Positions 1 to 64,000 of a stretch of DNA of 64,000 bases are shown one piece after another; positions within the stretch are counted from its first letter, which is position 1; the number at the start of each line of letters is the position of its first letter. Source of the stretch: Anthocerotibacter panamensis C109 (GTDB taxonomy: Bacteria > Cyanobacteriota > Cyanobacteriia > Gloeobacterales > Anthocerotibacteraceae); NCBI RefSeq assembly GCF_018389385.1, contig NZ_CP062698.1:2359501-2423500 (forward strand). Reading direction: 5' to 3'. The translations under genes were made by a program, and so were the position numbers. Below the pieces are notes generated by a model. That model worked only from the letters and a program-made list of their open reading frames with translations. It was not told the origin of the DNA and searched no databases.

Positions 1-145
1 GGAGCACCCGCCCGGAAAAAACCGCCTGGGCTTGTTGGAGGCTCGTGGTCACAGAAGGAGGCTGGGCGCAACGACAAGCTGCCTGGAGGGGCTGGGCAAG
101 TGCCACTGCTACAAATAGAGCAAACGCAACTGTTTTGGGCATCAT
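1..145 (-). CDS. Partial secreted protein, TIMP/NTR-like N-terminus
   Basis: This is the 5' end of a minus-strand gene that runs off the left edge. Two adjacent ATG codons (145 and 142) open a frame encoding a typical signal peptide (MMPKTVAFALFVAVALAQ), then a mature start with a Cys-x-Cys pair (ACRCAQPPSV) and the stretch AQAVFSGRVL. A CxC followed by 'A(D/Q)AVFSG.V' is typical of bacterial proteins with a netrin/TIMP-like (NTR) fold. Only 48 codons are visible, so the family call is tentative. No clear Shine-Dalgarno site precedes the start. It is divergent from the PEP-CTERM-like gene on its right. Confidence 0.5.
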   Translation of the reverse strand, partial: MMPKTVAFALFVAVALAQPLQAACRCAQPPSVTTSLQQAQAVFSGRVL

Positions 146-373
146 GATTAACCATAGACACTCTAACCTTCTTGACGCTCCCCCCGTCTATTTGTAACGC
201 AAGTGAGGGTTATGGAGTCGGTTTTCACCAACTAAAAGGGGGCTGTAAGGATGGCTAGACGCATTTTCTCCGTACCTTTACGGATTCTTTACGGTAAAAC
301 GCTTGACCGAATCCTTCCAGTATTGCTAAATTCCACAAGAGGACACAAACTTTCTTCTGGAGCATCCCCCGCT

Positions 374-1105
374 ATGCATGGTAAATTTTTTAGTTCTGCG
401 AAAAATTCTTTCTGGGCAATCCCTGCTCTTGTAGTCCTGACTAGTGCCCCTGTTCAAGCCTTTTCGCTCACGGATAGTAGTGTCACGGGTATTACTGCAG
501 CCGATACAAACCAATCCTTCACAATAAACTTCAACGGAAATGTCAACAGCACAAATATCGTTGGGCTTTCCTCCACCGCAGTCTTTACTTTTTTAGGGTT
601 TAGCGCAAATGGCTCCGATACCAATGCTGTCTTCAATATTCTCCTGACGAATACCTCCACGAGTGGTATCACGTCCAGAACCTCTGCGCTGGGTTTTGAC
701 ACCAACCCCAATGTTTCTGCAGCATCCTCCACGGGGTTATTCAATAATGCCTTTGTAGGTGCCAACCTGCCGAACGGTTTCGGGAGTATTGAGACGTGCT
801 TCAACAACGGGGGTAATGCTTGCCAAGGTGGTGGGAGTGGCGGGGTCAGTACCGGTCAACCTTCTGGTCTATTCACCACTACTCTGACCTTCTTAGGGAC
901 AGTGAACACTATCGACCTGTCAAACTTTGGGGTGCGCTACCAGAGTATTTCTGGCACCAGTCTCGGTAACAGTGGGACAGGAGTCGGCACCCCAGTCCCC
1001 CCAAATCCCGTTCCTGCACCGCCGGTGGCGGTTGGTCTGTGGGGCATTGCAGCGCTGGCTGCTGGGGCTAAAGCCAAAAAGCTCCTTCCAGCGCGTAAAC
1101 CTTGA
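374..1105 (+). CDS. PEP-CTERM-like (cistern family-like) exported protein
   Basis: An exported, Ser/Thr/Asn-rich protein. From the ATG at 374 the product begins with a signal peptide ending in SAPVQA, followed by a beta-rich body (SLTDSSVTGITAADTNQSF) that resembles cyanobacterial cistern-type PEP-CTERM proteins. The C-terminus has the sorting-signal layout: a VPAPP motif, a hydrophobic helix (VGLWGIAALAAGA) and a basic tail (KAKKLLPARKP). Family knowledge says such tails are processed by exosortase on the way to the cell surface. An in-frame ATG at 251, with a purine-rich stretch upstream, would add 41 basic residues in front of the signal peptide, so the start is uncertain. Two cysteines near residue 155 of the shorter form may form a disulfide. 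Biological role unknown. Confidence 0.6.
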   Translation: MHGKFFSSAKNSFWAIPALVVLTSAPVQAFSLTDSSVTGITAADTNQSFTINFNGNVNSTNIVGLSSTAVFTFLGFSANGSDTNAVFNILLTNTSTSGITSRTSALGFDTNPNVSAASSTGLFNNAFVGANLPNGFGSIETCFNNGGNACQGGGSGGVSTGQPSGLFTTTLTFLGTVNTIDLSNFGVRYQSISGTSLGNSGTGVGTPVPPNPVPAPPVAVGLWGIAALAAGAKAKKLLPARKP

Positions 1106-1109
1106 TCCA

Positions 1110-1814
1110 TCAAGGATTGGGCTTAGTCTTGGTGCTGTCGGGAATCGAGTAGGTGGCGCGGACTTGTTTGCCACTGCTGGGAGCGGCGATGAAACGGCTC
1201 TCATCAATAGCGTAGGTGACCGACTCAGCCTGGACGGTATTGACGCCTTGGTGGAGGATGGAGACCCCGCCCTGCATGACGATGGTGCGGTCTTTGTTGT
1301 TGAAGGTCGCTTTTTGTGCCGTCGCCACGATTTGGCGAGCAGGAAACTCAAAGCGGATGTTGCCGGTGGCGGTGACTGTGCCCAAAGCGGTGTTGGCTTC
1401 CTGGAGGTCGGAGCGGATGGAAGCTGTATCCTGCGACCCTGCCGTAAAATTATAAGTGCCGGTGACTTGCTGACCTTCCAGGGGTTCCGCTTTGATCCGA
1501 TTTTCGTTGAGGAAATAGGTGATTTTTGCAGCTTGGAGTTGGTCGCGCCCCCACTGTTCGATGGTCACCTCGCCGATCAAGGTGATGGTGCCTTTACGTC
1601 CATCATAGATAGCCTGTTTAGCGCGGGCGGTGAGTTGGCGGGCACTATATTCCACCCGGACATTGCCTCGCGCCACGACGACATCCGTGATGGAATTAGC
1701 TTCCTGGATATCGGAGTTAATCGTCAGGCTGGAGTTTTGGGCGAGAACCGGAACGCCCCATAGCCCTTCTAATAGCAGGAGGACAGCCAGAATTTTGTGG
1801 GTGGCACGGGGCAT
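1110..1814 (-). CDS. LptA/OstA-like periplasmic protein, two repeats
   Basis: A predicted periplasmic protein of the LptA/OstA family, which carries lipopolysaccharide across the periplasm. After a signal peptide (ILAVLLLLEGLWGVPVLAQ) there are two similar repeats of about 100 residues. Each begins with an 'S(D)IQEAN/S(D)LQEAN' strand and continues through 'ARGNVRVEYSARQL' or 'ATGNIRFEFPARQ'. This is the beta-jellyroll strand pattern of the family. I chose the ATG at 1814 because the longer frame (to 1865) adds 17 residues before the signal peptide. It converges with the PEP-CTERM-like gene (4 bp gap) and diverges from nrdR. No lptB or lptC lies beside it, so its partners must be elsewhere. 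Confidence 0.7.
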   Translation of the reverse strand: MPRATHKILAVLLLLEGLWGVPVLAQNSSLTINSDIQEANSITDVVVARGNVRVEYSARQLTARAKQAIYDGRKGTITLIGEVTIEQWGRDQLQAAKITYFLNENRIKAEPLEGQQVTGTYNFTAGSQDTASIRSDLQEANTALGTVTATGNIRFEFPARQIVATAQKATFNNKDRTIVMQGGVSILHQGVNTVQAESVTYAIDESRFIAAPSSGKQVRATYSIPDSTKTKPNP

Positions 1815-1957
1815 GGAGGCAGCCAGGGGTAGCAGTGGACCTTTTGAATCTAGCAGAAAATGCAAGGAGCGCTCCCGCCAATCTTTAGGGACCCGCCAGG
1901 ACTAGTGGCGCACTCAGGCCATTGCCCAATAGGCGGTCTCTCTGCCACTATAGGAAG

Positions 1958-2416
1958 ATGCGTTGTCCCTTCTGCCACAATTCTGACAGCCGGGTCCTTG
2001 AGTCCCGCCCCGCCGCCGACAGCCCCAACGTCCGTCGCCGCCGGGAGTGCATAAGCTGCAAAAAACGGTGGACGACTCAAGAACGCTTCGAGGTGATTGA
2101 CCTGACTGTGCTCAAGCGCAACCACCACCGCGAACCCTTTGACCGGTTCAAAATCTTACGCGGGCTGACCCTGGCTTGTCAGAAGACGGGGGTGACCCGC
2201 GCGCAGATCGAGCGGCTGGTGGATGAAATCGAGACCGAATTGCATGAACGGGCGCGTGGGGAAGTTTCGGTCCAGTTTATCGGCGAATTGGTCCTAGCCC
2301 ACCTAAAACAACTCAACGAAGTTGCCTATATCCGCTACGCTTCGGTTTACCATCGTTTTCGCAATGCGGATGATTTTATTGCCGATCTGATCGGTAAGCC
2401 CCGCGACCAGCCCTGA
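1958..2416 (+). CDS. nrdR: Transcriptional repressor NrdR
   Basis: NrdR represses ribonucleotide reductase genes by binding NrdR boxes when its ATP-cone holds dATP. The start at 1958 (MRCPFCHNSDSRV) is the canonical NrdR N-terminus and has AGGAAG immediately upstream. The zinc ribbon uses CPFC and, about 28 residues later, CISCKKRW, followed by TTQERFE. The ATP-cone follows (VLKRNHHREPFDRFKILRG). The length of 152 residues is normal for the family. It lies 14 bp before the CPBP protease gene, so co-transcription is likely. No ribonucleotide reductase gene is in this window. Confidence 0.95.
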   Translation: MRCPFCHNSDSRVLESRPAADSPNVRRRRECISCKKRWTTQERFEVIDLTVLKRNHHREPFDRFKILRGLTLACQKTGVTRAQIERLVDEIETELHERARGEVSVQFIGELVLAHLKQLNEVAYIRYASVYHRFRNADDFIADLIGKPRDQP

Positions 2417-2430
2417 CCTACTCCTACACT

Positions 2431-3303
2431 ATGGCCGTTCTCCCTCGCGTCCAGAGCTTTTTACGTCACACCTCATCCTGGCTGAGATTGGCGGGCTTTT
2501 TAGGAATCTTGGTCGTGCTGTGGCTGCCGCAGGTTGTGCTGATCCTCCTGGTGACGGGCTGGCGCTGGGGCACGGAATTCTCCAACTATCAAAACTTACT
2601 GGGTGCGGTTGCCCTCTACCTCAGTCTCATCGGGCTGCTAAACGTCTTCTCGCGCTGGGTTGACGGCAAACCCTTTAGCCAATACGGTCTGCGGGCGGAT
2701 GCTCGGGATATCGGTGGGATGCTCTTGGGGATAGGGGTTGGCGTATCCGGTTTGGCGCTCCTCTTTACGGTCGAGTATGGGCTGGGTTGGTTGGTGTTTG
2801 ATGGGCAGGGAGTCGGGACACCCGCTTGGCCTCTGACTGTGCTCAGTGGTTTTGGGGTGGGCTTGGGCGTGGCGCTCATTGAGGAGTTGCTCTTTCGGGG
2901 GTTCTTGGTCAATCTGTGGGCCAAGGACTACGGTTGGGGCTGGGCAGTAGCCTTGAGCGCGTCGATCTTTGCCATGGCTCATTTCCTGAAGTCCTGGGAG
3001 GCTATTCTTGCCAGTTGGCCGCAGTTCCCCGGTCTGCTGCTCATGGGTCTGATCTTGGGTATGGCACGGCTCAGAATGGGGGACCGTCTGGGGCTGGGCA
3101 TTGGGCTCCATTGGGGCTGGGTCTGGAGCATCACGGTCGTCAACACGGCGGGGCTGGTGGTCTACACCCAGCGCATTGACCCGCTCTGGACCGGGATTGG
3201 CAACAATCCCCTCGCCAGTATCCTGGGTTTGTCTTTTTTAGCAGTGACCGGGAGCGTGGTTTGGGGGCTCACAGGGGTACTCAATCCCGATAAGACGCGC
3301 TAG
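2431..3303 (+). CDS. CPBP family intramembrane metalloprotease
   Basis: A polytopic membrane protein of the CPBP (CAAX protease and bacteriocin-processing) family. About seven or eight hydrophobic segments are visible. The active-site motifs are present: EELLFRG (the EExxxR motif, near residue 150), a following FAMAHF histidine, and a later HWGWVW histidine. Members cleave within or near the membrane, and many cyanobacterial copies have no known substrate. The ATG at 2431 lies 14 bp after nrdR. The family is clear and the substrate is unknown. Confidence 0.8.
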   Translation: MAVLPRVQSFLRHTSSWLRLAGFLGILVVLWLPQVVLILLVTGWRWGTEFSNYQNLLGAVALYLSLIGLLNVFSRWVDGKPFSQYGLRADARDIGGMLLGIGVGVSGLALLFTVEYGLGWLVFDGQGVGTPAWPLTVLSGFGVGLGVALIEELLFRGFLVNLWAKDYGWGWAVALSASIFAMAHFLKSWEAILASWPQFPGLLLMGLILGMARLRMGDRLGLGIGLHWGWVWSITVVNTAGLVVYTQRIDPLWTGIGNNPLASILGLSFLAVTGSVVWGLTGVLNPDKTR

Positions 3304-3332
3304 TACAAGCAGCTAAGCGCTTCACAACTTTT

Positions 3333-3806
3333 TCAAATTTGCTCAGGGTCTAACCCGAGTTCTCTGAGTTTAGCCGCTAGACGCTCTGCCCGTTGTTCAG
3401 AACGTTCAGCCCGCTGCGCTAACTCCACCGGACTTAAAAATTTCTCATCATCAGGTCGATAAAGCTCTAAAGTATCTGAGGTCACAACAAATCGGATACC
3501 CAGGCGGGGACTCACCCAACCTTCTATCTCCTCAATGATTTCTAGGCTATTCTCTACTCTTAGCCAACCGCTGAAATCATTTTTCTCGGGGTCATATAAG
3601 TAATATTCTTCAACGCCATAGCGATTGTAAAAAGTGAGTTTCTTTGCCATTTCTTTAAGCGTATTACTCGGTGAGAGAATTTCAAACACCACCTGGGGCG
3701 GGATATTCTCTTCTTGCCATTGTTGATAACTGCCGCGCTTGCCCTTGGGCCGACCAAACACCTGGAGAGAGCAGAACCATAGCGCAAGCTCTAGGCGTGT
3801 TTCCAA
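3333..3806 (-). pseudogene. Uma2-family (DUF820) nuclease-like gene, 5' truncated
   Basis: The encoded protein matches the C-terminal two-thirds of Uma2 (DUF820) proteins, a PD-(D/E)XK-like family abundant in cyanobacteria. Visible signatures are VFGRPKGKRGSYQQW, QVVFEILSPSNTL, EYYLYDP and a coiled tail (AQRAERSEQRAERLAAKLREL). Family members normally have 60-80 residues before the VFGRPK strand. Here that region is replaced by an unrelated stretch (METRLELALWFCSLQ), so the 5' end seems to have been lost. I read it as a decayed gene. The alternative is a short functional variant. Confidence 0.6.
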
Positions 3807-3947
3807 TTGTAGGTCTTAGCTTTATGGGTTGTTACTATAGTTTTCAGTTGAATAGGCCCCTACTTATGAGTCGCCATGCCTGGAAGCCACAATCTATCTC
3901 TATCACTAAGAATAGCTACCCTCTCACATCTGCGCTACAGTCTACTT

Positions 3948-4490
3948 ATGTACCGCTGTCCCGCCTGTTGGCAAGACTTTCTCACGCGCTTCGAGCCCTG
4001 TCCCGGCTGTAGCGCAGTGCAGGCGCAGCGCACCCGCGCCCAAAGAGCGAAAGAGCGTCGCCATGCCTATGACCCGGTAGGCCAGATCCACCGTTCCGAG
4101 TTCTGGGCGATTTGGCGGCTTTACCCCCACTGTCCTTGCTGCGGGAGTGGCTGGGGAGCCCGAGAACACATCAGCCTCGACCACATTGTCCCGCTTGCTC
4201 AGGGTGGTCCTAACATCGGCGAGAATGTCCAGCCCCTCTGTCAGCGCTGCAACCTCTGGAAGAGCGACCACATCATCTATTTCGACCGCGCCTTCACTGG
4301 GCAACCGGCAGCCATCCCCGGAGTCCTTTGGTCTTATCTGCCCGCTAAACCTGCCCCAGCGGAAGGCCAAATCAGTTTGCTGACGCTGACCCCTGTCGTA
4401 GATCTACGCTTCCCGGCAGGTACCCCCCGCCAATTTGAGCAAGCAACCTTGGAACTGACGAGGCAGGCGCAGTTGCGTACCCTGGTCTAG
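3948..4490 (+). CDS. HNH endonuclease domain protein
   Basis: A zinc-dependent HNH nuclease-like protein. The ATG at 3948 gives an N-terminal Cys pair region (MYRCPACWQDF, then EPCPGCSAVQ). The HNH core follows: CPCCGSGWGAREHISLDHIV, then GGPNIGENVQPLCQRCN and KSDHIIYF. The histidines and asparagine of the HNH motif and two zinc-knuckle CxxC pairs are intact. About 180 residues in total. It sits alone between the Uma2 remnant and the ECF operon, and no methylase or mobile element accompanies it, so it may be a free-standing nuclease. Confidence 0.75.
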   Translation: MYRCPACWQDFLTRFEPCPGCSAVQAQRTRAQRAKERRHAYDPVGQIHRSEFWAIWRLYPHCPCCGSGWGAREHISLDHIVPLAQGGPNIGENVQPLCQRCNLWKSDHIIYFDRAFTGQPAAIPGVLWSYLPAKPAPAEGQISLLTLTPVVDLRFPAGTPRQFEQATLELTRQAQLRTLV

Positions 4491-4520
4491 ATGCAGCCGT
4501 TCTTTTTATGACGCATCCGG

Positions 4521-5741
4521 TCAGCCTTCCGAGCGAGCCTGCTCGATCAAGAAATTCCGCACCTGTTCATCCTCGCTCAGTCCAATCGCACGGGTATACG
4601 CGCCCTGCGCCTCTTTTTGTCGGCCTAGTTTGTTCAGTAAGTGAGCACGGACAGCCCAGTAGGGTTGATAGGCAAGGACTGATTCGGCAGCGACTGCTTC
4701 TAGAGCGGCAAGGCCCACCATGGGTCCTCGGGCCTCTGCCAGAGCAGCAGCACGGCCTACAAGCGCACCCAGTGTGGGCGTCAGGCATACAAGTTCTTCG
4801 TAGAGCAGTGCAATAACCTCCCAATTCGTCTGACCCGTCAGCGCCCGTTGGGCATGGACAGATTGAATAGCGGCTTCTAGTTGAAAACGACCCAACGACC
4901 TACAGGCAGATGCCTCGGTGAGTGCTCGCTCGGCTTCCTCTATCATCGTGCTCGACCAGAGGGTGACCTCTTGCCTGGAAAGGGGAATGTACTCCCCATG
5001 TTGTCCGCGACGCGCTTGACGCCGTGCTTCGCAGTGGAGCATGAGCGCGAGAAGCCCCCGCGCTTCTGCCTCCCCCGGCATGAGCTGAACTACGACGCGT
5101 GCCAGCCAGATCGCCTCCTCGGCAAGACCTCTGCGGCGGGGGTCAACACCGGCTACGTCGTCCCAACCTGTACTGTAAGCCGCGTAAATCGCTTCCATCA
5201 CAAAGTTGAGCCGCGTTGGTAACTCATGGGGTTCCGGTAACGCAAAGGGGATACCGGCATCCCGGATCTTTGCCTTGGCGCGCACAAGACGCTGACTCAT
5301 AGCCGTTGGGGCGACCAGGAATGCCGAGGCAATGCGGGCCGCATCAAGCCCAAGCACCGTCTGTAGCATGAGGGGCGTACGCGCTCCTTCGTTGATCGCC
5401 GGGTGCGCGCAGATGAACAGCAACTTTAGCCGCTCGTCTGGAAACATTGAGGGCTTTTCAGCCTCTTCGGCTACGAGTCGAAGCTTAAGCACCGCGTCAG
5501 TCCGCACCTTCTGATGTCGGAGATGGTCGAGCACCCGGCGACGCGCCACCACAAGCAGCCATGCCTCCGGCTTCTCCGGTACACCGTCTTTGGGCCAAGT
5601 TTCAAGAGCACAGCGGAAAGCTTCGCTCAAGGCATCCTCTGCTCCAGCCACGTCCTGAGAGCGAGCCGAAAGATAGGCGACGAGCCTCCCGTAGGAGGCG
5701 CGGGCCACACTTTCGACCGCCTGGAATGCATCCACCACCAA
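4521..5741 (-). CDS. ECF42-type RNA polymerase sigma factor with TPR-like C-terminus
   Basis: An extracytoplasmic-function sigma factor with a long C-terminal extension. Region 2 is at residues about 10-75 (ALSEAFRCALETWPKDGVP, AWLLVVARRRVLDHLRH). Region 4 is near 125-165 (LGLDAARIASAFLVAPTAMSQRLVRAK). The remaining 230 residues are helical and TPR-like (LLALMLHCEARRQAR, AVRAHLLNKLGRQKEAQGAY). This layout, and the DGPF/YCII gene just upstream in the same transcript, match group ECF42. In that group there is no classical anti-sigma factor and the C-terminus controls activity. The start is TTG 5741, GTG 5738 or GTG 5735, all close to an AGAGG. The gap to the DGPF stop is 3 bp. Confidence 0.85.
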   Translation of the reverse strand: MVVDAFQAVESVARASYGRLVAYLSARSQDVAGAEDALSEAFRCALETWPKDGVPEKPEAWLLVVARRRVLDHLRHQKVRTDAVLKLRLVAEEAEKPSMFPDERLKLLFICAHPAINEGARTPLMLQTVLGLDAARIASAFLVAPTAMSQRLVRAKAKIRDAGIPFALPEPHELPTRLNFVMEAIYAAYSTGWDDVAGVDPRRRGLAEEAIWLARVVVQLMPGEAEARGLLALMLHCEARRQARRGQHGEYIPLSRQEVTLWSSTMIEEAERALTEASACRSLGRFQLEAAIQSVHAQRALTGQTNWEVIALLYEELVCLTPTLGALVGRAAALAEARGPMVGLAALEAVAAESVLAYQPYWAVRAHLLNKLGRQKEAQGAYTRAIGLSEDEQVRNFLIEQARSEG

Positions 5742-5744
5742 CCT

Positions 5745-6095
5745 CTATTGCATCGGCAAGACCGGTCTGACCTCTATTGCACCGTCTGTCGCTGCCGGAC
5801 AACGTGCCGCCCAATCCAGTGCTGTATCGAGGTCAGACACTTCCAGGATGAAATAACCGCCAAGCTGCTCCTTGGTATCAGCATACGGCCCATCCTGCAC
5901 CTTGCGCTCGCCTGCGCGCAGGCGAACCGTAGTACCGGAAAAGGCAGGTTGCAGAGCATTGCCCCCCACCAGTACGCCAGCTTCCGCCAACGCCTTGCTG
6001 TAAGCTTGCCAAGCTCCCCAGTAGGTACCTTGATTGTCATTGGAACGAGCGTCGAAGGCAGCTTCGGTTTCATAGGTGAGCATTACGTATTGCAC
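5745..6095 (-). CDS. DGPF/YCII-related protein, partner of ECF42 sigma factor
   Basis: A small soluble YCII-like protein (116 residues, ferredoxin-like fold by family). The name-giving motif is intact (DGPYADTKEQLGGYF). It starts at GTG 6095 (MQYVMLTYETE) with GGAGGA about 8 bases upstream. DGPF proteins accompany ECF42 sigma factors, and their genes are common targets of that sigma factor. The biochemical role is not established. Here it is the first gene of a two-gene operon, with a candidate ECF42 promoter about 70 bp upstream. Confidence 0.8.
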   Translation of the reverse strand: MQYVMLTYETEAAFDARSNDNQGTYWGAWQAYSKALAEAGVLVGGNALQPAFSGTTVRLRAGERKVQDGPYADTKEQLGGYFILEVSDLDTALDWAARCPAATDGAIEVRPVLPMQ

Positions 6096-6131
6096 AGTAG
6101 TCCTCCATGTTTGCTTGGGGTTTTAATCAAG

Positions 6132-6150
6132 GCACGAAATGGTTTCGTGC
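6132..6150. promoter_or_regulatory. Perfect hairpin/palindrome in the DGPF-sigma leader
   Basis: The sequence GCACGAAA-TGG-TTTCGTGC is a perfect 8-bp inverted repeat with a 3-base loop. It lies between the candidate ECF42-type promoter (6161-6187) and the GTG start of the DGPF gene, so it would be in the 5' untranslated RNA or act as a DNA operator. It has no T-run on either side that would make it a simple terminator. Confidence 0.4.
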
Positions 6151-6160
6151 TTAAACTAAT

Positions 6161-6187
6161 GACGAGCGAGAGTCCTTCATTTCGACC
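6161..6187 (-). promoter_or_regulatory. Candidate ECF42-type promoter
   Basis: On the minus strand, GGTCGA (6187-6182) is followed after 17 bases by CGTC (6164-6161). From memory, the ECF42 group recognises a -35 close to TGTCGA and a -10 containing CGTC or CGAC, so this fits with one -35 mismatch. It faces the DGPF-sigma operon, which would make the system autoregulated. This is inference from a short motif only. Confidence 0.4.
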
Positions 6188-6207
6188 TTCCAAGAAGAAC
6201 TTGGTAA

Positions 6208-7605
<1,398 letters not shown>

Positions 7606-7824
7606 GGGTGTAGTACTGCTGAAGCTCTGGCCCCGGACCAACCGCGTTATCTATCTACAGGCAGAGTTAAGGCGGTAGATTTCTGTCGCTACTCTTTCAA
7701 GCGATATAGTTTCTGACCTAATCCAGCATCTGAAGAGGGGTATTCCTCAGCCTTTAGCCATAGGCATTGCCTGAGTCGATGGGGATAACATCACCCTTGC
7801 TCTCATGCATTGAGGAGTTTTCCA

Positions 7825-8418
7825 ATGAATAGGTTCCGTTTTTGGTCGCTCATCTTGGCGACAGGAATCGTCGGTACCACCTTCAGTCCGCCGACGCTTG
7901 CCCAATCCCTGGAACCCGCCTCTAGCTCCGCGCAAGACCTGCAACTTGGGCAGACTGCTCCCAATGATGCCTCGCTCCCTACCCCCGGTGAGGCTGCTGC
8001 CACCCGGCCCGGAATCAACTACTTAGGAGCTGCTCTCGATGTTGGGTTGGGAGGTAGGAGCACTGACCCGTTGGGCGGGGCGACTATCGGGGCGATTGCC
8101 GGGAAGTTCCGGGTCATCAACGCCAGTGCCTTTGAAATTTCCTTTCGTCCTTCCATTCTGCTTGCCACGGATTCCACTATTTTGCTGGCAGGCACGATTG
8201 ATTTCATTCAAGAGGGCCAAAGTCGGTCTGTAGTACCTTACGTTGGCGCGGGTGGGGTGGTGGGGACCGGCAACAACAATGGAGCCTTCCTCATCACCGG
8301 AGGGGGCGATGTCCATGTCAATGACTCGGTTACGGCCTTTGGGCAGCTCAATTTCGGCTTCTTCACCTCGAATACTACCTCTGTGAGCCTGCTCATCGGG
8401 GCGGGATTCAATTTTTGA
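7825..8418 (+). CDS. Predicted outer-membrane beta-barrel-like exported protein
   Basis: An exported protein of unknown function. The ATG at 7825 follows GAGGAG by 8 bases. The product starts with a signal peptide (FWSLILATGIVGTTFSPPTLAQ) and a low-complexity linker. About 130 residues of alternating hydrophobic and polar Gly-rich strands follow and end in the aromatic residue F (SVSLLIGAGFNF). A terminal Phe after an amphipathic strand is typical of outer-membrane barrel proteins. There is no specific family signature. It converges with psbO. Confidence 0.5.
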   Translation: MNRFRFWSLILATGIVGTTFSPPTLAQSLEPASSSAQDLQLGQTAPNDASLPTPGEAAATRPGINYLGAALDVGLGGRSTDPLGGATIGAIAGKFRVINASAFEISFRPSILLATDSTILLAGTIDFIQEGQSRSVVPYVGAGGVVGTGNNNGAFLITGGGDVHVNDSVTAFGQLNFGFFTSNTTSVSLLIGAGFNF

Positions 8419-8435
8419 AGGCACACCTAAAAATA

Positions 8436-8457
8436 GCGGCGCGGAACCCCGCGCCGC
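8436..8457 (-). terminator. Rho-independent terminator of psbO
   Basis: A 9-bp GC-only stem (GCGGCGCGG / CCGCGCCGC, loop AACC) lies between the convergent barrel gene and psbO. On the minus strand the stem is followed by TATTTTTAGG, giving the U-rich tail expected for termination of psbO transcripts. The plus-strand side lacks a T-run. Confidence 0.75.
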
Positions 8458-8478
8458 CACCTATAAATTTGGATGTGG

Positions 8479-9246
8479 TCACTTTACGTCTTTGCTAAAG
8501 GTTCCAATGAAGGTTCCTCTAACTTCCAGTTCCTCAGGCAGAGCAGCCAGACCTGTGGGCTGACGGCTGATAAACTTGCCGAAGATCTCGCCGGTTTCAG
8601 GGTTGACCCCCTCGACTTGAAGTTCGATCTTCCCATCTTGGACTTCGCGTTCTCGGGATTCTTTAGTACCCTCTGCACCCCGCTCACCAAGAGAGGCAGG
8701 GAAGGCATTGGCTCCGTCATAACCTACGTCGGAACCTCGGCCTCGGGAATCCAGATAGTTCAAGCCCCGCAGGGGTGGGATAGTGACTTTGCCCTGGAAG
8801 TTGGTGGAAGTACTGATCTCACCACTCTTGGCTTCCGTATTACCGTCAAGGGCATTGATGTTGAAGTTGACAGCGAGGCGCTTACTACCCTGTTGGAGGG
8901 TCATTTGCGTGCCTGTGCGGCCTCCTGTAACGACCAGATCCAAGCCGCTACCTGTGCTGGTAATCTCGGCAATCGCAGGTCCAAGCGGGGAGGTCGTCCC
9001 CCAGATAATCTTGGCAGGCTTGCCTCCGTAAGAAGCCTGAGTAGCTTCTAGACAGAGGTTTGTGGCTTTTTTGGTCGCCCCCGCTTTTAAGGCAAAGACC
9101 CCACGTCCGCCCTCAACAGGCTTGGGACAGCCGACAGGTCCGTACTTGGGGGCAGCAGTCGCTCCGATGGTTTTGTCTGAACTGCACCCAGCCAGGGCTA
9201 GGGCACACACGCTCAGGGCAAGGACAGGGATAGAAAAGTTCCTCAT
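8479..9246 (-). CDS. psbO: Divergent photosystem II extrinsic protein PsbO, predicted lipoprotein
   Basis: PsbO (manganese-stabilising protein) caps the oxygen-evolving cluster on the lumenal or periplasmic side of photosystem II. Recognition rests on the C-terminal half: TSTNFQGKVTIPPLRGLNY, LDSRGRGSDVGYDGANAFPA, KIELQVEGVNPETGEIFGKF and a final EELEVRGTFIG strand, all in the order of PsbO. The two disulfide cysteines of the family are kept (Cys40 in PVGCPKP and Cys65 in TNLCLEA). The rest is strongly divergent. The N-terminus is a lipoprotein signal (LALAGC, Cys21), unlike the ordinary Sec signal of most PsbO proteins. It is a single gene with its own terminator. Gloeobacter-type photosystem II is known for poorly conserved extrinsic proteins, which this fits. 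Confidence 0.85.
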   Translation of the reverse strand: MRNFSIPVLALSVCALALAGCSSDKTIGATAAPKYGPVGCPKPVEGGRGVFALKAGATKKATNLCLEATQASYGGKPAKIIWGTTSPLGPAIAEITSTGSGLDLVVTGGRTGTQMTLQQGSKRLAVNFNINALDGNTEAKSGEISTSTNFQGKVTIPPLRGLNYLDSRGRGSDVGYDGANAFPASLGERGAEGTKESREREVQDGKIELQVEGVNPETGEIFGKFISRQPTGLAALPEELEVRGTFIGTFSKDVK

Positions 9247-9563
9247 GGCTGACCAACCTAACTACGAATATCCGCTTGCTCCGCTCACCAACTCTCCCCA
9301 TGAGAAAAAATGTTGCAGAGTGTTGCATTGCTTATCATATTACGTGCCAGCTCAACCTTTGACAATCATCCGCAACAGAAAATTTCCTCGGCCATGGGTG
9401 TAATCCTGGGCAGGTTATGTGGAAATTATCTTCCAGGCAGGTAGAATTAGAAAACATCAATTGTTATCCCCTGGGTGGCCCCTGGGAGGGTGGCAACACG
9501 CACAAGTCAGCAGGTTCACCATGGTTATTTACGCAGTTTGGCTCCCGTATGCCCGGAGGTTCC
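9247..9563. other. Intergenic region upstream of psbO
   Basis: This 317-bp gap separates the divergent psbO gene and the small basic protein gene. It should hold the psbO promoter and probably that of the small gene. I see only AT-rich stretches near 9305-9350 and a TTGACA-like hexamer near 9358 on the plus strand. No gene, repeat or structured RNA is apparent. Confidence 0.4.
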
Positions 9564-9713
9564 GTGGCTAAGAAACGTGATCTCCGCAAAGAAAAACAAC
9601 AGCGAAACCGTGAATATGTCAAGAAGCTTCGTCGCCGGACCACCGGTAATTCCCGCCGCGGAGAAGGGCTAGGGGACGGACGTGAAGGGGGCTACGCGGC
9701 CTCAAGTCGGTAA
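9564..9713 (+). CDS. Small highly basic conserved-type protein
   Basis: A 49-residue protein starting at GTG 9564 with GGAGG 4 bases upstream. The sequence begins MAKKRDLRKEKQQRNREYVK and is rich in Lys and Arg for 33 residues, then becomes Gly-rich. The composition suggests nucleic acid or ribosome binding. Comparable small basic proteins occur in cyanobacteria, but I cannot name a function. The strong ribosome binding site and clear N-terminus argue that it is real, although it is short. Confidence 0.55.
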   Translation: MAKKRDLRKEKQQRNREYVKKLRRRTTGNSRRGEGLGDGREGGYAASSR

Positions 9714-9775
9714 TTCCCGCAATATAGCAGGGGCTTACTACGCATAATTACTGAGTGCTTTTTCTTAGACCCATG

Positions 9776-9806
9776 CTGACTTCCGTCTTTTATTTAGGTA
9801 TATACT
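9776..9806 (+). promoter_or_regulatory. Candidate promoter for a small RNA
   Basis: A good -10 (TATACT, 9801-9806) is preceded by a weak -35 (CTGACT or TGACTT, near 9776-9782) with 18-19 bp spacing. Transcription would start near 9812, just before the hairpin of the candidate RNA. Confidence 0.35.
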
Positions 9807-9811
9807 AACGC

Positions 9812-9879
9812 AAGAAGAAGTGGCAGGCCCGATGCGCGCAGCAAGAGCGTGGGGGGATAATATCGGGCCTTTCTTATTT
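9812..9879 (+). ncRNA. Candidate small RNA ending in a terminator hairpin
   Basis: Downstream of the TATACT box a perfect 9-bp stem forms between AGGCCCGAT (9825-9833) and ATCGGGCCT (9862-9870), with a 28-base purine-rich loop containing GGGGGGATAA. TTCTTATTT follows. This looks like a short, roughly 65-nt transcript with its own terminator in the gap between the small basic protein gene and glutamate synthase. I recognise no known family, and a plain terminator for the upstream gene is an alternative. Confidence 0.35.
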
Positions 9880-10111
9880 CAAAACTGAAGATTTCTCTGC
9901 TTGACAGCGCTCCTGATGGTTTAAGTCGGTATGATGAAGGGAGTGGCGGTAGGGGTTTCTACCTGGCTTAGGTTGGGGTAGATGTAGACCGCAAGAGAAT
10001 TGCTCGACAGGGCTATAGGGGCTTATCCTCAAGCATTTTGGGGGTTGGCAGGGCTCTGTACCGGATGTTCGCCTTAGTTTACACTAGATCACCACGCGCA
10101 CTGAGAACGCC
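9880..10111 (+). other. Leader region of glutamate synthase
   Basis: This non-coding stretch starts with a consensus TTGACA (9901-9906). A TATGAT lies 23 bases further on (9930-9935), which is too long a spacing for a standard promoter pair, so the exact promoter is unclear. The following 170 bases contain short self-complementary segments (GGTAG/CTACC near 9949-9964, GCGGT with ACCGC around them). I looked for the conserved core of the cyanobacterial glutamine riboswitch (glnA motif) and did not find it. Confidence 0.35.
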
Positions 10112-13100
10112 ATGTCAGTACCTGTTCATCCTCAGTTCACCCCTTGGCTTGCGGAGCAAGATGCTTGCGGAGTTGGCTTTATCTATCGCCCTACTATTAG
10201 CCATCAGGTTTTAGCTGAGGCACTCCAAGCTGTCGCATGTCTGGAACATCGGGGTGGTTGCGGAGCTGACCGGGATAGCGGCGACGGGACGGGCGTGCTC
10301 ACCGCCATTCCCTGGCGGTTGCTGGCAGCAGAAGGGTGGCCGACAGACGAACGGCTGGCGGTGGGAATGGCCTATTTGCCTCCGGGCTATGAAGCTGATT
10401 GTCGGGCGATGAGTGAAAAGATACTCCAAGAAGAAGGCTTTGCGCTCTTGGGCTGGCGGGTGGTGCCCACGGTGCATGAGGTGTTGGGGCGCTGGGCCAA
10501 GCAGACCTGTCCGCAGATTGAGCAGATGATCCTACGGGTCCCCCAAGCCTGGACCGAGACGCTGGTCGAAGATCGCTTGCTGTTGGCTCGCAGGCGCATG
10601 AAACACGCGCTCAAAGGCCAACCTAGCCACGATGGTTTTTATATCGCTTCGCTGTCGAACCGCACTATCGTCTATAAGGGCATGGTCCGTGCCGAAGTTT
10701 TGGGGCACTTTTACCCGGATCTGATGAGCCCACTGTTTGAGAGCAATTGGGTCGTCTACCATCGCCGCTTCAGTACTAATACCCTGCCGCGCTGGCCTCT
10801 GGCCCAACCTTTAAGGATGCTGGGACATAACGGCGAGATCAACACCTTGTTGGGAAACCGCAATTGGATGAAGGCTCGGGAGCCCGGTCTCACCCACCCC
10901 CGTTGGGCTGACCGCAAGAGCGACCTTTTGCCGGTCATCTATCCCGATGGTTCTGACTCAGCCAGCCTTGACAACGCCCTGGAGCTATTGGTCCGCTCGG
11001 GTCAATCCCCGGAAGCGGCCTTGATGCAGCTTATCCCCGAAGCCTACCGCCATCAGCCGGAGCTTGCGGACTATCCCGGAATCGTAGATTTTTATGAGTA
11101 CTACAGCGGGCTACAAGAACCCTGGGATGGCCCTGCGCTGATCGTCTATGGCGACGGTCACACCGTAGGAGCGCTCCTAGACCGCAATGGTCTACGTCCG
11201 GCCCGCTACATCCTATTGGCAGATGGATCGGTGATTGTGGGCTCTGAAGCTGGAGTGGTAGACGTTCCACTCGCTCAGGTCATCGAAAAGGGCCGTCTTG
11301 GGCCGGGACAGATGCTTACGGTCGATTTGGCCTCCGGTCAGGTCTTGAAGAACTGGCAAATCAAAGAACGGGTCGCCTGCGAACATCCCTACGGCGAATG
11401 GGTCCGCGCCGAGCGCCGTGCCTTGACCCCTATGCCCTTCATCAGTACCCCCCAAACCGCCGCCGCAGACCTGCTCAAGCAGCAGTTGGCCCTCGGCTAC
11501 GGCACGGAGGACGTCGAGCATATCATCGAACCGATGGCCCAAACGGGTCGCGAGCCAGTGTACTCGATGGGCGACGACACCCCGCCGCCGGTCCTCTCCC
11601 AACAGCCACGCGTCCTCTACGACTACTTCAAGCAACGCTTCGCCCAAGTGACCAACCCTGCTATTGACCCGCTGCGCGAAAAGCTGGTCATGTCCCTGGA
11701 GACGCACCTAGGTCGCAGGGCTAACCTGCTCTTGCCCACACCCGAAGGAGCCCGGATGCTCCACCTGATGAGCCCGGTGCTCAACGAAGGAGAACTCGAA
11801 TCTCTGCTCGGAGGCGCAGCCCCCTTTGTTGCCACCCGGATGCCGCTCTTGTTTGAAGGCGACCTTGACCGTGCCTTGACCCTGCTCTGTGAACAGGCGG
11901 TAGCGGCTGTACGCGCCGGGAAGATGATTTTAGTCCTCAGTGACCGGGGGGTTGTCGAAGCACACGCAGCCATTCCCACCTTGCTTGCGGTCGGGGCAGT
12001 CCACCACCACCTCATCCGCGAGGGGCTACGCCTGGAGTGTTCGCTGGTAGTCGAGACAGCACAGTGTTGGAGTACGCACCACTTCGCCTGCCTGTTGGGC
12101 TATGGGGCGCAGGCCATCTGTCCCTACCTCGCCTTCGAGACCGTCCGTCATTGGTTCAACCGTGAAAAGACCCAGACTTTTTTAAATCAAGCCAACGGCC
12201 CTGGACCCATTCCCGAGAGCAAAGAGCAGCAGTTGACTGACTTTGTCGGGCTCACCGTCGAAAAAGCCCAACTCAACTACAAAAAAGCCGTCGAGGGGGG
12301 CCTGCTCAAGGTCCTCTCCAAGATGGGCATCTCTCTTTTGGCAAGCTATGTCGGAGCCCAGATTTTTGAATGTGTGGGCCTTGGGCATCAAGTCATCGAG
12401 CGTTGCTTCACTGGGACAACCTCGCGGTTGGGGGGGCTGGAGGTCGCCGAGATTGCCCAAGAGGTCTTGGCCTTTCACACCCGTGCTTTCCCCGGAGCCC
12501 GCAAACTGATCAACTACGGCTTGATGAGCTACCGCGCCGATGGTGAATACCATGGCAACAATCCACAGGTGGTAAAAGCCCTCCATGGCGCGATTGGCCT
12601 CAACAAAAAAATAAGCACCCCTCAAGCCCGTCAAGAGCAGTTCCAGGAATATGCCAGCCTGGTCCGAGAACGCCCGCCTGCCGCCCTCAGAGACCTGCTG
12701 ACCTTCCAATCTGACCGGGAGCCGATTTCTTTAGATGCCGTAGAACCTGCCACCGAGATCGTGCGCCGTTTTTGCACCGGGGGGATGTCCTTGGGAGCGC
12801 TCTCCAAAGAGGCCCACGAAGTCCTCGCCATCGCCATGAACCGTCTTGGCGGCAAATCCAACTCCGGCGAAGGCGGCGAAGACCCCCTGCGCTACCACCC
12901 GATCCAGCAGATCTCTGCGGAAGGAACCAGCCCTGACTTTCCGGGCTTGTACGGCCTCCAGCCTGGAGATCTAGCCGCTTCTGCCATCCGGCAGGTCGCT
13001 TCGGGCCGGTTTGGCGTCACCCCGGAATATCTGGCGACAGCCAACCAACTAGAAATCAAAATTGCTCAAGGAGCCAAACCGGGCGAGGGGGGACAGCTTC

Positions 13101-14722
13101 CGGGCCACAAGGTTTCAGCGTACATTGCGAAACTCCGCCGCTCCAAGCCGGGCGTCTCTCTTATCTCGCCCCCGCCCCACCACGATATCTATTCGATTGA
13201 AGATTTGGCGCAACTCATCTTTGATCTACACCAAGTCAATCCCCAAGCCCATGTCTCGGTCAAACTTGTCGCCGAAGTCGGCATCGGCACCGTAGCGGCG
13301 GGCGTAGCCAAGGCCAACGCCGACATCATCCAAATCTCGGGCCACGATGGCGGGACCGGCGCTTCCCCGCTCAGTTCGATCAAGCACGCCGGGTTACCCT
13401 GGGAGTTGGGCCTCGCGGAAGTGCATCAGGTTTTGCTCGCCAATGGCCTGCGCGACCGGGTTTTGCTGCGCGTAGACGGCGGGCTGAGGGCGGGCTGGGA
13501 AGTGGTGATGGCGGCCCTCTTGGGCGCTAATGAGTACGGCTTTGGCTCGATAGCCCTGATTGCCGAAGGCTGTATTATGGCTCGCATCTGTCACACCAAC
13601 AACTGTCCGGTCGGGGTCACAAGCCAAAAAGAAGCTCTGCGCAAGCGCTTTCCGGGGACGCCGGAGCCGGTGGTGGCGTTCTTCCTCTTTATAGCGGAAG
13701 AAGTCCGACACACCCTCGCTCAGTTGGGCTATCGTTCGCTGGGTGAAATTCTGGGCCGGGTGGACTTGCTCAAGCCGCGCACCGACCTCACCCTGCCTAA
13801 GGTTCCGCATCTCAATCTAGACTGCCTGACTACCTTACCCGGAAAAGATTCCCGCGACTGGCTCATCCCGCCTGCCGCCGCCCACAGCAATGGCCCGGTC
13901 CTCGGCGACGAACTGTTGGCTGACGCGGATGTTCAAAAAGCCCTGGCCGAACACGGGACTGTAACGAAGACGCTACCGATTCTCAACACTGACCGGGGTG
14001 TGGGGGCACGCCTCAGCGGCGCGATTGCCCGCCGCTACGGAGATACGGGCTTCACCGGGCAGATTGTCCTCAACTTTGAGGGCACTGCCGGACAGAGTTT
14101 TGGGGCCTTCAATGTCCAAAACCTGTGCCTCATTCTCACCGGAGAGGCCAATGACTATGTAGGCAAGGGTATGAATGGCGGGGAGATCGTCCTTCGTCCC
14201 TTCCGGGGTATCCGCTATCGACCTTCGGAGAACGTCATCATCGGCAATACCTGTCTCTACGGCGCGACGGGCGGCAGGCTCTTTGCGGCAGGACGGGCAG
14301 GCGAACGCTTTGCGGTGCGCAACTCACGGGCTCAAGCGGTCGTGGAAGGAGCCGGGGACCACTGCTGCGAATATATGACCGGCGGGACGGTGGTCGTGTT
14401 GGGGGGCGTGGGGCGCAATTTTGGGGCGGGGATGACCGGGGGGCTCGCCTATGTTTTGGATGAAGATGGCCTCTTCCAAGCCCGTTTTAACCCAGACGGC
14501 GAAAAGCGCTTACAACGCGTGCCCACAGGGGGCGAAGAAGCGCTCAAGGCGCTGATTCAGGCGCACTACCGCGTGACCGACAGCGACCGCGCGCGCGAAA
14601 TCCTAGAAGACTGGACCCACTACCTCCCTCATTTTTGGCAGGTAGTCCCGCCCGCCGAAGCGGACCATCCCGAAGCGTTGGAAGTCGCCCCGGTGCGTGA
14701 CTCTGTGGCGGCGCAGGAGTAG
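10112..14722 (+). CDS. gltB: Ferredoxin-dependent glutamate synthase
   Basis: This enzyme makes two glutamates from glutamine and 2-oxoglutarate, using reduced ferredoxin in cyanobacteria. The 1536-residue protein has the full domain order. The class II glutaminase domain follows an 18-residue propeptide, so Cys19 (EQDACGVGF) becomes the N-terminal nucleophile. A central domain comes next, then the FMN-binding synthase domain near residues 880-1200 (NSGEGGEDPLRYHP, KPGEGGQLPGHKVS, SGHDGGTGASPLSS). The 3Fe-4S cysteines are in CIMARICHTNNCPVGV. A C-terminal beta-helix follows. No small-subunit gltD lies nearby, and the organism is cyanobacterial, so the ferredoxin type is more likely than the NADPH type. 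It is 7 bp from agmatine deiminase. Confidence 0.95.
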   Translation: MSVPVHPQFTPWLAEQDACGVGFIYRPTISHQVLAEALQAVACLEHRGGCGADRDSGDGTGVLTAIPWRLLAAEGWPTDERLAVGMAYLPPGYEADCRAMSEKILQEEGFALLGWRVVPTVHEVLGRWAKQTCPQIEQMILRVPQAWTETLVEDRLLLARRRMKHALKGQPSHDGFYIASLSNRTIVYKGMVRAEVLGHFYPDLMSPLFESNWVVYHRRFSTNTLPRWPLAQPLRMLGHNGEINTLLGNRNWMKAREPGLTHPRWADRKSDLLPVIYPDGSDSASLDNALELLVRSGQSPEAALMQLIPEAYRHQPELADYPGIVDFYEYYSGLQEPWDGPALIVYGDGHTVGALLDRNGLRPARYILLADGSVIVGSEAGVVDVPLAQVIEKGRLGPGQMLTVDLASGQVLKNWQIKERVACEHPYGEWVRAERRALTPMPFISTPQTAAADLLKQQLALGYGTEDVEHIIEPMAQTGREPVYSMGDDTPPPVLSQQPRVLYDYFKQRFAQVTNPAIDPLREKLVMSLETHLGRRANLLLPTPEGARMLHLMSPVLNEGELESLLGGAAPFVATRMPLLFEGDLDRALTLLCEQAVAAVRAGKMILVLSDRGVVEAHAAIPTLLAVGAVHHHLIREGLRLECSLVVETAQCWSTHHFACLLGYGAQAICPYLAFETVRHWFNREKTQTFLNQANGPGPIPESKEQQLTDFVGLTVEKAQLNYKKAVEGGLLKVLSKMGISLLASYVGAQIFECVGLGHQVIERCFTGTTSRLGGLEVAEIAQEVLAFHTRAFPGARKLINYGLMSYRADGEYHGNNPQVVKALHGAIGLNKKISTPQARQEQFQEYASLVRERPPAALRDLLTFQSDREPISLDAVEPATEIVRRFCTGGMSLGALSKEAHEVLAIAMNRLGGKSNSGEGGEDPLRYHPIQQISAEGTSPDFPGLYGLQPGDLAASAIRQVASGRFGVTPEYLATANQLEIKIAQGAKPGEGGQLPGHKVSAYIAKLRRSKPGVSLISPPPHHDIYSIEDLAQLIFDLHQVNPQAHVSVKLVAEVGIGTVAAGVAKANADIIQISGHDGGTGASPLSSIKHAGLPWELGLAEVHQVLLANGLRDRVLLRVDGGLRAGWEVVMAALLGANEYGFGSIALIAEGCIMARICHTNNCPVGVTSQKEALRKRFPGTPEPVVAFFLFIAEEVRHTLAQLGYRSLGEILGRVDLLKPRTDLTLPKVPHLNLDCLTTLPGKDSRDWLIPPAAAHSNGPVLGDELLADADVQKALAEHGTVTKTLPILNTDRGVGARLSGAIARRYGDTGFTGQIVLNFEGTAGQSFGAFNVQNLCLILTGEANDYVGKGMNGGEIVLRPFRGIRYRPSENVIIGNTCLYGATGGRLFAAGRAGERFAVRNSRAQAVVEGAGDHCCEYMTGGTVVVLGGVGRNFGAGMTGGLAYVLDEDGLFQARFNPDGEKRLQRVPTGGEEALKALIQAHYRVTDSDRAREILEDWTHYLPHFWQVVPPAEADHPEALEVAPVRDSVAAQE

Positions 14723-14729
14723 CGTTGCT

Positions 14730-15755
14730 ATGCAGAAACCGCACGGTTACCGGATGCCTGCCGAGTGGGAGCCCCATGCCGCCACTTGGCTGAGTTGGCC
14801 CCATAATCGCGACACATGGCCCGGAAAGTTCGACCCGGTGCCGGGGGTCTTTGTGGAAATTGTCCGTGCCCTGCGTGAGCCTGTGCATATCCTGGTCAAG
14901 GACACGCCGATGGTCGAACAAGTCCGCTTCCTGCTAGGACAAGCAGGGGTCCTTCGCCCGGAGATCCATCTCCACCTCATCCCTACCAATGATTGCTGGA
15001 TGCGCGACCATGGCCCGACCTTTTTGGTGGGTTCCGGCGAGCCAGTGCTCTTAAATTGGGGCTTTAATAGTTGGGGCGGGAAATATGGCCCTTGGACGGA
15101 AGATGACCAAGTTCCCACCCAGATCGCTACGTTGCTGGATTTACCTTGCCTCACTCCCGCGATGATCCTGGAGGGCGGCTCTATTGAAGTCAATGGACAA
15201 GGACTCTGCCTCACTACCGAGCAATGCCTGCTCCACCCCAACCGCAATCCCCACCTCAGCCGCGCGCAGATCGAACAAAACCTGAAAGATTACCTTGGTC
15301 TTGAACATATTCTCTGGCTAGCAGAAGGGATCGTCGGCGACGACACAGACGGTCATATCGATGACCTAGCCCGCTTTGTCAATCCCCATACTGTCGTCGC
15401 TGTCCTGGAAGACAACCCCGACGATGAGAACTATGTTTTACTCCAGGCCAATTACGAACATCTCCAGGAACTGGCGCGAGCCTACAACCTAAACGTGGTT
15501 GCTTTGCCCATGCCCGCCCCTAAGTACTACGACGAGGTGCGTTTGCCTGCGAGCTACGCTAACTTTTATATTGCCAACGAAGTCGTACTGGTGCCTGTTT
15601 TTGATGACCCGAAAGACACCCTTGCCCTGGATATCCTGCGCCAGTACTTCCCTGACCGAGAAGTTGTTGGAATTGCGTGCACTGATTTAGTCTGGGGTTT
15701 GGGAGCCATCCATTGCGTCACCCAACAGCAGCCTAGGAATCTACTTAAACAATAA
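14730..15755 (+). CDS. aguA: Agmatine deiminase
   Basis: Agmatine deiminase converts agmatine to N-carbamoylputrescine in polyamine synthesis and arginine-derived nitrogen recycling. The ATG at 14730 (MQKPHGYRMPAEWEPHAATW) matches the family start, with GGAG 9 bases upstream. Active-site segments are present: NDCWMRDHGPTF, ILEGGSIEVNGQG, DDTDGHIDD, and the nucleophilic cysteine in GLGAIHCVTQQQP near the C-terminus. 341 residues, normal length. It follows glutamate synthase by 7 bp, so the two nitrogen genes are probably co-transcribed. Its 3' end overlaps the convergent Rrf2 gene by 11 bp. Confidence 0.93.
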   Translation: MQKPHGYRMPAEWEPHAATWLSWPHNRDTWPGKFDPVPGVFVEIVRALREPVHILVKDTPMVEQVRFLLGQAGVLRPEIHLHLIPTNDCWMRDHGPTFLVGSGEPVLLNWGFNSWGGKYGPWTEDDQVPTQIATLLDLPCLTPAMILEGGSIEVNGQGLCLTTEQCLLHPNRNPHLSRAQIEQNLKDYLGLEHILWLAEGIVGDDTDGHIDDLARFVNPHTVVAVLEDNPDDENYVLLQANYEHLQELARAYNLNVVALPMPAPKYYDEVRLPASYANFYIANEVVLVPVFDDPKDTLALDILRQYFPDREVVGIACTDLVWGLGAIHCVTQQQPRNLLKQ

Positions 15756-16188
15756 AGTCCGTGTCCTTGCCCTGTGCTGCTTGATAACTGCGCGCGTCGT
15801 AGTAGAGGTCTTCCAGGGTGATGTGCTCCAGAACTTCGGCCCAGCGTAGCTGGATGCGCCGCCAGAGCGCCAGGGTGACCCAGTCGGCAGACTCCCCACT
15901 ATCCGTAGCCCAGCGGTTGAGCGGCAATCCCGTCTCCCCAACCGCCCGCAGGATCGCTCCTAGGGTAATGTCGCGGGGAGCACGGCTGAGGCGATAGCCT
16001 CCTTTAGGCCCCCGGACCACCTGGATGAGTCCGGCTTTACGTAACTTTATGAGGAGCTGCTCCAAATAAGGCTGCGGGATCTGTTGTCGTTCACTGATGC
16101 TGCGCTGGGAAATCGGGGCACCCGTGTCATGCAAAACCAGATCCAGCAAGGCTTTCACGCTATAGTGGCCCCGAGTGGTAAGCTTCAT
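15745..16188 (-). CDS. Rrf2-family transcriptional regulator without Fe-S cysteines
   Basis: A winged-helix DNA-binding protein of the Rrf2 family. The start at 16188 (MKLTTRGHYSVKALLDLVLH) is typical, and the frame to 16242 adds 18 unrelated residues. The helix-turn-helix is SQRSISERQQIPQPYLEQLL, followed by the wing VRGPKGGYRL. IscR-type members carry three cysteines after the wing to hold a 2Fe-2S cluster. Here that segment (AILRAVGETGLPLNRWATDS) has none, so a cluster of that type is unlikely. It is divergent from petB and shares a 109-bp region holding a perfect 16-bp palindrome. This suggests autoregulation or control of petBD. Confidence 0.85.
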   Translation of the reverse strand: MKLTTRGHYSVKALLDLVLHDTGAPISQRSISERQQIPQPYLEQLLIKLRKAGLIQVVRGPKGGYRLSRAPRDITLGAILRAVGETGLPLNRWATDSGESADWVTLALWRRIQLRWAEVLEHITLEDLYYDARSYQAAQGKDTDFIV

Positions 16189-16235
16189 GGTGGGTCTCTG
16201 GCAATCTAAAGATTTCTTAACATAGGCGTAAAAGC

Positions 16236-16251
16236 TTAACATATATGTTAA
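16236..16251. promoter_or_regulatory. Palindromic operator candidate between rrf2-type gene and petB
   Basis: TTAACATATATGTTAA is a perfect 16-bp palindrome in the divergent promoter region. A half-site match (TTAACATA) occurs again at about 16217-16224. Rrf2-family dimers bind inverted repeats of about this size, usually in their own promoter. Confidence 0.5.
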
Positions 16252-16297
16252 ATTGCCAATTGCAATGAGAAAGCTCAGGGCTTGCTGAGGGACTTAG

Positions 16298-16948
16298 ATG
16301 AGCAAGGTTTACGATTGGTTTCAAGAGCGCCTCGAAATCCAGGCCATTGCGGATGACATCACTACCAAGTATGTCCCTCCCCACGTCAACATATTCTACT
16401 GCCTGGGTGGAGTCACGCTGATTTGTTTTCTGCTTCAGTTCGCGACGGGCTTCGCGATGACTTTTTACTACAAGCCCACGGTCGCTGAGGCGTTCAATTC
16501 CATCGACTATATTATGAACACCGTCAGCTTCGGCTGGTTGATCCGTTCGGTGCATCGCTGGAGCGCCTCGATGATGGTTCTCGCCATGATCCTGCATGTG
16601 TTCCGTGTCTACCTGACCGGCGGCTTCAAAAAACCTCGGGAATTGACCTGGGTGACAGGCGTGATTCTCGCGGTCCTGACTGTGAGCTTTGGCGTCACGG
16701 GCTACACCCTTCCCTGGGACCAAGTGGGCTATTGGGCCGCAAGCATCGTAACAGCTGTACCCGGTGCCGTACCGGTGATTGGCCCATTGGTGGTGCAACT
16801 GCTGCAAGGGAGCGCTTCCGGTATTGGTCAGGAGACCTTGACCCGTTTCTATAGTGCGCATACCTTTCTGCTACCATGGTTGGCAGCGGTCTTCATGCTG
16901 TTGCACTTCCTGATGATCCGTAAGCAGGGAATTTCCGGTCCCCTGTAA
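16298..16948 (+). CDS. petB: Cytochrome b6
   Basis: Cytochrome b6 is the diheme, quinol-binding core of the cytochrome b6f complex, which links photosystem II to photosystem I and also serves respiration. The 216-residue protein has four membrane helices. Heme b ligands are His86 and His188 and His100 and His203 (SVHRWS, ILHVFR, SAHTFL, LLHFLM). Cys35 (FYCLGG) carries the covalent heme c(n). The start ([15 protein letters not shown]) is canonical, with GAGGGA 8-9 bases upstream. petD follows by 57 bp in the usual cyanobacterial order. The petCA genes are not in the window. Confidence 0.98.
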
Positions 16949-17005
16949 CCAGCTTTTGCTCCCGCTTGTCGGGAGCTATTACCCTACGTCGCGGAGCACA
17001 CCTTT

Positions 17006-17485
17006 ATGGTTTTGAAAAAGCCCGACCTGCAAGATCCAGAATTGGTGGCCCTGCTGGAACAGGACATGGGCCACAACAAGTATGGGGAACCCTTCTGGCC
17101 CAATGATGCCCTTATTTTTGGGGTCGTCATTCTCGGGACCATCGCCGGTGTTATCGGCCTTGCCATCATGGACCCGTCCAAAATTGGTGAGCCTGCGGAT
17201 CCTTTCAATACCCTGAATCCCATTCTGCCCGAGTGGTATTTTTATCCAGTATTCCAACTGCTCAGGACGGTCCCTAACAAACTACTGGGCGTGGTTCTGA
17301 TGGCTGGAATTCCCCTGGGTCTGGCCTTCGTACCCTTTATCGAGAACGTCAACAAGTTCCGTAACCCCTTTCGCCGCCCTGTAGCTATGGCTGTTTTCCT
17401 CCTGGGGACTCTGGTCACTATCTACCTGGGAGCCGCAGCGACCATCCACGACATTCCTAAGTCTCTGACTCTGGGCCTTTTCTAG
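17006..17485 (+). CDS. petD: Cytochrome b6f complex subunit IV
   Basis: Subunit IV completes the cytochrome b-like core of the b6f complex. The 159-residue protein begins [20 protein letters not shown] and has three membrane helices. The PEWY quinol-oxidation (Qo) motif is at residues 75-78 ([14 protein letters not shown]). The spacing from petB and the terminator just downstream (17508-17535) define a two-gene petBD transcript. Confidence 0.98.
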
Positions 17486-17507
17486 ACCTAACCGAGGGGT
17501 CACGTAG

Positions 17508-17535
17508 AACGCAGGTCTTTGGGCCTGCGTTTTAT
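17508..17535 (+). terminator. Terminator of petBD
   Basis: An 8-bp stem AACGCAGG / CCTGCGTT with an 8-base loop is followed by TTATC. It lies 23 bp after the petD stop and is the natural end of the petBD transcript. Confidence 0.7.
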
Positions 17536-17756
17536 CTTTGGGGCAGTCCGTCTTCAGCCCTAGGAATTGGCACCCAAACTACAGCTACGTGCTTCACTTT
17601 ATTCTAATAATCAAGGATCTAACATACTATGTACCCACAACGATGCAGCGTGAGTGCAGGCAAAAAAGTTGAGATCCGCATTTTCTTCATCGAATCTGGG
17701 TAGTAGGACCGGGGGAAATGGGGTAAGATACACCACAGTTTTATGTGAGGAGTGCC

Positions 17757-19142
17757 ATGCGGGTAACGGTTGTAGGAACCGGCTATGTGGGACTGGTAAC
17801 GGGCGCTTGCCTAGCGGAAACGGGCCATCATGTTATTTGTGTCGATAACAACGAAGCCAAAGTTGCCTCCCTCAACGCTGGGCGCATCCCCATTTACGAA
17901 CCGGGTCTTGAACAAATTGTTCGGCGCAACAACGATGCCGGAAGACTGATTTTCACCACAGAAGTGGACAACAGTGTCAAGCAGGCCCAAATTATCTTTA
18001 TTGCAGTCGGTACCCCGGCACTCCCGACGGGAGAGAGCGACCTGCGCTATGTGGGAGCTGTAGCCAAAACAATTGGGGAACATCTCGACAGTTCTTACCG
18101 CGTGGTGGTGAACAAATCCACGGTCCCCATTGGCTCTGGGGACTGGGTGCGGATGCTGATCCTGGAGGGGGCCAAAGAAGCAATCCTGTCCGCTGTTCCC
18201 GCAGGGGGCGTCGAAACTGTCTGTGCTCCGGTAACCCCCAACTTTGATGTAGTGAGCAACCCAGAATTTCTCAAAGAAGGCTCGGCGGTGTGGGACACGT
18301 TCAACCCCGACCGCATTGTGGTGGGTTCAGACAGTGCTCAGGCCATCGAGATCATGCGGCAGCTCTACACCCCGATCATCGAGCGCAGGTTCGCCGAGGA
18401 CCCCAAAGCGGGTGAGGTGCCTTTTGTCGTGACGGACCTGTCTTCGGCGGAGATGATCAAGTACGCAGCGAACGCCTTCTTGGCTACAAAAATCAGCTTC
18501 ATCAACGAGGTCGCCAATATCTGCGAACGGGTGGGTGCAGATGTTTCTCAGGTGGCCTACGGCATTGGCCTAGACCAACGCATCGGTCAACGCTTCCTCC
18601 AAGCGGGCTTAGGCTGGGGCGGCTCCTGTTTCCCCAAAGATGTTTCCGCCCTGGTCCACACAGCCAACGACTACGGCTATGATTGCCGCCTGCTCAAGGC
18701 TGTCATCGAGACCAATCGCCTCCAACGCACCCGAGTCATCGAGAAACTTCAGCAGGAACTCAAGGTCCTCAAGGGCAAGACCATTGGTCTGTTGGGGCTT
18801 ACCTTTAAGCCAGACACGGACGATATGCGCGATGCCCCGGCGCTGTCGCTGATTGAGTATCTCAACAAGCTAGGAGCGCGCGTCAAGGCTTTTGACCCCA
18901 TTGTCTCCGCCTCTGGCATCCGCGAGGGCCTCTCCCATGTCATCGTCGAGACGGACGCCTACCGGTTGGCTGAAACCTGCGACGCGCTGGTCCTGGTGAC
19001 TGAGTGGAAGGAATTCCGCAACCTCGACTATGAGAAGATGGCCCAACTGGTCAATCGCCCCCTACTCATTGATGCACGTAACTTCCTTGACCGTCAGTTG
19101 TTGACTAAAGCGGGCTTCTGGTATGTTGGCATGGGACGTTAA
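17757..19142 (+). CDS. UDP-glucose 6-dehydrogenase
   Basis: This enzyme oxidises UDP-glucose to UDP-glucuronate with two NAD. The ATG at 17757 ([20 protein letters not shown]) has GAGGAG 4 bases upstream and opens directly into the Rossmann GxGxxG motif, so it is preferred over GTG 17745. Other signatures: [32 protein letters not shown], the sugar-binding [20 protein letters not shown], and the catalytic cysteine in [13 protein letters not shown]-terminal UDP-binding domain has [13 protein letters not shown]. 461 residues. The next gene uses its product, so the pair makes UDP-xylose. Confidence 0.95.
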
Positions 19143-19152
19143 GGGACAAGCG

Positions 19153-20109
19153 ATGCGAATTTTAGTGACGGGTGGAGCGGGTTTTATTGGCTCTCATTTA
19201 GTAGACAGGCTGATGATCGAGGGCCACGAAGTTCTGGTCGCCGACAACTTCTACACTGGGAATAAAGAAAACCTCCTCTCTTGGCTGAACCACCCGCGCT
19301 TTGAACTGCTACGCCACGACATCACGCAACCGCTCTTCGTCGAGGTGGATCAGGTCTATCACTTGGCTTGCCCCGCCTCGCCGGTCCACTATCAGTACAA
19401 CCCGGTCAAGACGATCAAAACCAACGTCTTGGGCACGATGAATATGCTGGGCCTCGCCAAGCGCGTCAAGGCCCGTTTTCTCCTCGCCTCGACTTCCGAA
19501 GTCTACGGCGACCCCGAGATACACCCGCAGACCGAAGACTACCGCGGCTCGGTCAACCCCATCGGGATCCGCTCTTGCTACGACGAGGGCAAGCGCGTAG
19601 CTGAGACCTTGTCTTTTGACTACCATCGCCAAAACAATGTCGATATCCGGGTGGCGCGCATCTTTAATACCTATGGCCCACGGATGATTTTCAACGATGG
19701 TCGGGTGGTGAGCAATTTTGTCGTCCAGGCGCTCCAGGGTCAACCTTTGACCGTTTACGGGGAGGGCAGGCAGACGCGCAGCTTTTGCTATGTGAACGAG
19801 TTGGTGGACGGCCTAATCCGCCTGATGAATGGCAGTTTCATCGGTCCGGTCAACCTAGGCAACCCCGGCGAATTCACCATCCTGGAGTTGGCTCATCTGG
19901 TTTTGGAGTTGACCGGCTCCTCTTCTGAGATCACCTACCGTACCCTGCCCAAAGACGACCCGCGTCAGCGCCAGCCCGATATCACCCGTGCCCGTGAGAT
20001 CCTCGGCTGGGAGCCCAAAATTTCTCTGCGCGAAGGTTTAGCCCTGATGATTGACGAATTCGCTCAACGTCTCGGTCAATCGGGCACCGGCAAGAACCTT
20101 TTGGTATAG
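19153..20109 (+). CDS. UDP-glucuronate decarboxylase (UDP-xylose synthase)
   Basis: An extended short-chain dehydrogenase that converts UDP-glucuronate to UDP-xylose. The ATG at 19153 ([20 protein letters not shown]) starts at the NAD-binding GxxGxxG motif and lies 10 bp after the upstream dehydrogenase stop. Catalytic elements are visible: [20 protein letters not shown] (Ser/Glu), [11 protein letters not shown] (the YxxxK pair) and [11 protein letters not shown]. 318 residues, usual length for UXS. The pairing with UDP-glucose dehydrogenase indicates supply of UDP-glucuronate and UDP-xylose for surface polysaccharides. Confidence 0.93.
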
Positions 20110-20113
20110 CTTG

Positions 20114-21046
20114 CTACTTGCTTAAGGGCACTACTTTTCCCAATAGACCCATCTTGCGCAACCGCAGCCATCCTTCATAGACTTTCCCCAACGCGCCATT
20201 GAGTAGTGCCACCCCACCCAAGGTCAGCCCACCTCCCAGCAACGTGAGTCCGCTTGGAGCCTCTTTTAACCACACCCAGGCGATAAATAGAGACAAGATG
20301 GGCACCAGATAAAGCAAGTTAGCCGTCTGAGAAACCCCACCACGCGCCAGGATATAAGCCCACAGCACGTAGGCTAGCGCTGCCGGAAAAACCCCTAGGT
20401 AGACTACAGCCAAGGTCGCACTCAGAGGAGCCCTCTGCACGGCCTCCGGCAGACCCGGCAGGAAAATAAGCAGAAAAAACGTCCCCGCCCAAACCATATA
20501 GGCGGTAAAAGCAACGGCACTATATTTCGCCAAGTAGCGCTTCTGGAGCACCATATCCAGGCTAAAAGCAAAGGAAGCCACCAGCAAAAACACCGCCCCA
20601 GCAGCCAGTTCCAGAACCTTTCCCTCGCCTAGGGTAATCAAAACAATGCCTGCAAAACTCAGACCAATCCCTACCCAACTCCTGAGCACCAAGCGCTCCT
20701 TGAGCATCACCGCCGACAGCAGGGCCGTGAAAATAGGGGTTGTATTGATAATCAGGCTGGTCGTACCCGCCGGAACCGTGACCTCGCCCCGGTTGAGCGC
20801 CAAATGATAAACCGTGATTCCCAATAGACCCAACAGTGCGATTGCTGGGATATCCTCCCGTCTAGGCAGGGGCAGCCGCTTGAGGAGTGCGTAGCCCGCC
20901 AACACCACCGAGGCCACCAAAAACCGCAACAGCGCTAGGTGCTCAGGACCATAGGCAGCCAATCCCGCACGTACCCCACTGAAAGCCGAACCCCACAACA
21001 CCAGCGTCACTCCAATGGCAGCTAGCACCCGCAGATCTAACTTCAT
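20114..21046 (-). CDS. EamA/DMT-family transporter
   Basis: A drug/metabolite transporter superfamily protein with ten predicted membrane helices arranged as two EamA repeats. The first repeat runs from about residues 5-135 (VLWGSAFSGVRAGLAAYGPE, LLRFLVAS). The second runs from about 150-290 (LVASFAFSLDMVLQKRYLAK, PILSLFIAWVWLKEAPSGL). I chose ATG 21046 (MKLDLRVLAAIGV), 7 codons inside the longest frame. Substrates of such carriers are typically amino acids or small metabolites and cannot be told from sequence. It is divergent from the MocR-type regulator, which by family precedent may control it. Confidence 0.85.
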   Translation of the reverse strand: MKLDLRVLAAIGVTLVLWGSAFSGVRAGLAAYGPEHLALLRFLVASVVLAGYALLKRLPLPRREDIPAIALLGLLGITVYHLALNRGEVTVPAGTTSLIINTTPIFTALLSAVMLKERLVLRSWVGIGLSFAGIVLITLGEGKVLELAAGAVFLLVASFAFSLDMVLQKRYLAKYSAVAFTAYMVWAGTFFLLIFLPGLPEAVQRAPLSATLAVVYLGVFPAALAYVLWAYILARGGVSQTANLLYLVPILSLFIAWVWLKEAPSGLTLLGGGLTLGGVALLNGALGKVYEGWLRLRKMGLLGKVVPLSK

Positions 21047-21150
21047 CGCGCCACCCCTCAACCACAACTAGCACTGGCCCCGCCCGCTATGCTTTAAACC
21101 ACCAGGAGGAACCTTTTTTAAATCCTACGCAAAGCATGTGCGCCATAACA

Positions 21151-21181
21151 GATTCAGATGAATCAATTTGTAACGGTTACA
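21151..21181. promoter_or_regulatory. Two palindromes upstream of the MocR-type gene
   Basis: GATTCA-GA-TGAATC (21151-21164) and TGTAAC-G-GTTACA (21169-21181) are perfect inverted repeats side by side between the divergent EamA exporter and the MocR-type regulator. They are reasonable operators for a dimeric GntR/MocR protein or another regulator. There is no experimental support. Confidence 0.4.
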
Positions 21182-21231
21182 GTTTTGATTCTGTTAAACT
21201 GTTGTGGTCTTTCCTAAAACCCTCTGTGGTC

Positions 21232-22701
21232 ATGGCCTCCTTGCGTAGTCCCGCACAGCCTCTATTTAGCGCAGCCCCGGTAGCAGGGGAGAGCACCCTT
21301 TATGATCAGGTAGCTGACCGGATAGCCCAGCTCATTCAGCAAGGGGTGCTACGACCAGCAGAGCGCATTCCTTCGGTACGCAAGCTCCATAGCCAGTTGG
21401 GGGTGAGTCTCTCGACGGTGCTCCAGGCTTATCTGGTCCTGGAGAATAGAGGGCTCATTGAGGCTAGGCCCCAGTCCGGCTACTATGTCAAGACCCACCC
21501 CTTGCCCCCTGAGCCCAAGACTTCCAGCCCGCCCCAGTCCGCGACCCAAGTCAGTATCAGCGAACGGGTGATGTCGGTATTGCAGGCGGCGGGTGACCCT
21601 AAAATTGTGCCCTTGGGAGCAGCTATTCCGGGGCCAGAACTGTTCCCCACCCTCAAACTCAACCGGGTCCTCGCTTCTATGGCCCGTCGTCACCAGCCCA
21701 ACTGTTACGACTTCCCGTCCGGCAATAAGCATCTGCGCCATCAAGTGGCGCGTCGTTCACTGGACTGGGGCTGTGGATTGGCACAAGAAGAAATCATCAC
21801 TACCTGTGGCTGCACAGAAGCGTTAAATCTCTGTCTCAGAGCGGTCGCGCGGCCCGGAGACACCATCGCTGTGGAGTCACCTACGTACTATGGGATCCTC
21901 CAACTCATTGAGAGCTTGGGCATGAAAGCCTTGGAGATACCCACCCATCCGCGCGACGGAGTTTGCCTGGATCAGCTAGAACGCGCCCTCAAAAAACACG
22001 CGGTGAAGGCGTGTATGTTCGCGCTCAATTTCAATAATCCACTGGGCAGTTGTATGCCCGATGACCACAAAAAGCAGTTGGTCGAGCTGCTCACCCGCCA
22101 TGAGATTCCTTTGATCGAGGATGACCTGGACGGGGATCTCTACTTCGGCAGCACGCGCCCCGCAGCGGCGAAAGCCTTTGACCGGGAAGGCTTGGTGCTG
22201 CTGTGTTCCTCGTTTACCAAGACCCTAGCTCCAGGATATCGCGTGGGTTGGACGGCTCCGGGGCGCTACCGGACTCAGGTAGAGCGCCTGAAATTTGTCA
22301 CGACAGGGGAGACAAGCACTCTCTTGCAAGTAACGATTGCCGAATTTCTCCAAAACGGGGGCTATGACCGTCACCTGCGCCGCATCCGCAAAGCCTATGC
22401 CCAACAAGTACAGCAGGTGACCCAAGCGATCTGTGGGTACTTCCCCCAAGGAACCAGGGTGACCCGACCCACAGGGGGATACGTCCTGTGGGTGGAATTG
22501 CCCACCCCCGTCAACGCGCTAGATCTGTACCAACGTGCCCTGAGCGAATGCATCAGTATTGCTCCTGGCCCCATCTTCTCGGCCTCGGGCAAGTACCAGA
22601 ACTTCATTCGCCTCAACTGTGGTCACCCCTGGTCCCCGGCACTAGAGCAGGGCATGATCACCCTGGGGCGGTTGGTCACAGGGCGTACGGGTGGCCTTTG
22701 A
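21232..22701 (+). CDS. MocR-type regulator: GntR HTH fused to aminotransferase
   Basis: A PLP-dependent transcription factor. From ATG 21232 (MASLRSPAQPLF) the N-terminal GntR winged helix occupies residues about 20-90 (DRIAQLIQQGVLRPAERIPS, LGVSLSTVLQAYLVLENRGL). After a linker, a fold-type I aminotransferase domain fills the rest. PLP-site residues are visible: NNPLGSCMP, EDDLDGDLYF, and the Schiff-base lysine in SSFTKTLAPGYRVGW. Such proteins usually sense amino acids or PLP and regulate a neighbouring transporter or PLP synthesis. The divergent EamA exporter is a plausible target. The methyltransferase gene starts inside its last codons. Confidence 0.9.
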   Translation: MASLRSPAQPLFSAAPVAGESTLYDQVADRIAQLIQQGVLRPAERIPSVRKLHSQLGVSLSTVLQAYLVLENRGLIEARPQSGYYVKTHPLPPEPKTSSPPQSATQVSISERVMSVLQAAGDPKIVPLGAAIPGPELFPTLKLNRVLASMARRHQPNCYDFPSGNKHLRHQVARRSLDWGCGLAQEEIITTCGCTEALNLCLRAVARPGDTIAVESPTYYGILQLIESLGMKALEIPTHPRDGVCLDQLERALKKHAVKACMFALNFNNPLGSCMPDDHKKQLVELLTRHEIPLIEDDLDGDLYFGSTRPAAAKAFDREGLVLLCSSFTKTLAPGYRVGWTAPGRYRTQVERLKFVTTGETSTLLQVTIAEFLQNGGYDRHLRRIRKAYAQQVQQVTQAICGYFPQGTRVTRPTGGYVLWVELPTPVNALDLYQRALSECISIAPGPIFSASGKYQNFIRLNCGHPWSPALEQGMITLGRLVTGRTGGL

Positions 22702-23467
22702 ACCCATAGCCTGGACCTATGAACGCAGCGCTCAGACGGAGCGCTGGCAGCGCGAGCAGGTCTGGCGCTGGCTCGATCTGCTCTTTAGCCCGCCGCTGCG
22801 GGTCTTGGAGCTAGGTTGTGGAACGGGTATAGATGCGCTCCATTTAGCCGAACGAGGGGTGCAAGTCTATGTGACTGATGCTGCCCCCACGATGGTAAAT
22901 CTCACCCTCAGCAAGGCTCAGGCGGGCGGATACGGTGCGTTGATTGACGGTCAGCCCCTCGCTGCCGAACAGTTGTCCACGCTCTACCCGGAACCCCTCT
23001 TTGACGGCTGCTTCTCAAATTTCTCCGCCCTCAACTGTGTAGCGGACCTCGAAGCCATCGCCGGTGCCTTGGCTCGGTGCCTCAAGCCCGGTGCGCCCCT
23101 CGCCCTCGTCCTCTTTGGGCGCTATTGTCTTTGGGAACTGGCAGGCTATACCCTGCAAGGGCGCTACGGTCGGGCCCGACGGCGCTGGCGGTCGGGCCCG
23201 ACCGCAGTCCCTATCGCCCCTGGCCTTACCGTACAGACCTACTACCACCGTGTTGCGGCCTGTTGGCAGCACTTCGCTCCTTGGTTCGAGCCTGTGGCCC
23301 AAGTGGGGATCGGGGTAGCGGTTCCCCCGACCTACCTGGAGTCCTGGGTAAGCCCCCGCACGGCCCTGTTCGCCCCCAGTCAAATCCTGGACCTCATCTT
23401 GGGACCGTACTGGCCCTACCATAACTGGGGAGACCATGTGCTTCTGGTCTGGCGCAGGCGCGGCTAA
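22691..23467 (+). CDS. Class I SAM-dependent methyltransferase
   Basis: A 258-residue methyltransferase starting at GTG 22691, overlapping the MocR-type gene by 11 bp. Motif I is VLELGCGTGIDALHLAERG, motif II VYVTDAAPTM and motif IV FDGCFSNFSALN. The C-terminal half (PGLTVQTYYHRVAACWQHF, PTYLESWVSPRTALF) is less typical and gives no clue to the substrate. Translational coupling to the regulator suggests a shared role. Residues near 160-175 are encoded by two copies of a 12-bp GC palindrome, which looks like an inserted repeat. Confidence 0.8.
   Translation: MAFEPIAWTYERSAQTERWQREQVWRWLDLLFSPPLRVLELGCGTGIDALHLAERGVQVYVTDAAPTMVNLTLSKAQAGGYGALIDGQPLAAEQLSTLYPEPLFDGCFSNFSALNCVADLEAIAGALARCLKPGAPLALVLFGRYCLWELAGYTLQGRYGRARRRWRSGPTAVPIAPGLTVQTYYHRVAACWQHFAPWFEPVAQVGIGVAVPPTYLESWVSPRTALFAPSQILDLILGPYWPYHNWGDHVLLVWRRRG
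23169..23202. repeat. Paired 12-bp GC palindrome inside the methyltransferase gene
   Basis: GTCGGGCCCGAC, itself a perfect palindrome, occurs twice (23169-23180 and 23191-23202), separated by 10 bases. The whole forms a possible cruciform or a nested hairpin within the coding frame and encodes an Arg-rich loop (GRARRRWRSGP). It may be a small mobile repeat tolerated in a surface loop. Confidence 0.5.
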
Positions 23468-23583
23468 GCTTTTGCTCCACCCGGTTGCAGCTTGGCACGG
23501 GATAATGGGTAGAACGATACCTTTCTAAAGTGCTGGTCCAAAGCGCTGGAAAACGTGGAGTGTTGCTCAAAGGAGAACTGAAT

Positions 23584-25104
23584 ATGTCGTGTTTGAATAA
23601 GGTGAGCATCGCAGCTCTGGCGGGTGGGCTCGCCGTGATGTTAGGGATGAGTGCCGTTCAGGCGCAGAATTTTCAGGATACGCAGGGTTACTGGGGTGAG
23701 CCCTATGTAGAAACCTTGTCCCAGCAAGGGGTCATCGGGGGCTTCCCCGATGGGACTTTTCGGCCTAATAACTTTATTACACGCGCTCAATTTGCCGCCA
23801 TCGCCGCCAAGGCACTGAATCTACCTACTTCGGGTGGTGGGGATCAGTTTGTGGATGTCTCCAGGGGCTATTGGGCCAGCAGGGCCATTCAGGCTGTGAG
23901 TAGTTCGGGACTTGTGACGGGCTTCCCGGATGGGACGTTCCGACCGGAGGACCGGATCACCCGCGCTCAGGCGTTGGTGATCCTGGCGAAAGCACTACCT
24001 CAGAGCGCTACTGACGCGCAGGCGCTGGCTGCGTACCGCGACAGCCGCGCAGTCCCGGAGTGGGCTATGGCGAGCGTAACTAAGGCAGCTAGCGCCCGGA
24101 TTATCGTCAACTTCCCCAATAGCGACGAGATCGAGCCCAACAGTCTGGCGACCCGAGGGGAAGTGGCAGCCTTGATGTATCAAACCCTAGACAAATTGGG
24201 CAATCGCCTCCCGCCCGTGACCATTGGCTTGGTGGGTGCTAGTACCGGTCAAGACAACCGCAATGACCGGTTTAACCGGAAAGATCAAATCACCCTAAAC
24301 CGGGTAGCGGTGCAAAACAGAGGATCGTTAGGCGCAGGGGATGAGTTGGTTGTGCAGGCTGAGGGTACGCCCCGCGCTCAGGGGACGTTTACCATTGAGG
24401 GTATCGCCCGTGACCTGCGCCTAGAGGAGATCCAAAATGGTCTCTATGAAGGCCGCTACACCATTCGCCGCACGGACAAGGCGACCAATGCTCGCGTCTC
24501 CGTGACGCTAGAGCGCTCTGGGGAACGCTCTGTAACTCGGGATGCCGACCGTCGGGTGAGTTTCGCGGCGGACGTGGGGCGGCCCCGACTTGCAGAAGGT
24601 AGCCTCGTCAGGGGCAGTACACCTACCATCTATGTAATCCAGGATGGTCGCCGCCGTGGGATTCCCAACATTGAAACCTTTCAGGCACAGGGATACCGTC
24701 TGGATCAGGTCCTTGTTTTACCCGATGACCAGCTCAATGACCTACCGCTGGGCGCTCCTCTAGCCGATGCCCGCTCTAGCGATCCAGCAATCCTGGCTCC
24801 TCAGCTCACCAACCTCCAAGACAACGATACGGTAGACCTGCCCGTTGTCTTGGAGGGGCGCACGGCTCCCAATGCCCGAGTCCGAATCCGGGTGGATGCT
24901 TCCTCCAACATCCTTGGTGCCTTGGGGATCTCCCAGCAGTTGCTCAACCGGGAACTGGTGGCAGACCGCAATGGTTCTTTCTCGGTCACGCTCCAGCCCT
25001 CCGCTATCCTCCCTCGGGGTGCGCGTTTGCGGGTGCTGCTTCAGGCGACTGACCCGCAGAGCAAACAAAGTCAGACCACTGAACTTTCTTTGACCCAGCG
25101 CTAG
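23584..25104 (+). CDS. SLH-domain surface protein
   Basis: An exported protein with three S-layer homology domains after the signal peptide: GFPDGTFRPNNFITRAQF (about 55-75), GFPDGTFRPEDRITRAQALV (about 110-130) and a weaker third (NFPNSDEIEPNSLATRGE). About 300 residues of beta-rich, Ig-like region follow, including the IYVIQDGRRRGIPN segment found in cell-wall-associated proteins. ATG 23584 has AAAGGAGAA 6 bases upstream, and the frame from 23530 adds 18 codons. SLH domains bind pyruvylated wall polymer or peptidoglycan. There is no porin-type barrel, so this is a surface-anchored protein of unknown role. A strong terminator follows. Confidence 0.85.
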   Translation: MSCLNKVSIAALAGGLAVMLGMSAVQAQNFQDTQGYWGEPYVETLSQQGVIGGFPDGTFRPNNFITRAQFAAIAAKALNLPTSGGGDQFVDVSRGYWASRAIQAVSSSGLVTGFPDGTFRPEDRITRAQALVILAKALPQSATDAQALAAYRDSRAVPEWAMASVTKAASARIIVNFPNSDEIEPNSLATRGEVAALMYQTLDKLGNRLPPVTIGLVGASTGQDNRNDRFNRKDQITLNRVAVQNRGSLGAGDELVVQAEGTPRAQGTFTIEGIARDLRLEEIQNGLYEGRYTIRRTDKATNARVSVTLERSGERSVTRDADRRVSFAADVGRPRLAEGSLVRGSTPTIYVIQDGRRRGIPNIETFQAQGYRLDQVLVLPDDQLNDLPLGAPLADARSSDPAILAPQLTNLQDNDTVDLPVVLEGRTAPNARVRIRVDASSNILGALGISQQLLNRELVADRNGSFSVTLQPSAILPRGARLRVLLQATDPQSKQSQTTELSLTQR

Positions 25105-25130
25105 ATCCAGGTTGTACAAAGTTTCTTGCT

Positions 25131-25158
25131 CCGCTCTTGCTCAAAGAGCGGTTTTTTT
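25131..25158 (+). terminator. Terminator of the SLH protein gene
   Basis: An 8-bp stem CCGCTCTT / AAGAGCGG with a 5-base loop is followed by seven T residues, 27 bp past the SLH gene stop. It is a classic intrinsic terminator. Confidence 0.9.
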
Positions 25159-25282
25159 GACGAAATGAATGGGTGAACAACCTGAGTAGAAGATAGATAG
25201 AGCGCTGCGAGCAGAATCAGTGTAGCCAGACTGATGTAAGTCCAACTATAAGCATGATCCCAGACGCTGCGCTCACTTATGC

Positions 25283-25642
25283 CTACTCGGGTGAGGATTC
25301 GTTCAGAAACAGGTCCAGTTCGAATTGTACAGATTTTAACTCAAAGCTTGCATTGCGATGAGTTGCATAAAGTTTAAGGGCGGTTTTGTAGTCTTCAAGA
25401 GCTTCTTTGCGATAGTTTAGAAGCCTGTTAGCATTGGCACGCCCTGCGTATGCTCTGGCTGCGAGAGGGTCAAGCTCGATAGCTTCATTGAATTTCTCTA
25501 AAGCGCTAGAAGGATCACCCTGAGCCAGATAATTAGCGGCAAGGTTTTCATGGTACTTGACCCCGACGAAGGTATCTGTAGTCTGAGCGAGAGCAGGAAA
25601 GGTCAAAGTTGAAAGAGCAAGCATCAAGATCAATTTTTTCAT
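25283..25642 (-). CDS. Small exported TPR protein
   Basis: A 119-residue protein with a signal peptide (MKKLILMLALSTLTFPALAQ) and two TPR units: YHENLAANYLAQGDPSSALE..AIELDPLA and AYAGRANANRLLNYRKEALE..ALKLYA. ATG 25642 is preceded by CTAGGAGATTAAATA-type spacing (AGGAG about 10 bases away, with a second ATG two codons upstream). Likely a periplasmic protein-protein adaptor. Partner unknown. Decayed sequence lies upstream of it. Confidence 0.75.
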   Translation of the reverse strand: MKKLILMLALSTLTFPALAQTTDTFVGVKYHENLAANYLAQGDPSSALEKFNEAIELDPLAARAYAGRANANRLLNYRKEALEDYKTALKLYATHRNASFELKSVQFELDLFLNESSPE

Positions 25643-25670
25643 GTACATTATTTAATCTCCTAGTTAAATG

Positions 25671-25852
25671 TTACTGAACCACCGTGCAAGTTGCTTCTCT
25701 TGAGACCCAATTGACCTGACAAGTGTAGTACGTCCCCTGATAGGTAGCGATAGTGCTACCCCCAAAAGTAACGCTATACGCATATAGAGCAGTTGCATAA
25801 TAACTGATGCTCCCAAGGCAATATAGCCCACAAAGCTTACCACGAAGTGCAA
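25671..25852 (-). pseudogene. Possible remnant of a small secreted Cys-containing protein
   Basis: One minus-strand frame reads plausible protein up to a stop at 25671 (YAYSVTFGGSTIATYQGTYY, then TCQVNWVSREATCTVVQ) but has no start codon upstream. A neighbouring frame from TTG 25852 reads a signal-like hydrophobic start (HFVVSFVGYIALGA). Together they suggest one short exported protein broken by a frameshift, directly upstream of the TPR gene. The support is compositional only. Confidence 0.25.
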
Positions 25853-26048
25853 GCAGAGAGCTTCTACCAGCAGGCTGTGCAGTGGCAGCCGGACAGTGGC
25901 GACAATTGGCGGGGGTACTGCCCTGCTCCCTCAGAATAAACTGAATCTTGCCCTACAAGTCTGTGGACAGGCTGGAAAGCTCAATCCCACCGACACCCAG
26001 GTGCAGGGAATCTTGGCTGAGATTCATAGACGTCTGGGGCGCGGTTGA
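25811..26048 (+). pseudogene. TPR gene remnant with a frameshift in a G run
   Basis: The first frame reads NIAHKAYHEVQAESFYQQAV and QWQPDSGDNWRG and then terminates at a TAA. After removing one G from the run of five at 25910-25914, the frame continues as GTALLPQNKLNLALQVCGQ, AGKLNPTDTQVQGILAEIHR and ends at TGA 26046. The joined product is a normal TPR tail. No start codon is available upstream (stop at 25805). It is a 5'-truncated, frameshifted relic, or the frameshift is a base-calling error in the homopolymer. Confidence 0.5.
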
Positions 26049-26098
26049 CCCGGTATGGTTGACCCGATATGGTTGACCCGATATGGTTGACCCGGTAC
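26043..26098. repeat. Four tandem copies of a 14-bp unit
   Basis: The unit GGTTGACCCGRTAT is repeated four times without gaps. Copies 1 and 4 have G and copies 2 and 3 have A at position 11, and copy 4 ends in C. Each copy holds a TTGACC, close to a -35 hexamer. The array begins at the stop codon of the TPR relic and ends about 50 bp before the KDPG aldolase start, so it lies in that gene's promoter region. Confidence 0.9.
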
Positions 26099-26150
26099 GG
26101 TGGGCCACTTCACGATAAGGTGAGAAACGACGAGACGCAGGCACCGACTT

Positions 26151-26732
26151 ATGGCTCATCCGTTGGTAGCCCGCTGGCAAACTGAGCGTCTAGTGGCGGT
26201 CATCCGTGCCCCCGAGATCCGATCCGCCCGTGCGCTCGCCGGGGCTGTCCGGCAAGCGGGCATTGCGCTGGTGGAAGTGACCCTCACCTTCTCGGGAGCC
26301 CTGGATCTGCTCCAGGAACTCGCCCCCCCAGTCGGCTGTGGCACGGTGCTGACCCCCACCCAGGCTAAAGATGCTCTGGCTGCCGGTGCGCAATTTTTGG
26401 TCTCACCCATCGCTGACCCGGACATCATTGGTCTAGGGCGCGACCATGGAGTGCTGGTGGTAAGCGGAGCCTGGACGCCTACTGAAATCCATACGGCTTG
26501 GAGTTGGGGAGCCGATGTGATCAAACTTTTCCCGGCTCATCTAGGCGGTGTGCCCTATCTCAAAAGTCTGCGTCAGGTCTTCTCTGAGGTTCTCTTTTTT
26601 CCTTGTGGTGGGGTGGACTTCGCCATAGTTCCTGACTATATTCGGGCTGGAGCCTTGGCGGTCGGCATGGGGCAGGGTCTGCTCAAGGAAGATCAGCTCG
26701 CGCAAAAAGTACAGCAGGTGCGGGTGTTGTAG
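26151..26732 (+). CDS. eda: 2-dehydro-3-deoxy-phosphogluconate (KDPG) aldolase
   Basis: A class I aldolase that splits KDPG to pyruvate and glyceraldehyde 3-phosphate in the Entner-Doudoroff pathway, often also acting on 4-hydroxy-2-oxoglutarate. The TIM-barrel motifs are in order: VEVTLTF (catalytic Glu), GCGTVLTPTQ, GAQFLVSP, GAWTPTEIHTAW, and the Schiff-base lysine in DVIKLFPA, then PCGGVDF. At 193 residues it is slightly short. KDPG aldolase is known in cyanobacteria. No edd dehydratase lies nearby. The chromate transporter gene follows by 2 bp, so they form an operon. Confidence 0.9.
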   Translation: MAHPLVARWQTERLVAVIRAPEIRSARALAGAVRQAGIALVEVTLTFSGALDLLQELAPPVGCGTVLTPTQAKDALAAGAQFLVSPIADPDIIGLGRDHGVLVVSGAWTPTEIHTAWSWGADVIKLFPAHLGGVPYLKSLRQVFSEVLFFPCGGVDFAIVPDYIRAGALAVGMGQGLLKEDQLAQKVQQVRVL

Positions 26733-26734
26733 CG

Positions 26735-27883
26735 GTGGTGTTTCGAGGTGCGGGTGTGGCAAGCCAAAGACTCAGTGAAGTGGCTGTGCTTTTTTTCAAA
26801 CTCGGTTTGATTGGGTTTGGGGGGCCTGCGGCGCACATTGCCTTGATGGAGGAAGAAGTCGTCAAGCGCCGTCAATGGCTCACTCGGGAGCATTTCTTGG
26901 ATCTGGTCGGGGTGACTAATCTCATTCCCGGCCCCAATTCTACGGAGATGGCGATCCACTTGGGCTATCTAAGAGCGGGCTGGCTGGGGCTCATCGTGGC
27001 GGGCGTGGCCTTTATCCTGCCTGCGGTTCTCATCACCGTGGGCTTTGCCTGGGGCTATGTCGCACTCGGGACCCTCCCGCAACTGACGCCTGTCCTCCGA
27101 GGGATTCAGCCTGTAGTCCTAGCGGTGCTCCTTGTCGCCTTGGTCAGACTGAGCAAAAAAGCCCTCAAGCGCTGGGATCTGGCGGCTCTAGCCGGGGCGG
27201 TGGTCCTGGGTTCTCTGCTTGGCTGGAACGAAATCTTGCTCCTCTTAGGCTGCGGGGTGGTCGGGATGCTCTGGCGGAAGCCGCCGCCTGCGGTCATAAA
27301 AGGGGCGGGGCTGTTGGCCTTGAGTCTGGCAGCAAAGGCGCAAGCAGCGGTCCCGATTAGCTCTGGGTCTCTGGGGGAGTTGGGTTGGTTCTTCTTAAAG
27401 GTGGGGAGTGTACTTTTTGGCAGTGGCTACGTGCTGGTAGCTTTTCTGGAAGGAGGGTTAGTCAACGAATATCACTGGCTCACCCGACAGCAGATCCTCG
27501 ATGCCATTGCTATCGGTCAGTTCACGCCGGGGCCGGTACTTTCGACAGCGGCGTTCATCGGCTATGTCCTGGCTGGGGGCTGGGGAGCAGTAGTAGCGAG
27601 CGTGGGGATTTTTTTGCCCTCGTTCTTTTTTGTTGCAGCGCTCAATCCGGCTATTCCCTGGCTGCAACGTTCCCCCTGGGCCAGAGCCTTTCTCGATGCT
27701 GTCAATGCGGGGTCGGTTGCCCTGATGTTCGCTGTCACCTTGAAACTAGCCCAGAGTGCGCTCACGTCCTGGCCCACGGCGCTGATTGCCCTCGCTGCGA
27801 CAGGAGCAGGATTTTATCTCAAGCTAAACCCCGCTTGGTTAGTTCTTGGCGGAGGGCTCCTGGGTTGGGTCGTGATGGGTTAG
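26735..27883 (+). CDS. Chromate transporter, two CHR domains
   Basis: A long-chain CHR family membrane protein with an internal duplication. The first CHR domain has FGGPAAHIALMEEEVV and TNLIPGPNSTEMAIHLGY. The second has FGSGYVLVAFLEGGLV and IGQFTPGPVLSTAAFIGY. Ten to twelve helices are expected. ChrA proteins export chromate, and some members may carry sulfate-like anions. Start is GTG 26735 or nearby GTG codons (26738, 26756), 2 bp after the aldolase stop. The link between an aldolase and a chromate carrier is probably only positional. Confidence 0.85.
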   Translation: MVFRGAGVASQRLSEVAVLFFKLGLIGFGGPAAHIALMEEEVVKRRQWLTREHFLDLVGVTNLIPGPNSTEMAIHLGYLRAGWLGLIVAGVAFILPAVLITVGFAWGYVALGTLPQLTPVLRGIQPVVLAVLLVALVRLSKKALKRWDLAALAGAVVLGSLLGWNEILLLLGCGVVGMLWRKPPPAVIKGAGLLALSLAAKAQAAVPISSGSLGELGWFFLKVGSVLFGSGYVLVAFLEGGLVNEYHWLTRQQILDAIAIGQFTPGPVLSTAAFIGYVLAGGWGAVVASVGIFLPSFFFVAALNPAIPWLQRSPWARAFLDAVNAGSVALMFAVTLKLAQSALTSWPTALIALAATGAGFYLKLNPAWLVLGGGLLGWVVMG

Positions 27884-27908
27884 GGGCTAGGCCGCTTCTT
27901 CTGGCTGT

Positions 27909-28331
27909 TCAAGTACCGATGACTTTCTGCTGGAGGGTCTTGGCTATGGTCCAGGTAGGGCGGCGCTTGAGGGCTTCTTGGAAATTTTCTTGGACATCCG
28001 GGAGTTGGTCGGGGTAGGTTTTCAAGAGTTCCGTCGCCTGGAGCAGATGGTAGTTGACGCCCTGTTGCTTGCTATCGGTGAGCGCCAAGGCCAGATTGAT
28101 ATGAGCCTGAGCGCTGTCACGGTCCAGAAAAACGGCCTTCCGGGCGGTCCTGGCTGCCTCCACGGGTTGGTCAGCCAACAGATAGAGCCAACTCAGGCAA
28201 ACCCAAATCGACTGCTCTTCCGGTTCCTGTAGACTGAGGTCCGTAAATAGAGGAATGACTCCCTCCACCGGTTCCCCCGCCTGATAACGCGCAAAACCTT
28301 CATTGAATAGTTGAATGGACTTGGCATTCAC
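27909..28331 (-). CDS. Cytosolic TPR-like protein
   Basis: A 140-residue helical protein with TPR-like pairs: FNEGFARYQAGEPVEGVIPL, CLSWLYLLADQPVEAARTAR and INLALALTDSKQQGVNYHLL. It has no signal peptide. It resembles short conserved cyanobacterial TPR proteins without assigned function. It is divergent from gdhA, with its 5' end about 150 bp from that gene's start, and convergent with the chromate transporter. Confidence 0.65.
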   Translation of the reverse strand: MNAKSIQLFNEGFARYQAGEPVEGVIPLFTDLSLQEPEEQSIWVCLSWLYLLADQPVEAARTARKAVFLDRDSAQAHINLALALTDSKQQGVNYHLLQATELLKTYPDQLPDVQENFQEALKRRPTWTIAKTLQQKVIGT

Positions 28332-28482
28332 CGTTTACTTCCTCAAAATGCTCCTTCTTAGTTTAAAAGGTCGCACCTCGATTGCTGTAAACCGATCCCT
28401 GGGGATCAAAAGGCTTAACGAAATTTTGTATATTTTGCTACTTTTATCTGCGCAAAATAGAGGGGTACGCCTGGAGCATTGT

Positions 28483-29757
28483 ATGGTTACTGAGAATGTG
28501 TTGTGGTCTGCTCCCACCTGTCTGCCCACGGAAATGGCCTGCTCGAATCTGGAGCGAGCAGGGCGAGTCCTCCAACTCAATCCAGACGTTATTGCTTATC
28601 TCTCTGCACCCCGCAAGATCATTACCGTCTCGGTTCCGGTGCGTCGAGACCGGGGTGGAGTCAGCGTTTTTGTCGGCCATCGGGTCCAACACTGCGATAT
28701 CCTGGGTCCTTTTAAGGGCGGGGTCCGCTATCATCCTTCGGTGACGGTGCAAGAAGTCACTAACCTAGCCATGCTCATGACCTGGAAATGTGCCTTGTTA
28801 GGGCTGCCCTATGGCGGGGCTAAAGGTGGGGTGGCGGTCAATCCTCAGGAGCTTTCCGTCGGGGAGTTGGAACGGCTGACCCGGCGCTATACCAGCGAAC
28901 TCATTAAAGATATCGGCCCGCAGGTGGACATCCCCGCCCCGGATGTGGGGACTTCGGCACGGGAGATGGCCTGGATTATGGATACCTATTCGATGCAGCA
29001 AGGGCATGCGGTTCCGGGCGTCGTGACGGGCAAGCCGCTGACCATCGGCGGCTCTTTGGGCCGCGAGCAGGCGACAGGTCGGGGGGTGATGATGGTCGTG
29101 CGCGAGGAACTCAAAACGCAGGGCCAGCATTTAGAAGGGGCAACCATCGCCATCCAGGGTTTGGGAAATGTGGGAGGGACTGCCGCTTTGCTCCTTGCAC
29201 AAGCAGGAGCCCGGATCATTGCCGTGAGTGACAGCAGTGGGGGCTACTACCGAGCCGAGGGTTTAGATATTCCTCAGCTATTGGACTACCGCCGGGAGCA
29301 TCGCACGTTGGCAGGCTATACCCTGGCTCAACCTCTTAGCAACGAAGCCCTCCTGACCCTCCCTTGCGACGTACTCATCCCTGCCGCTCTAGAAAATCAG
29401 ATCGATGGACCCCTTGCTTCGCGCATTCAGGCTCGGGTGGTCGTCGAAGGGGCCAATGGCCCGGTCACGATGGCCGGGGATGCTATGCTAGAGGCCCGAG
29501 GCATTAGGGTGGTGCCGGATATTCTAGCCAACGCCGGGGGCGTCTTGGTGAGTTATCTGGAGTGGGTCCAAGGGCTATCTTTCCTTTTTTGGGACGAAGC
29601 TCGGGTCAATGGTGAACTTGAAAAGCTCTTGACCCGCGCCTACCATCAAGTCCGTGTCCTAGCTGAAGAGCAAGTCGTCTCTTTACGCCTGTCGGCCTAC
29701 ATGCTTGGGGTAGGGCGTGTAGCCACTGCCTTCCAGTCTCGGGGGCTCTATCCTTAA
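28483..29757 (+). CDS. gdhA: Glu/Leu family dehydrogenase (glutamate dehydrogenase)
   Basis: Catalyses the NAD(P)-linked interconversion of glutamate and 2-oxoglutarate plus ammonium. The ATG at 28483 (MVTENVLWSAPT) gives 424 residues, the usual length. The frame from 28315 adds 56 residues of poor quality that overlap the divergent TPR gene. Substrate-site motifs: GPFKGGVRYHPSVT, GLPYGGAKGGVAVNP (catalytic Lys), DIPAPDVGTSAREMAW. The Rossmann domain has AIQGLGNVGGTAALLLAQAG. With the ferredoxin GOGAT at 10.1 kb this is the second glutamate-forming enzyme in the window. Coenzyme preference cannot be stated safely. Confidence 0.93.
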   Translation: MVTENVLWSAPTCLPTEMACSNLERAGRVLQLNPDVIAYLSAPRKIITVSVPVRRDRGGVSVFVGHRVQHCDILGPFKGGVRYHPSVTVQEVTNLAMLMTWKCALLGLPYGGAKGGVAVNPQELSVGELERLTRRYTSELIKDIGPQVDIPAPDVGTSAREMAWIMDTYSMQQGHAVPGVVTGKPLTIGGSLGREQATGRGVMMVVREELKTQGQHLEGATIAIQGLGNVGGTAALLLAQAGARIIAVSDSSGGYYRAEGLDIPQLLDYRREHRTLAGYTLAQPLSNEALLTLPCDVLIPAALENQIDGPLASRIQARVVVEGANGPVTMAGDAMLEARGIRVVPDILANAGGVLVSYLEWVQGLSFLFWDEARVNGELEKLLTRAYHQVRVLAEEQVVSLRLSAYMLGVGRVATAFQSRGLYP

Positions 29758-29841
29758 GTCGCGTAAAGCAAACGCTGAAATGGCCTCATCGGGGTCTTGA
29801 TGGGATGCTTTCCGGTTCTTATGCCGCGCCATACAACCCTT

Positions 29842-30111
29842 TTAGGTCGTCCGTCGTGTGATCAGGCCATAGAGGAAAATCGCAAGGATGGCACCGAGAA
29901 TGGAGATTAGAATCCCCGATACGCTGAGTGAGGGGGCGGTGAAGTTGACCGCTCCTGTTTGCAAAAAAGTCCCAAGCGTACCGCCCAAGAAGGCACCGAC
30001 AACTCCAAGCAAAATCGTACTCAGAATGCCGCCGCCCTGAGTTCCGGGGTAGATTGCCTTGGCGATAGCCCCAGCGATCAAACCCAACAAGATCCAGGCG
30101 AGAAGATTCAT
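29842..30111 (-). CDS. GlsB/YeaQ/YmgE-type small membrane protein
   Basis: An 89-residue Gly-rich membrane protein with three hydrophobic helices (LLAWILLGLIAGAIAKAIYP, ILLGVVGAFLGGTLGTFL, ILISILGAILAIFLYGL). The signature GAIAKAIYPGTQGGG is that of the transglycosylase-associated (GlsB/YeaQ) family, which is often stress-induced but of unknown function. It is monocistronic. Confidence 0.85.
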   Translation of the reverse strand: MNLLAWILLGLIAGAIAKAIYPGTQGGGILSTILLGVVGAFLGGTLGTFLQTGAVNFTAPSLSVSGILISILGAILAIFLYGLITRRTT

Positions 30112-30247
30112 GGTAAAAACCTCTTAAGCGTTTCTCTTGACACCCTCAAGGTATCAATTTACTCAAATACTCCTCCTCTACCATGTGAAATAGGTGCAAA
30201 TTCCTAAAGATATAGAATGCCTAAGCACTTAGCGCAGAAACTTCAAC

Positions 30248-30892
30248 TCACCCTTCCTCAACTTTTATGGAGGCGATATACGCGCGAACGGGTGCCCAAG
30301 TCCGGCGATGGAGTGGGGTGAGTCCGCATTCATAGAGCGCTTTGAGGTGGTACTGAGTGCCATAGCCGCTATTGTGCTCCCAACCATAGCCCGGATAGCG
30401 CTTAGCCAACTGTGCCATGAGGCGGTCCCGGCTCACCTTGGCGACCACGGATGCACAGGCGATGGTAAAGCAATGGCTATCGCCCCGGATGACTGCGGTC
30501 TGCGCTCCCGGTAACTCGGGTACGGGCAAGCCATCCACCAAAATATGTTCGACCGGACCCATCTGATTCAAGGCCCGCTGCATCGCCAGAGCCGTAGCCC
30601 GCCGGATATTAAGCCGTTCAATCTCCCGTACCGAAGCACCCCCTACGCCCACGTCCACTGCCAAGGCGCGGATATGGCGGGCTAGATATTCCCGTTGCGC
30701 AGGCGAGAGTTGTTTGGAGTCGCGTACCCCCTTGAGTAGCCGGGGGTCAATACCTACAGGAAGAATGACAGCGGCGGCTACTACCGGGCCTGCCATGGGA
30801 CCGCGACCCACTTCGTCGAGGGCGCAGAGGCGGCGGATACCTCCGTCCCAGTGGATTTGCTCGCGCTCCAGGGTAGGACCGCTCGGGGACAT
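30248..30892 (-). CDS. rnhB: Ribonuclease HII
   Basis: RNase HII cuts RNA in RNA-DNA hybrids and removes single ribonucleotides from DNA. ATG 30892 (MSPSGPTLEREQIHWDGG) gives 214 residues, and the frame to 30988 adds 32. Active-site segments are ALDEVGRGPMAGPVVAAAVI (Asp-Glu), DSKQLSPAQREYLA, the Asp in ILVDGLPVP, and CFTIACASVVAKVSRDRLM with YGWEHNSGYGT. It is divergent from the HExxH protein gene, with a 43-bp gap. Confidence 0.95.
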   Translation of the reverse strand: MSPSGPTLEREQIHWDGGIRRLCALDEVGRGPMAGPVVAAAVILPVGIDPRLLKGVRDSKQLSPAQREYLARHIRALAVDVGVGGASVREIERLNIRRATALAMQRALNQMGPVEHILVDGLPVPELPGAQTAVIRGDSHCFTIACASVVAKVSRDRLMAQLAKRYPGYGWEHNSGYGTQYHLKALYECGLTPLHRRTWAPVRAYIASIKVEEG

Positions 30893-30935
30893 CGTGCACA
30901 ACAGAGCGTCATCCAGTACAATAAATCCTCTTCGG

Positions 30936-31331
30936 ATGGATGTCCACCGACGTATGCACCTCATTCCCTGGCCGCTAAATTTTTGCACCGCCTTGTACCC
31001 CGTGGTCTTTGTACCTCAAAACTTTGACCGTTGGCCGCCTCTGCGCCGGTCGGCGGTCCTAGCCCACGAGCGGGTCCACCACCGGCAACAGCAAGCCCTG
31101 GGACTCCTGCGTTTCTGTGTACTCTATGTCTGCGACGTTCGGTTTCGCTGGCGCATGGAGCGGCGGGGTTATCAGCGCGAGTTCTATTGCCTGTTAAAAG
31201 CAGGACAACCGCCTGACCTCAAGCACTATGCCCGTGCTGTCTCCGGTCAACTCTACTGGAGGATGATTGACTACGCCACAGCCCTACAGTGGTTTGAGCA
31301 GGTCTGGAACGAGATGGAGCGCACCGTGTGA
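30936..31331 (+). CDS. Small HExxH-containing protein, putative zincin-like
   Basis: A 131-residue protein (ATG 30936, or ATG 30954 giving 125 residues) with no signal peptide. The central LAHERVHHRQQQALG carries a HExxH motif (HERVH), the zinc-binding signature of metallopeptidases, after a VVFVPQNFDRWPPLRRS strand. The helical C-terminus has REFYCLLKAGQPPD, which may supply the third zinc ligand (Glu or Asp). It is too small for a classic peptidase and looks like a minimal zincin domain. The family is not identified. It shares a promoter region with rnhB. Confidence 0.55.
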   Translation: MDVHRRMHLIPWPLNFCTALYPVVFVPQNFDRWPPLRRSAVLAHERVHHRQQQALGLLRFCVLYVCDVRFRWRMERRGYQREFYCLLKAGQPPDLKHYARAVSGQLYWRMIDYATALQWFEQVWNEMERTV

Positions 31332-31365
31332 GAGATTGCGATGGAGGCACGCCGCCCAACGAGTG

Positions 31366-31415
31366 CTTGGAGCTTCGTCGGGATTTCGAGCCCCAAGCGC
31401 CTTGCCCAGTCTAAA
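31366..31415. repeat. Direct repeat, left copy, flanking the sulfate operon
   Basis: This segment matches 35439-35488 with 41 identical leading bases (starts CTTGGAGCTTCGTCGGGATT, ends AAGCGCCTTGCC) followed by CAGTCTAAA here versus TAGCCTAAA there. The core is partly self-complementary (GCTTGG...CCAAGC). Same orientation as the right copy, 4073 bp apart. It begins about 35 bp after the HExxH protein gene and ends 12 bp before the cysW stop. Confidence 0.85.
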
Positions 31416-31427
31416 GCTATGGATGGT

Positions 31428-32300
31428 TTACTCCACTTTCTTCTGCTGCTCAGCCTGCCACCCGACGAGACTCTTAGCGACCAGCGAGACCAAAGCCAAG
31501 AGCGTCAGCAGCGAAGCCATAGCGAAGGCAGCGACAAAGTTATATTCGTTGTAGAGAATTTCGACGTGGAGCGGCACGGTGTTGGTCAAGCCCCGGATAT
31601 GCCCGGAGACGACTGAGACCGCCCCGAATTCGCCCATAGCCCGAGCATTACAGAGGATGACCCCGTAGAGGAGCGCCCATTTAGCCCTGGGGAGCGTGAT
31701 GCGCCAAAACGTCTGCCAGCCGCTTGCGCCCAAAACTAAGGCCGTTTCCTCTTGCTCCGTGCCCTGCTCTTGCATCAGCGGGAGCATTTCCCGAGCGACA
31801 AAAGGAAACGTGACAAAAATCGTCGCCAGTACAATCCCTGGCACCGCAAAGATGATTTTGAAGTCGTGGTTGGAGAGCCACGGTCCAAACAAGCCCTGAG
31901 CCCCAAAGATCAACACGAAAATCAGCCCCGAAATGACCGGCGAGACCGAAAAGGGCAAGTCGATGAGCGCAATTAAGAGATTTTTGCCTACAAAATCAAA
32001 CTTGGACACCGTCCAGGCTGCTGCCACCCCAAAGACCAGATTGAGCGGGACGGATAAGGCGGCGGTGAGTAGGGTTAGCTGAACAGCCTTGAGCGCATCC
32101 CCATCTATAAAGGTAGCGAAGTATAGCCCTACCCCTTTCTCTAGTGCCTGAGCGAAGACGGCAACCAGAGGGAGGATCAAGAACAGACCGCAAAATAACA
32201 ACGCCACCCCGATCAGTAGCCAACGCACCACGAGGGGCTCAGTCGTGGGTCGGGCAATGGGTGTGAAGGTTTGCTTGGGGCTCAAGGCAGAATTAGCCAT
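31428..32300 (-). CDS. cysW: Sulfate ABC transporter permease CysW
   Basis: One of two inner-membrane permeases of the sulfate/thiosulfate importer. Six helices are visible. The ABC-interacting EAA-type loop ([20 protein letters not shown]) is followed by [20 protein letters not shown]. The N-terminus [20 protein letters not shown] fits the family. It is last in the operon cysA-sbpA-cysT-cysW read on the minus strand, 13 bp after cysT. The left copy of the flanking direct repeat lies just past its stop. Confidence 0.93.
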
Positions 32301-32312
32301 GGGTCGTCTCCG

Positions 32313-33140
32313 TTAACGGACCAGATGCCGACTGCTCCAGCGCTGAAGCAGGTTGATACCGAGCAACAGCACAAAAGACGCCACTAACAGGACCACCGCA
32401 ATAGCTGTGGCTCCTGCATAGTCGTACTGTTCCAGCTTGGTAATAATAAGCAAGGAAGCAATCTCGGTCTTGAACGGCATATTCCCGGAGATAAAAACAA
32501 CCGAGCCGTACTCGCCTAAGGCACGGGCAAAGGCCAGGGTAAAGCCCGTCAGAAGTGTCGGAAAAATATGGGGAAAGATAACTCTGACGAAGGTCTGCCA
32601 ACGGTTCGCACCCAGACAGACTGCTGCTTCCTCAACCTCCGGCTCCAAGTCTTGGAGCACCGGCTGCACCGTCCGCACCACAAAAGGAAATCCGATAAAT
32701 AGCAGGGCAAGGGTGATGCCTAGCGGCGTAAAGGTAACCTTGAGTCCCAGTGGCTCCAGCAATTGACCGACCCAGCCATTAGGTGCATACAGACTGGTCA
32801 GAGCAATCCCTGCGACCGCTGTCGGTAGGGCAAAGGGCAGATCCACCAAAGCATCCAAAAGGCGCTTGCCTGGAAACTTATAGCGCACCAGGACCCAGGC
32901 GACCAAAAGACCAAAGACCGCATTGACCAGAGCTGCTATCAACGACGCGCCAAAGGTGAGCTGATAAGAAGCCACCACACGGGCATTGGTCACTGCCGCC
33001 CAAAACTGCTCCCAGGTCAAAGTGGTCGTCTTGAAGAAGATCCCTGAGAGCGGGATGAGCACCACCAAGCTCAAGTACAGGAGCGTGTACCCTAACCCCA
33101 GCTCAAAACCGGGCAGGACACTATATTTTTTGAGGGCCAT
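32313..33140 (-). CDS. cysT: Sulfate ABC transporter permease CysT (CysU)
   Basis: The partner permease of CysW. ATG 33140 ([20 protein letters not shown]) has AAGGAG about 8 bases upstream, and the longer frame to 33230 overlaps the binding-protein gene and lacks family similarity. The EAA loop is [20 protein letters not shown], then [20 protein letters not shown]. 275 residues, six helices. The gene lies 14 bp after sbpA. Confidence 0.94.
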
Positions 33141-33153
33141 GAGAGACTCCTTG

Positions 33154-34221
33154 CTACTTAGGCTGATAGATCTGGTCAAAAACGCCGCCATCGTCGAAAT
33201 ATTTCTTCTGGGTCGAGCGCCAATCGCCAAAAACTTGTCCCAGCGTGACCAACTTCACCTTCCCGAACTGGCTAGCGTATTTCTTTTGGGCTGCTACTGC
33301 TCGGGGGCGATAGTAGTTTTTACCTGCGAGGTCCTGGCCTACAGGACTGTAGAGGTACTGCAAATAAGCCTTCGCCACTTCGGAAGTACCGTGCTTGGCT
33401 GCGTACTTCGACACCACCGTCACCGGAGGTTCCGCCAGCATACTCAGCGAGGGGAGAACAAGCTCAACTTTGTCAGGACCCAGCTCGTTGCTGGAGAGAT
33501 AGGCTTCGTTCTCCCAGGCAAGGAGCACATCGCCAATGCCGCGCTGAACAAACGTGGTCGTAGAGCCCCGCGCCCCCGAATCCAAAACCGGGACATTTTT
33601 GTAGAGTTTGCTGATGAATTCTTTAGCTTTGGACTCGTCCCCCCGATTTTTTTTCAGTGCATAAGCCCAGGCTGCTAGAAAGTTCCAGCGAGCCCCCCCA
33701 GAGGTCTTGGGGTTGGGGGTGATGACTGATATCCCCGGCTTAACTAGATCGTCCCAATCGACAATTTTCTTGGGATTGCCCTTACGGACCAGGAAAACAA
33801 TTGTTGAGGTGTAAGGAGCGCTGTTGTTCGGTAGCAGTTTTTGCCAGTTCTGCGGGATCAACTGGCCCTTGTCGGCCAGAACATCCAAGTCGTAGCCCAG
33901 TGCCAACGTTGCCACATCGGCCTCCAGACCATCGAGGATGGCGCGGGCTTGCTTGCCTGAGCCGCCGTGGGATTGGTTGAACGTCACCTCTTGACCTGTT
34001 TTCTTCTTCCAATACGCTGCAAACGCGGCATTGAAGTCTTTGTACAACTCCCGCGTGGGGTCATAGGAGACATTGAGCAGGGTCACAGCCTGAGCCAGCG
34101 TTGGTGGGACAACACTGAGCGCAAGACCTACCAGAGCAAGCGCTAGGAATCCTCTGTGAAAAGACCAGGGGGTGGAAGTACAGGCAGTAGAGAAAGAGGG
34201 CAATATCAGATCGCTTGCCAT
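33154..34221 (-). CDS. sbpA: Sulfate-binding periplasmic protein
   Basis: The solute-binding protein delivering sulfate to CysTWA. A signal sequence ([21 protein letters not shown]) precedes the mature [19 protein letters not shown]. The binding motifs of the Sbp/CysP family are present: [28 protein letters not shown] (written [14 protein letters not shown] here), and WENEAYLS. 355 residues. A twin-arginine signal is absent. Located between cysA and cysT, 24 bp after cysA. Confidence 0.95.
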
Positions 34222-34244
34222 GATGTAAAAAGCTCCGGGAATGA

Positions 34245-35279
34245 CTAAGCGGGAGTTTGGACCAGCCGTTCGACGTGGGGCAGGGCTGGCGGGAACGAGC
34301 GGTACTTGAGCGCCTGAACATGGACCTCTTGCCCTAGTTGCAGATGCAAGCGGTCAAACTTCTCACGACTGAGCTGCACGGCGAGCGGAGTGTTTCCGCT
34401 GAGCAGGTCAGCCTGGACCTGCCAGCCCATGTACATCAGCCGTTCGATTCGAGCAGAGACGGAATTCGCGGTAGGTGCTATCTCAATCTGGAGGTCGTGG
34501 GGCCGGACGAAGATTTCCTGGATATTCTCCTCAGTGCGTGAGAAGAGCCCGAACGTGGCAGGCAACACATTGACCGCGCCTAGAAAGCCCATCACAAAAG
34601 GGCTGGCGGGTTGGTCATAAATCTGAGCCGGACTGTCTATCTGCTCAATGCGTCCATGGTTCATCACTACGATCTGGTCGGCAATCTCCATCGCCTCTTC
34701 GGGGTCGTGTGTGACAAAAATAGTAGTGACATGAACTTCATCGTGTAGATGGCGTAGCCAGCCACGCAGGTCCTTGCGCACCTTGGCATCCAGCGCACCG
34801 AAGGGTTCGTCTAGCAACAAAACCTTGGGCTCCACCGCCAGAGCCCGAGCCAGGGCAACCCGTTGGCGTTGACCGCCCGAGAGTTGTGCTGGAAAACGAT
34901 TCCCGAGTCCAGCTAATTGAACCAGTTCTAAAAGTTGCTCCACTCGGACCCGGACCTGTGCCTTGGGGAATTTGCGGACCTCCAAGCCAAAGGCAATATT
35001 TTCTCGTACCGTCAGGTGCTTGAAGAGGGCGTAGTGCTGAAAGACAAAACCAATATTGCGCTCCTGAAGCCGTTGGCGGGTTGCATCTTGGCCTTCGAGC
35101 CAAACCGCGCCTGTATCGGGTTGCTCCAGACCCGCAATCAACCTGAGTAGGGTGGATTTCCCACAGCCGGAAGGTCCGAGCAGGGCCACAAGCGAACCGG
35201 CTTTGATTTCGAGGTGGATATCCTGAGCAGCTTGGAAATTCCCGAAGCGCTTAGACACTCCCTGCACCAGAATAGCCAT
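34245..35279 (-). CDS. cysA: Sulfate ABC transporter ATP-binding protein CysA
   Basis: The ATPase subunit of the sulfate importer. ATG 35279 ([20 protein letters not shown]) follows AAGGAG by 7 bases, and the frame to 35342 adds 21 residues. Walker A is [13 protein letters not shown], the signature is [15 protein letters not shown], and Walker B is [12 protein letters not shown] with H-loop [12 protein letters not shown]-terminal TOBE-like domain ([11 protein letters not shown]) is present. It is first in the four-gene operon. Sulfur-dependent control is expected, but I do not see a known operator. Confidence 0.95.
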
Positions 35280-35438
35280 GGCAAATCTCCTTAGAAAGTA
35301 AACGTAGACGCATGGGAAACACCGTAGACAAAACACTAACACGAGCTTAAATAATTTTTCAATATTTTTGTATTCTGTGTGCGATTTTTGAAATGCCGCT
35401 TGAACCTTGTCTCCAGATCGGGTAAATGTGCTCTGTGC

Positions 35439-35488
35439 CTTGGAGCTTCGTCGGGATTTCGAGCCCCAAGCGCCTTGCCTAGCCTAAA
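35439..35488. repeat. Direct repeat, right copy, flanking the sulfate operon
   Basis: Same orientation and nearly the same sequence as 31366-31415 (41 identical leading bases, then two mismatches). It lies 160 bp upstream of the cysA start and 50 bp before the TATAAT box of the next gene. The pair brackets the complete cysA-sbpA-cysT-cysW operon. Confidence 0.85.
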
Positions 35489-35537
35489 TCTACGGTTTGT
35501 CTATCGGAATTGTGTTATATTCGGCTCGCGGCTCTGC

Positions 35538-35543
35538 TATAAT
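35538..35543 (+). promoter_or_regulatory. Consensus -10 box of the cyclotransferase-like gene
   Basis: A perfect TATAAT lies 23 bp before ATG 35566. No good -35 is visible at standard spacing. A start site near 35550 would exclude the earlier in-frame codons at 35497 and 35542 and supports ATG 35566. Confidence 0.5.
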
Positions 35544-35565
35544 GGTGCGAGATTTGCGTATTGTT

Positions 35566-36141
35566 ATGAAGCGTTTTCTCCCGCAGCCAGCCTGCACTAC
35601 CGACCCATCATTTGCCGGAACAGGTTCTTCGTTACGATCTGAATCTACCTTTTTGTACTTTGCTTATGGCTCTTGCATGTGTCCGGTGGATCTCCAGCGC
35701 TCTCTGGGTGAGCCCACTTATCCTTTTGTGTTTGGCACAGCCATGCTACCGGGTCACCGCCTAGGCTTTTACCGTCGCTCTGAGTACCGCAACTGCGGAG
35801 TCCTCGATATCGTGCCGGACCCTGAGGTGCAGGTGCAGGGGGTCCTCTACCGATTGCCCTGGCGATTGAGTGCAGCCTTAGACCAGCGCGAGAAGGGCTA
35901 CTGCCAGCAGACGATCCAGGTCTATTGCCATCAACGGATATACCCTGAGGTCCGTACTTATGTAGTGGTGGATAAACTCCTAGAAGAATTAGCTCCCAAT
36001 GACTGGTACTTTGACGTGGTTCTCAGAGGAGCCCTGACGTGTGGTCTGCCAGAACAGTATTGCTGGCAACTCTTTGATCACATGCACCGGCTACAACAAC
36101 AAGCTTGGACCCGCCGCCCTGCCCTGTCCGTAGCGCGCTGA
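35566..36141 (+). CDS. Gamma-glutamylcyclotransferase-fold protein
   Basis: A protein of the gamma-glutamylcyclotransferase (GGCT/AIG2-like) fold, whose members release 5-oxoproline from gamma-glutamyl peptides. The substrate-loop motif is FLYFAYGSCMCPVDL (family YGSNM; here Cys replaces Asn). A conserved Glu sits in ALDQREKGY. Further signatures are VFGTAMLPGHRLGFYRRSEY and GVLDIVPDPEVQVQGVLYRL. About 191 residues from ATG 35566. The Asn-to-Cys change in the active loop makes the exact activity uncertain. Confidence 0.75.
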   Translation: MKRFLPQPACTTDPSFAGTGSSLRSESTFLYFAYGSCMCPVDLQRSLGEPTYPFVFGTAMLPGHRLGFYRRSEYRNCGVLDIVPDPEVQVQGVLYRLPWRLSAALDQREKGYCQQTIQVYCHQRIYPEVRTYVVVDKLLEELAPNDWYFDVVLRGALTCGLPEQYCWQLFDHMHRLQQQAWTRRPALSVAR

Positions 36142-36255
36142 GCATCGCTTCCATGATTTCTGGTAGGCACTTAAGCATGGATTCACCTAAAATCTGACGG
36201 AAATCCGAACCGTTAAGGTATCTTGGGGGGAAGACCTTTTTGATGGGATATTGGG

Positions 36256-37095
36256 GTGGGGACCATTACAGACTATTACGCCTGCCTGGGTTTACCCCTG
36301 ACCGCAACGAGCGAAGATGTGCGCAATGCCTACCGTCAGGTGGCTCGCCGCGTCCACCCTGACCGTTTTGTAAGTAATGAAGAGGACCGACAGTTTGCGG
36401 TGAGCCTGTTCACTGAGTGGGTCGCTCCGGCTTACCGAGTCCTCTCGACGGATACGGTCCGCTTGCAGTTTGACCGCAAGTACCGAGACACTGTCGGCAG
36501 TCAAGTTTCTCTGGGGCTCCCCCGCCACTTTCTGATCGAGCGGCTCCAGAATGCTACTTCGCCCGGAGTGCTCCGTCAGATCTATGAACAGGAGGTGCAA
36601 AACATTTTTGCCACCCTCTACACCGACCTCCAGCAGGCGACTGCCCAAGTAGAACTACTCTCAGTCCTCAACCGCGCTTATATTGTTATACAACTGATCG
36701 CCCCCTGGCAAAAGCGAGCCACTCCTGCCCTGCGTCCAGTCGGCGACCGCTATATTACCCATGCCCGACAGCTCCTGGAGCAAAATAAAATCGCCGATGC
36801 CTTTAGCTATCTGCGGGCCAGCGAAAGTCAGATCACCGACCGCGCTGAATACCACTATCTCTTAGGTCTGTGCTATCTCAGACGCGGCACCCCAACCGTA
36901 GCACGCACTGAATTTCTGACGGCGCAACAATACAACCCCCAACACGCTGGAATAAGCACCGAACTCAAACACCTCCTACTGGATCGCACCGATGCCTCCT
37001 CTAAATGGTGGCAGCCGATCTTAGGAGCGCTCAAACGTATGGTCAATGGCACTGCTGTCCGAGACTTGGCGGTGACCCGCTCCAACCGCTCTTAG
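36256..37095 (+). CDS. DnaJ-domain protein with C-terminal TPR-like repeats
   Basis: A J-domain co-chaperone-like protein starting at GTG 36256. The J-domain spans residues about 5-75 (DYYACLGLPLTATSEDVRNA, with the HPD motif in RRVHPDRF). Unlike DnaJ it lacks the Gly/Phe and zinc domains. The C-terminal half carries helical repeats (HARQLLEQNKIADAFSYLRA, HYLLGLCYLRRGTPTVARTE). This layout is common in cyanobacterial J-proteins that recruit DnaK to particular clients. No ATG is available in frame near the start. Confidence 0.85.
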   Translation: MGTITDYYACLGLPLTATSEDVRNAYRQVARRVHPDRFVSNEEDRQFAVSLFTEWVAPAYRVLSTDTVRLQFDRKYRDTVGSQVSLGLPRHFLIERLQNATSPGVLRQIYEQEVQNIFATLYTDLQQATAQVELLSVLNRAYIVIQLIAPWQKRATPALRPVGDRYITHARQLLEQNKIADAFSYLRASESQITDRAEYHYLLGLCYLRRGTPTVARTEFLTAQQYNPQHAGISTELKHLLLDRTDASSKWWQPILGALKRMVNGTAVRDLAVTRSNRS

Positions 37096-37198
37096 GAAAG
37101 ATGCGCTTCAGAAATGGGTATGCTAAGGGGCATACTGAGGTTTAGCCCCCGCATCGGCAGAAATTCTGCTAGCGTGAAAACAGCAATTGAGGCAAATC

Positions 37199-37444
37199 AT
37201 GGAAGCGGCTACTCTAGAACTCACTCCAGAAAATGTAGAAACCGTCCTGGACGAGCTACGACCCTATCTGATGTCCGATGGCGGTAACGTCGAATTGGTA
37301 GAAATTGAGGGACCGGTAGTCAAGCTGCGCCTTCAAGGCGCTTGTGGCTCCTGTCCCAGTTCCTCGTATACTTTAAAGCTGGGAATTGAGCGTAAGCTCC
37401 AGGAGATGATCCCGGAGATTGCCGAGGTCGAACAGGTCATTTAG
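37199..37444 (+). CDS. NifU-like Fe-S cluster scaffold (Nfu)
   Basis: A single-domain Nfu scaffold of 81 residues that assembles and hands over 4Fe-4S clusters, for example to photosystem I in cyanobacteria. The CxxC site is [16 protein letters not shown]. Flanking signatures are [19 protein letters not shown] and [19 protein letters not shown] 37199 follows TTGAGG by 7 bases, and a TTG at 37187 is the alternative. It is probably co-transcribed with the next secreted protein gene (27 bp). Confidence 0.93.
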
Positions 37445-37471
37445 CGCGAACCGGGGCAAAGGAGGAGTGAG

Positions 37472-38260
37472 ATGCGAAGGTTTATCCTGGGGTTGGTCTG
37501 CTTTTCCGTGGTTAGTTTGCAGGGAGTCTGGGCACAACAATACCCTCCCTATATTGAGCAGCAAATTCGGGCAGGCACCCTGACCCGTTCTGAAGCACGG
37601 CTCCTGTATGGCAATCCGACCGTCAAGAGCCCTAGTACCCCAGGCTCCACTCCGCCTGCCCCATCCGCTCTTTCGCCCAAGGCAGCACCGGAAACAGCGA
37701 GCCAAGAGGAAGCCAAAGTAACCCCCGCGAAAACAACGGGCTCCAAAGCAGCGCTAGCGAGTAAGGCAGACGATAAAGCCCCCTCATACCGGGGTACTTT
37801 TACAGGTCTAGAGCCATCTGGACTCACTGCCGCCACCGGTCAGCCCGTGGCAGGGTCGGTCTATCTCCTCCCAAACAGCCCGGAGATCCAAGAACTACTC
37901 AAACAACAACAAAACCTGATCAACCAGCTTCGCCGTACTTCAGGACCGAGTAAGTTGGGCCGCTCCAGACAGCCTAACAGTATCGGTGACGCCCCGGCGG
38001 GTACTTTCTCCGAAGCTCCGGGCGGCGGCGGGGCTGCCCTTACCCAACTCGGTGGTTTTGGTGAAATCGCCACAGGTAATGCTTTAGCTCAGGCTGCGCT
38101 CACCGATGGAGCTTTTGCCATTGAATCAGCCCTACCTAGTGGTTTGGTGATGGCGGTTGTTTCAGCAGGAGGGCGCACCATCGGTGTTTGGGCACTCCCT
38201 GCGGTCAAGGATGAACCGCTTGCTCTGAGTCCGGCGAATGCGCTCTACTGGATTCCCTAG
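37472..38260 (+). CDS. Hypothetical secreted low-complexity protein
   Basis: A 262-residue exported protein with a strong ribosome binding site (AAAGGAGGAGTGAG before ATG). After the signal peptide (FILGLVCFSVVSLQGVWAQ) comes QYPPYIEQQIRAGTLTRSEA, then a Pro/Ser/Ala/Lys-rich linker of about 80 residues. A C-terminal region follows with a short coil (LLKQQQNLINQLRRTSG) and a Gly/Ala-rich end. No known family recognised. Confidence 0.55.
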   Translation: MRRFILGLVCFSVVSLQGVWAQQYPPYIEQQIRAGTLTRSEARLLYGNPTVKSPSTPGSTPPAPSALSPKAAPETASQEEAKVTPAKTTGSKAALASKADDKAPSYRGTFTGLEPSGLTAATGQPVAGSVYLLPNSPEIQELLKQQQNLINQLRRTSGPSKLGRSRQPNSIGDAPAGTFSEAPGGGGAALTQLGGFGEIATGNALAQAALTDGAFAIESALPSGLVMAVVSAGGRTIGVWALPAVKDEPLALSPANALYWIP

Positions 38261-38301
38261 AAGCAGGTCTGTCTGTGTGTATCCCCCAAGGATGACGAAG
38301 G

Positions 38302-38496
38302 ATGAATAAGTTTGCTCGTACCCGAAGAAACGTGTCGCAGCGCGGCGGTACACTGGCTGAACTTTTTAAACTACTTTGGCAGCGCAAGCTCTGGTGGCTA
38401 ATTCCTCTGGTGGTTCTGTTAGTCTTTGTTGTGGCGCTACTCATTTTCGCCAACGCTGCCGGGGTAGTTGCGCCTTTTCTCTACACGGTGTTTTAG
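38302..38496 (+). CDS. DUF5989-type small membrane protein
   Basis: A 64-residue protein with a soluble N-terminus, the motif LAELFKLLWQRKLWWLIPL, one long transmembrane helix and the ending GVVAPFLYTVF. This pattern is that of DUF5989 family proteins. Function is unknown. It lies 41 bp after the secreted protein gene on the same strand. Confidence 0.75.
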   Translation: MNKFARTRRNVSQRGGTLAELFKLLWQRKLWWLIPLVVLLVFVVALLIFANAAGVVAPFLYTVF

Positions 38497-38602
38497 GTGC
38501 ACGATGATCTAAGTTTTCTACAGATCCAAGAACTATAATCATTCGCTTGCTTGAGGGTAGACAAGAGTTAGGCTAAACGTGCGTGTGGTCAGGAAATCGA
38601 GG

Positions 38603-39511
38603 ATGGGACATCACCACGAGCATGAATCTAGCCCTGCTCGGTACAATCAGGCTTTTTTGATCGGCATGGTCCTGAATACCGGCTTTGTCCTGGTCGAAGC
38701 TAGCTATGGCTATCTGGCGCATTCTCTAGCCCTGATTGCAGACGCAGGACACAACCTCTCGGACGTGTTGGGTCTCGGACTGGCTTGGGGAGCCGGTGTT
38801 TTAGCCCGCCGCGCCCCTTCTGGACGCTATACCTATGGGCTGGGGCGCTCTACGATGCTGGCTGCTCTCGTCAATGCCTTAATCCTGCTGGTGGTGACAG
38901 GAGGGATCATCTGGGAATCGATCCGTAGGTTTCTGGAGCCCGGTGCGGTGGCAGAAGCGACAGTTATCGCCGTAGCCTTGATAGGCATTGCCATCAATGC
39001 TGGCTGTGCTTGGCTTTTTGCCACTGGACACAAAGAGGACCTCAATATCCGGGGAGCTTTTTTACACTTGGCTTCTGATGCCCTGGTGTCTCTTGGGGTT
39101 GTCCTGACGGGGTTTGCCATCCTGTGGACGGGCTGGGTGTGGCTGGACCCTATGGTCAGTCTTATCCTCGCAGGCGTGGTTGTGGCGGGGACTTGGCATC
39201 TGCTGCATGGGGCGCTCAAGCTGGTCCTGGATGGGGTTCCTCCCGGTGTTGATTTGCCTACGGTACGCGCCTATCTGGACCAACTTCCGGGCGTTCAGGA
39301 GGTGCACGATTTACATATTTGGGGCATGAGTACCACAGAGACCGCGCTGACAGCTCATCTGGTCATGCCGGGGGGATGCCCTGGAGATAGGTTTTTACAT
39401 GAAGTGTGTCAGCAACTCCATGATGCGCATGGTATTGAGCACGCTACTTTACAGGTGGAGGTAGGTGATTCGGTGCCCGCATGTAGTCTGGGCTCCAGGA
39501 GCCATTCATGA
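38603..39511 (+). CDS. Cation diffusion facilitator (zinc/cobalt-type efflux)
   Basis: A CDF-family metal/proton antiporter. ATG 38603 (MGHHHEHESSPARYNQAFL) follows a short His-rich head. Six helices are expected. The metal site uses HSLALIADAGHNLSDVLGLG in helix 2 (HxxxD type) and FLHLASDALVSLGVVLTGFA in helix 5. The C-terminal cytoplasmic domain has VQEVHDLHIWGMSTTETALT. The His-rich start favours zinc, cobalt or cadmium. GTG 38579 is an alternative start. Confidence 0.93.
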   Translation: MGHHHEHESSPARYNQAFLIGMVLNTGFVLVEASYGYLAHSLALIADAGHNLSDVLGLGLAWGAGVLARRAPSGRYTYGLGRSTMLAALVNALILLVVTGGIIWESIRRFLEPGAVAEATVIAVALIGIAINAGCAWLFATGHKEDLNIRGAFLHLASDALVSLGVVLTGFAILWTGWVWLDPMVSLILAGVVVAGTWHLLHGALKLVLDGVPPGVDLPTVRAYLDQLPGVQEVHDLHIWGMSTTETALTAHLVMPGGCPGDRFLHEVCQQLHDAHGIEHATLQVEVGDSVPACSLGSRSHS

Positions 39512-39580
39512 TGGGTAGTTAGCCTTCCCGGATTTTTCCCTGGTCAGGGGAGACACTGAAGGTGGAAGAGGGTACTGCTC

Positions 39581-40024
39581 ATGAAGCAATTCATCTTTGT
39601 AGGGTTTTATGCCTTACTGTTGGCTGGTTCCGCCGCTGCCCAGCCGTTTTTGGGGCAACCCAAATTTCGCTGCAATCAGGTAAACCTCGCGCGATTGGAG
39701 GATTACCAATCCGTCACAGGTTTCTTTGACGCCTTGGGTGTGCCGACGCAAGTCAGGGTGTTTTCTACCTATGTCCCCAATCAAGTCCTGTCCTATCGAG
39801 AACGAGCAACCGTCGCTGCTGGGGGGACTACGGACTACGTCACCTGGGATATCACAGGCAGACAGACGGGGACAGCCGTCAATTACTACTTCTTGCTGCT
39901 CCCCAAAGCAGTCCCGTCCACAGGTACTTTCGAAGGCGAACTCAACACCTACTTTGACCGTGGGCAAGCGGGCTTTTCGCAAAATACGATGCGGTGTGAA
40001 ATTCAAGCTCGTGGCGGGGTTTGA
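39581..40024 (+). CDS. Hypothetical secreted protein
   Basis: A 147-residue exported protein: a signal peptide (FIFVGFYALLLAGSAAAQP) followed by a beta-rich domain with two cysteines (KFRCNQVN and MRCEIQARG) likely joined by a disulfide. No family is recognised. It converges with gvpG (51 bp) and is the last gene before the gas vesicle locus. Confidence 0.55.
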   Translation: MKQFIFVGFYALLLAGSAAAQPFLGQPKFRCNQVNLARLEDYQSVTGFFDALGVPTQVRVFSTYVPNQVLSYRERATVAAGGTTDYVTWDITGRQTGTAVNYYFLLLPKAVPSTGTFEGELNTYFDRGQAGFSQNTMRCEIQARGGV

Positions 40025-40075
40025 GGATTCACCAAAAACTTTATCTGTGGCTTAAACCAAACTAGCTTGTCGCAC

Positions 40076-40306
40076 TCAAGAAGTTGACGATGCTACTTCG
40101 AAGGCCTCCAGAGCATCCAAGAGTGTAGTTTCCTGGAGGAGAAATTCCTCTTCGCTAATATCGCCCAAGTCAAAGGCAATTTGTAGGGCGGTCAACTCTT
40201 TTTGGAGGCGGCTTTTTTCATCAGTATCGACCTCGGCGGTCTCCAAAATTTCTTGGGCGATCCATATCAATCCCGCAGCGGGCCAGGTGAGTAATTGCCA
40301 GACCAT
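40076..40306 (-). CDS. gvpG: Gas vesicle protein GvpG
   Basis: A 76-residue acidic helical accessory protein needed for gas vesicle assembly. The family start LLTWPAAGLIWIAQEI and the coil ETAEVDTDEKSRLQKELTAL with DLGDISEEEFLLQE are typical of GvpG. It is the last gene of the minus-strand gvp operon, 8 bp after gvpF/L. Confidence 0.88.
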   Translation of the reverse strand: MVWQLLTWPAAGLIWIAQEILETAEVDTDEKSRLQKELTALQIAFDLGDISEEEFLLQETTLLDALEAFEVASSTS

Positions 40307-40314
40307 GATTTCTC

Positions 40315-41043
40315 CTAGAGCGTAGCGAAGTTATAGGGAGCGGTGAAGTTGTTGTAGCGAATCCGTAGCCGTTCGCCATAGATTTGGTCGAGTTCCTGGA
40401 CCCGTTGCTCGAATTGAGGCTCCTCATCCCAGGGAATAAGAAAGGCTTTGTTGTAGATCATGGCTTGGGATAGCGGCGCATTATCGACCACGCCCTGCGC
40501 CAACGGCGTGAGCTGGAGGTCGAAGTGGCGGGTGATAGCGCCCCGGCGGTGCTCTAAGGCGGCCTCTACGAGTCGTCCGAAGGCAATCGTCTGCTCCATC
40601 GATAAGGGTGTGCCCTGGAGCGCCTCACGTTCTTGCTGAATGCGGGGGTCTTCATGGGCGAGGACCGCGAGTTCCTGGTCGGGCTGCCAGTAGATTTTGA
40701 CGCCGACCTCACGCTTACCTGTAAGTTGGGCAAAGAGGTCTAAAAGGGCTGACTGGTGGTCCTGAATCAGATCGCGCGTCACTTGCTCCCAATCCAGCGC
40801 CGTCAGACCGAACTGCAAGGGGAGCAGACAGGTGAACCCTTGTTGCATCAAGGCTTCTAACACTCGTTCGTGGGTGAGCAGATTGAGGCGGCTGGTCCGG
40901 TGGCGTTCGCGGGTGCTCTCGCTATAGATGAACACAAACGGTTCGAGGGTATGGAGCAGGACCGGTTGGTCGTCTAGGCCCCTGAGATCTAGGGCCACAG
41001 GGCCGGGTGCAGGCAAAATACCGTAGAGGTAGCGTCCGCTCAT
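40315..41043 (-). CDS. gvpF: Gas vesicle protein GvpF/GvpL, first copy
   Basis: A GvpF/L family accessory protein, thought to bind GvpA and help nucleation. Recognised by the start GRYLYGILPAP, FVFIYSESTRERHRTSRLNL, the central THERVLEALMQQGFTCLLPL-QFG, and the end APLSQAMIYNKAFLIPWDEE with RIRYNNFTAPYNFATL, all characteristic of GvpF. 242 residues. Its ATG overlaps the AAA+ gene stop by 4 bp (ATGA), indicating translational coupling. A second, shorter family member is at 54.4 kb. Confidence 0.9.
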   Translation of the reverse strand: MSGRYLYGILPAPGPVALDLRGLDDQPVLLHTLEPFVFIYSESTRERHRTSRLNLLTHERVLEALMQQGFTCLLPLQFGLTALDWEQVTRDLIQDHQSALLDLFAQLTGKREVGVKIYWQPDQELAVLAHEDPRIQQEREALQGTPLSMEQTIAFGRLVEAALEHRRGAITRHFDLQLTPLAQGVVDNAPLSQAMIYNKAFLIPWDEEPQFEQRVQELDQIYGERLRIRYNNFTAPYNFATL

Positions 41044-42815
41044 GGCTGGAGGCGTCCAGCTAATTCGCTATGGGCTTGTTGGAAATCCCGGTCTTCAATA
41101 AACAGCGCTGCGACCCGGCCTCCATGCTCCCGGCGGCAGCGACGGATAGCCGCGACGGCAGCTTGGTTGCTGAGGAGTGCTAGGTCAGCTCCACTCCAGT
41201 GCTGGGTTTGGGTGGCCCAGAGCGCAAGGTCCACATCCCCAGCCAGGGGGCGGTCCTGATTGTGGACACGCAGGATCGCCAGTCGGGCCTCGGTGTCCGG
41301 CAACCCCACTTCGAGGTGCAGGTCCAGGCGACCTGAGCGCAGGAGTGCCGGGTCCAGCGTATCCGCCCGGTTGGTCGCTGCCATCAGTAAAAGGCCGTGG
41401 GCGGGGCGCAGTCCATCCAATTCGGTGAGCAGTTGACCGATGACCCGGTCTGAGACCCCACTATCTCCCCGATAGCTTCCCCGTGCTGGGGCCAACGTGT
41501 CGATTTCGTCGATAAAAATCACACAAGGAGCGGCCTGTCGGGCTTTGGTAAACAGTTCGCGCACAGCTAGTTCTGAGGCTCCAACCCAGCGGCTGAGGAG
41601 TTCTGGCCCATTCACCCCGATAAAATTGGCCTTGCCCTCGGAGGCGACCGCTTTGGCAAGGAGGGTCTTGCCTGTCCCTGGCGGACCCGTGAGCAAAATG
41701 CCGCGCGGAGCCTGAGCGCGGGTATGGGCGTAGAGTTCCGGGTTGACCAGGACGCCTTCGACGGCTTCTTTGAGGACTTGCTTGAGTGGTTCGAGGCCCC
41801 CGATGGCTGTCCAGGGGACGTTGGGGTGTTCCTGAATCACGGAGCGCAAGACGGCGGGGCGCTGGTCAGCCAGCGCCAAGGTAAAGTCCGCCATGCTCAC
41901 CTGTAGAGGATGGGGGGGGATGCAGTCCGGGTCAGGAACCTGACGGCGCAGAGCACGGTATGCAGCAGCCTGACACAGACCCTTGAGGTCAGCCCCCACA
42001 AAGCCCCCGGTCTGATCGGCGACCTGGGCCAAATCCACCCCAGTCGCCAGGGGCATCTTGCGCGTCAAGACCTCCAGAATGGCGAGGCGGCCCTTGCGGT
42101 CGGGCACCCGGAAGACCACTTCGCGGTCAAATCGTCCAGGGCGACGCAGCGCTGGGTCCAGATGGTCCGGGCGGTTGGTCGCCCCGAGGACGAGCACACC
42201 CGCCTTGGGGTCAAAGCCATCCATCAGCCCTAGGAGTTGGGCGACTAGGCGCTTCTCCACTTCGCCTTCGACTTTGGCGCGGTCCGGGGCCAAGGCGTCG
42301 ATCTCATCGATGAAAATCAAACACGGAGCCGCTTTTTCTGCCCGCTGAAACACCTCGCGCAGACGGGTCTCGGCCTCTCCATAAAATTTCCCCATCACCT
42401 CGGGGCCGATCAAGGCAATGTAATGGAGTCCCAGATCCTGCGCCAGAGCACGAGCGGTCAGGGTCTTGCCCGTCCCCGGCGGACCGACGAGCAAAACGCC
42501 ACGGGGTGGGTCTAGGCCCAACTGAGCCAACAGTTCAGGATGCTGTAGGGGGATCTGGACCAGTTCACGCAGTTCTTGGAGGGTCTGCTCCATGCCCCCG
42601 ATCTCCTGGAGTGTAGCGCTCATAGCGGCTTCACGTACTTCTGGTTCCGGGGCTGGTTTTGGGGCGCTAGGACGCGGTATGCCCGCCCCCCGAGGAATGC
42701 TGCTGTAGCGGGTGTTCATCTGGACCTGGACCTTGGGTCCGCCTTCTTGTTGCGCCTTTTCTTCAAGCCGCTGGGCTAGCTCAACCAGTTCATCCAGAGC
42801 TTTGAAGAATTCCAT
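41040..42815 (-). CDS. Double AAA+ ATPase (CDC48-like) in the gas vesicle operon
   Basis: A 591-residue ATPase with two AAA+ modules. Module 1 has Walker A LLVGPPGTGKT (about 108-118), Walker B CLIFIDEIDAL and PGRFDREVVFRVPD. Module 2 has LLTGPPGTGKT, CVIFIDEIDTLAPARG and SGRLDLHLEVGLPD. Both keep the catalytic glutamate and arginine region, so both should hydrolyse ATP. The usual CDC48 N-domain is missing and is replaced by about 65 residues starting MEFFKALDELVELAQRLEEK, a coil plus Pro-rich linker. ATG 42815 is 2 bp past the gvpV stop, and its end overlaps gvpF. A role in unfolding or remodelling gas vesicle proteins is inferred from context only. Confidence 0.88.
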   Translation of the reverse strand: MEFFKALDELVELAQRLEEKAQQEGGPKVQVQMNTRYSSIPRGAGIPRPSAPKPAPEPEVREAAMSATLQEIGGMEQTLQELRELVQIPLQHPELLAQLGLDPPRGVLLVGPPGTGKTLTARALAQDLGLHYIALIGPEVMGKFYGEAETRLREVFQRAEKAAPCLIFIDEIDALAPDRAKVEGEVEKRLVAQLLGLMDGFDPKAGVLVLGATNRPDHLDPALRRPGRFDREVVFRVPDRKGRLAILEVLTRKMPLATGVDLAQVADQTGGFVGADLKGLCQAAAYRALRRQVPDPDCIPPHPLQVSMADFTLALADQRPAVLRSVIQEHPNVPWTAIGGLEPLKQVLKEAVEGVLVNPELYAHTRAQAPRGILLTGPPGTGKTLLAKAVASEGKANFIGVNGPELLSRWVGASELAVRELFTKARQAAPCVIFIDEIDTLAPARGSYRGDSGVSDRVIGQLLTELDGLRPAHGLLLMAATNRADTLDPALLRSGRLDLHLEVGLPDTEARLAILRVHNQDRPLAGDVDLALWATQTQHWSGADLALLSNQAAVAAIRRCRREHGGRVAALFIEDRDFQQAHSELAGRLQP

Positions 42816-42817
42816 AG

Positions 42818-43099
42818 CTAGTACGTCAAATCCACAAAAGTAAAGCGGGGCGCAGGCGCAGGCGGTAACGCGGGCGCAGGCGTCGGCAGGTTTTGTTGGT
42901 CGACCATCTGCTGCTTGAGGACCGCCAGACGGTTGTGGATGACCGTCGTGCGGGCCGCAATCCGGCACAGTTCCTGCTCTAGGCGGCTCTTCTCCGTGGC
43001 GAGCTTGTGCAGTTCAAGGTAGCGGGCGGCCTCGGTTTTGGCACGCGGCAGGGAGCTGAGCTTAGGACGAATCATGCCAGGGACGGGGCGAGACTGCAC
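42818..43099 (-). CDS. gvpV: Gas vesicle protein GvpV
   Basis: A 93-residue accessory protein. GTG 43099 follows GAGGAG by 7 bases and gives MQSRPVPGMIRPKLSS, and an ATG at 43075 is an alternative. The coil ARYLELHKLATEKSRLEQEL and IHNRLAVLKQQMVDQQ match cyanobacterial GvpV. A Pro/Ala-rich tail ends in FTFVDLTY. It starts 4 bp after the gvpJ stop. Confidence 0.78.
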   Translation of the reverse strand: MQSRPVPGMIRPKLSSLPRAKTEAARYLELHKLATEKSRLEQELCRIAARTTVIHNRLAVLKQQMVDQQNLPTPAPALPPAPAPRFTFVDLTY

Positions 43100-43103
43100 G
43101 GGG

Positions 43104-43451
43104 CTACTCCTCAGTGGGGCTAGGTAACGTGGGGGCAAGCTGGTTTTGGACGCGCTCCAGTTCCGCTTCGAGCGTCTGGATGCGCGCAAGGAGTTGTTCG
43201 TTTTGCTGGGTCAGCCCACGGGCCTGACCGCTGAGATGGGGGTCGGATTCCCACCAGTTTATGCCGATCTCGCGGGCCTTGTCGACCGAGCTAATCAAGA
43301 GGCGAATCCGCACACACAGCAGTTCTACACCCCCCACGGAGACCGTGATATCCCCGGCAATCACCACCCCCTTGTCCAACACGCGCTCCAGGATATCGGC
43401 GAGGGTATTGCCTGCGGTGGCAGACGGGGGGCGGGGCGTACTCAGGGTCAT
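43104..43451 (-). CDS. gvpJ: Gas vesicle protein GvpJ
   Basis: A minor GvpA-like structural protein. The GvpA-type core is TLADILERVLDKGVVIAGDI then VGGVELLCVRIRLLISSVDK, followed by the GvpJ-typical AREIGINWWESDPHLSGQ. A C-terminal coiled coil (QQNEQLLARIQTLEAELERV) follows. GvpJ sits at the tips of the conical caps in other systems. It lies 8 bp after gvpN. Confidence 0.93.
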   Translation of the reverse strand: MTLSTPRPPSATAGNTLADILERVLDKGVVIAGDITVSVGGVELLCVRIRLLISSVDKAREIGINWWESDPHLSGQARGLTQQNEQLLARIQTLEAELERVQNQLAPTLPSPTEE

Positions 43452-43459
43452 CGAGCAAC

Positions 43460-44353
43460 TCAGGAATGGGTCTTAAGATGGGTCGCTAGGATCTGCTCCA
43501 GGTGAGCAAGGGCGACAGCGGGGCTGGTCTTGGCGCGCGCTAATAATACATCTAGGCAGACCTCGATAAAGTCTGGATTGCCGGGATGTACCGCAATGCC
43601 ATGCTGACGGCAGACCTGCCCAATCATCAGACCCGCACGCATACTGGCATCCTGGTCGAGATTGACCGCAGCGCGAAACTCCTGCAACACAGCGACGATC
43701 AACCGGGCACTGGACTCGGGCAGACTGGTACGGCTCTTGAGGATGAGCGCTTGGGTATCGAGGTCCGGCTCACCCAGGTCAAAGGTAACCATGCGGTCGG
43801 TGAGAGCGTTCTGGGTCTGGTGGACCCCACAGTACTCCGCTGGGTTGGACGTAAAAATGGCCCGGAACTGGGGATGGACCTGAATATAATCCGGGTGGTC
43901 GCCGCGTGGAGGCATGACAATCAAACCTTCCTCCAAAGCCCCGAGCAGAATATTATTGACCTCGGGGCGCGAGCGGTTAAATTCGTCGTAGACCAGGGTC
44001 AAGCCCTCGCGGCAGGCGGTGGTCAGCCGGGAGTCTACCCAATTATGCTGGAGGTCATCCTCCACTTTCATGACGGAGTGGATATAGTTATCGACGACTT
44101 GGCGACGCTTATAGCCTGCCTGAGCCCCCAGCAGATCCGAAGACTTGAATTCATCGTCCCCATAGAGGAGCATAATCGGGCGGGCCAGGAGCGAGGCTAG
44201 GTGCAAAGCCAAAGTTGTCTTGCCCGTACCTGCCGGACCGCGCAGATGAACCGCAAAACCGCAGTGCAAAAACCGCAACGCCCGCTCGGTCAAGCGCTCA
44301 ATATACGGAGTCGTCACGAAGTGCAGGGAACTCAACTGGAGGGCTGTGGTCAT
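43460..44353 (-). CDS. gvpN: Gas vesicle ATPase GvpN
   Basis: A MoxR-type AAA+ ATPase that promotes gas vesicle growth and widening. 297 residues. Walker A is HLRGPAGTGKTTLALHLA, Walker B TLVYDEFNRSRPEVNN, and sensor region RAIFTSNPAEYCGVHQTQNA. The segment ELLGDDEFKSSDLLGAQAGY appears here as YGDDEFKSSDLLGAQAGYK, a GvpN hallmark. 3 bp from gvpC and 8 bp from gvpJ, so it is clearly co-transcribed. Confidence 0.95.
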   Translation of the reverse strand: MTTALQLSSLHFVTTPYIERLTERALRFLHCGFAVHLRGPAGTGKTTLALHLASLLARPIMLLYGDDEFKSSDLLGAQAGYKRRQVVDNYIHSVMKVEDDLQHNWVDSRLTTACREGLTLVYDEFNRSRPEVNNILLGALEEGLIVMPPRGDHPDYIQVHPQFRAIFTSNPAEYCGVHQTQNALTDRMVTFDLGEPDLDTQALILKSRTSLPESSARLIVAVLQEFRAAVNLDQDASMRAGLMIGQVCRQHGIAVHPGNPDFIEVCLDVLLARAKTSPAVALAHLEQILATHLKTHS

Positions 44354-44356
44354 GCG

Positions 44357-44956
44357 CTACGCTCCAAAGGGTTCCAGGGTTTGCTCGGCTTTAGCGACAG
44401 CCAATTGCTCCTGGATGTTGTCTAAGAAATTGGGCCGCAGGTCTCGGGGACGTCTTCTTTGGCCCTCGCCGGGACGCTTCTGGTTTTGCGAAGCCTCCAT
44501 GGTAGGCGGCTGGAAGTCTTGCAGGTGATCTACAGCAGCAGGAGCAGGGACAGATGCTCCCCAGACCGCAGTCTGGCGGCGGCTACGTTCAGCATCCAGG
44601 GTACTATACAACTGCTGGGCTAGGGCTATCCGAGTCAGGGTACGCTCTTGTTGCTGGGTCTGATTCTGCTGGGCCAGCGTCGCCCGGAACTGGCTGAGGT
44701 CGGTCCGCAGGGCTTGGGTCGCAAGAGCACGCTTCTGCTGGAGGTTCTGGAGATGGGCTTCCACCTCTTGGGCTAGAGCTAGGCGATGGGTCCTCAGGCT
44801 ACTGCGCAACTGCAACGCTTCTTGCTGAAACTGGTCCGCCAATTGCTGGCGCTGCTTGCGGTATTGCGCCAGATTGGTCTGGACCTCGCTGGTGCGTTGC
44901 TGACACTGCTGCCAGCGTTCTTGTTTTCCTTGTAACCACTGGTCGGCTAAAGCCAT
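44357..44956 (-). CDS. gvpC: GvpC-like coiled-coil protein
   Basis: A 199-residue, Gln-rich helical protein in the gvpC position. Residues about 10-125 show irregular repeats of about 33 residues with alternating patterns such as WQQCQQRTSEVQTNLAQYRK, LRSSLRTHRLALAQEVEAHL and LRTDLSQFRATLAQQNQTQQ, as expected for a protein that lies along the GvpA ribs. A Pro-rich break precedes the tail RPNFLDNIQEQLAVAKAEQT. Sequence match to known GvpC is weak, so position and repeat pattern carry the call. GGGAGA lies 7 bases before the ATG. Confidence 0.75.
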   Translation of the reverse strand: MALADQWLQGKQERWQQCQQRTSEVQTNLAQYRKQRQQLADQFQQEALQLRSSLRTHRLALAQEVEAHLQNLQQKRALATQALRTDLSQFRATLAQQNQTQQQERTLTRIALAQQLYSTLDAERSRRQTAVWGASVPAPAAVDHLQDFQPPTMEASQNQKRPGEGQRRRPRDLRPNFLDNIQEQLAVAKAEQTLEPFGA

Positions 44957-44984
44957 GGGTGTTCTCCCGTCTTGGTAGGGGGCA

Positions 44985-45002
44985 GGGGCAAGGATTTGCC
45001 CC
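44985..45002 (-). promoter_or_regulatory. Hairpin between gvpA and gvpC
   Basis: GGGGCAA / TTGCCCC form a 7-bp stem with a 4-base loop in the 69-bp gvpA-gvpC gap. On the transcribed strand it is followed by TGCCCCC, not a U-run. It is therefore more likely an RNA-stabilising or partial termination element that could give more gvpA than downstream mRNA, as in other gvp operons. Confidence 0.5.
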
Positions 45003-45025
45003 TATTGATGATCCTTCAAAAGAAC

Positions 45026-45244
45026 CTAGGCCGCAGGAGCCGCTGCCGTGGCGGTAAGACCCACAGCTTCGGCGTACTTCAGGTAGGTCTCGACCGAAGC
45101 GATGACAATACGGGCTTCTACCGCAATCAGTTCGATCCCGACGAGCGAAACCCGGACCCAGGCATCAATCACGATCCCCTTGTCCAAAATGCGGTCCACA
45201 ACCTCGGCGAGGCTGGAGGAGGAGTTAACTTTTTCAACGGCCAT
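45026..45244 (-). CDS. gvpA: Gas vesicle major structural protein GvpA
   Basis: The main rib protein of the gas vesicle wall. 72 residues: [40 protein letters not shown] and [13 protein letters not shown], near-invariant across GvpA proteins, with a short Ala-rich tail. It leads the gvpA-C-N-J-V-ATPase-F-G operon and lies 157 bp downstream of the second cheW of the taxis operon on the same strand. Two imperfect 20-bp direct repeats occur in that gap. Only one gvpA copy is in the window. Confidence 0.98.
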
Positions 45245-45317
45245 GATGAGGTTCCTTTATCAAGGGTATGGGGCACATGCTAAGTAGATATCAAAGCTGG
45301 CTAAAAGCACAATGGTG

Positions 45318-45337
45318 AAATTACCTAGCTTATTAAA
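45318..45337. repeat. Direct repeat upstream of gvpA, copy 1
   Basis: AAATTACCTAGCTTATTAAA matches 45391-45410 in 18 of 20 positions. It lies 74 bp upstream of the gvpA start in an AT-rich region. Two copies 73 bp apart (about seven helical turns) could be binding sites for a regulator of gvpA. Confidence 0.6.
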
Positions 45338-45390
45338 AAAACAACATATCAACACAATAACTTAATAAAAAATGTGTACAGGTAGTAGTC

Positions 45391-45410
45391 AAATTACCTG
45401 GCTAATTAAA
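45391..45410. repeat. Direct repeat upstream of gvpA, copy 2
   Basis: AAATTACCTGGCTAATTAAA is the second copy. It overlaps the stop codon of the downstream cheW gene, so the repeat straddles the taxis operon and gvp operon junction. Confidence 0.6.
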
Positions 45411-45857
45411 ATTAAGGAGCTGGTCTGCGTCTAGCAGAAAAATAGTCAGTGAGCCGTGCTCCTGCGGCACCACGGCCACATGGCTGGCAAGACCCAGGGT
45501 GGTACTGCGGCGGTAGGATGGGGGCAGCGTGCGGATATATTCCAGGGATACCTCTAGGAGTGTTGGAGTTTCAGTGACAGGAATACCGTAGTCTTCTCCC
45601 CCTTGGGTCTGGGCCAAAACCAGATGGGTCGGTGCTGTCTCTGGATGGGCAGGGTAGAGTCTTTGGTGGAGGTCCAGGACCGGGACGGCCCGGTCAGCTA
45701 GCGTGATTATGCCCACAGCAGTGCCTCCTGTATTTAAGACTTCAGGACAAGGAATAACCCGTTGGACGTGCTCAATCCGCAGGGCCAAGTTTACCTGTTG
45801 GATGGGGAAGACGACCAGCTTCAGTCTGGTCTTAGGCTTAGCGGGGCTGAAGTTCAC
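45402..45857 (-). CDS. CheW-like coupling protein at the end of the taxis operon
   Basis: A 151-residue CheW-domain protein starting at GTG 45857, overlapping the cheA stop region by 20 bp. CheW folds link receptors to CheA. Visible features are LKLVVFPIQQVNLALRIEHV, VPCPEV (here IPCPEVLN), GIITLADRAVPVLDLHQRLY and ITVFLLDADQLLNFN (here LTIFLLDADQLLNFN). It is the last gene of the taxis operon and immediately precedes gvpA. A second CheW is encoded upstream at 52.1 kb. Confidence 0.85.
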   Translation of the reverse strand: MNFSPAKPKTRLKLVVFPIQQVNLALRIEHVQRVIPCPEVLNTGGTAVGIITLADRAVPVLDLHQRLYPAHPETAPTHLVLAQTQGGEDYGIPVTETPTLLEVSLEYIRTLPPSYRRSTTLGLASHVAVVPQEHGSLTIFLLDADQLLNFN

Positions 45858-48800
45858 GGGCTACAGCCTCCGGGGTGAGCAAGTGGGTGAGCGTCTGCTT
45901 CAGCTCAGCAGTGGCAAAGGGTTTGGTCAGATATCCTTGAGATCCTAGTTGCTGCGCGAGTTGGCGGTGCTTTTCTCCGGCGCGGGAGGTCAGCATGACG
46001 ACAGGGATCGCGGCAAGATCGGGCTGCTGGCGGCGTTGGGTCAAGAACTCAAAGCCGTTCATGATAGGCATTTCGATGTCACACAAGACCAGTTGGATAG
46101 CCGGATACTCCCGCAGGCGCTCCAGAGCGTCCTCACCGTCTTTGGCCTGGAGTACCCGGTAGCCTAAGCCCTGGAGGGCTACCTCCAAGGTCTGGCGCTG
46201 GACCAGAGAATCATCCACGACCAGTATGGGGCCAGCAGCAGCAGTGGGCTGGGGTGGGGTGGGGCGGTGTGCAGTAGTCAATACCTGCTGGAGCAACGCG
46301 ACCCCATCAATCACCGGAGTCAGGGTTCCGTCGCTTAGGATAGTGCAGCCATAGAAGTAAGGGGGTGGCGTCATAAGTAGACTAAAGGGTTTGATGACCA
46401 GTTCCTGCTCGGTGATCAGTTGGTCGATTTCTAGGGCCAGATAGCAGTCTGTCGCTGGACTGCCCTGAGGGTTGGTCTGGAGCACCAAGAGGGGTTTGTT
46501 CCATCCTTGGGGGGTTGCAATAGCAGGAGCAGGAGGGATTCCAGGCATGGCTCGCTGGTAGGTCATCACCGCTTGCAGCGGGCACAGCGGCACCAGCCGG
46601 TCGCGCCACCAGAGGAGGCGCTGGCCTCCAGAGTGGGTGATCTGGTCTGATTTGGGGATCAAGATCTCCTGAACTTCGTTGAGGGCCAAGGCATAGGTCG
46701 CGGCTCCTACCCGGAAGACCAGCAGTTTTGCTACGCTCAGGGTCAGGGGGATACGTAGGATAAAAGTTGTCCCCTGTTGCGCGACAGAGGTCATGGTGAC
46801 GGTGCCCTTGAGCGCTTGGAGTTGGGAGCGCACCACATCTAGTCCCATACCGCGCCCGGAGAGTTCACTGACTTGGGTTGCTGTAGAGAATTCCGGCTCA
46901 AAAATGAGGTCCAGGATCTGCTCGGGAGGCGTCGTACTTGCCTGGGCTACGGTCAGTAGACCTTGGGCTATAGCCCGTTCTGTGATGCGCTCCAAGTCGA
47001 GTCCCCGGCCATCGTCCCGCACTTCCAGGATGGTTTGTGCCCCCCGATGGTAGGCGACGAGTTCAATGCGACCAACTGCGGGTTTACCCTGGCTAAGGCG
47101 GGTAGCAGTGGGTTCAAGGCCATGGTCAAAGGCATTGCGGATCAAATGCACTAGCGGGTCATACAGTTTTTCGAGAGCGGCCTTATCGACCAGGATGTCT
47201 GCCCCCTTAAGGGTCAATGCCACGGGTTTGTCATAGGTGCTACCCAGGTCGCGCAACAGCCTTGGGAAGCGGTTGAACACCTCAGCTAGGGGCAGCATAC
47301 GTGCCCACATGAGGTCGTCGCGCAAATGGGTGAGCATGCGACTGCGTTGTTCTAGACCCCGCTCTGCTCGCTGGGCCAATCCCGCTAGGGTGGTCGTTGA
47401 CGCTTCGAGGGCTCCCAGGTATTCCAGAGCCTCTTGGAGCTGTTGATGGAGGGTCTGATAGTGGTCCAACTCCAAAGGATCAAAGTACCGATCAAGGGCT
47501 TGACGCCGCGAGGCGGGGCTGACTAGGAGGTGGTCGCTCAGGTCTTGGAGCTGTCTACCCACCCGACGGAAGTCCTCAAAGGTGTCCTGTAATTCCTGGA
47601 GCGTCCCTTGGATCTGTTCGTTCTGGACCGACAGGCTGTTGTGGTTGATGACCAGTTCGCCGACGAGGTTGTTGAGGCGGTCCATACGCTCTAGTTCGAC
47701 GCGCACCGTAGGCGAGACCGAGCGGGGCGCAGCAGGGGGGACCACGGGGACGGCTACCGCAGGCATAGGCGCAGCAAACAAGTCTAGGGCAGGCGGCAGG
47801 TCGTCAAAGAGCGCGGGGATATCGGCAAAATCTACCTGCATCAACGCTTCTGCCGCAGAAGCCTTTTGCTCTGGCGAAAGACTGCTCAGATTTTCTGGCA
47901 CAAGGGCTGAAGGAGCAGTCCAGGACTGCTCCTCCGGCTCCTCAAGGGCGACTATGGGCGCTACCACAGGAGCAAGAAGCGGGCAGGGGGCTTCTGGGAT
48001 CTCAGATTGCGGGGGCTCTTCGGGTTGTTCCGGGAGCGTGAACAACGGTTGGGCTACCTTCGAGACGGGCTGGGCTACTTCCGGGGGTTGGAACTCTTGC
48101 CAGATACTTTCAGCGCGTTCCTGCCTAAAATCGGGTTCTCGCCAAGAATGCTCCGGCCACGAGACTTGCCGGGGGTTGGAGGAACGCGATGCCGGTGGGG
48201 CCGGACGGGAAAATAGACGCTGCCAAAATTCCCGTAGGGCGGTGAAGAATGTATGGGGCGGTGGCGAGACGATAGGAGAAGAAGCCGGAGTAGCTGTTGC
48301 TAGGAGCACTGGCGCGGGAGCAGTCGGTGCCGGGAGTGGATGGGTAAAAGATTGGAGCAGAGCAGAAGGCGTGCCCCCGTCCGTCCGGTCGCCAGCCAAT
48401 ACTCCTTGTTGGGCTTGCTGAAAATTTGCCAGTGCCGCTTCAGCAATTGCCCGAGGCTGGTCAGGTCGGGTCTCGAGGGCGAGGAGCACTGTCTGGGCAA
48501 TGGCTCCAAAACCAGCAAGGCTTGTCAACTCCCCTAACCCCTGGAAGACCTCAGTTTGCTCGCGCAGCACCTCTGCCACTTGCTCCCCGGTCCTGAGCGC
48601 TTCGCGGAGGCGCTCCAGCCCTTCAGCCACATCCACTTCAAAAATAGACTGGACGATATCAATGCCCAAGTCAGCAGCATCCAGCAGAGCCATCTCCTTT
48701 TGCCGAAAGGCCGCAAGCCGCTCCTCTAGCAGGACGAAAGTCTTCTCGCTGCGGGCTTCCACTTCGACGATAGGCTGCTGGTTGACCTCTGCCATGACCA

Positions 48801-49107
48801 GCAGGCTCAGGTGGTCGTAGCTCTGAAAGAGCAAGTCCTGCAACTGCCGGTCCAGAATTAACTCTTTGTGGTAGAGGCACGTGAAGTAATCTTCCAGGCG
48901 ATGGGCCACGGTCTTGACCGCCTCAAAGCCGACTGTGGCAGCCCCGCCCTTGAGAGAGTGAGCAGCCCGCATCAGGTTGTGGACGCGCGCAAGGGTACGG
49001 TCTTGGGGGAGGGCCAGCAGTTCCTGCTCTATCACCTGGAGCAGTTCAGGAGCTTCCTGGATAAAAAACTGGCATGCCTGTTGGCGAATATCGTAGTCGA
49101 GGGTCAT
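45838..49107 (-). CDS. Hybrid CheA histidine kinase with receiver (PixL-like)
   Basis: A 1089-residue CheA-type kinase. The N-terminal Hpt domain carries the phosphorylated His in MRAAHSLKGGAATVGFEAVK (about residue 50). A long Pro/Ala-rich linker follows. The dimerisation region is near 455-600 and the HATPase has HLIRNAFDHGLEP (N-box) and EVRDDGRGLDLERI. A CheW-like domain follows, then a C-terminal receiver (GPILVVDDSLVQRQTLEVAL, phospho-Asp in LVLCDIEMPIMNGFEFL). Domain order and operon place match PixL/TaxAY2-type kinases of cyanobacterial phototaxis. Confidence 0.93.
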   Translation of the reverse strand: MTLDYDIRQQACQFFIQEAPELLQVIEQELLALPQDRTLARVHNLMRAAHSLKGGAATVGFEAVKTVAHRLEDYFTCLYHKELILDRQLQDLLFQSYDHLSLLVMAEVNQQPIVEVEARSEKTFVLLEERLAAFRQKEMALLDAADLGIDIVQSIFEVDVAEGLERLREALRTGEQVAEVLREQTEVFQGLGELTSLAGFGAIAQTVLLALETRPDQPRAIAEAALANFQQAQQGVLAGDRTDGGTPSALLQSFTHPLPAPTAPAPVLLATATPASSPIVSPPPHTFFTALREFWQRLFSRPAPPASRSSNPRQVSWPEHSWREPDFRQERAESIWQEFQPPEVAQPVSKVAQPLFTLPEQPEEPPQSEIPEAPCPLLAPVVAPIVALEEPEEQSWTAPSALVPENLSSLSPEQKASAAEALMQVDFADIPALFDDLPPALDLFAAPMPAVAVPVVPPAAPRSVSPTVRVELERMDRLNNLVGELVINHNSLSVQNEQIQGTLQELQDTFEDFRRVGRQLQDLSDHLLVSPASRRQALDRYFDPLELDHYQTLHQQLQEALEYLGALEASTTTLAGLAQRAERGLEQRSRMLTHLRDDLMWARMLPLAEVFNRFPRLLRDLGSTYDKPVALTLKGADILVDKAALEKLYDPLVHLIRNAFDHGLEPTATRLSQGKPAVGRIELVAYHRGAQTILEVRDDGRGLDLERITERAIAQGLLTVAQASTTPPEQILDLIFEPEFSTATQVSELSGRGMGLDVVRSQLQALKGTVTMTSVAQQGTTFILRIPLTLSVAKLLVFRVGAATYALALNEVQEILIPKSDQITHSGGQRLLWWRDRLVPLCPLQAVMTYQRAMPGIPPAPAIATPQGWNKPLLVLQTNPQGSPATDCYLALEIDQLITEQELVIKPFSLLMTPPPYFYGCTILSDGTLTPVIDGVALLQQVLTTAHRPTPPQPTAAAGPILVVDDSLVQRQTLEVALQGLGYRVLQAKDGEDALERLREYPAIQLVLCDIEMPIMNGFEFLTQRRQQPDLAAIPVVMLTSRAGEKHRQLAQQLGSQGYLTKPFATAELKQTLTHLLTPEAVARELQPR

Positions 49108-49110
49108 GGC

Positions 49111-52029
49111 CTAACTCACTTTGAATTTGCCAACACTCACCTGAAGTTCCTGGGCCACCGTGAGTAACTGCTCAAAAGAAGCCGCAGTCTGGATGGATTC
49201 CTGGGACGCTCGCTGGGCTCCTTGGGCTACGGTCTGCATGGTCTGGGTGATGCTCTGGGAAACCTGAGCCTGCCCTTGGGCCGCCTGGGCAATGGTTTTG
49301 ACTAGGGTATTGATCTCGCTACTGGTCGTGGCGATCTGGGTCAAGCTCTGGCGGGTTTCGTTGACCAGACGTGTCCCGTTGACGACCTGTTCGGTCCCTG
49401 ATTCCATGGCTAGAGCGACTTCTTTGGTCTGCGCCTGAATGCCCTCGACCAGCTTTTCGATATCGGCGGTGGCCTGAGCGGACTGCCGCGCCAGAGAGCG
49501 CACCTCGTCAGCCACCACCGCAAAACCGCGTCCATACTCCCCGGCGCGGGCAGCTTCAATGGCGGCGTTGAGGGCTAAGAGGTTGGTTTGGGCGGCAAAA
49601 CTGGCAATCAGGCTCACGACTTTGGAGATTTTCTGGGAAGATTCGCTGAGCCGCTTGATCTTCTTGGCTGCCTCTGCCACCGTTTCGCGGATCACCAGGA
49701 TGCCTTCGACCGTGCGGTCCATAGCCGTATCCCCGCGCCGGAGGGTTTCGTCGGCCTGTTGCACCGCTCGTTCTGCTTGACGGGTACTGGCGGAGACCTC
49801 CTGAATCGACTGGGCCATCCGCTCCACCTGCTCTAGGGCACGCGCGAGGGCCTGAGCTTGCTCCAGAGATTCCTGGGCGAGGGCTTGGACGCTGGGGGTA
49901 CTGGTGGTGGCGGTTTGGGCCACTTGCTGTGCAGCAGTCTGCACCTGAATAACCAGTTTGCGTAGGCTGGCAATCGTCACGTTGTAGGAGTCGGCCAGCG
50001 TCCCGATTTCGTCACTGGTGACTTGGGCGCGGACGGTGAGGTCGCCCTTACTCACTGGGTCCACCTCGATCAGCAGTTCCATGGCGCGTCGCTGAATCTG
50101 CTCTTTGGCCTGCTGCTGTTGACGGGCGAACTCCTGTTGCTGGAGGACTTCGAGTTGTTTTGCTTTTTCTTGCTGAAGGGCGGCTTCAGCCAACAGTTGT
50201 GCCTCGCGGGTGTTGGCTTGGGCCTGTTGGATCAAGCGGGCTTGGGCCTGTTCGCGGGTGACGGCCTCCACCTGTTGGATCGCAACCGTCAACTGAGTAG
50301 TGATCTGGTAGAGCACGTTGATCTCTGAATCGGCCCACGGACGCGGGCTACTACAGTGGTGGGCGATGAGCAAGCCCCAGATTTTTTTGTCGCGCACGAT
50401 GGGCACCACCAGATTGGCCTTGACCTGGAAGCGCTCTAAAAGCTGGATATGACAGGGGGTCAGCCCCGCCTGATAGATGTCTGGAGTCGGGATGATGCGG
50501 CCCGTATTGTAGCCCGCCTTACCGGCCCCCAAGTTCTCTTGGAAGCAGGTGTCGGCGATGGGCAGCCCCAAAGAGGGGGTCCATCCCGGTAGGACCGATT
50601 CTGCTACCACTGTCCCCAAATACTGCTCATCAAACTGGTACACCACCACCCGGTCTGTCTGGAGGAAGGTCCGAACTTCGCTGGTGGCGGTCGTCAGGGT
50701 GGTCTGGAGGTCCAACGAGGCGCGAATTTTGCCGATCATCGCGATCAGTTGGTCCCGCTCGGCTCGAGCCCGCTCTTGCACCTGACGGACCGTTTCTGCC
50801 TGCTGGAGGGCAATGGTCAACTGAGTGGCAATCTGGTAGAGCAGGTTGATCTCCGAATCGGCCCAGGAGCGCGGTTCACTACAGTGGTGGGCGATGAGCA
50901 AGCCCCAGACTTTTTTGTCGAGAATGATGGGCACCACCAGATTGGCTTTGACCTGGAAGCGCTCTAGCATCTGGATATGACAGGGGCTCAACCCGGCATG
51001 TTGGATATCGGCGGTGGCTACAATCCGGTTCTCAAGATATTGGGCGGCTTTAGTTTCGCGAAAGCAGGTATCCACAATGGGCATCCCCAGAGACTGAGTC
51101 CAGCCTGTACCCACCGACTCTGCCACGACGGTACCCGCAAATTTGTCATCAAACTGGTACACCACCACCCGGTCTGTCTGGAGGAAGGCCCGGACCTCGG
51201 TTACGGCCGTCCGCAGCGTGGTCTGGAGGTCCAACGAGGCGCGAATTTTGTTGATCAGCGCCACCAGTTGGTCCCGCTCGGCTCGAGCCCGCTCTTGCAC
51301 CTGACGGACCGTTTCTGCCTGCTGGAGGGCAATGGTCAACTGAGTGGCAATCTGGTAGAGCAGGTTGATCTCCGAATCGGCCCAGGAGCGCGGTTCACTA
51401 CAGTGGTGGGCGATGAGCAAGCCCCAGACTTTTTTGTCGAGAATGATGGGCACCACCAGATTGGCTTTGACCTGGAAGCGCTCTAGCATCTGGATATGAC
51501 AGGGGCTCAACCCGGCATGTTGGATATCGGCGGTGGCTACAATCCGGTTCTCAAGATATTGGGCGGCTTTAGTTTCGCGAAAGCAGGTATCCACAATGGG
51601 CATCCCCAGAGACTGAGTCCAGCCTGTACCCACCGACTCTGCCACGACGGTACCCGCAAATTTGTCATCAAACTGGTACACCACCACCCGGTCTGTCTGG
51701 AGGAAGGCCCGGACCTCGGTTACGGCCGTCCGCAGCGTGGTCTGGAGGTCCAACGAGGCGCGAATTTTAGCAATGATCGTCAGCAGAGTATCGCGCTCGG
51801 CCTTGAAATTGTCGCGTAGCGCAGGAGGAGCGGACTCTTCCTGCATCAGGTAAATCAGGTTCTCGATTTGCTGAACCGTCTTGAATACATAGCGAGACGC
51901 CTCGTCATCCCCCTTACTCAGCAGCGATTTGAGAAAGTCCGTCCGCTTGGTGATTTGTTCTATAAGCGGGGCGGGTGTAACGGGCTTGGACTCGGCTGGG
52001 CTGGACTTGGGTTGGTAAGAAATCGTCAT
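49111..52029 (-). CDS. Soluble taxis receptor with three DXCF cyanobacteriochrome GAF domains (PixJ-like)
   Basis: A 972-residue methyl-accepting protein without membrane helices. Three tandem GAF domains of the cyanobacteriochrome type span about residues 85-236, 258-409 and 431-590. Each has the DXCF motif ([16 protein letters not shown] in GAF3; Cys149, 322, 495) and the canonical bilin cysteine followed by His (SPCHIQ/TPCHIQ; Cys177, 350, 526). DXCF domains generally bind phycoviolobilin or phycocyanobilin and sense blue or violet/green light. A HAMP-like segment ([20 protein letters not shown]) and the MCP signalling domain ([20 protein letters not shown]) follow. GAF1 and GAF2 are encoded by identical DNA. 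The order G-H-I-J-L around it matches the pix phototaxis operon. Confidence 0.93.
50746..51249. repeat. 504-bp direct repeat, copy encoding GAF2
   Basis: Reading both copies side by side I see no difference from 51265-51768, with a period of 519 bp (173 codons). It includes all of GAF2 with its DXCF and CH cysteines and the linker before it. Confidence 0.9.
51265..51768. repeat. 504-bp direct repeat, copy encoding GAF1
   Basis: The partner of 50746-51249. Only 15 bp of spacer, which differs, separates the two. Synonymous sites are identical, so duplication or gene conversion is very recent. The third GAF copy (about 50290-50730) has clearly diverged. Confidence 0.9.
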
Positions 52030-52058
52030 GAGGGGGCTCCACAGATTCGGTAGTCAAG

Positions 52059-52550
52059 CTAGGTATGCGACAAAAGGGACTGTAGGACCGCTTCCCCGTC
52101 CAGTAGGATCAGGGCTTCGCCCTCGGCGTTTCGCCAGTAGCCTCGGGACAATTTCGTCAGGGTGGGCGGGAAAAGTGAACCCCCCAGCGGTTGTAGTTCT
52201 GCCTGGGATTTCACCATAATGTCTTCAGTGCGCGCCACTACCAGGCCCAGGCGATGCCCCCCTTGACCGTGAATCAAAAGGACGGCGTAATGGACCGACC
52301 CATGCTGTTGTGTCGGAGGGGACGCCGCGAGCCCCAGGAACTGCCCTAGGTCAACGAGCCAGAGGATCTCTCCGCGCCAGTTATAGATACCCAGGGTCCA
52401 GACGGGCATCTGCGGTATGGGAACGACCTGCGCTACCGGAACCTGGAGTACTTCGGTGAGTTGGTCCACGCTCAGGAGCCCTATCGTCTCAGGCAACAGA
52501 CCAAAGCTCAGAAATTGCCCAACCTGTGTGGGGAAGTCAGATACCGTCAT
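52059..52550 (-). CDS. CheW-like coupling protein (PixI-like)
   Basis: A 163-residue CheW-domain protein: FGLLPETIGLLSVDQLTEVL, VPIPQMPVWTLGIYNWRGEI-LWLVDLGQ and VMVKSQ-type segment TEDIMVKSQAELQPLG. The WRGEI(L)WLVDL core is the classic CheW loop. It lies between the cheY gene (2 bp) and the receptor gene (29 bp), as pixI does. Confidence 0.9.
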   Translation of the reverse strand: MTVSDFPTQVGQFLSFGLLPETIGLLSVDQLTEVLQVPVAQVVPIPQMPVWTLGIYNWRGEILWLVDLGQFLGLAASPPTQQHGSVHYAVLLIHGQGGHRLGLVVARTEDIMVKSQAELQPLGGSLFPPTLTKLSRGYWRNAEGEALILLDGEAVLQSLLSHT

Positions 52551-52552
52551 GC

Positions 52553-52918
52553 TTACCTTCTTAGGACAGATTTGACTGTCCGTATGAGTTCTTCCTGGTC
52601 AATAGGCTTGGTGAGATAGGCATCAGCGCCCTGCTTGAGGCCCCAAAAGCGGTCCATCGCCGTATCTTTGGTCGAGCACAGGACCACAGGAATCTGGCTG
52701 GTAGCAGGCATATTCTTGAGTTCGCGGCACAGCTCAAATCCGCTCAGCCCCGGTAGGACAATATCTAAGAGGATCGCATCGGGCTTGAGCTGTTGGGCTT
52801 GAGACAGGGCATCCTCGCCGCTGATCGCAGTAAGTACCCTGAGCCCCCCCCGGCGCAAACAGATAGCCAAAACTTCTAATTCCGTCAGCGTGTCATCAAC
52901 CACCAGAACCGTACTCAC
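52553..52918 (-). CDS. CheY-like response regulator (PixH-like)
   Basis: A single-domain receiver. GTG 52918 (MSTVLVVDDTLTELEVLAIC) follows AAAGGA by about 6 bases, and a TTG at 52942 would add 8 residues. Phospho-Asp is in PDAILLDIVLPGLSGFELCR, the Thr/Ser switch in PVVLCSTKDTAMDRFWGLKQ and the Lys in AYLTKPIDQEEL. 121 residues. Its partner kinase is the hybrid CheA in the same operon. Output is probably to a motor or to the PatA-like regulator. Confidence 0.92.
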   Translation of the reverse strand: MSTVLVVDDTLTELEVLAICLRRGGLRVLTAISGEDALSQAQQLKPDAILLDIVLPGLSGFELCRELKNMPATSQIPVVLCSTKDTAMDRFWGLKQGADAYLTKPIDQEELIRTVKSVLRR

Positions 52919-52946
52919 GAAGATCCTTTTCAAGAGGTACAAGGGG

Positions 52947-54119
52947 TCATTTCAATAACTTCTGGCTAGCCTTCTTTAGGTGACGGCTCACCACTTTTAG
53001 CACCAAATACGCTCCCGCAGGCTTGCCAATAAATCCTGAAGCGCCTACAAGCTTGGAGCGCACCCGGTCGATGAGACCGTCGTTGCCGGTCAGGATAATA
53101 ATCGGGGTCTGTCGGAACTGAGCAACTTTGCGTAGCTTGGAGCAGACCTCGTAGCCGTTGGTATTGGGCATGACCAGATCCAAAAAAATCAAATCTGGTT
53201 TGCGTTGCACAAGCATTACAAGTCCGCGTAGCGGGTCTTGGACCGAAAAATAGCGATAGCCCGCGCCTGTCAAGATCTGCTCCATCGTCTGGCAGATCTG
53301 GAGGCTGTCATCAATACAGGCAATGAGCGGGGCACTAGAGGGCGTGGGCAAAGGTGCAGGCGGGGCGAGGTCTGGAACCTGCACCATGCCGAGTGCTCCT
53401 TCTTGTAGATAAGCCGATAAAGTACGCCCCAGAATTGGCACCGCAAGGTTGACTTGGCTTGCGACCTCCCGGAGCGTGTGCTGCCCATCTAAGAGCGGAT
53501 AGAGGCTTTGATATGCCTTTGCCGAAAGCTTTTCCTGGAGCAGTAAGGGCTGCCGTAATAAAGGGGCTTGGTCTGGGGAGAATTTTCCTAAGCTTGCTGC
53601 CTGCCAGACCAGTTGATTGCGGCGCAACCGCTCCAGGGTCTCGGGTACGCTGATCAGGACCGGAGGGACATCCCGACAGCAAGGATCTTCCGGGTCTTGA
53701 CGGAATATAAGCTCCGCCGCTGGATGGACCTCAAAGAGCAGTTCATCCACAAGTCCATTAGCAACCGCAATAGCCTGTTCTCGCGTTACGCGCCCCTGCC
53801 TGACTAAGGGGTAGAGGAGGGTATACTGCCAGCTACGGCATGTGAGGGCTTGGTGCTGCTTGATATCAGCAGGAAGCTGGTACTGAGCTATTAGGCGTTG
53901 CCAGCGTCTGATGCCGTGAAGACCCCCTGTGGCAAAAAATAGACGACCCAGATAAAAATAAAAACTCCACAGCGGCAGGGGTTTTCCTGGGACCATAGCT
54001 TGGATATCAAACCTTCCACTAAAGCTGTCCTGCTTAAAAGACTCAAACTGACGGAGGAGGTCATTGGAGGCTGGGGGAACTTTTCCTGTGGGGGGATGAA
54101 AAGTCATCAATGGACACAT
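52947..54119 (-). CDS. PatA-type response regulator (PixG-like)
   Basis: A 390-residue protein with an N-terminal PATAN domain (residues about 20-130: FESFKQDSFSGRFDIQAM, WSFYFYLGRLFFATGGLHGI-RRWQRL), a helical middle (SLYPLLDGQHTLREVASQVN) and a C-terminal receiver (PLIACIDDSLQICQTMEQIL; phospho-Asp in DLIFLDLVMPNTNGYEVCSK; PIIILTGNDGLIDRVRSKLV). This is the PatA/PixG layout. It is the first gene of the taxis operon. ATG 54119 or ATG 54107 (MTFHPPTGKVPP) could be the start. Confidence 0.92.
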   Translation of the reverse strand: MCPLMTFHPPTGKVPPASNDLLRQFESFKQDSFSGRFDIQAMVPGKPLPLWSFYFYLGRLFFATGGLHGIRRWQRLIAQYQLPADIKQHQALTCRSWQYTLLYPLVRQGRVTREQAIAVANGLVDELLFEVHPAAELIFRQDPEDPCCRDVPPVLISVPETLERLRRNQLVWQAASLGKFSPDQAPLLRQPLLLQEKLSAKAYQSLYPLLDGQHTLREVASQVNLAVPILGRTLSAYLQEGALGMVQVPDLAPPAPLPTPSSAPLIACIDDSLQICQTMEQILTGAGYRYFSVQDPLRGLVMLVQRKPDLIFLDLVMPNTNGYEVCSKLRKVAQFRQTPIIILTGNDGLIDRVRSKLVGASGFIGKPAGAYLVLKVVSRHLKKASQKLLK

Positions 54120-54418
54120 CCTTCGCCGCGCTCAGCGCGTTAGCATTTTTCGGGGGTAGTTATCAAAGAGTTTTATTAAGCACTCTTCTAATGGACAGCT
54201 TACAATTCTTCAGTGATTACCGTCCTCCGTATAATTACGTAGTAGCGTAAGATACATCAAAGCTTCACAATCAAGCATTTGGCGTTATTCCCATTGCACG
54301 CTGTAATTCTTTAAATCTGTCCGATAGTTGAGTGGTTCTACAAAACCATAGTCACTTCAGTGGAATTACGCACTGTGCAGCATCCTTGACCGGGATCAGG
54401 ACTGGTAGTCTGAAAGCT
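54120..54418. other. Divergent promoter region between taxis operon and gvpF/L-gvpK-arsA operon
   Basis: This 299-bp AT-richer gap must hold promoters in both directions. I see short inverted segments (GCTCAGCGC near 54131) and several AT-rich hexamers, and a TTGACC at about 54387 on the plus strand without a well-spaced -10. No gene is visible. A shared regulator binding here could set both arms of the locus. Confidence 0.4.
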
Positions 54419-55075
54419 ATGTATGCTTTTGCTTTGGCCCCAGCCCCAGCTATTTCGCAGGCTATTCTGGGAATTATCCCGGAACCTGTGGTCTGGATTT
54501 CTGTAGGAGCCCTTGTCGCGGTAGTCCAGCCCTTGGACCTGAGCGCTATTATGGCCGATGAAGCGCAGTCTCTGACCGCTGTGGTGGCCCATGACCGGGT
54601 CCTGCGCGAACTTTTTGCTTTGGGGGATATCCTGCCCCTACGTTTTGGGACGGTTTTTGTATCCGAAACGGCACTCAAAGAACATCTGGAGACGCACCAA
54701 GCGCACTACCAGCAAAAGTTGACCCATGTAGCCGGATTCGGGGAGTTTGCCCTCAAAGTCCAACCACTCCCCCCAAGCGTCCCGTCCCCGACGCCAGCCT
54801 TGGAGGGGCGCGCCTACTTCACCGCCCGCAAAGCCCACCAAAATGCACTCTTGGTGGCGCAGCAGACCGCCCAAACCGAGCGGTTGCGCCTGCCTTCCGA
54901 CCTGTGCACCTGTTTTATGTTGGGGGCTGACCGCGTGCATGTAGGACCAGAGCGCATAGACTTCTTGCTGCCGCGCGCTCAAGAGACGGCCCTCATTGCC
55001 TGGGTGCAGGCTCAAGTGCTTATTTATCACCAACTCACCCTCATCGGGCCACTGCCGCCCTACCACTTTGTCTAG
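54419..55075 (+). CDS. gvpL: Gas vesicle protein GvpF/GvpL, second copy
   Basis: A 218-residue GvpF/L family protein. ATG 54419 gives MYAFALAPAPAISQAILGII. Family features are VVAHDRVLRELFALGDILPLRFGTVF, LKEHLETHQAHYQQKLTHVA, YFTARKAHQNALL and the end VYHQLTLIGPLPPYHFV (here IYHQLTLIGPLPPYHFV). It is more divergent than the copy at 40.3 kb, so the two paralogues probably have separate roles, as GvpF, GvpL and GvpW do elsewhere. The next gene starts 1 bp after its stop. Confidence 0.88.
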   Translation: MYAFALAPAPAISQAILGIIPEPVVWISVGALVAVVQPLDLSAIMADEAQSLTAVVAHDRVLRELFALGDILPLRFGTVFVSETALKEHLETHQAHYQQKLTHVAGFGEFALKVQPLPPSVPSPTPALEGRAYFTARKAHQNALLVAQQTAQTERLRLPSDLCTCFMLGADRVHVGPERIDFLLPRAQETALIAWVQAQVLIYHQLTLIGPLPPYHFV

Positions 55076-55076
55076 C

Positions 55077-55529
55077 GTGCCTGAGGGACTGCCTGCCGCT
55101 GAATCCAAGCCCAATGCCGGGTTGGCACCCTTGATCCTGACCTTGGTGGAGCTGATTCGCCAACTCCTCGAAGCTCAGGTCATCCGCCAGATCGAAGCCG
55201 ATCACCTCAGCGAGACGCAAATTAACCGGGCGGCTGAGAGTTTGCAGGCTCTGGAGGCCCAAGTCCTCCAGCTATGCGAAATCCTGGACGTGGACCCGAG
55301 CCAACTCAATATCGACCTGGGCGAGGCGGGCAAGTTGCTCCCCGACAAGGGAGGCTATTACCCAGGACAGCCCTGTACGCAGGGGAGCATCCTAGAGCTT
55401 TTGGACCGCCTCATCACAACAGGCGTAGCTGTCGAAGGGGCTCTAGACTTGGGGATAGCGGGCCTCGATCTGATTCATGCCCGCTTACTACTACTTTTGA
55501 CGACCCACCCCCGAGCCCAACGCCCATGA
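55077..55529 (+). CDS. gvpK: Gas vesicle protein GvpK
   Basis: GTG 55077 gives a 150-residue protein. The GvpK core is APLILTLVELIRQLLEAQVI, IEADHLSETQINRAAESLQA and LDVDPSQLNIDLGEAGKLLP. After YYPGQP, a GvpA/GvpJ-like tail follows (SILELLDRLITTGVAVEGAL, GIAGLDLIHARLLLL). In cyanobacteria GvpK carries such a tail, so this is a normal form for the phylum. It begins 1 bp after gvpF/L and its TGA overlaps the ATPase start (ATGA). Confidence 0.92.
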   Translation: MPEGLPAAESKPNAGLAPLILTLVELIRQLLEAQVIRQIEADHLSETQINRAAESLQALEAQVLQLCEILDVDPSQLNIDLGEAGKLLPDKGGYYPGQPCTQGSILELLDRLITTGVAVEGALDLGIAGLDLIHARLLLLLTTHPRAQRP

Positions 55530-57409
55530 ACCCGACCATTCCCCCCACCGTCCAACTCCTGCTGATCAGCGGCAAGGGCGGCGTCGGCAAGAGCACCTTT
55601 GCCTGTGCTCTGGCCTGCCAGTTAGCCCAACAAGAGCGCCCGGTCTGGTTGATCTCTGTGGACCCGGCGCACTCCATCGGGGACGTGCTGGCTCAGTCGG
55701 TGACCGACACCCCCCGCCCGGTCGCCCCCTATCCCCACTGGTACAGCCTTGCTCTGGATGCCCAGCAAGAGCTTATGCACTTTCGTGAGCGCTACCAGGA
55801 GGCTGTGACTCAGATGGCTAGCTACAGCAGCCTGTTTGAAGGGGCGGACCTGATGGGCCTGTGGAATCTGGGCTGGCCCGGATTTGATGAAGTGATGGCC
55901 GTTGTGCGCGTCAGCCAGATCCTCCAAGACCAGCAAACCGGGACGGTAGTGCTAGACATGGCTCCCACCGGGCATTCGATGCGTTTGTTGGAGTACCCGG
56001 ACTTTATTGAACGGCTGTTGCAGGTCTTTGTCGGTCTTCAGGACAAGCACAAGCAGCTCCAGCAAACCTTTGGCCGGGGGTATCAGGCCGATCAGGCCGA
56101 TACTTTTTTGACCGAATTTACCGAACGGCTACGCGGACTTCACGCCCTACTGAGCGACCCCGCCCGGACCCAAGCCTGGGTCGTCCTTCTGGCGGAATCC
56201 TTGAGCGTCCCGGAGACCCAACGCTTCCTTAGCTTCCTCAAGACAGCGCAAATACCCGTAGGTGGGGTGGTCGTCAATCAGGTTGTGCGGGCGGTGGTGG
56301 GCTGTTCTTTTTGTGAGGCTTGGGCTGCAAGCCAGCAGGCACGGCTCGCTGAACTTCCTGCGGTTGCCCTGTGGCAGGTGCCCTTATTTCTGGAGGAGCC
56401 TATAGGCGAGGCTGCGCTCAGTAAGGTGTTCGCCTGCTGTACTCCCCTTGTCTCAGAGCCTTTAGCCATGCCTGCCTCGCCGTACCCGGACCCAACGCAA
56501 CCGGGGTTGCCCGATTATTTGGCTTTGGGACAACGGCTGGTTTTGCTCGCCGGTAAAGGCGGGGTGGGTAAGACCACTACGGCGGCGGCATTGGCCGTGC
56601 GTATAGCCCGCGAGCATCCCGACACCAAGATTCTCATCGTCTCCATCGACCCCGCCCACTCTTTGGGGGATGCCTTTGCCCAACCACTAGGACCCAAGCC
56701 TATCTGCCTGCGAGAAAATCTCTGGGGGCAGGAAGTGGCGGCAGCAGCGACCCTGACCGAGGTCATGGCTGGCCTGCGCGAAGCTTTGGCAAACCTCAAT
56801 CGAGATGACATGAGTCTGGAGGAAGCCCGCACCTGGCAGGCACTCCTGGAGCAACCCCCACCAGGACTCGACGAGATTGCCGCTCTGCTCAATGTCGTGG
56901 AAGTATCCGACCAATGGGGCTTAATTATTCTGGATACCGCGCCCACCGGGCACTTGCTGCGCCTCTTACAGATGCCCCAAGTGCTGGAAGAATGGCTGAC
57001 CTACTTTCTGCGGCTGTGGGTTAAGTACCGAAATATGTTTGCGGACACCACCTTGGTTGAGCAGTTCCGCCAATGGCGCAAGCAGGTCTTACAACTGCAA
57101 AAAGACCTCACTAACCCGCAGTACACCGTCGCTCTGCCCGTGCTCAACGCTGAGACCACCGTGCTTCAAGAGACTATACGCCTGGTCGCGGCTCTGACTT
57201 CCCTCCAACTTGCCCCCGCCCATCTCGTCATCAACCGCATCGTGCAGTCCAAGTCCTGCACCCAATGTCAGGCTATTGCGACCCACCACGAGCGGATTTT
57301 GCGCCGCATACAAGCGTCCTTTCCAGGCCAAACGCTCCTGTCTGTGCCCCTGTTGCCAACCCTGCCAGCGGGCATTCCTGGCCTTGCAGTCTATGGTACT
57401 TATCTGTGA
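55526..57409 (+). CDS. Tandem ArsA/Get3-like ATPase coupled to gvpK
   Basis: A 627-residue protein with two ArsA/Get3 modules in one chain. Module 1 has the P-loop SGKGGVGKST (residues 15-24), VDPAHSIGD, DMAPTGHSMRLLEYPD and a CxxC (VGCSFCEAW). Module 2 has GKGGVGKTT (about 343), IDPAHSLGDAF, DTAPTGHLLRLLQMPQ and CxxC (SKSCTQCQAI). Both keep the signature lysine and the CxxC used by Get3 dimers for zinc, so the fused halves may mimic a Get3 dimer. ATG 55526 overlaps the gvpK stop by 4 bp. No arsenic genes are nearby, so a gas vesicle assembly or client-handling role is more likely than arsenite export, by context. Confidence 0.88.
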   Translation: MNPTIPPTVQLLLISGKGGVGKSTFACALACQLAQQERPVWLISVDPAHSIGDVLAQSVTDTPRPVAPYPHWYSLALDAQQELMHFRERYQEAVTQMASYSSLFEGADLMGLWNLGWPGFDEVMAVVRVSQILQDQQTGTVVLDMAPTGHSMRLLEYPDFIERLLQVFVGLQDKHKQLQQTFGRGYQADQADTFLTEFTERLRGLHALLSDPARTQAWVVLLAESLSVPETQRFLSFLKTAQIPVGGVVVNQVVRAVVGCSFCEAWAASQQARLAELPAVALWQVPLFLEEPIGEAALSKVFACCTPLVSEPLAMPASPYPDPTQPGLPDYLALGQRLVLLAGKGGVGKTTTAAALAVRIAREHPDTKILIVSIDPAHSLGDAFAQPLGPKPICLRENLWGQEVAAAATLTEVMAGLREALANLNRDDMSLEEARTWQALLEQPPPGLDEIAALLNVVEVSDQWGLIILDTAPTGHLLRLLQMPQVLEEWLTYFLRLWVKYRNMFADTTLVEQFRQWRKQVLQLQKDLTNPQYTVALPVLNAETTVLQETIRLVAALTSLQLAPAHLVINRIVQSKSCTQCQAIATHHERILRRIQASFPGQTLLSVPLLPTLPAGIPGLAVYGTYL

Positions 57410-57517
57410 AACTCCTCGCTGCGCATCGTCCATGGAACCCGGAATCTCTATCAGGGACGAGGTAAGCAAGGCTCCATCGAGACAGATTGGGATAGACCGG
57501 TATTGAGGTCCACCCCT

Positions 57518-58666
57518 ATGCGTTTACTACCGAAAGAAGAACTTACAGCCCTGATGGAAGTCCGGGCACAACCCTGCATATCCGTCTATCTGCCCACGGA
57601 AGGCCGGGGCGACCCCAACCAGCAAAATCCTCTGCGCTTCAAGAACCAGATCAAAGTAGCCGAGCAGCAGTTGGAGTCCTTGGGATTCAAACCCCATAAG
57701 GCTCGTGCTTTGCTCCAACCGGCCCTAGAACTGGACACCTCCGATTTTTGGCAATATCAAAGTGATGGTCTGGCTATCTTTGTGGCTCCAGATTTCTTTT
57801 GTTACTACCGCTTGCCCCATCGCTTCGCAGCGCAGGTGGTGGTGAGTGACCACCCTTATATCAAGCCGCTGTTGCCGCTGTTGACCAACGATGGTCCATT
57901 CTATATCCTTGCTCTGAGCCAGAGGCAGGTCCGTCTTCTGGAGGGCGACCGCTACAGCGTTCACGAAATTCACTTGGAGGATATGCCCCTGAGTCTGTCT
58001 GAAGCCCTGCGCTATGACGAGCCTGAGCAGAAGCAATTCCAGTACCGCACGGGCACTCCTGCCGCCGCTCCTGAAGCTCAGCCGGGGGTTTTCCACGGTC
58101 AGGGCATGGTCACCGAGGACCACAAAGAGGAACTCGAACGCTTCTTCCACCAGGTCAATGCAGGGCTCCATGACTATTTGCGGGAGAAAAAAGTACCTTT
58201 AGTACTCGCCGGGGTGGAGTATCTTTTGCCTATTTACCGCGCCGCTAATACCTATCCCCACCTCATACCCGAGAGCCTTACCGGCAATCCCGATGACCGT
58301 AAACCTTTCGCGCTGCACGAGCAGGTATGGCCCCTCGTCGCGCCCATTTTTGCTCAGGCACAACAACGGGCACTGGAGCAATATGAGCAACGCTTGGGAA
58401 GCGGGAGCGCTTCTGGGAATCTGGAGGAAATTGTCTCTGGCGCTTACTTCAGCCGTGTTCAAACGCTTTTTGTGCCCATCGAAACAGAGCGGTGGGGCGT
58501 CTTTGATGCCGAGGCCAACCGGACCCATCTACACGCACAACCCGAACCGGGAGACCATGACCTGCTCGATCTTGCCGCCCTGCATACCTTGCGCAATGGC
58601 GGGGAAGTCTACGTGGTCCCGGCGATCCCTGACTTTGCTCCGCTTGCTGCTATTTTTCGCTACTAA
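57518..58666 (+). CDS. baeRF-family (bacterial release-factor-like) protein
   Basis: A 382-residue cytosolic protein resembling the bacterial archaeo-eukaryotic release factor (baeRF) families. The start PCISVYLPTEGRGDPNQQNP with LRFKNQIKVAEQQLESLGF is typical, as is YILALSQRQVRLLEGDRYSV in the middle and the ending ALHTLRNGGEVYVVPA. These proteins are predicted to act at stalled ribosomes or in RNA-linked stress responses, without direct proof. ATG 57518 is chosen over TTG 57503. It follows the ArsA-like gene by 108 bp and may be a separate unit. Confidence 0.75.
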   Translation: MRLLPKEELTALMEVRAQPCISVYLPTEGRGDPNQQNPLRFKNQIKVAEQQLESLGFKPHKARALLQPALELDTSDFWQYQSDGLAIFVAPDFFCYYRLPHRFAAQVVVSDHPYIKPLLPLLTNDGPFYILALSQRQVRLLEGDRYSVHEIHLEDMPLSLSEALRYDEPEQKQFQYRTGTPAAAPEAQPGVFHGQGMVTEDHKEELERFFHQVNAGLHDYLREKKVPLVLAGVEYLLPIYRAANTYPHLIPESLTGNPDDRKPFALHEQVWPLVAPIFAQAQQRALEQYEQRLGSGSASGNLEEIVSGAYFSRVQTLFVPIETERWGVFDAEANRTHLHAQPEPGDHDLLDLAALHTLRNGGEVYVVPAIPDFAPLAAIFRY

Positions 58667-58667
58667 A

Positions 58668-58701
58668 TAAAAAAAAGGGTCCAGCATCCCTACCGGACCC
58701 T
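58668..58701 (-). terminator. Minus-strand-oriented terminator in the baeRF-leuB gap
   Basis: A 7-bp stem (AGGGTCC / GGACCCT, 12-base loop) at 58676-58701 is followed on the minus strand by eight T residues. On the plus strand the T-run is absent (CCGCGCTTT). Both flanking genes are on the plus strand, so the best-formed terminator here faces an unannotated minus-strand transcript. It may also end baeRF transcripts weakly. Confidence 0.55.
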
Positions 58702-58888
58702 CCGCGCTTTAATCAAGGAACCCAATTCCCTTAGCTGCAACTATGACTGTTTGTGTCAGTCTACGCTGTGAGGCCCGTCACATCGCCTCCTCGATTTCTG
58801 GTATCCAATGCTGCGCTTTTCACAGCATAGAAAGCTTGAGATGCCCGTTTCACGATAGGGTAAAAAAGAAAAGTAAGGGCTGACCCCA

Positions 58889-59971
58889 ATGACAGCAAAA
58901 ACCTACGCTATCGCGCTGTTGGCCGGAGACGGCATCGGCCCGGAGATCATGACAGTAGCTCAGGCTGTGCTCATGCGGGTGAGTCAAAATTTTGGCTTTA
59001 CGCTACATTTTACCCCGGCTCCTTTTGGCGGTCAGGCCATCGATCTGACAGGGGAGCCGCTCCCTCCAGAAACGCTAGCGCTATGCCGCAGGAGTGACGC
59101 CGTTCTGATGGGTGCGGTGGGGGGTCCGAAGTGGGATAACCATCCTCGTCGCCCGGAGCAGGGACTGTTGGGTCTGCGGGCGGGCCTTGGGCTCTATGCC
59201 AACCTGCGTCCGGCTACGGTGCGCCCCCAATTGGTCAACAGCTCTTCGCTCAAGCCGGAGATCGTCTCGGGGGTGGACCTGCTTGTGGTACGGGAGCTGA
59301 CCGGGGGGATCTACTTTGGGCAGCCCCAAGGAATTTTCTCGGAGAAGAAGGGCGAACGCCGGGGGGTCAACACCATGACCTACAGCGAATCAGAAATTGA
59401 GCGCATCAGCCGGGTTGCTTTTCAAGCCGCTCGCCAACGGCGCAACCAGGTGACCTCGGTCGATAAAGCCAATGTGCTCACAGTCTCCCAACTGTGGCGT
59501 GAGGTGGTCACCAAGGTCGCCCAGGACTATCCTGAAGTCACCTTAGACCATCTTTACGTCGATAATGCCGCGATGCAGCTTATCCGTTGGCCCAAGCAGT
59601 TCGATGTGCTCGTTACCGGGAATCTCTTTGGGGATATCCTCTCCGACGAGGCAGCGATGCTCACCGGGTCGATTGGGATGTTGCCGTCTGCTTCGTTGGG
59701 GGATGGTCCGGGCGTGTTTGAACCCGTCCACGGTTCCGCCCCTGATATCGCCGGTCAGGACAAGGCCAATCCGTTGGCGCAGGTCCTCTCCGGGGCGATG
59801 CTCTTGCGCTATGCGCTCCAGCAAACTGCGGCAGCCGACCGGGTGGAGCGTGCCGTAGACCAAGTCTTGGACCAGGGTTACCGCACCGCAGACATCATGG
59901 CACCGGGCATGACCGCCGTGGGCTGTACCCAAATGGGCGAGCGACTGCTCGCTGCCTTAGAAGAAGACTGA
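58889..59971 (+). CDS. leuB: 3-isopropylmalate dehydrogenase
   Basis: Oxidises and decarboxylates 3-isopropylmalate in leucine synthesis. 360 residues. Motifs: [57 protein letters not shown] and the NAD/metal signature [20 protein letters not shown], then [19 protein letters not shown]. The Glu-rich NAD-type pocket fits LeuB rather than isocitrate dehydrogenase. It stands alone with no other leu genes in the window. Confidence 0.96.
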
Positions 59972-59975
59972 AGCC

Positions 59976-60353
59976 TCAGTCCTCGAAGCGGCGCGTGAGA
60001 TCGGGGTCTAGGAGATTTTCTAGGGCCAGGGCTTGCTCTTCGAGGTTGTGCGCCTGCGTGTCCAATTCCTCGATACGTTCAGCTAAAAGAGCATCGGCAC
60101 AGGGCAGGTCCACCCGGAAACGGCGCGTGCGGCCATGGTAGAGGGCGCGGGCTTTTTGGATATCCAGCCGCTTGAGCCCTTGCCAGAAGCATTCAAATCC
60201 AGCTTGGGTGTCAAAAACCTTGGTCAGGGTATAGGGATAGGACTGCACAGGGCCGCCATTCAGGAGGTTCCCACACTCTAGCGGTTTTACTCTTGGGTAA
60301 CAGGAGTTTTGAATACAAATTTCCGTTTTGGAGATAACCGCCTCGGTAGTCAT
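59976..60353 (-). CDS. Hypothetical protein
   Basis: A 125-residue frame convergent with leuB (4 bp gap). The body reads YPYTLTKVFDTQAGFECFWQ, KRLDIQKARALYHGRTRRFR and ends in a coil (ERIEELDTQAHNLEEQALAL). The N-terminal 30 residues have three cysteines and no signal peptide, and the true start may lie further in. I recognise no family. It is divergent from the HtrA-type protease gene. Confidence 0.5.
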   Translation of the reverse strand: MTTEAVISKTEICIQNSCYPRVKPLECGNLLNGGPVQSYPYTLTKVFDTQAGFECFWQGLKRLDIQKARALYHGRTRRFRVDLPCADALLAERIEELDTQAHNLEEQALALENLLDPDLTRRFED

Positions 60354-60474
60354 CAGACCGCAAAAAGCGTGTCATCGCTGTGCCATATCCTTCGTCGATA
60401 ATCACAATAGATGTACAAGCCTGTGGTGCTCGCTGCCCCCGTCTTCATCACCACAGGGGATTCGTTGGAAGAGG

Positions 60475-61713
60475 ATGGACATGGACATGAAACCGCAGTT
60501 TAGGGAAAAAGGCCGCCGTATTGATTCTAGAGCGGGGCGCTGGCAACAGCCTGCCCTCTATTTGGTGTTGCTCTTGCTTGGTGCAGGAGGGGCGCTGGCT
60601 ATCGAACGTCGCGTTACCCCCGCGCTCATCTCCTCAGCCTCTACGGGACAGAATAATGCAGCCCCCCCACCCGCTGAAACCCACCCGCAACTCCCGACCC
60701 AGACCGGAGAAAACTTTATCGTCGGTGTGGTGGAACGCGAAGGACCCGCAGTGGTCCGCATCGATTCATCCCGGACAGTGACTGCCACACAGCCTAATGA
60801 CCCCTTTTTCCGGCAGTTCTTTGGGTCTCCTGAGCAACAGGTGGAGCAAGGCACCGGGTCCGGCTTTATTCTCAGTACCGATGGTCGGATTCTCACCAAT
60901 GCCCACGTCGTCGATGGCGCAAGTTCGGTCACGGTGACCCTCAGGGATGGGCGCTCGTTTACCGGTAAAGTCTTGGGCAAAGACACTGTGACGGATGTGG
61001 CTGTAGTTAAAATTCAGGCTGACCGTCTGCCTACGGTGACGTTGGGAGATTCAGACAGCCTGCGACCGGGAGCGTGGGCTATCGCCATTGGCAATCCCTT
61101 GGGACTGGATAATACCGTGACCGAAGGGATCATCAGCGCTGTCGGACGCACCAGCGGTCAGGTGGGGGTACCCGACAAGCGGGTGGACTTTATCCAGACC
61201 GATGCGGCGATCAATCCAGGCAACTCCGGTGGGCCCCTCCTCAACCAGAACGGGGAGGTCATTGGCATCAACACGGCCATTATCCAAGGAGCACAGGGGC
61301 TGGGCTTCGCTATCCCCATCAACCGGGCGCGGCAGATTGCCGCTCAACTGGTCCGCACCGGCAAAGTCGAGCATCCCTACCTCGGGGTGCGGATGGTGAC
61401 GCTCACCCCCCAACTCAAGGCCAACCTCAACAGCGATCCCAACAGCGGGTTCAACGTGGATGAAGAGCAAGGGGTGTTGATTGCCCGGATAATCCCCGAT
61501 TCTCCAGCAGCTCAGGCGGGGCTCAAGGCTGGAGATATCATCCACAGCTTCAACGGGCGCGGGGTCAAACAGGCGGATAGTCTCCAGCAACTGGCCGAAA
61601 ACGTCCAGGTCGGCAGTACAATCAACCTCGGTGTCCACCGCAATGGCCGCGACCTCACTATAAGAGTCCAGGCGGGAGCCTTCCCGATGGGGCAGGAGGA
61701 GCAACCCTCTTGA
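60475..61713 (+). CDS. HtrA/Deg-type serine protease with PDZ domain
   Basis: A membrane-anchored or periplasmic protein-quality-control protease. ATG 60475 (or 60481, 60487) starts just after GGAAGAGG. One N-terminal hydrophobic helix (LYLVLLLLGAGGALAIE) precedes the trypsin-like domain. The catalytic triad is His in LTNAHVVDGAS, Asp in DTVTDVAVVKI and Ser in NPGNSGGPLL. One PDZ domain follows (VLIARIIPDSPAAQAGLKAG, FNGRGVKQADSLQQL). Cyanobacteria carry HtrA, HhoA and HhoB, and I cannot say which this is. Confidence 0.93.
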   Translation: MDMDMKPQFREKGRRIDSRAGRWQQPALYLVLLLLGAGGALAIERRVTPALISSASTGQNNAAPPPAETHPQLPTQTGENFIVGVVEREGPAVVRIDSSRTVTATQPNDPFFRQFFGSPEQQVEQGTGSGFILSTDGRILTNAHVVDGASSVTVTLRDGRSFTGKVLGKDTVTDVAVVKIQADRLPTVTLGDSDSLRPGAWAIAIGNPLGLDNTVTEGIISAVGRTSGQVGVPDKRVDFIQTDAAINPGNSGGPLLNQNGEVIGINTAIIQGAQGLGFAIPINRARQIAAQLVRTGKVEHPYLGVRMVTLTPQLKANLNSDPNSGFNVDEEQGVLIARIIPDSPAAQAGLKAGDIIHSFNGRGVKQADSLQQLAENVQVGSTINLGVHRNGRDLTIRVQAGAFPMGQEEQPS

Positions 61714-61778
61714 CGCAGTGCTTGGGGGGATTGGCTCATCCGGTACAGTTGGGAGCATACCCAGGAGGAGCGCCCCCC

Positions 61779-62318
61779 ATGAGCTACGAAAACCCAGTCC
61801 AGGTCCAGCTCAGTCTCGAAGAGTACCAGTCACTACAGCAGCTCCGGGAGCGTAAACCGGCCCAAAATCCCCCCCGCCCCGCCCTAACAGTAGGGAATCA
61901 GGTCTCGGATGTAGTAGCTGCCACGGTGGGTTCTTGGCGCTTTATCCTGGTCCAGAGTGCTCTACTTACCCTTTGGATTATCCTCAACCTCACCGCCTGG
62001 ATGGGGCATTGGGACCCCTATCCCTTCATCCTGCTCAATCTGGTGCTCTCGTTCCAGGCGGCCTTCACCGCGCCCATCATCATGATGAGCCAAAACCGCC
62101 AGTCGGAGGTAGACCGACAACATGCCGAGCACGACTATCAGGTAAATGTGAAGGCAGAATTGGAGATTGAGCTACTCCACCACAAGCTCAACCTCCTCAA
62201 AGAACAGGAACTTACCGCCCTCATTCAGTTGGTTAAGGAGCAACAAACCCAACTCACGCGCCTGGAGGAACGTCTGCTGGGAAACCTACCCAACCCCAAC
62301 AGTCACCCCCAGGAATGA
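61779..62318 (+). CDS. DUF1003 membrane protein
   Basis: A 179-residue protein starting at ATG 61779 with AGGAGGAG 8 bases upstream. The DUF1003 pattern is SDVVAATVGSWRFILVQSAL, LWIILNLTAW and PYPFILLNLVLSFQAAFTAP-IIMMSQNRQ. Two membrane helices are present, followed by a coiled coil (LEIELLHHKLNLLKEQELTA). Function is unknown, though cyanobacterial members are often near stress genes. It lies 65 bp after the HtrA-type gene. Confidence 0.85.
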   Translation: MSYENPVQVQLSLEEYQSLQQLRERKPAQNPPRPALTVGNQVSDVVAATVGSWRFILVQSALLTLWIILNLTAWMGHWDPYPFILLNLVLSFQAAFTAPIIMMSQNRQSEVDRQHAEHDYQVNVKAELEIELLHHKLNLLKEQELTALIQLVKEQQTQLTRLEERLLGNLPNPNSHPQE

Positions 62319-62412
62319 GCCACCACAGTTCAAGCTATTTTGATAACAAACTCCGCGATTGCTGACCCTATCGAGACGCCTCTTTCAGCGCTCTGACGAA
62401 AGGCTTTAAAAT

Positions 62413-62448
62413 AAAAAAGTGTCGATAAAAATTTATCGACACTTTTTT
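62413..62448. terminator. Bidirectional terminator between DUF1003 gene and tRNA-fMet
   Basis: A perfect 11-bp stem GTGTCGATAAA / TTTATCGACAC (62419-62429, 62432-62442) is flanked by A6 on the left and T6 on the right, giving a U-tail in both directions. It serves the plus-strand protein gene and the minus-strand tRNA. Confidence 0.9.
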
Positions 62449-62452
62449 ATTT

Positions 62453-62795
62453 TGGTTGCGGGGACTGGATTTGAACCAGTGACCTTCGGGTTATGCATAC
62501 CACTACAGCTTTCGCTGCTTGCTTGCGCAGTTTGGGGTCTGGACTTTCCCTTCACCCACTGGCCTAAACCAGGAGGGTGCCTACCATCAAGTCTCTACAC
62601 CTTCCCCATTGCTGGGGCTTGGCTCGGGATTACCACGCTAGAGGCTTCCCCGAATTTGGCAGGTATTCATACAGAAGTTTCCTTCTATACAGCCCTTTGC
62701 AGAACCGGGTTTGGTGTGATAAGGCGTTTGACGAGACGCTTTATCCCCGATTTGCGGTCTGAGCCCGACGAGCTACCAGGCTGCTCTACCCCGCG
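62453..62795 (-). tRNA. Initiator tRNA-fMet(CAT), split by an intron
   Basis: The exons are 62795-62762 (34 nt, CGCGGGGTAGAGCAGCCTGG to GTCGGGCT) and 62495-62453 (43 nt, CATAACCCGAAGG to CCCCGCAACCA). Joined, they form a 77-nt tRNA with anticodon CAT and an encoded CCA. It has the initiator hallmarks: a C1-A72 mismatch at the acceptor end and three consecutive G-C pairs in the anticodon stem (GGG/CCC). The T-arm GGTTCAAATCC is intact. The exon junction lies in the anticodon loop just before the CAT. Confidence 0.95.
62496..62761 (-). other. Group I intron in the tRNA-fMet anticodon loop
   Basis: This 266-nt intron follows group I rules: the 5' exon ends in U (GGGCT) and the intron ends in G (GTATG). 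Core elements of cyanobacterial tRNA introns are readable on the minus strand: AATCCCGAGCCAAGCC, then GTAGAGACTTGATGGTAGG. No open reading frame for a homing endonuclease fits inside. Group I introns at this tRNA are known in several cyanobacteria. Confidence 0.9.
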
Positions 62796-62826
62796 ATGCT
62801 TAACAAGCATAACATGCTTTGGTCCA

Positions 62827-63258
62827 TCAAAAAGGAATTTCGTCGTTGAATGCGGGCTGATCTGCAATAGGGCGCACAGAAGGGGCTTTATAGGCTGGGG
62901 GCCGCGAGATGGGTGGGTTAGTAGGAGGCGGGGGTAAAGGGGCACTCGCCTCCTGACCTTTCCCAATCGGATGGAGGCGGCGGACAATCACCTCGGCTCG
63001 TTTCTCGCGGGTGCCATCCTGCTTGGTGATACTGTTCATCTGGAGGCGGCCCTCGACCACGACCTGGTCACCCTGGACATACTGGTCATTCACCTCGCCT
63101 GCTGTATTGCCAAAAGCCACTACCTGGACCTGATAGTCTGGTTCCTCGGGACGTTGGGCACCAAAGCGTAGGATAAAACTAGCCCGAGCCAAACCGTCCT
63201 GAGTCTCCCGCAATTCAGGCCGGGTCGCAACCTCGCCAAGCAGGACAATTGAATTCAT
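62827..63258 (-). CDS. ssb: Single-stranded DNA-binding protein
   Basis: An OB-fold SSB of 143 residues: MNSIVLLGEVATRPELRETQ, then YQVQVVAFGNTAGEVNDQYV, QGDQVVVEGRLQMNSI. A Pro-rich linker follows and the acidic tip FNDEIPF, which recruits partner proteins, closes the protein. It protects ssDNA in replication and repair. The ATG overlaps the rpsF stop (ATGA), so the two are translationally coupled, as in many bacteria. Confidence 0.95.
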   Translation of the reverse strand: MNSIVLLGEVATRPELRETQDGLARASFILRFGAQRPEEPDYQVQVVAFGNTAGEVNDQYVQGDQVVVEGRLQMNSITKQDGTREKRAEVIVRRLHPIGKGQEASAPLPPPPTNPPISRPPAYKAPSVRPIADQPAFNDEIPF

Positions 63259-63545
63259 TCGTCGCCTTCACGGAAAATAGAGTGACGCAGAACCGACTCG
63301 TTCAGACGCAACATACGCTCCAATTCAGCGTTGATGGGCCCGGTGGCGCTGTAGGTCATCTGAATGTAGATGCCCTCTTTATTTTTTTGGATCTCGTAGG
63401 CAAGACGACGCTTGCCCCTACGCTCTGTAGCGAGGTCCTCCACTCCCTGACTGCGGAGGGTCTGTTCGAAAAGGTTAACGGACTGCTCCAACTCCTCTTC
63501 GGTGAGCGTTGGCCGCAAAATGTACATAGCTTCGTAGCGCCGCAT
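63255..63545 (-). CDS. rpsF: 30S ribosomal protein bS6
   Basis: bS6 binds uS18 and 16S rRNA in the small subunit platform. From ATG 63545 (MRRYEAMYILRPTLTEEELE) it has 96 residues. ATG 63563 would add six residues but lacks a ribosome binding site. Other signatures: RRGKRRLAYEIQKNKEGIYI and LERMLRLNESVLRHSIF. No rpsR follows, and ssb takes the next place. Confidence 0.95.
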   Translation of the reverse strand: MRRYEAMYILRPTLTEEELEQSVNLFEQTLRSQGVEDLATERRGKRRLAYEIQKNKEGIYIQMTYSATGPINAELERMLRLNESVLRHSIFREGDE

Positions 63546-63714
63546 GAGTACCTGTAAGTTCATTGATTCCCAGTGTTTTCACACAAGGTCGGCTATCAAT
63601 CCTACCACAATTTTAAAGCGTCCTAGATAGAAAAGATGGCTTCTGGATTTGCAGAAAAACTTGGCAGATGTTGCGTGTCGCCCCATGGCTTCTGATATGC
63701 TTACCTAATGACTA

Positions 63715-63788
63715 CGGGACGTAGCGCAGCTTGGTAGCGCACCACTTTGGGGTAGTGGGGGTCGCAGGTTCAAATCCTGTCGTCCCGA
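63715..63788 (+). tRNA. tRNA-Pro(TGG)
   Basis: A complete 74-nt cloverleaf: acceptor CGGGACG / CGTCCCG, D-arm GCGCAGCTTGGTAGCGC, anticodon stem-loop CCACTTTGGGGTAGTGG with anticodon TGG, T-arm GTTCAAATCC and discriminator A. CCA is not encoded. A terminator follows 11 bp downstream. Confidence 0.96.
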
Positions 63789-63799
63789 GTCCAGTAAAA

Positions 63800-63822
63800 C
63801 CCGCTCCAGGAGCGGGTTTTTT
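63800..63822 (+). terminator. Terminator of tRNA-Pro
   Basis: A 7-bp stem CCCGCTC / GAGCGGG with a three-base loop is followed by six T residues and preceded by four A residues. It is a clear intrinsic terminator. Confidence 0.9.
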
Positions 63823-63880
63823 GATGTCTAGAGACTATTCCTAAGTCTTGTTCTCATGTAGGAGAGGTGCTTTTTGGGGG

Positions 63881-63911
63881 TCAATTTTAGGGATTTTGGA
63901 CCTAAAATTGG
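63881..63911. promoter_or_regulatory. Inverted repeat upstream of the last open frame
   Basis: TCAATTTTAGG (63881-63891) and CCTAAAATTGG (63901-63911) form a near-perfect 11-bp inverted repeat with a 9-base spacer, 15 bp before the ATG at 63926. It could be an operator or a leader hairpin. Confidence 0.4.
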
Positions 63912-63925
63912 CATGGTAGTACACC

Positions 63926-64000
63926 ATGAAAAGTCCTGCCCAGCAAGGATTGCGTAACCATAAAGGGTCTTTTGGAGTAGAACGTGTTGAAGGACGTGGT
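63926..64000 (+). CDS. Possible 5' end of a gene running off the right edge
   Basis: An open frame of 25 codons starts at ATG 63926 (MKSPAQQGLRNHKGSFGVER) and remains open to the window end. No clear ribosome binding site lies close by. The short length prevents identification, and it could be a chance frame. Confidence 0.3.
   Translation, partial: MKSPAQQGLRNHKGSFGVERVEGRG

Follow-up and report, generated by a model that had tools for sequence, protein, structure and literature searches.

What is an ATPase of the ArsA/Get3 type doing among gas vesicle genes? The question arises from a 64,000-nucleotide stretch of the Anthocerotibacter panamensis C109 genome (the window), in which an uninterrupted open reading frame on the plus strand (55526-57409) translates into a tandem Get3/ArsA-type ATPase of 627 aa, an identification based on the open frame, two PF02374 matches, NCBIfam and a structure model. 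The start codon of this arsA-like gene (ATG, 55526-55528) shares bases with the stop codon of gvpK (TGA, 55527-55529), so that the two genes overlap as ATGA, an arrangement already pointed out in a first-pass annotation of this DNA and read directly in the sequence here. The list of open reading frames offers a further ATG upstream, at 55274. We prefer 55526 because a start at 55274 would cover most of the second half of gvpK, and because homologues, including that of Candidatus Cyanaurora vandensis (locus L140), start near 55526.

Gas vesicles are shells of protein that give cells buoyancy. The gvp genes of the window form two groups, one on the minus strand (40076-45244) and one on the plus strand (54332-57409). 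The minus-strand group comprises gvpG (40076-40306; PF05120, E 2e-18), gvpF/L (40315-41043; PF06386, E 7e-60), a gene for a Cdc48-like double-AAA ATPase of 592 aa (41040-42818), a gvpV-like ORF (42818-43189) that is conserved in gvp clusters and has no Pfam or NCBIfam match, a gvpJ-like gene (43104-43451), gvpN encoding an AAA_5 ATPase (43460-44353), a gvpC-like ORF without a Pfam match (44357-44956), situated between gvpN and gvpA, and gvpA itself (45026-45244), which encodes the shell protein; the products of gvpA and of the gvpJ-like gene are candidate clients of the arsA-like ATPase. The plus-strand group begins with a gvpF/L-type gene that is probably gvpW (54332-55075; PF06386, E 1e-30; translation may in fact begin at the ATG at 54419), followed one base past its stop by gvpK (55077-55529; GTG start; PF05121, E 1.4e-27) and then by the arsA-like gene. 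A chemotaxis/phototaxis-type operon encoding CheW, a hybrid CheA, a triple-GAF methyl-accepting protein, a second CheW and response regulators occupies the space between the groups (45402-54119, minus strand). A bacterial eRF1-like gene (baeRF / ribosome hibernation type; 57503-58666, plus strand) lies 3′ of the ATPase gene, and profile searches of the other loci revealed no counterpart of it directly beside arsA.

The window protein is a member of the TRC40/GET3/ArsA superfamily. PF02374 matches it twice (374 bits in all; cut-off 24.3), TIGR00345 of NCBIfam scores 372.7 bits against a cut-off of 135, and both halves carry an intact deviant Walker A motif: G16KGGVGKST in the first (aa 16-24; 55571-55597), invariant in the family except for S23/T, and G343KGGVGKTT in the second (aa 343-351; 56552-56578), which is likewise conserved. 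Switch I reads DPAHS in both halves and switch II reads DMAPTGH in the first half and DTAPTGH in the second. A CxxC pair is also found in each half (C260-S-F-C263, 56303-56314; C578-T-Q-C581, 57257-57268), the former aligning with the zinc motif of Get3, where it matches CEFC of archaeal Get3 (3zq6) residue for residue. The first-pass annotation was thus right that P-loop, switch and CxxC motifs are kept in both halves. The predicted structure of the protein (pLDDT 87.5, pTM 0.88) is an ArsA/Get3 pseudodimer whose closest whole-chain fold is the closed ArsA of L. ferriphilum (9nbw; Z 33.6 over 537 residues); single halves match Get3 with Z about 25, including forms with a bound transmembrane client. 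A fold in common with Get3 does not imply a common client.

Given the two-domain ArsA fold and the public annotation of homologues as 'ArsA family ATPase', the protein might be an arsenite-pump ATPase (ArsA) that lies near gvp genes by accident, a reading to which we attach almost no probability. The two metal-site cysteines tested are replaced: C113 of E. coli ArsA aligns with W113, which is invariant in 47 homologues, and C422 corresponds to L441 when the halves are aligned through the PGxDE motif. The alignment around C172 is heavily gapped; this position is S/T in the Cluster 4 ArsA homologues, according to PMC2963123. The arsenite ArsA equivalog TIGR04291 reaches 181 bits against a cut-off of 650, there is no match to Acr3 anywhere in the organism's own genome, and none occurs beside the gene in the 15 genomes in which it is unlinked to gvpK. 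Among the arsA-like loci ArsD is absent, and a single weak ArsB match and two ArsR matches lie elsewhere in the loci. Together with a distribution restricted to GvpK-positive genomes, these features led us to reject an arsenite role. They also agree with the earlier remark that arsenic resistance genes are lacking nearby, as no ars gene was present among the neighbours examined.

In 2010 Castillo & Saier described a group of ArsA homologues, Cluster 4, whose members have two domains (mean 637 aa), occur in gvp operons in cyanobacteria as well as in other phyla and have lost the cysteines of ArsA; a role in energising vesicle biogenesis was suggested for them (PMC2963123). On its sequence features, the window protein belongs to this cluster, since it has two domains, a length of about 637 aa, a gvp context, W at C113, an aliphatic residue at C422 and no ars genes. 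It differs from Cluster 4 in having CxxC in both halves and gvpK rather than gvpW directly upstream. The gas vesicle association itself has therefore been known since 2010; relative to the accessible text of that account (PMC2963123), what is new is the strict phyletic profile and a Cdc48-like partner.

To define this profile we used 386 Cyanobacteriota genomes, in which absence was judged by tblastn and HMM searches and family membership by a strong match to the window protein (weakest about 1e-59; next level 1e-34). GvpK (PF05121) was detected in 56 of the 386 genomes. The arsA-like family was present in 51 of these 56 and in none of the 330 GvpK-negative genomes (Fisher p = 2e-58, uncorrected for phylogeny), which bears out the co-occurrence with gvpK that the first-pass annotation had proposed to examine across cyanobacteria. 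In four genera of mixed state (g7, g13, g14 and g16), the GvpK-negative genome visible in the lists lacks both the arsA-like and the Cdc48-like ATPase. Five GvpK-positive genomes are without the family. One of them, G050, is incomplete; the other four, namely G334 and the congeneric G193, G282 and G346, have GvpA, good completeness and only single-domain ArsA relatives. G334 shows no arsA remnant at the gvp locus or genome-wide, with a run of N in its gvp stretch. A second sample of 20 relatives was concordant in 20 of 20 cases, if G399 with its fragmented gene is included, and shares several genomes with the first sample (G000, G177 and G286 among the GvpK-positive, G036 and G107 among the negatives).

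Linkage to gvpK does not account for the whole of this pattern. No more than about 7 kb separates 36 of the 51 family members from gvpK, and the remaining 15 are unlinked to it, eight at least 119 kb away on the same contig and seven on other contigs; the DNA examined around these 15 copies showed no gvp gene. Because the unlinked copies nevertheless all occur in GvpK-positive genomes, the profile is not only a matter of operon hitch-hiking. Homologues lying for the most part at a distance from gvp genes, or in the company of ars genes, the outcome that would have spoken against the earlier idea of a vesicle function, were not what we found, and Acr3 was not adjacent in the genomes tested. From the phyletic profile we conclude, with a probability of about 95%, that the arsA-like ATPase acts in gas vesicle formation or upkeep.

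The best 80 loci from a scan of contigs were all cyanobacterial, so that occurrence in other phyla is taken from PMC2963123, and one gvp-linked copy is on a plasmid, p4 of Nostoc sphaeroides. The scanned loci include some unusual gvpK genes. In L092 (G177) and L104 (G332), GvpK is contained in an unusually long ORF (436-450 aa) far from other gvp genes, and L100 (G255) has tandem repeats of gvpK and gvpF/L at 6897-11200; its three gvpK copies score identically and are spaced at 2020 bases.

The immediate genetic partner of the ATPase is more often gvpW than gvpK. The former stands directly 5′ of the arsA-like gene in 28 loci, mostly with gaps of 9-49 nt, a count that leaves out the window since gvpK intervenes there, and a Cdc48-like gene stands 3′ in 27 loci; these are counts of loci rather than species, from two collections that may overlap in genomes. 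As an immediate upstream neighbour, gvpK was found only in the window and in L140 of the sister lineage Candidatus Cyanaurora vandensis, whose genes follow the order gvpW-gvpK-arsA, here too with an overlap between arsA and the end of gvpK. Among the best 80 loci, L140 is the closest outside relative (62 % identity); a further match from the window's own family, with 63 % identity and the same coordinates, is probably the same record. We therefore discarded the coupling to gvpK as a generally important feature. Of the tie to gvpK drawn in the first-pass annotation, the link to vesicles holds across the sampled genomes, but gvpK is not the general partner, the conserved upstream gene being gvpW. 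Since the scan of homologues revealed the tandem as a conserved family and not a one-off, and since the gene order is repeated in Candidatus Cyanaurora vandensis, chance can be excluded as an explanation of the locus.

In a tree of the separate halves, first halves group together and second halves group together (100/99), the first and second halves of the gas vesicle family form a single group (95/90), and this family stands apart from both arsenite ArsA halves (100/100). The topology points, moderately firmly given that several reference branches are long, to a single old tandem duplication that was independent of the ArsA duplication. Of the sequences scanned, only the window protein and Cyanaurora L140 have retained CxxC in both halves; the other family members lack the double motif, so it was dropped as a family-wide feature. 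The window lineage, which branches deepest in the family, probably retains the older, double-CxxC state. DPAHS of the second half is invariant in the family alignment. In L107 (10425-12338; G131), the first-half switch I is degenerate (STSLVSSLSN), which suggests that family members can lose the first nucleotide site, and from the contrast between the two the halves may be unequal. Two further loci depart from the usual form: the arsA-like gene of L085 (7997-10074; G215) consists of two consecutive ORFs, one per half (331 + 343 aa), reflecting either natural fission or a frameshift, and the arsA-like protein of L219 (5-1924; Gloeobacterales MAG ES-bin-313) groups with crown cyanobacteria and not with the window protein, through transfer or mis-binning.

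The Cdc48-like ATPase of the minus-strand group has the same kind of profile as the arsA-like protein. It has matches (E <= 1e-90, 52-67 % identity) in 55 of the 56 GvpK-positive genomes, the sole exception being G099, and in no others. Its gene is often unlinked to gvpK and often lies beside the arsA-like gene, of which it is the most widespread identified neighbour; at seven loci with no gvp gene in the DNA examined, it stands divergently beside arsA. The wider Cdc48 family is not confined to vesicles, since haloarchaea and Methylobacterium have relatives of about 50 % identity at loci unconnected with gas vesicles; another at about 50 % identity is part of a gvp cluster in Methylocella that also contains an Hsp20 gene. 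On a Methylocella tundrae plasmid (L228, 1081-9629), the gvp cluster ends in Hsp20 and CDC48-family genes, with no arsA-like gene in the stretch seen. Our literature search found no paper that connects gas vesicles to Get3, and none that connects them to an 'AAA family ATPase' and gvpN.

Based on analogy, we propose as the best single mechanism, tentatively and with the client predicted, that the ATPase is an ATP-driven chaperone for hydrophobic GvpA-type segments. This reading follows from the analogy to Get3 and to algal ArsA1, a tandem pseudodimer without CxxC that binds hydrophobic tail-anchored clients (PMC11170914), and from the view that GvpA, being so aggregation-prone, likely requires constant escort by other proteins (PMC11445434). 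Each half of the window protein resembles Get3/TRC40 in fold, P-loop, switches and the CxxC zinc motif, and apparently also in an expanded region after switch II. This stretch exceeds that of E. coli ArsA in length and contains conserved aromatic-rich amphipathic helices, in a comparison of helix hydrophobicity with a handful of reference proteins, and it falls where Get3 has its client-binding helices, of which it is a candidate counterpart. GvpK, in turn, seems to bear a GvpA-like tail: its C-terminus (aa 104-142) matches the GvpA family (PF00741, E 2.8e-8). A GvpK-GvpA fusion special to the window was ruled out, as 70 of 77 cyanobacterial GvpK carry the tail at a loose threshold, and because most of them do, GvpK is also a possible client. 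The matching fold, the helices at the Get3 client site and the GvpK tail make the idea of a chaperone for GvpA plausible.

The analogies have their limits. Get3/TRC40 is a homodimer of single-domain chains, whereas the window protein has two domains fused in one chain, is set in a gas vesicle context and has no known tail-anchored client or Get1/2 receptor. Algal ArsA1 (Chlamydomonas, 5zme) is also a single-chain pseudodimer of two Get3-like halves and is the best whole-sequence match among solved structures, but it is eukaryotic, lacks CxxC and has a chloroplast membrane protein as its client. Bacterial ArsA (E. coli, 1f48; L. ferriphilum, 9nbw) shares the two ArsA domains and provides the closest closed-state whole-chain fold; unlike it, the window protein has replacements at the tested metal-site cysteines, has no ars operon, falls below the equivalog cut-off and apparently arose by a separate duplication. 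No such ATPase is named in the Bacillus and haloarchaeal vesicle gene sets as described in the papers considered, and a chaperone-like role has been proposed for GvpF and GvpG (PMC11445434).

As a chaperone, the protein would be a Get3-type ATPase dedicated to gas vesicles in which the two subunits of a Get3 dimer are fused in one chain. ATP binding would close the halves and create a hydrophobic surface between the helical subdomains, which would shield, after translation, a water-avoiding segment of GvpA, GvpJ or the GvpA-like tail of GvpK; hydrolysis would open the halves and deliver the subunit to the machinery of GvpF/L/W and GvpK that assembles the vesicle. Probably the Cdc48-like AAA ATPase acts in this proteostasis step as well, for instance by taking wrongly assembled subunits apart. 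In the window lineage, a zinc ion may be held between the halves by the paired CxxC, as it is in Get3. That the ATPase is essential for vesicles is doubtful, because five GvpK-positive genomes lack the family and because Anabaena PCC 7120 gvpABC, NJKFG and VW, without an arsA-like gene, make E. coli float, with irregular vesicles (PMC7204071).

The main rival, possible although we do not prefer it, is that the ATPase is an assembly switch and not a holdase, driving the ATP-dependent loading, activation or recycling of the GvpF/L/W-GvpK nucleation complex without shielding GvpA. Its conserved genetic partners, gvpW at the 28 loci and gvpK in the window lineage, would suit such a role, as would the presence of GvpK and GvpL-type proteins in an early assembly complex of B. 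megaterium (PMC11445434), and Castillo & Saier propose only the energising of a biogenic step (PMC2963123). However, a chaperone is just as compatible with the evidence from profile and adjacency, and the closest known functions of the fold are the handling of hydrophobic clients or metalloids.

Vesicle upkeep is the theme of another alternative, which we consider improbable, namely that the protein works with the Cdc48-like ATPase to extract or recycle shell subunits of failed or collapsed vesicles rather than to build new ones. Cdc48-type proteins are unfoldases, and the arsA-cdc48 neighbourhood, including the seven divergent pairs, would be in keeping with turnover or repair, but arsA also belongs to the same short-gap group as the assembly genes gvpW and gvpK. 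Production of vesicles by E. coli without either gene (PMC7204071) would again be consistent with a role in turnover. A very unlikely option is that the protein, being a P-loop ATPase akin to ParA/MinD, controls the spacing or segregation of vesicles inside the cell; it belongs to a related P-loop class and gives weak ParA and MinD profile matches, yet ArsA/Get3 is its best family by a wide margin and no DNA-binding feature was recognised in it.

Returning to the chaperone, a more specific and rather doubtful extension is a cyanobacterial two-ATPase proteostasis module, in which the tandem Get3-type chaperone, together with a Cdc48-like unfoldase that lacks an N-domain, would receive, shield and proofread GvpA-type subunits. 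How the aggregation-prone GvpA is kept soluble and delivered to the growing vesicle is an open question (PMC11445434), and if such a module exists, a soluble equivalent of the pathway for tail-anchored proteins would serve the unusually hydrophobic shell. Cyanobacteria keep the two ATPases almost only when they make vesicles, and apart from the 2010 note on ArsA neither is counted among the gvp genes in the papers considered; adding both might improve the engineered E. coli vesicles used for ultrasound imaging.
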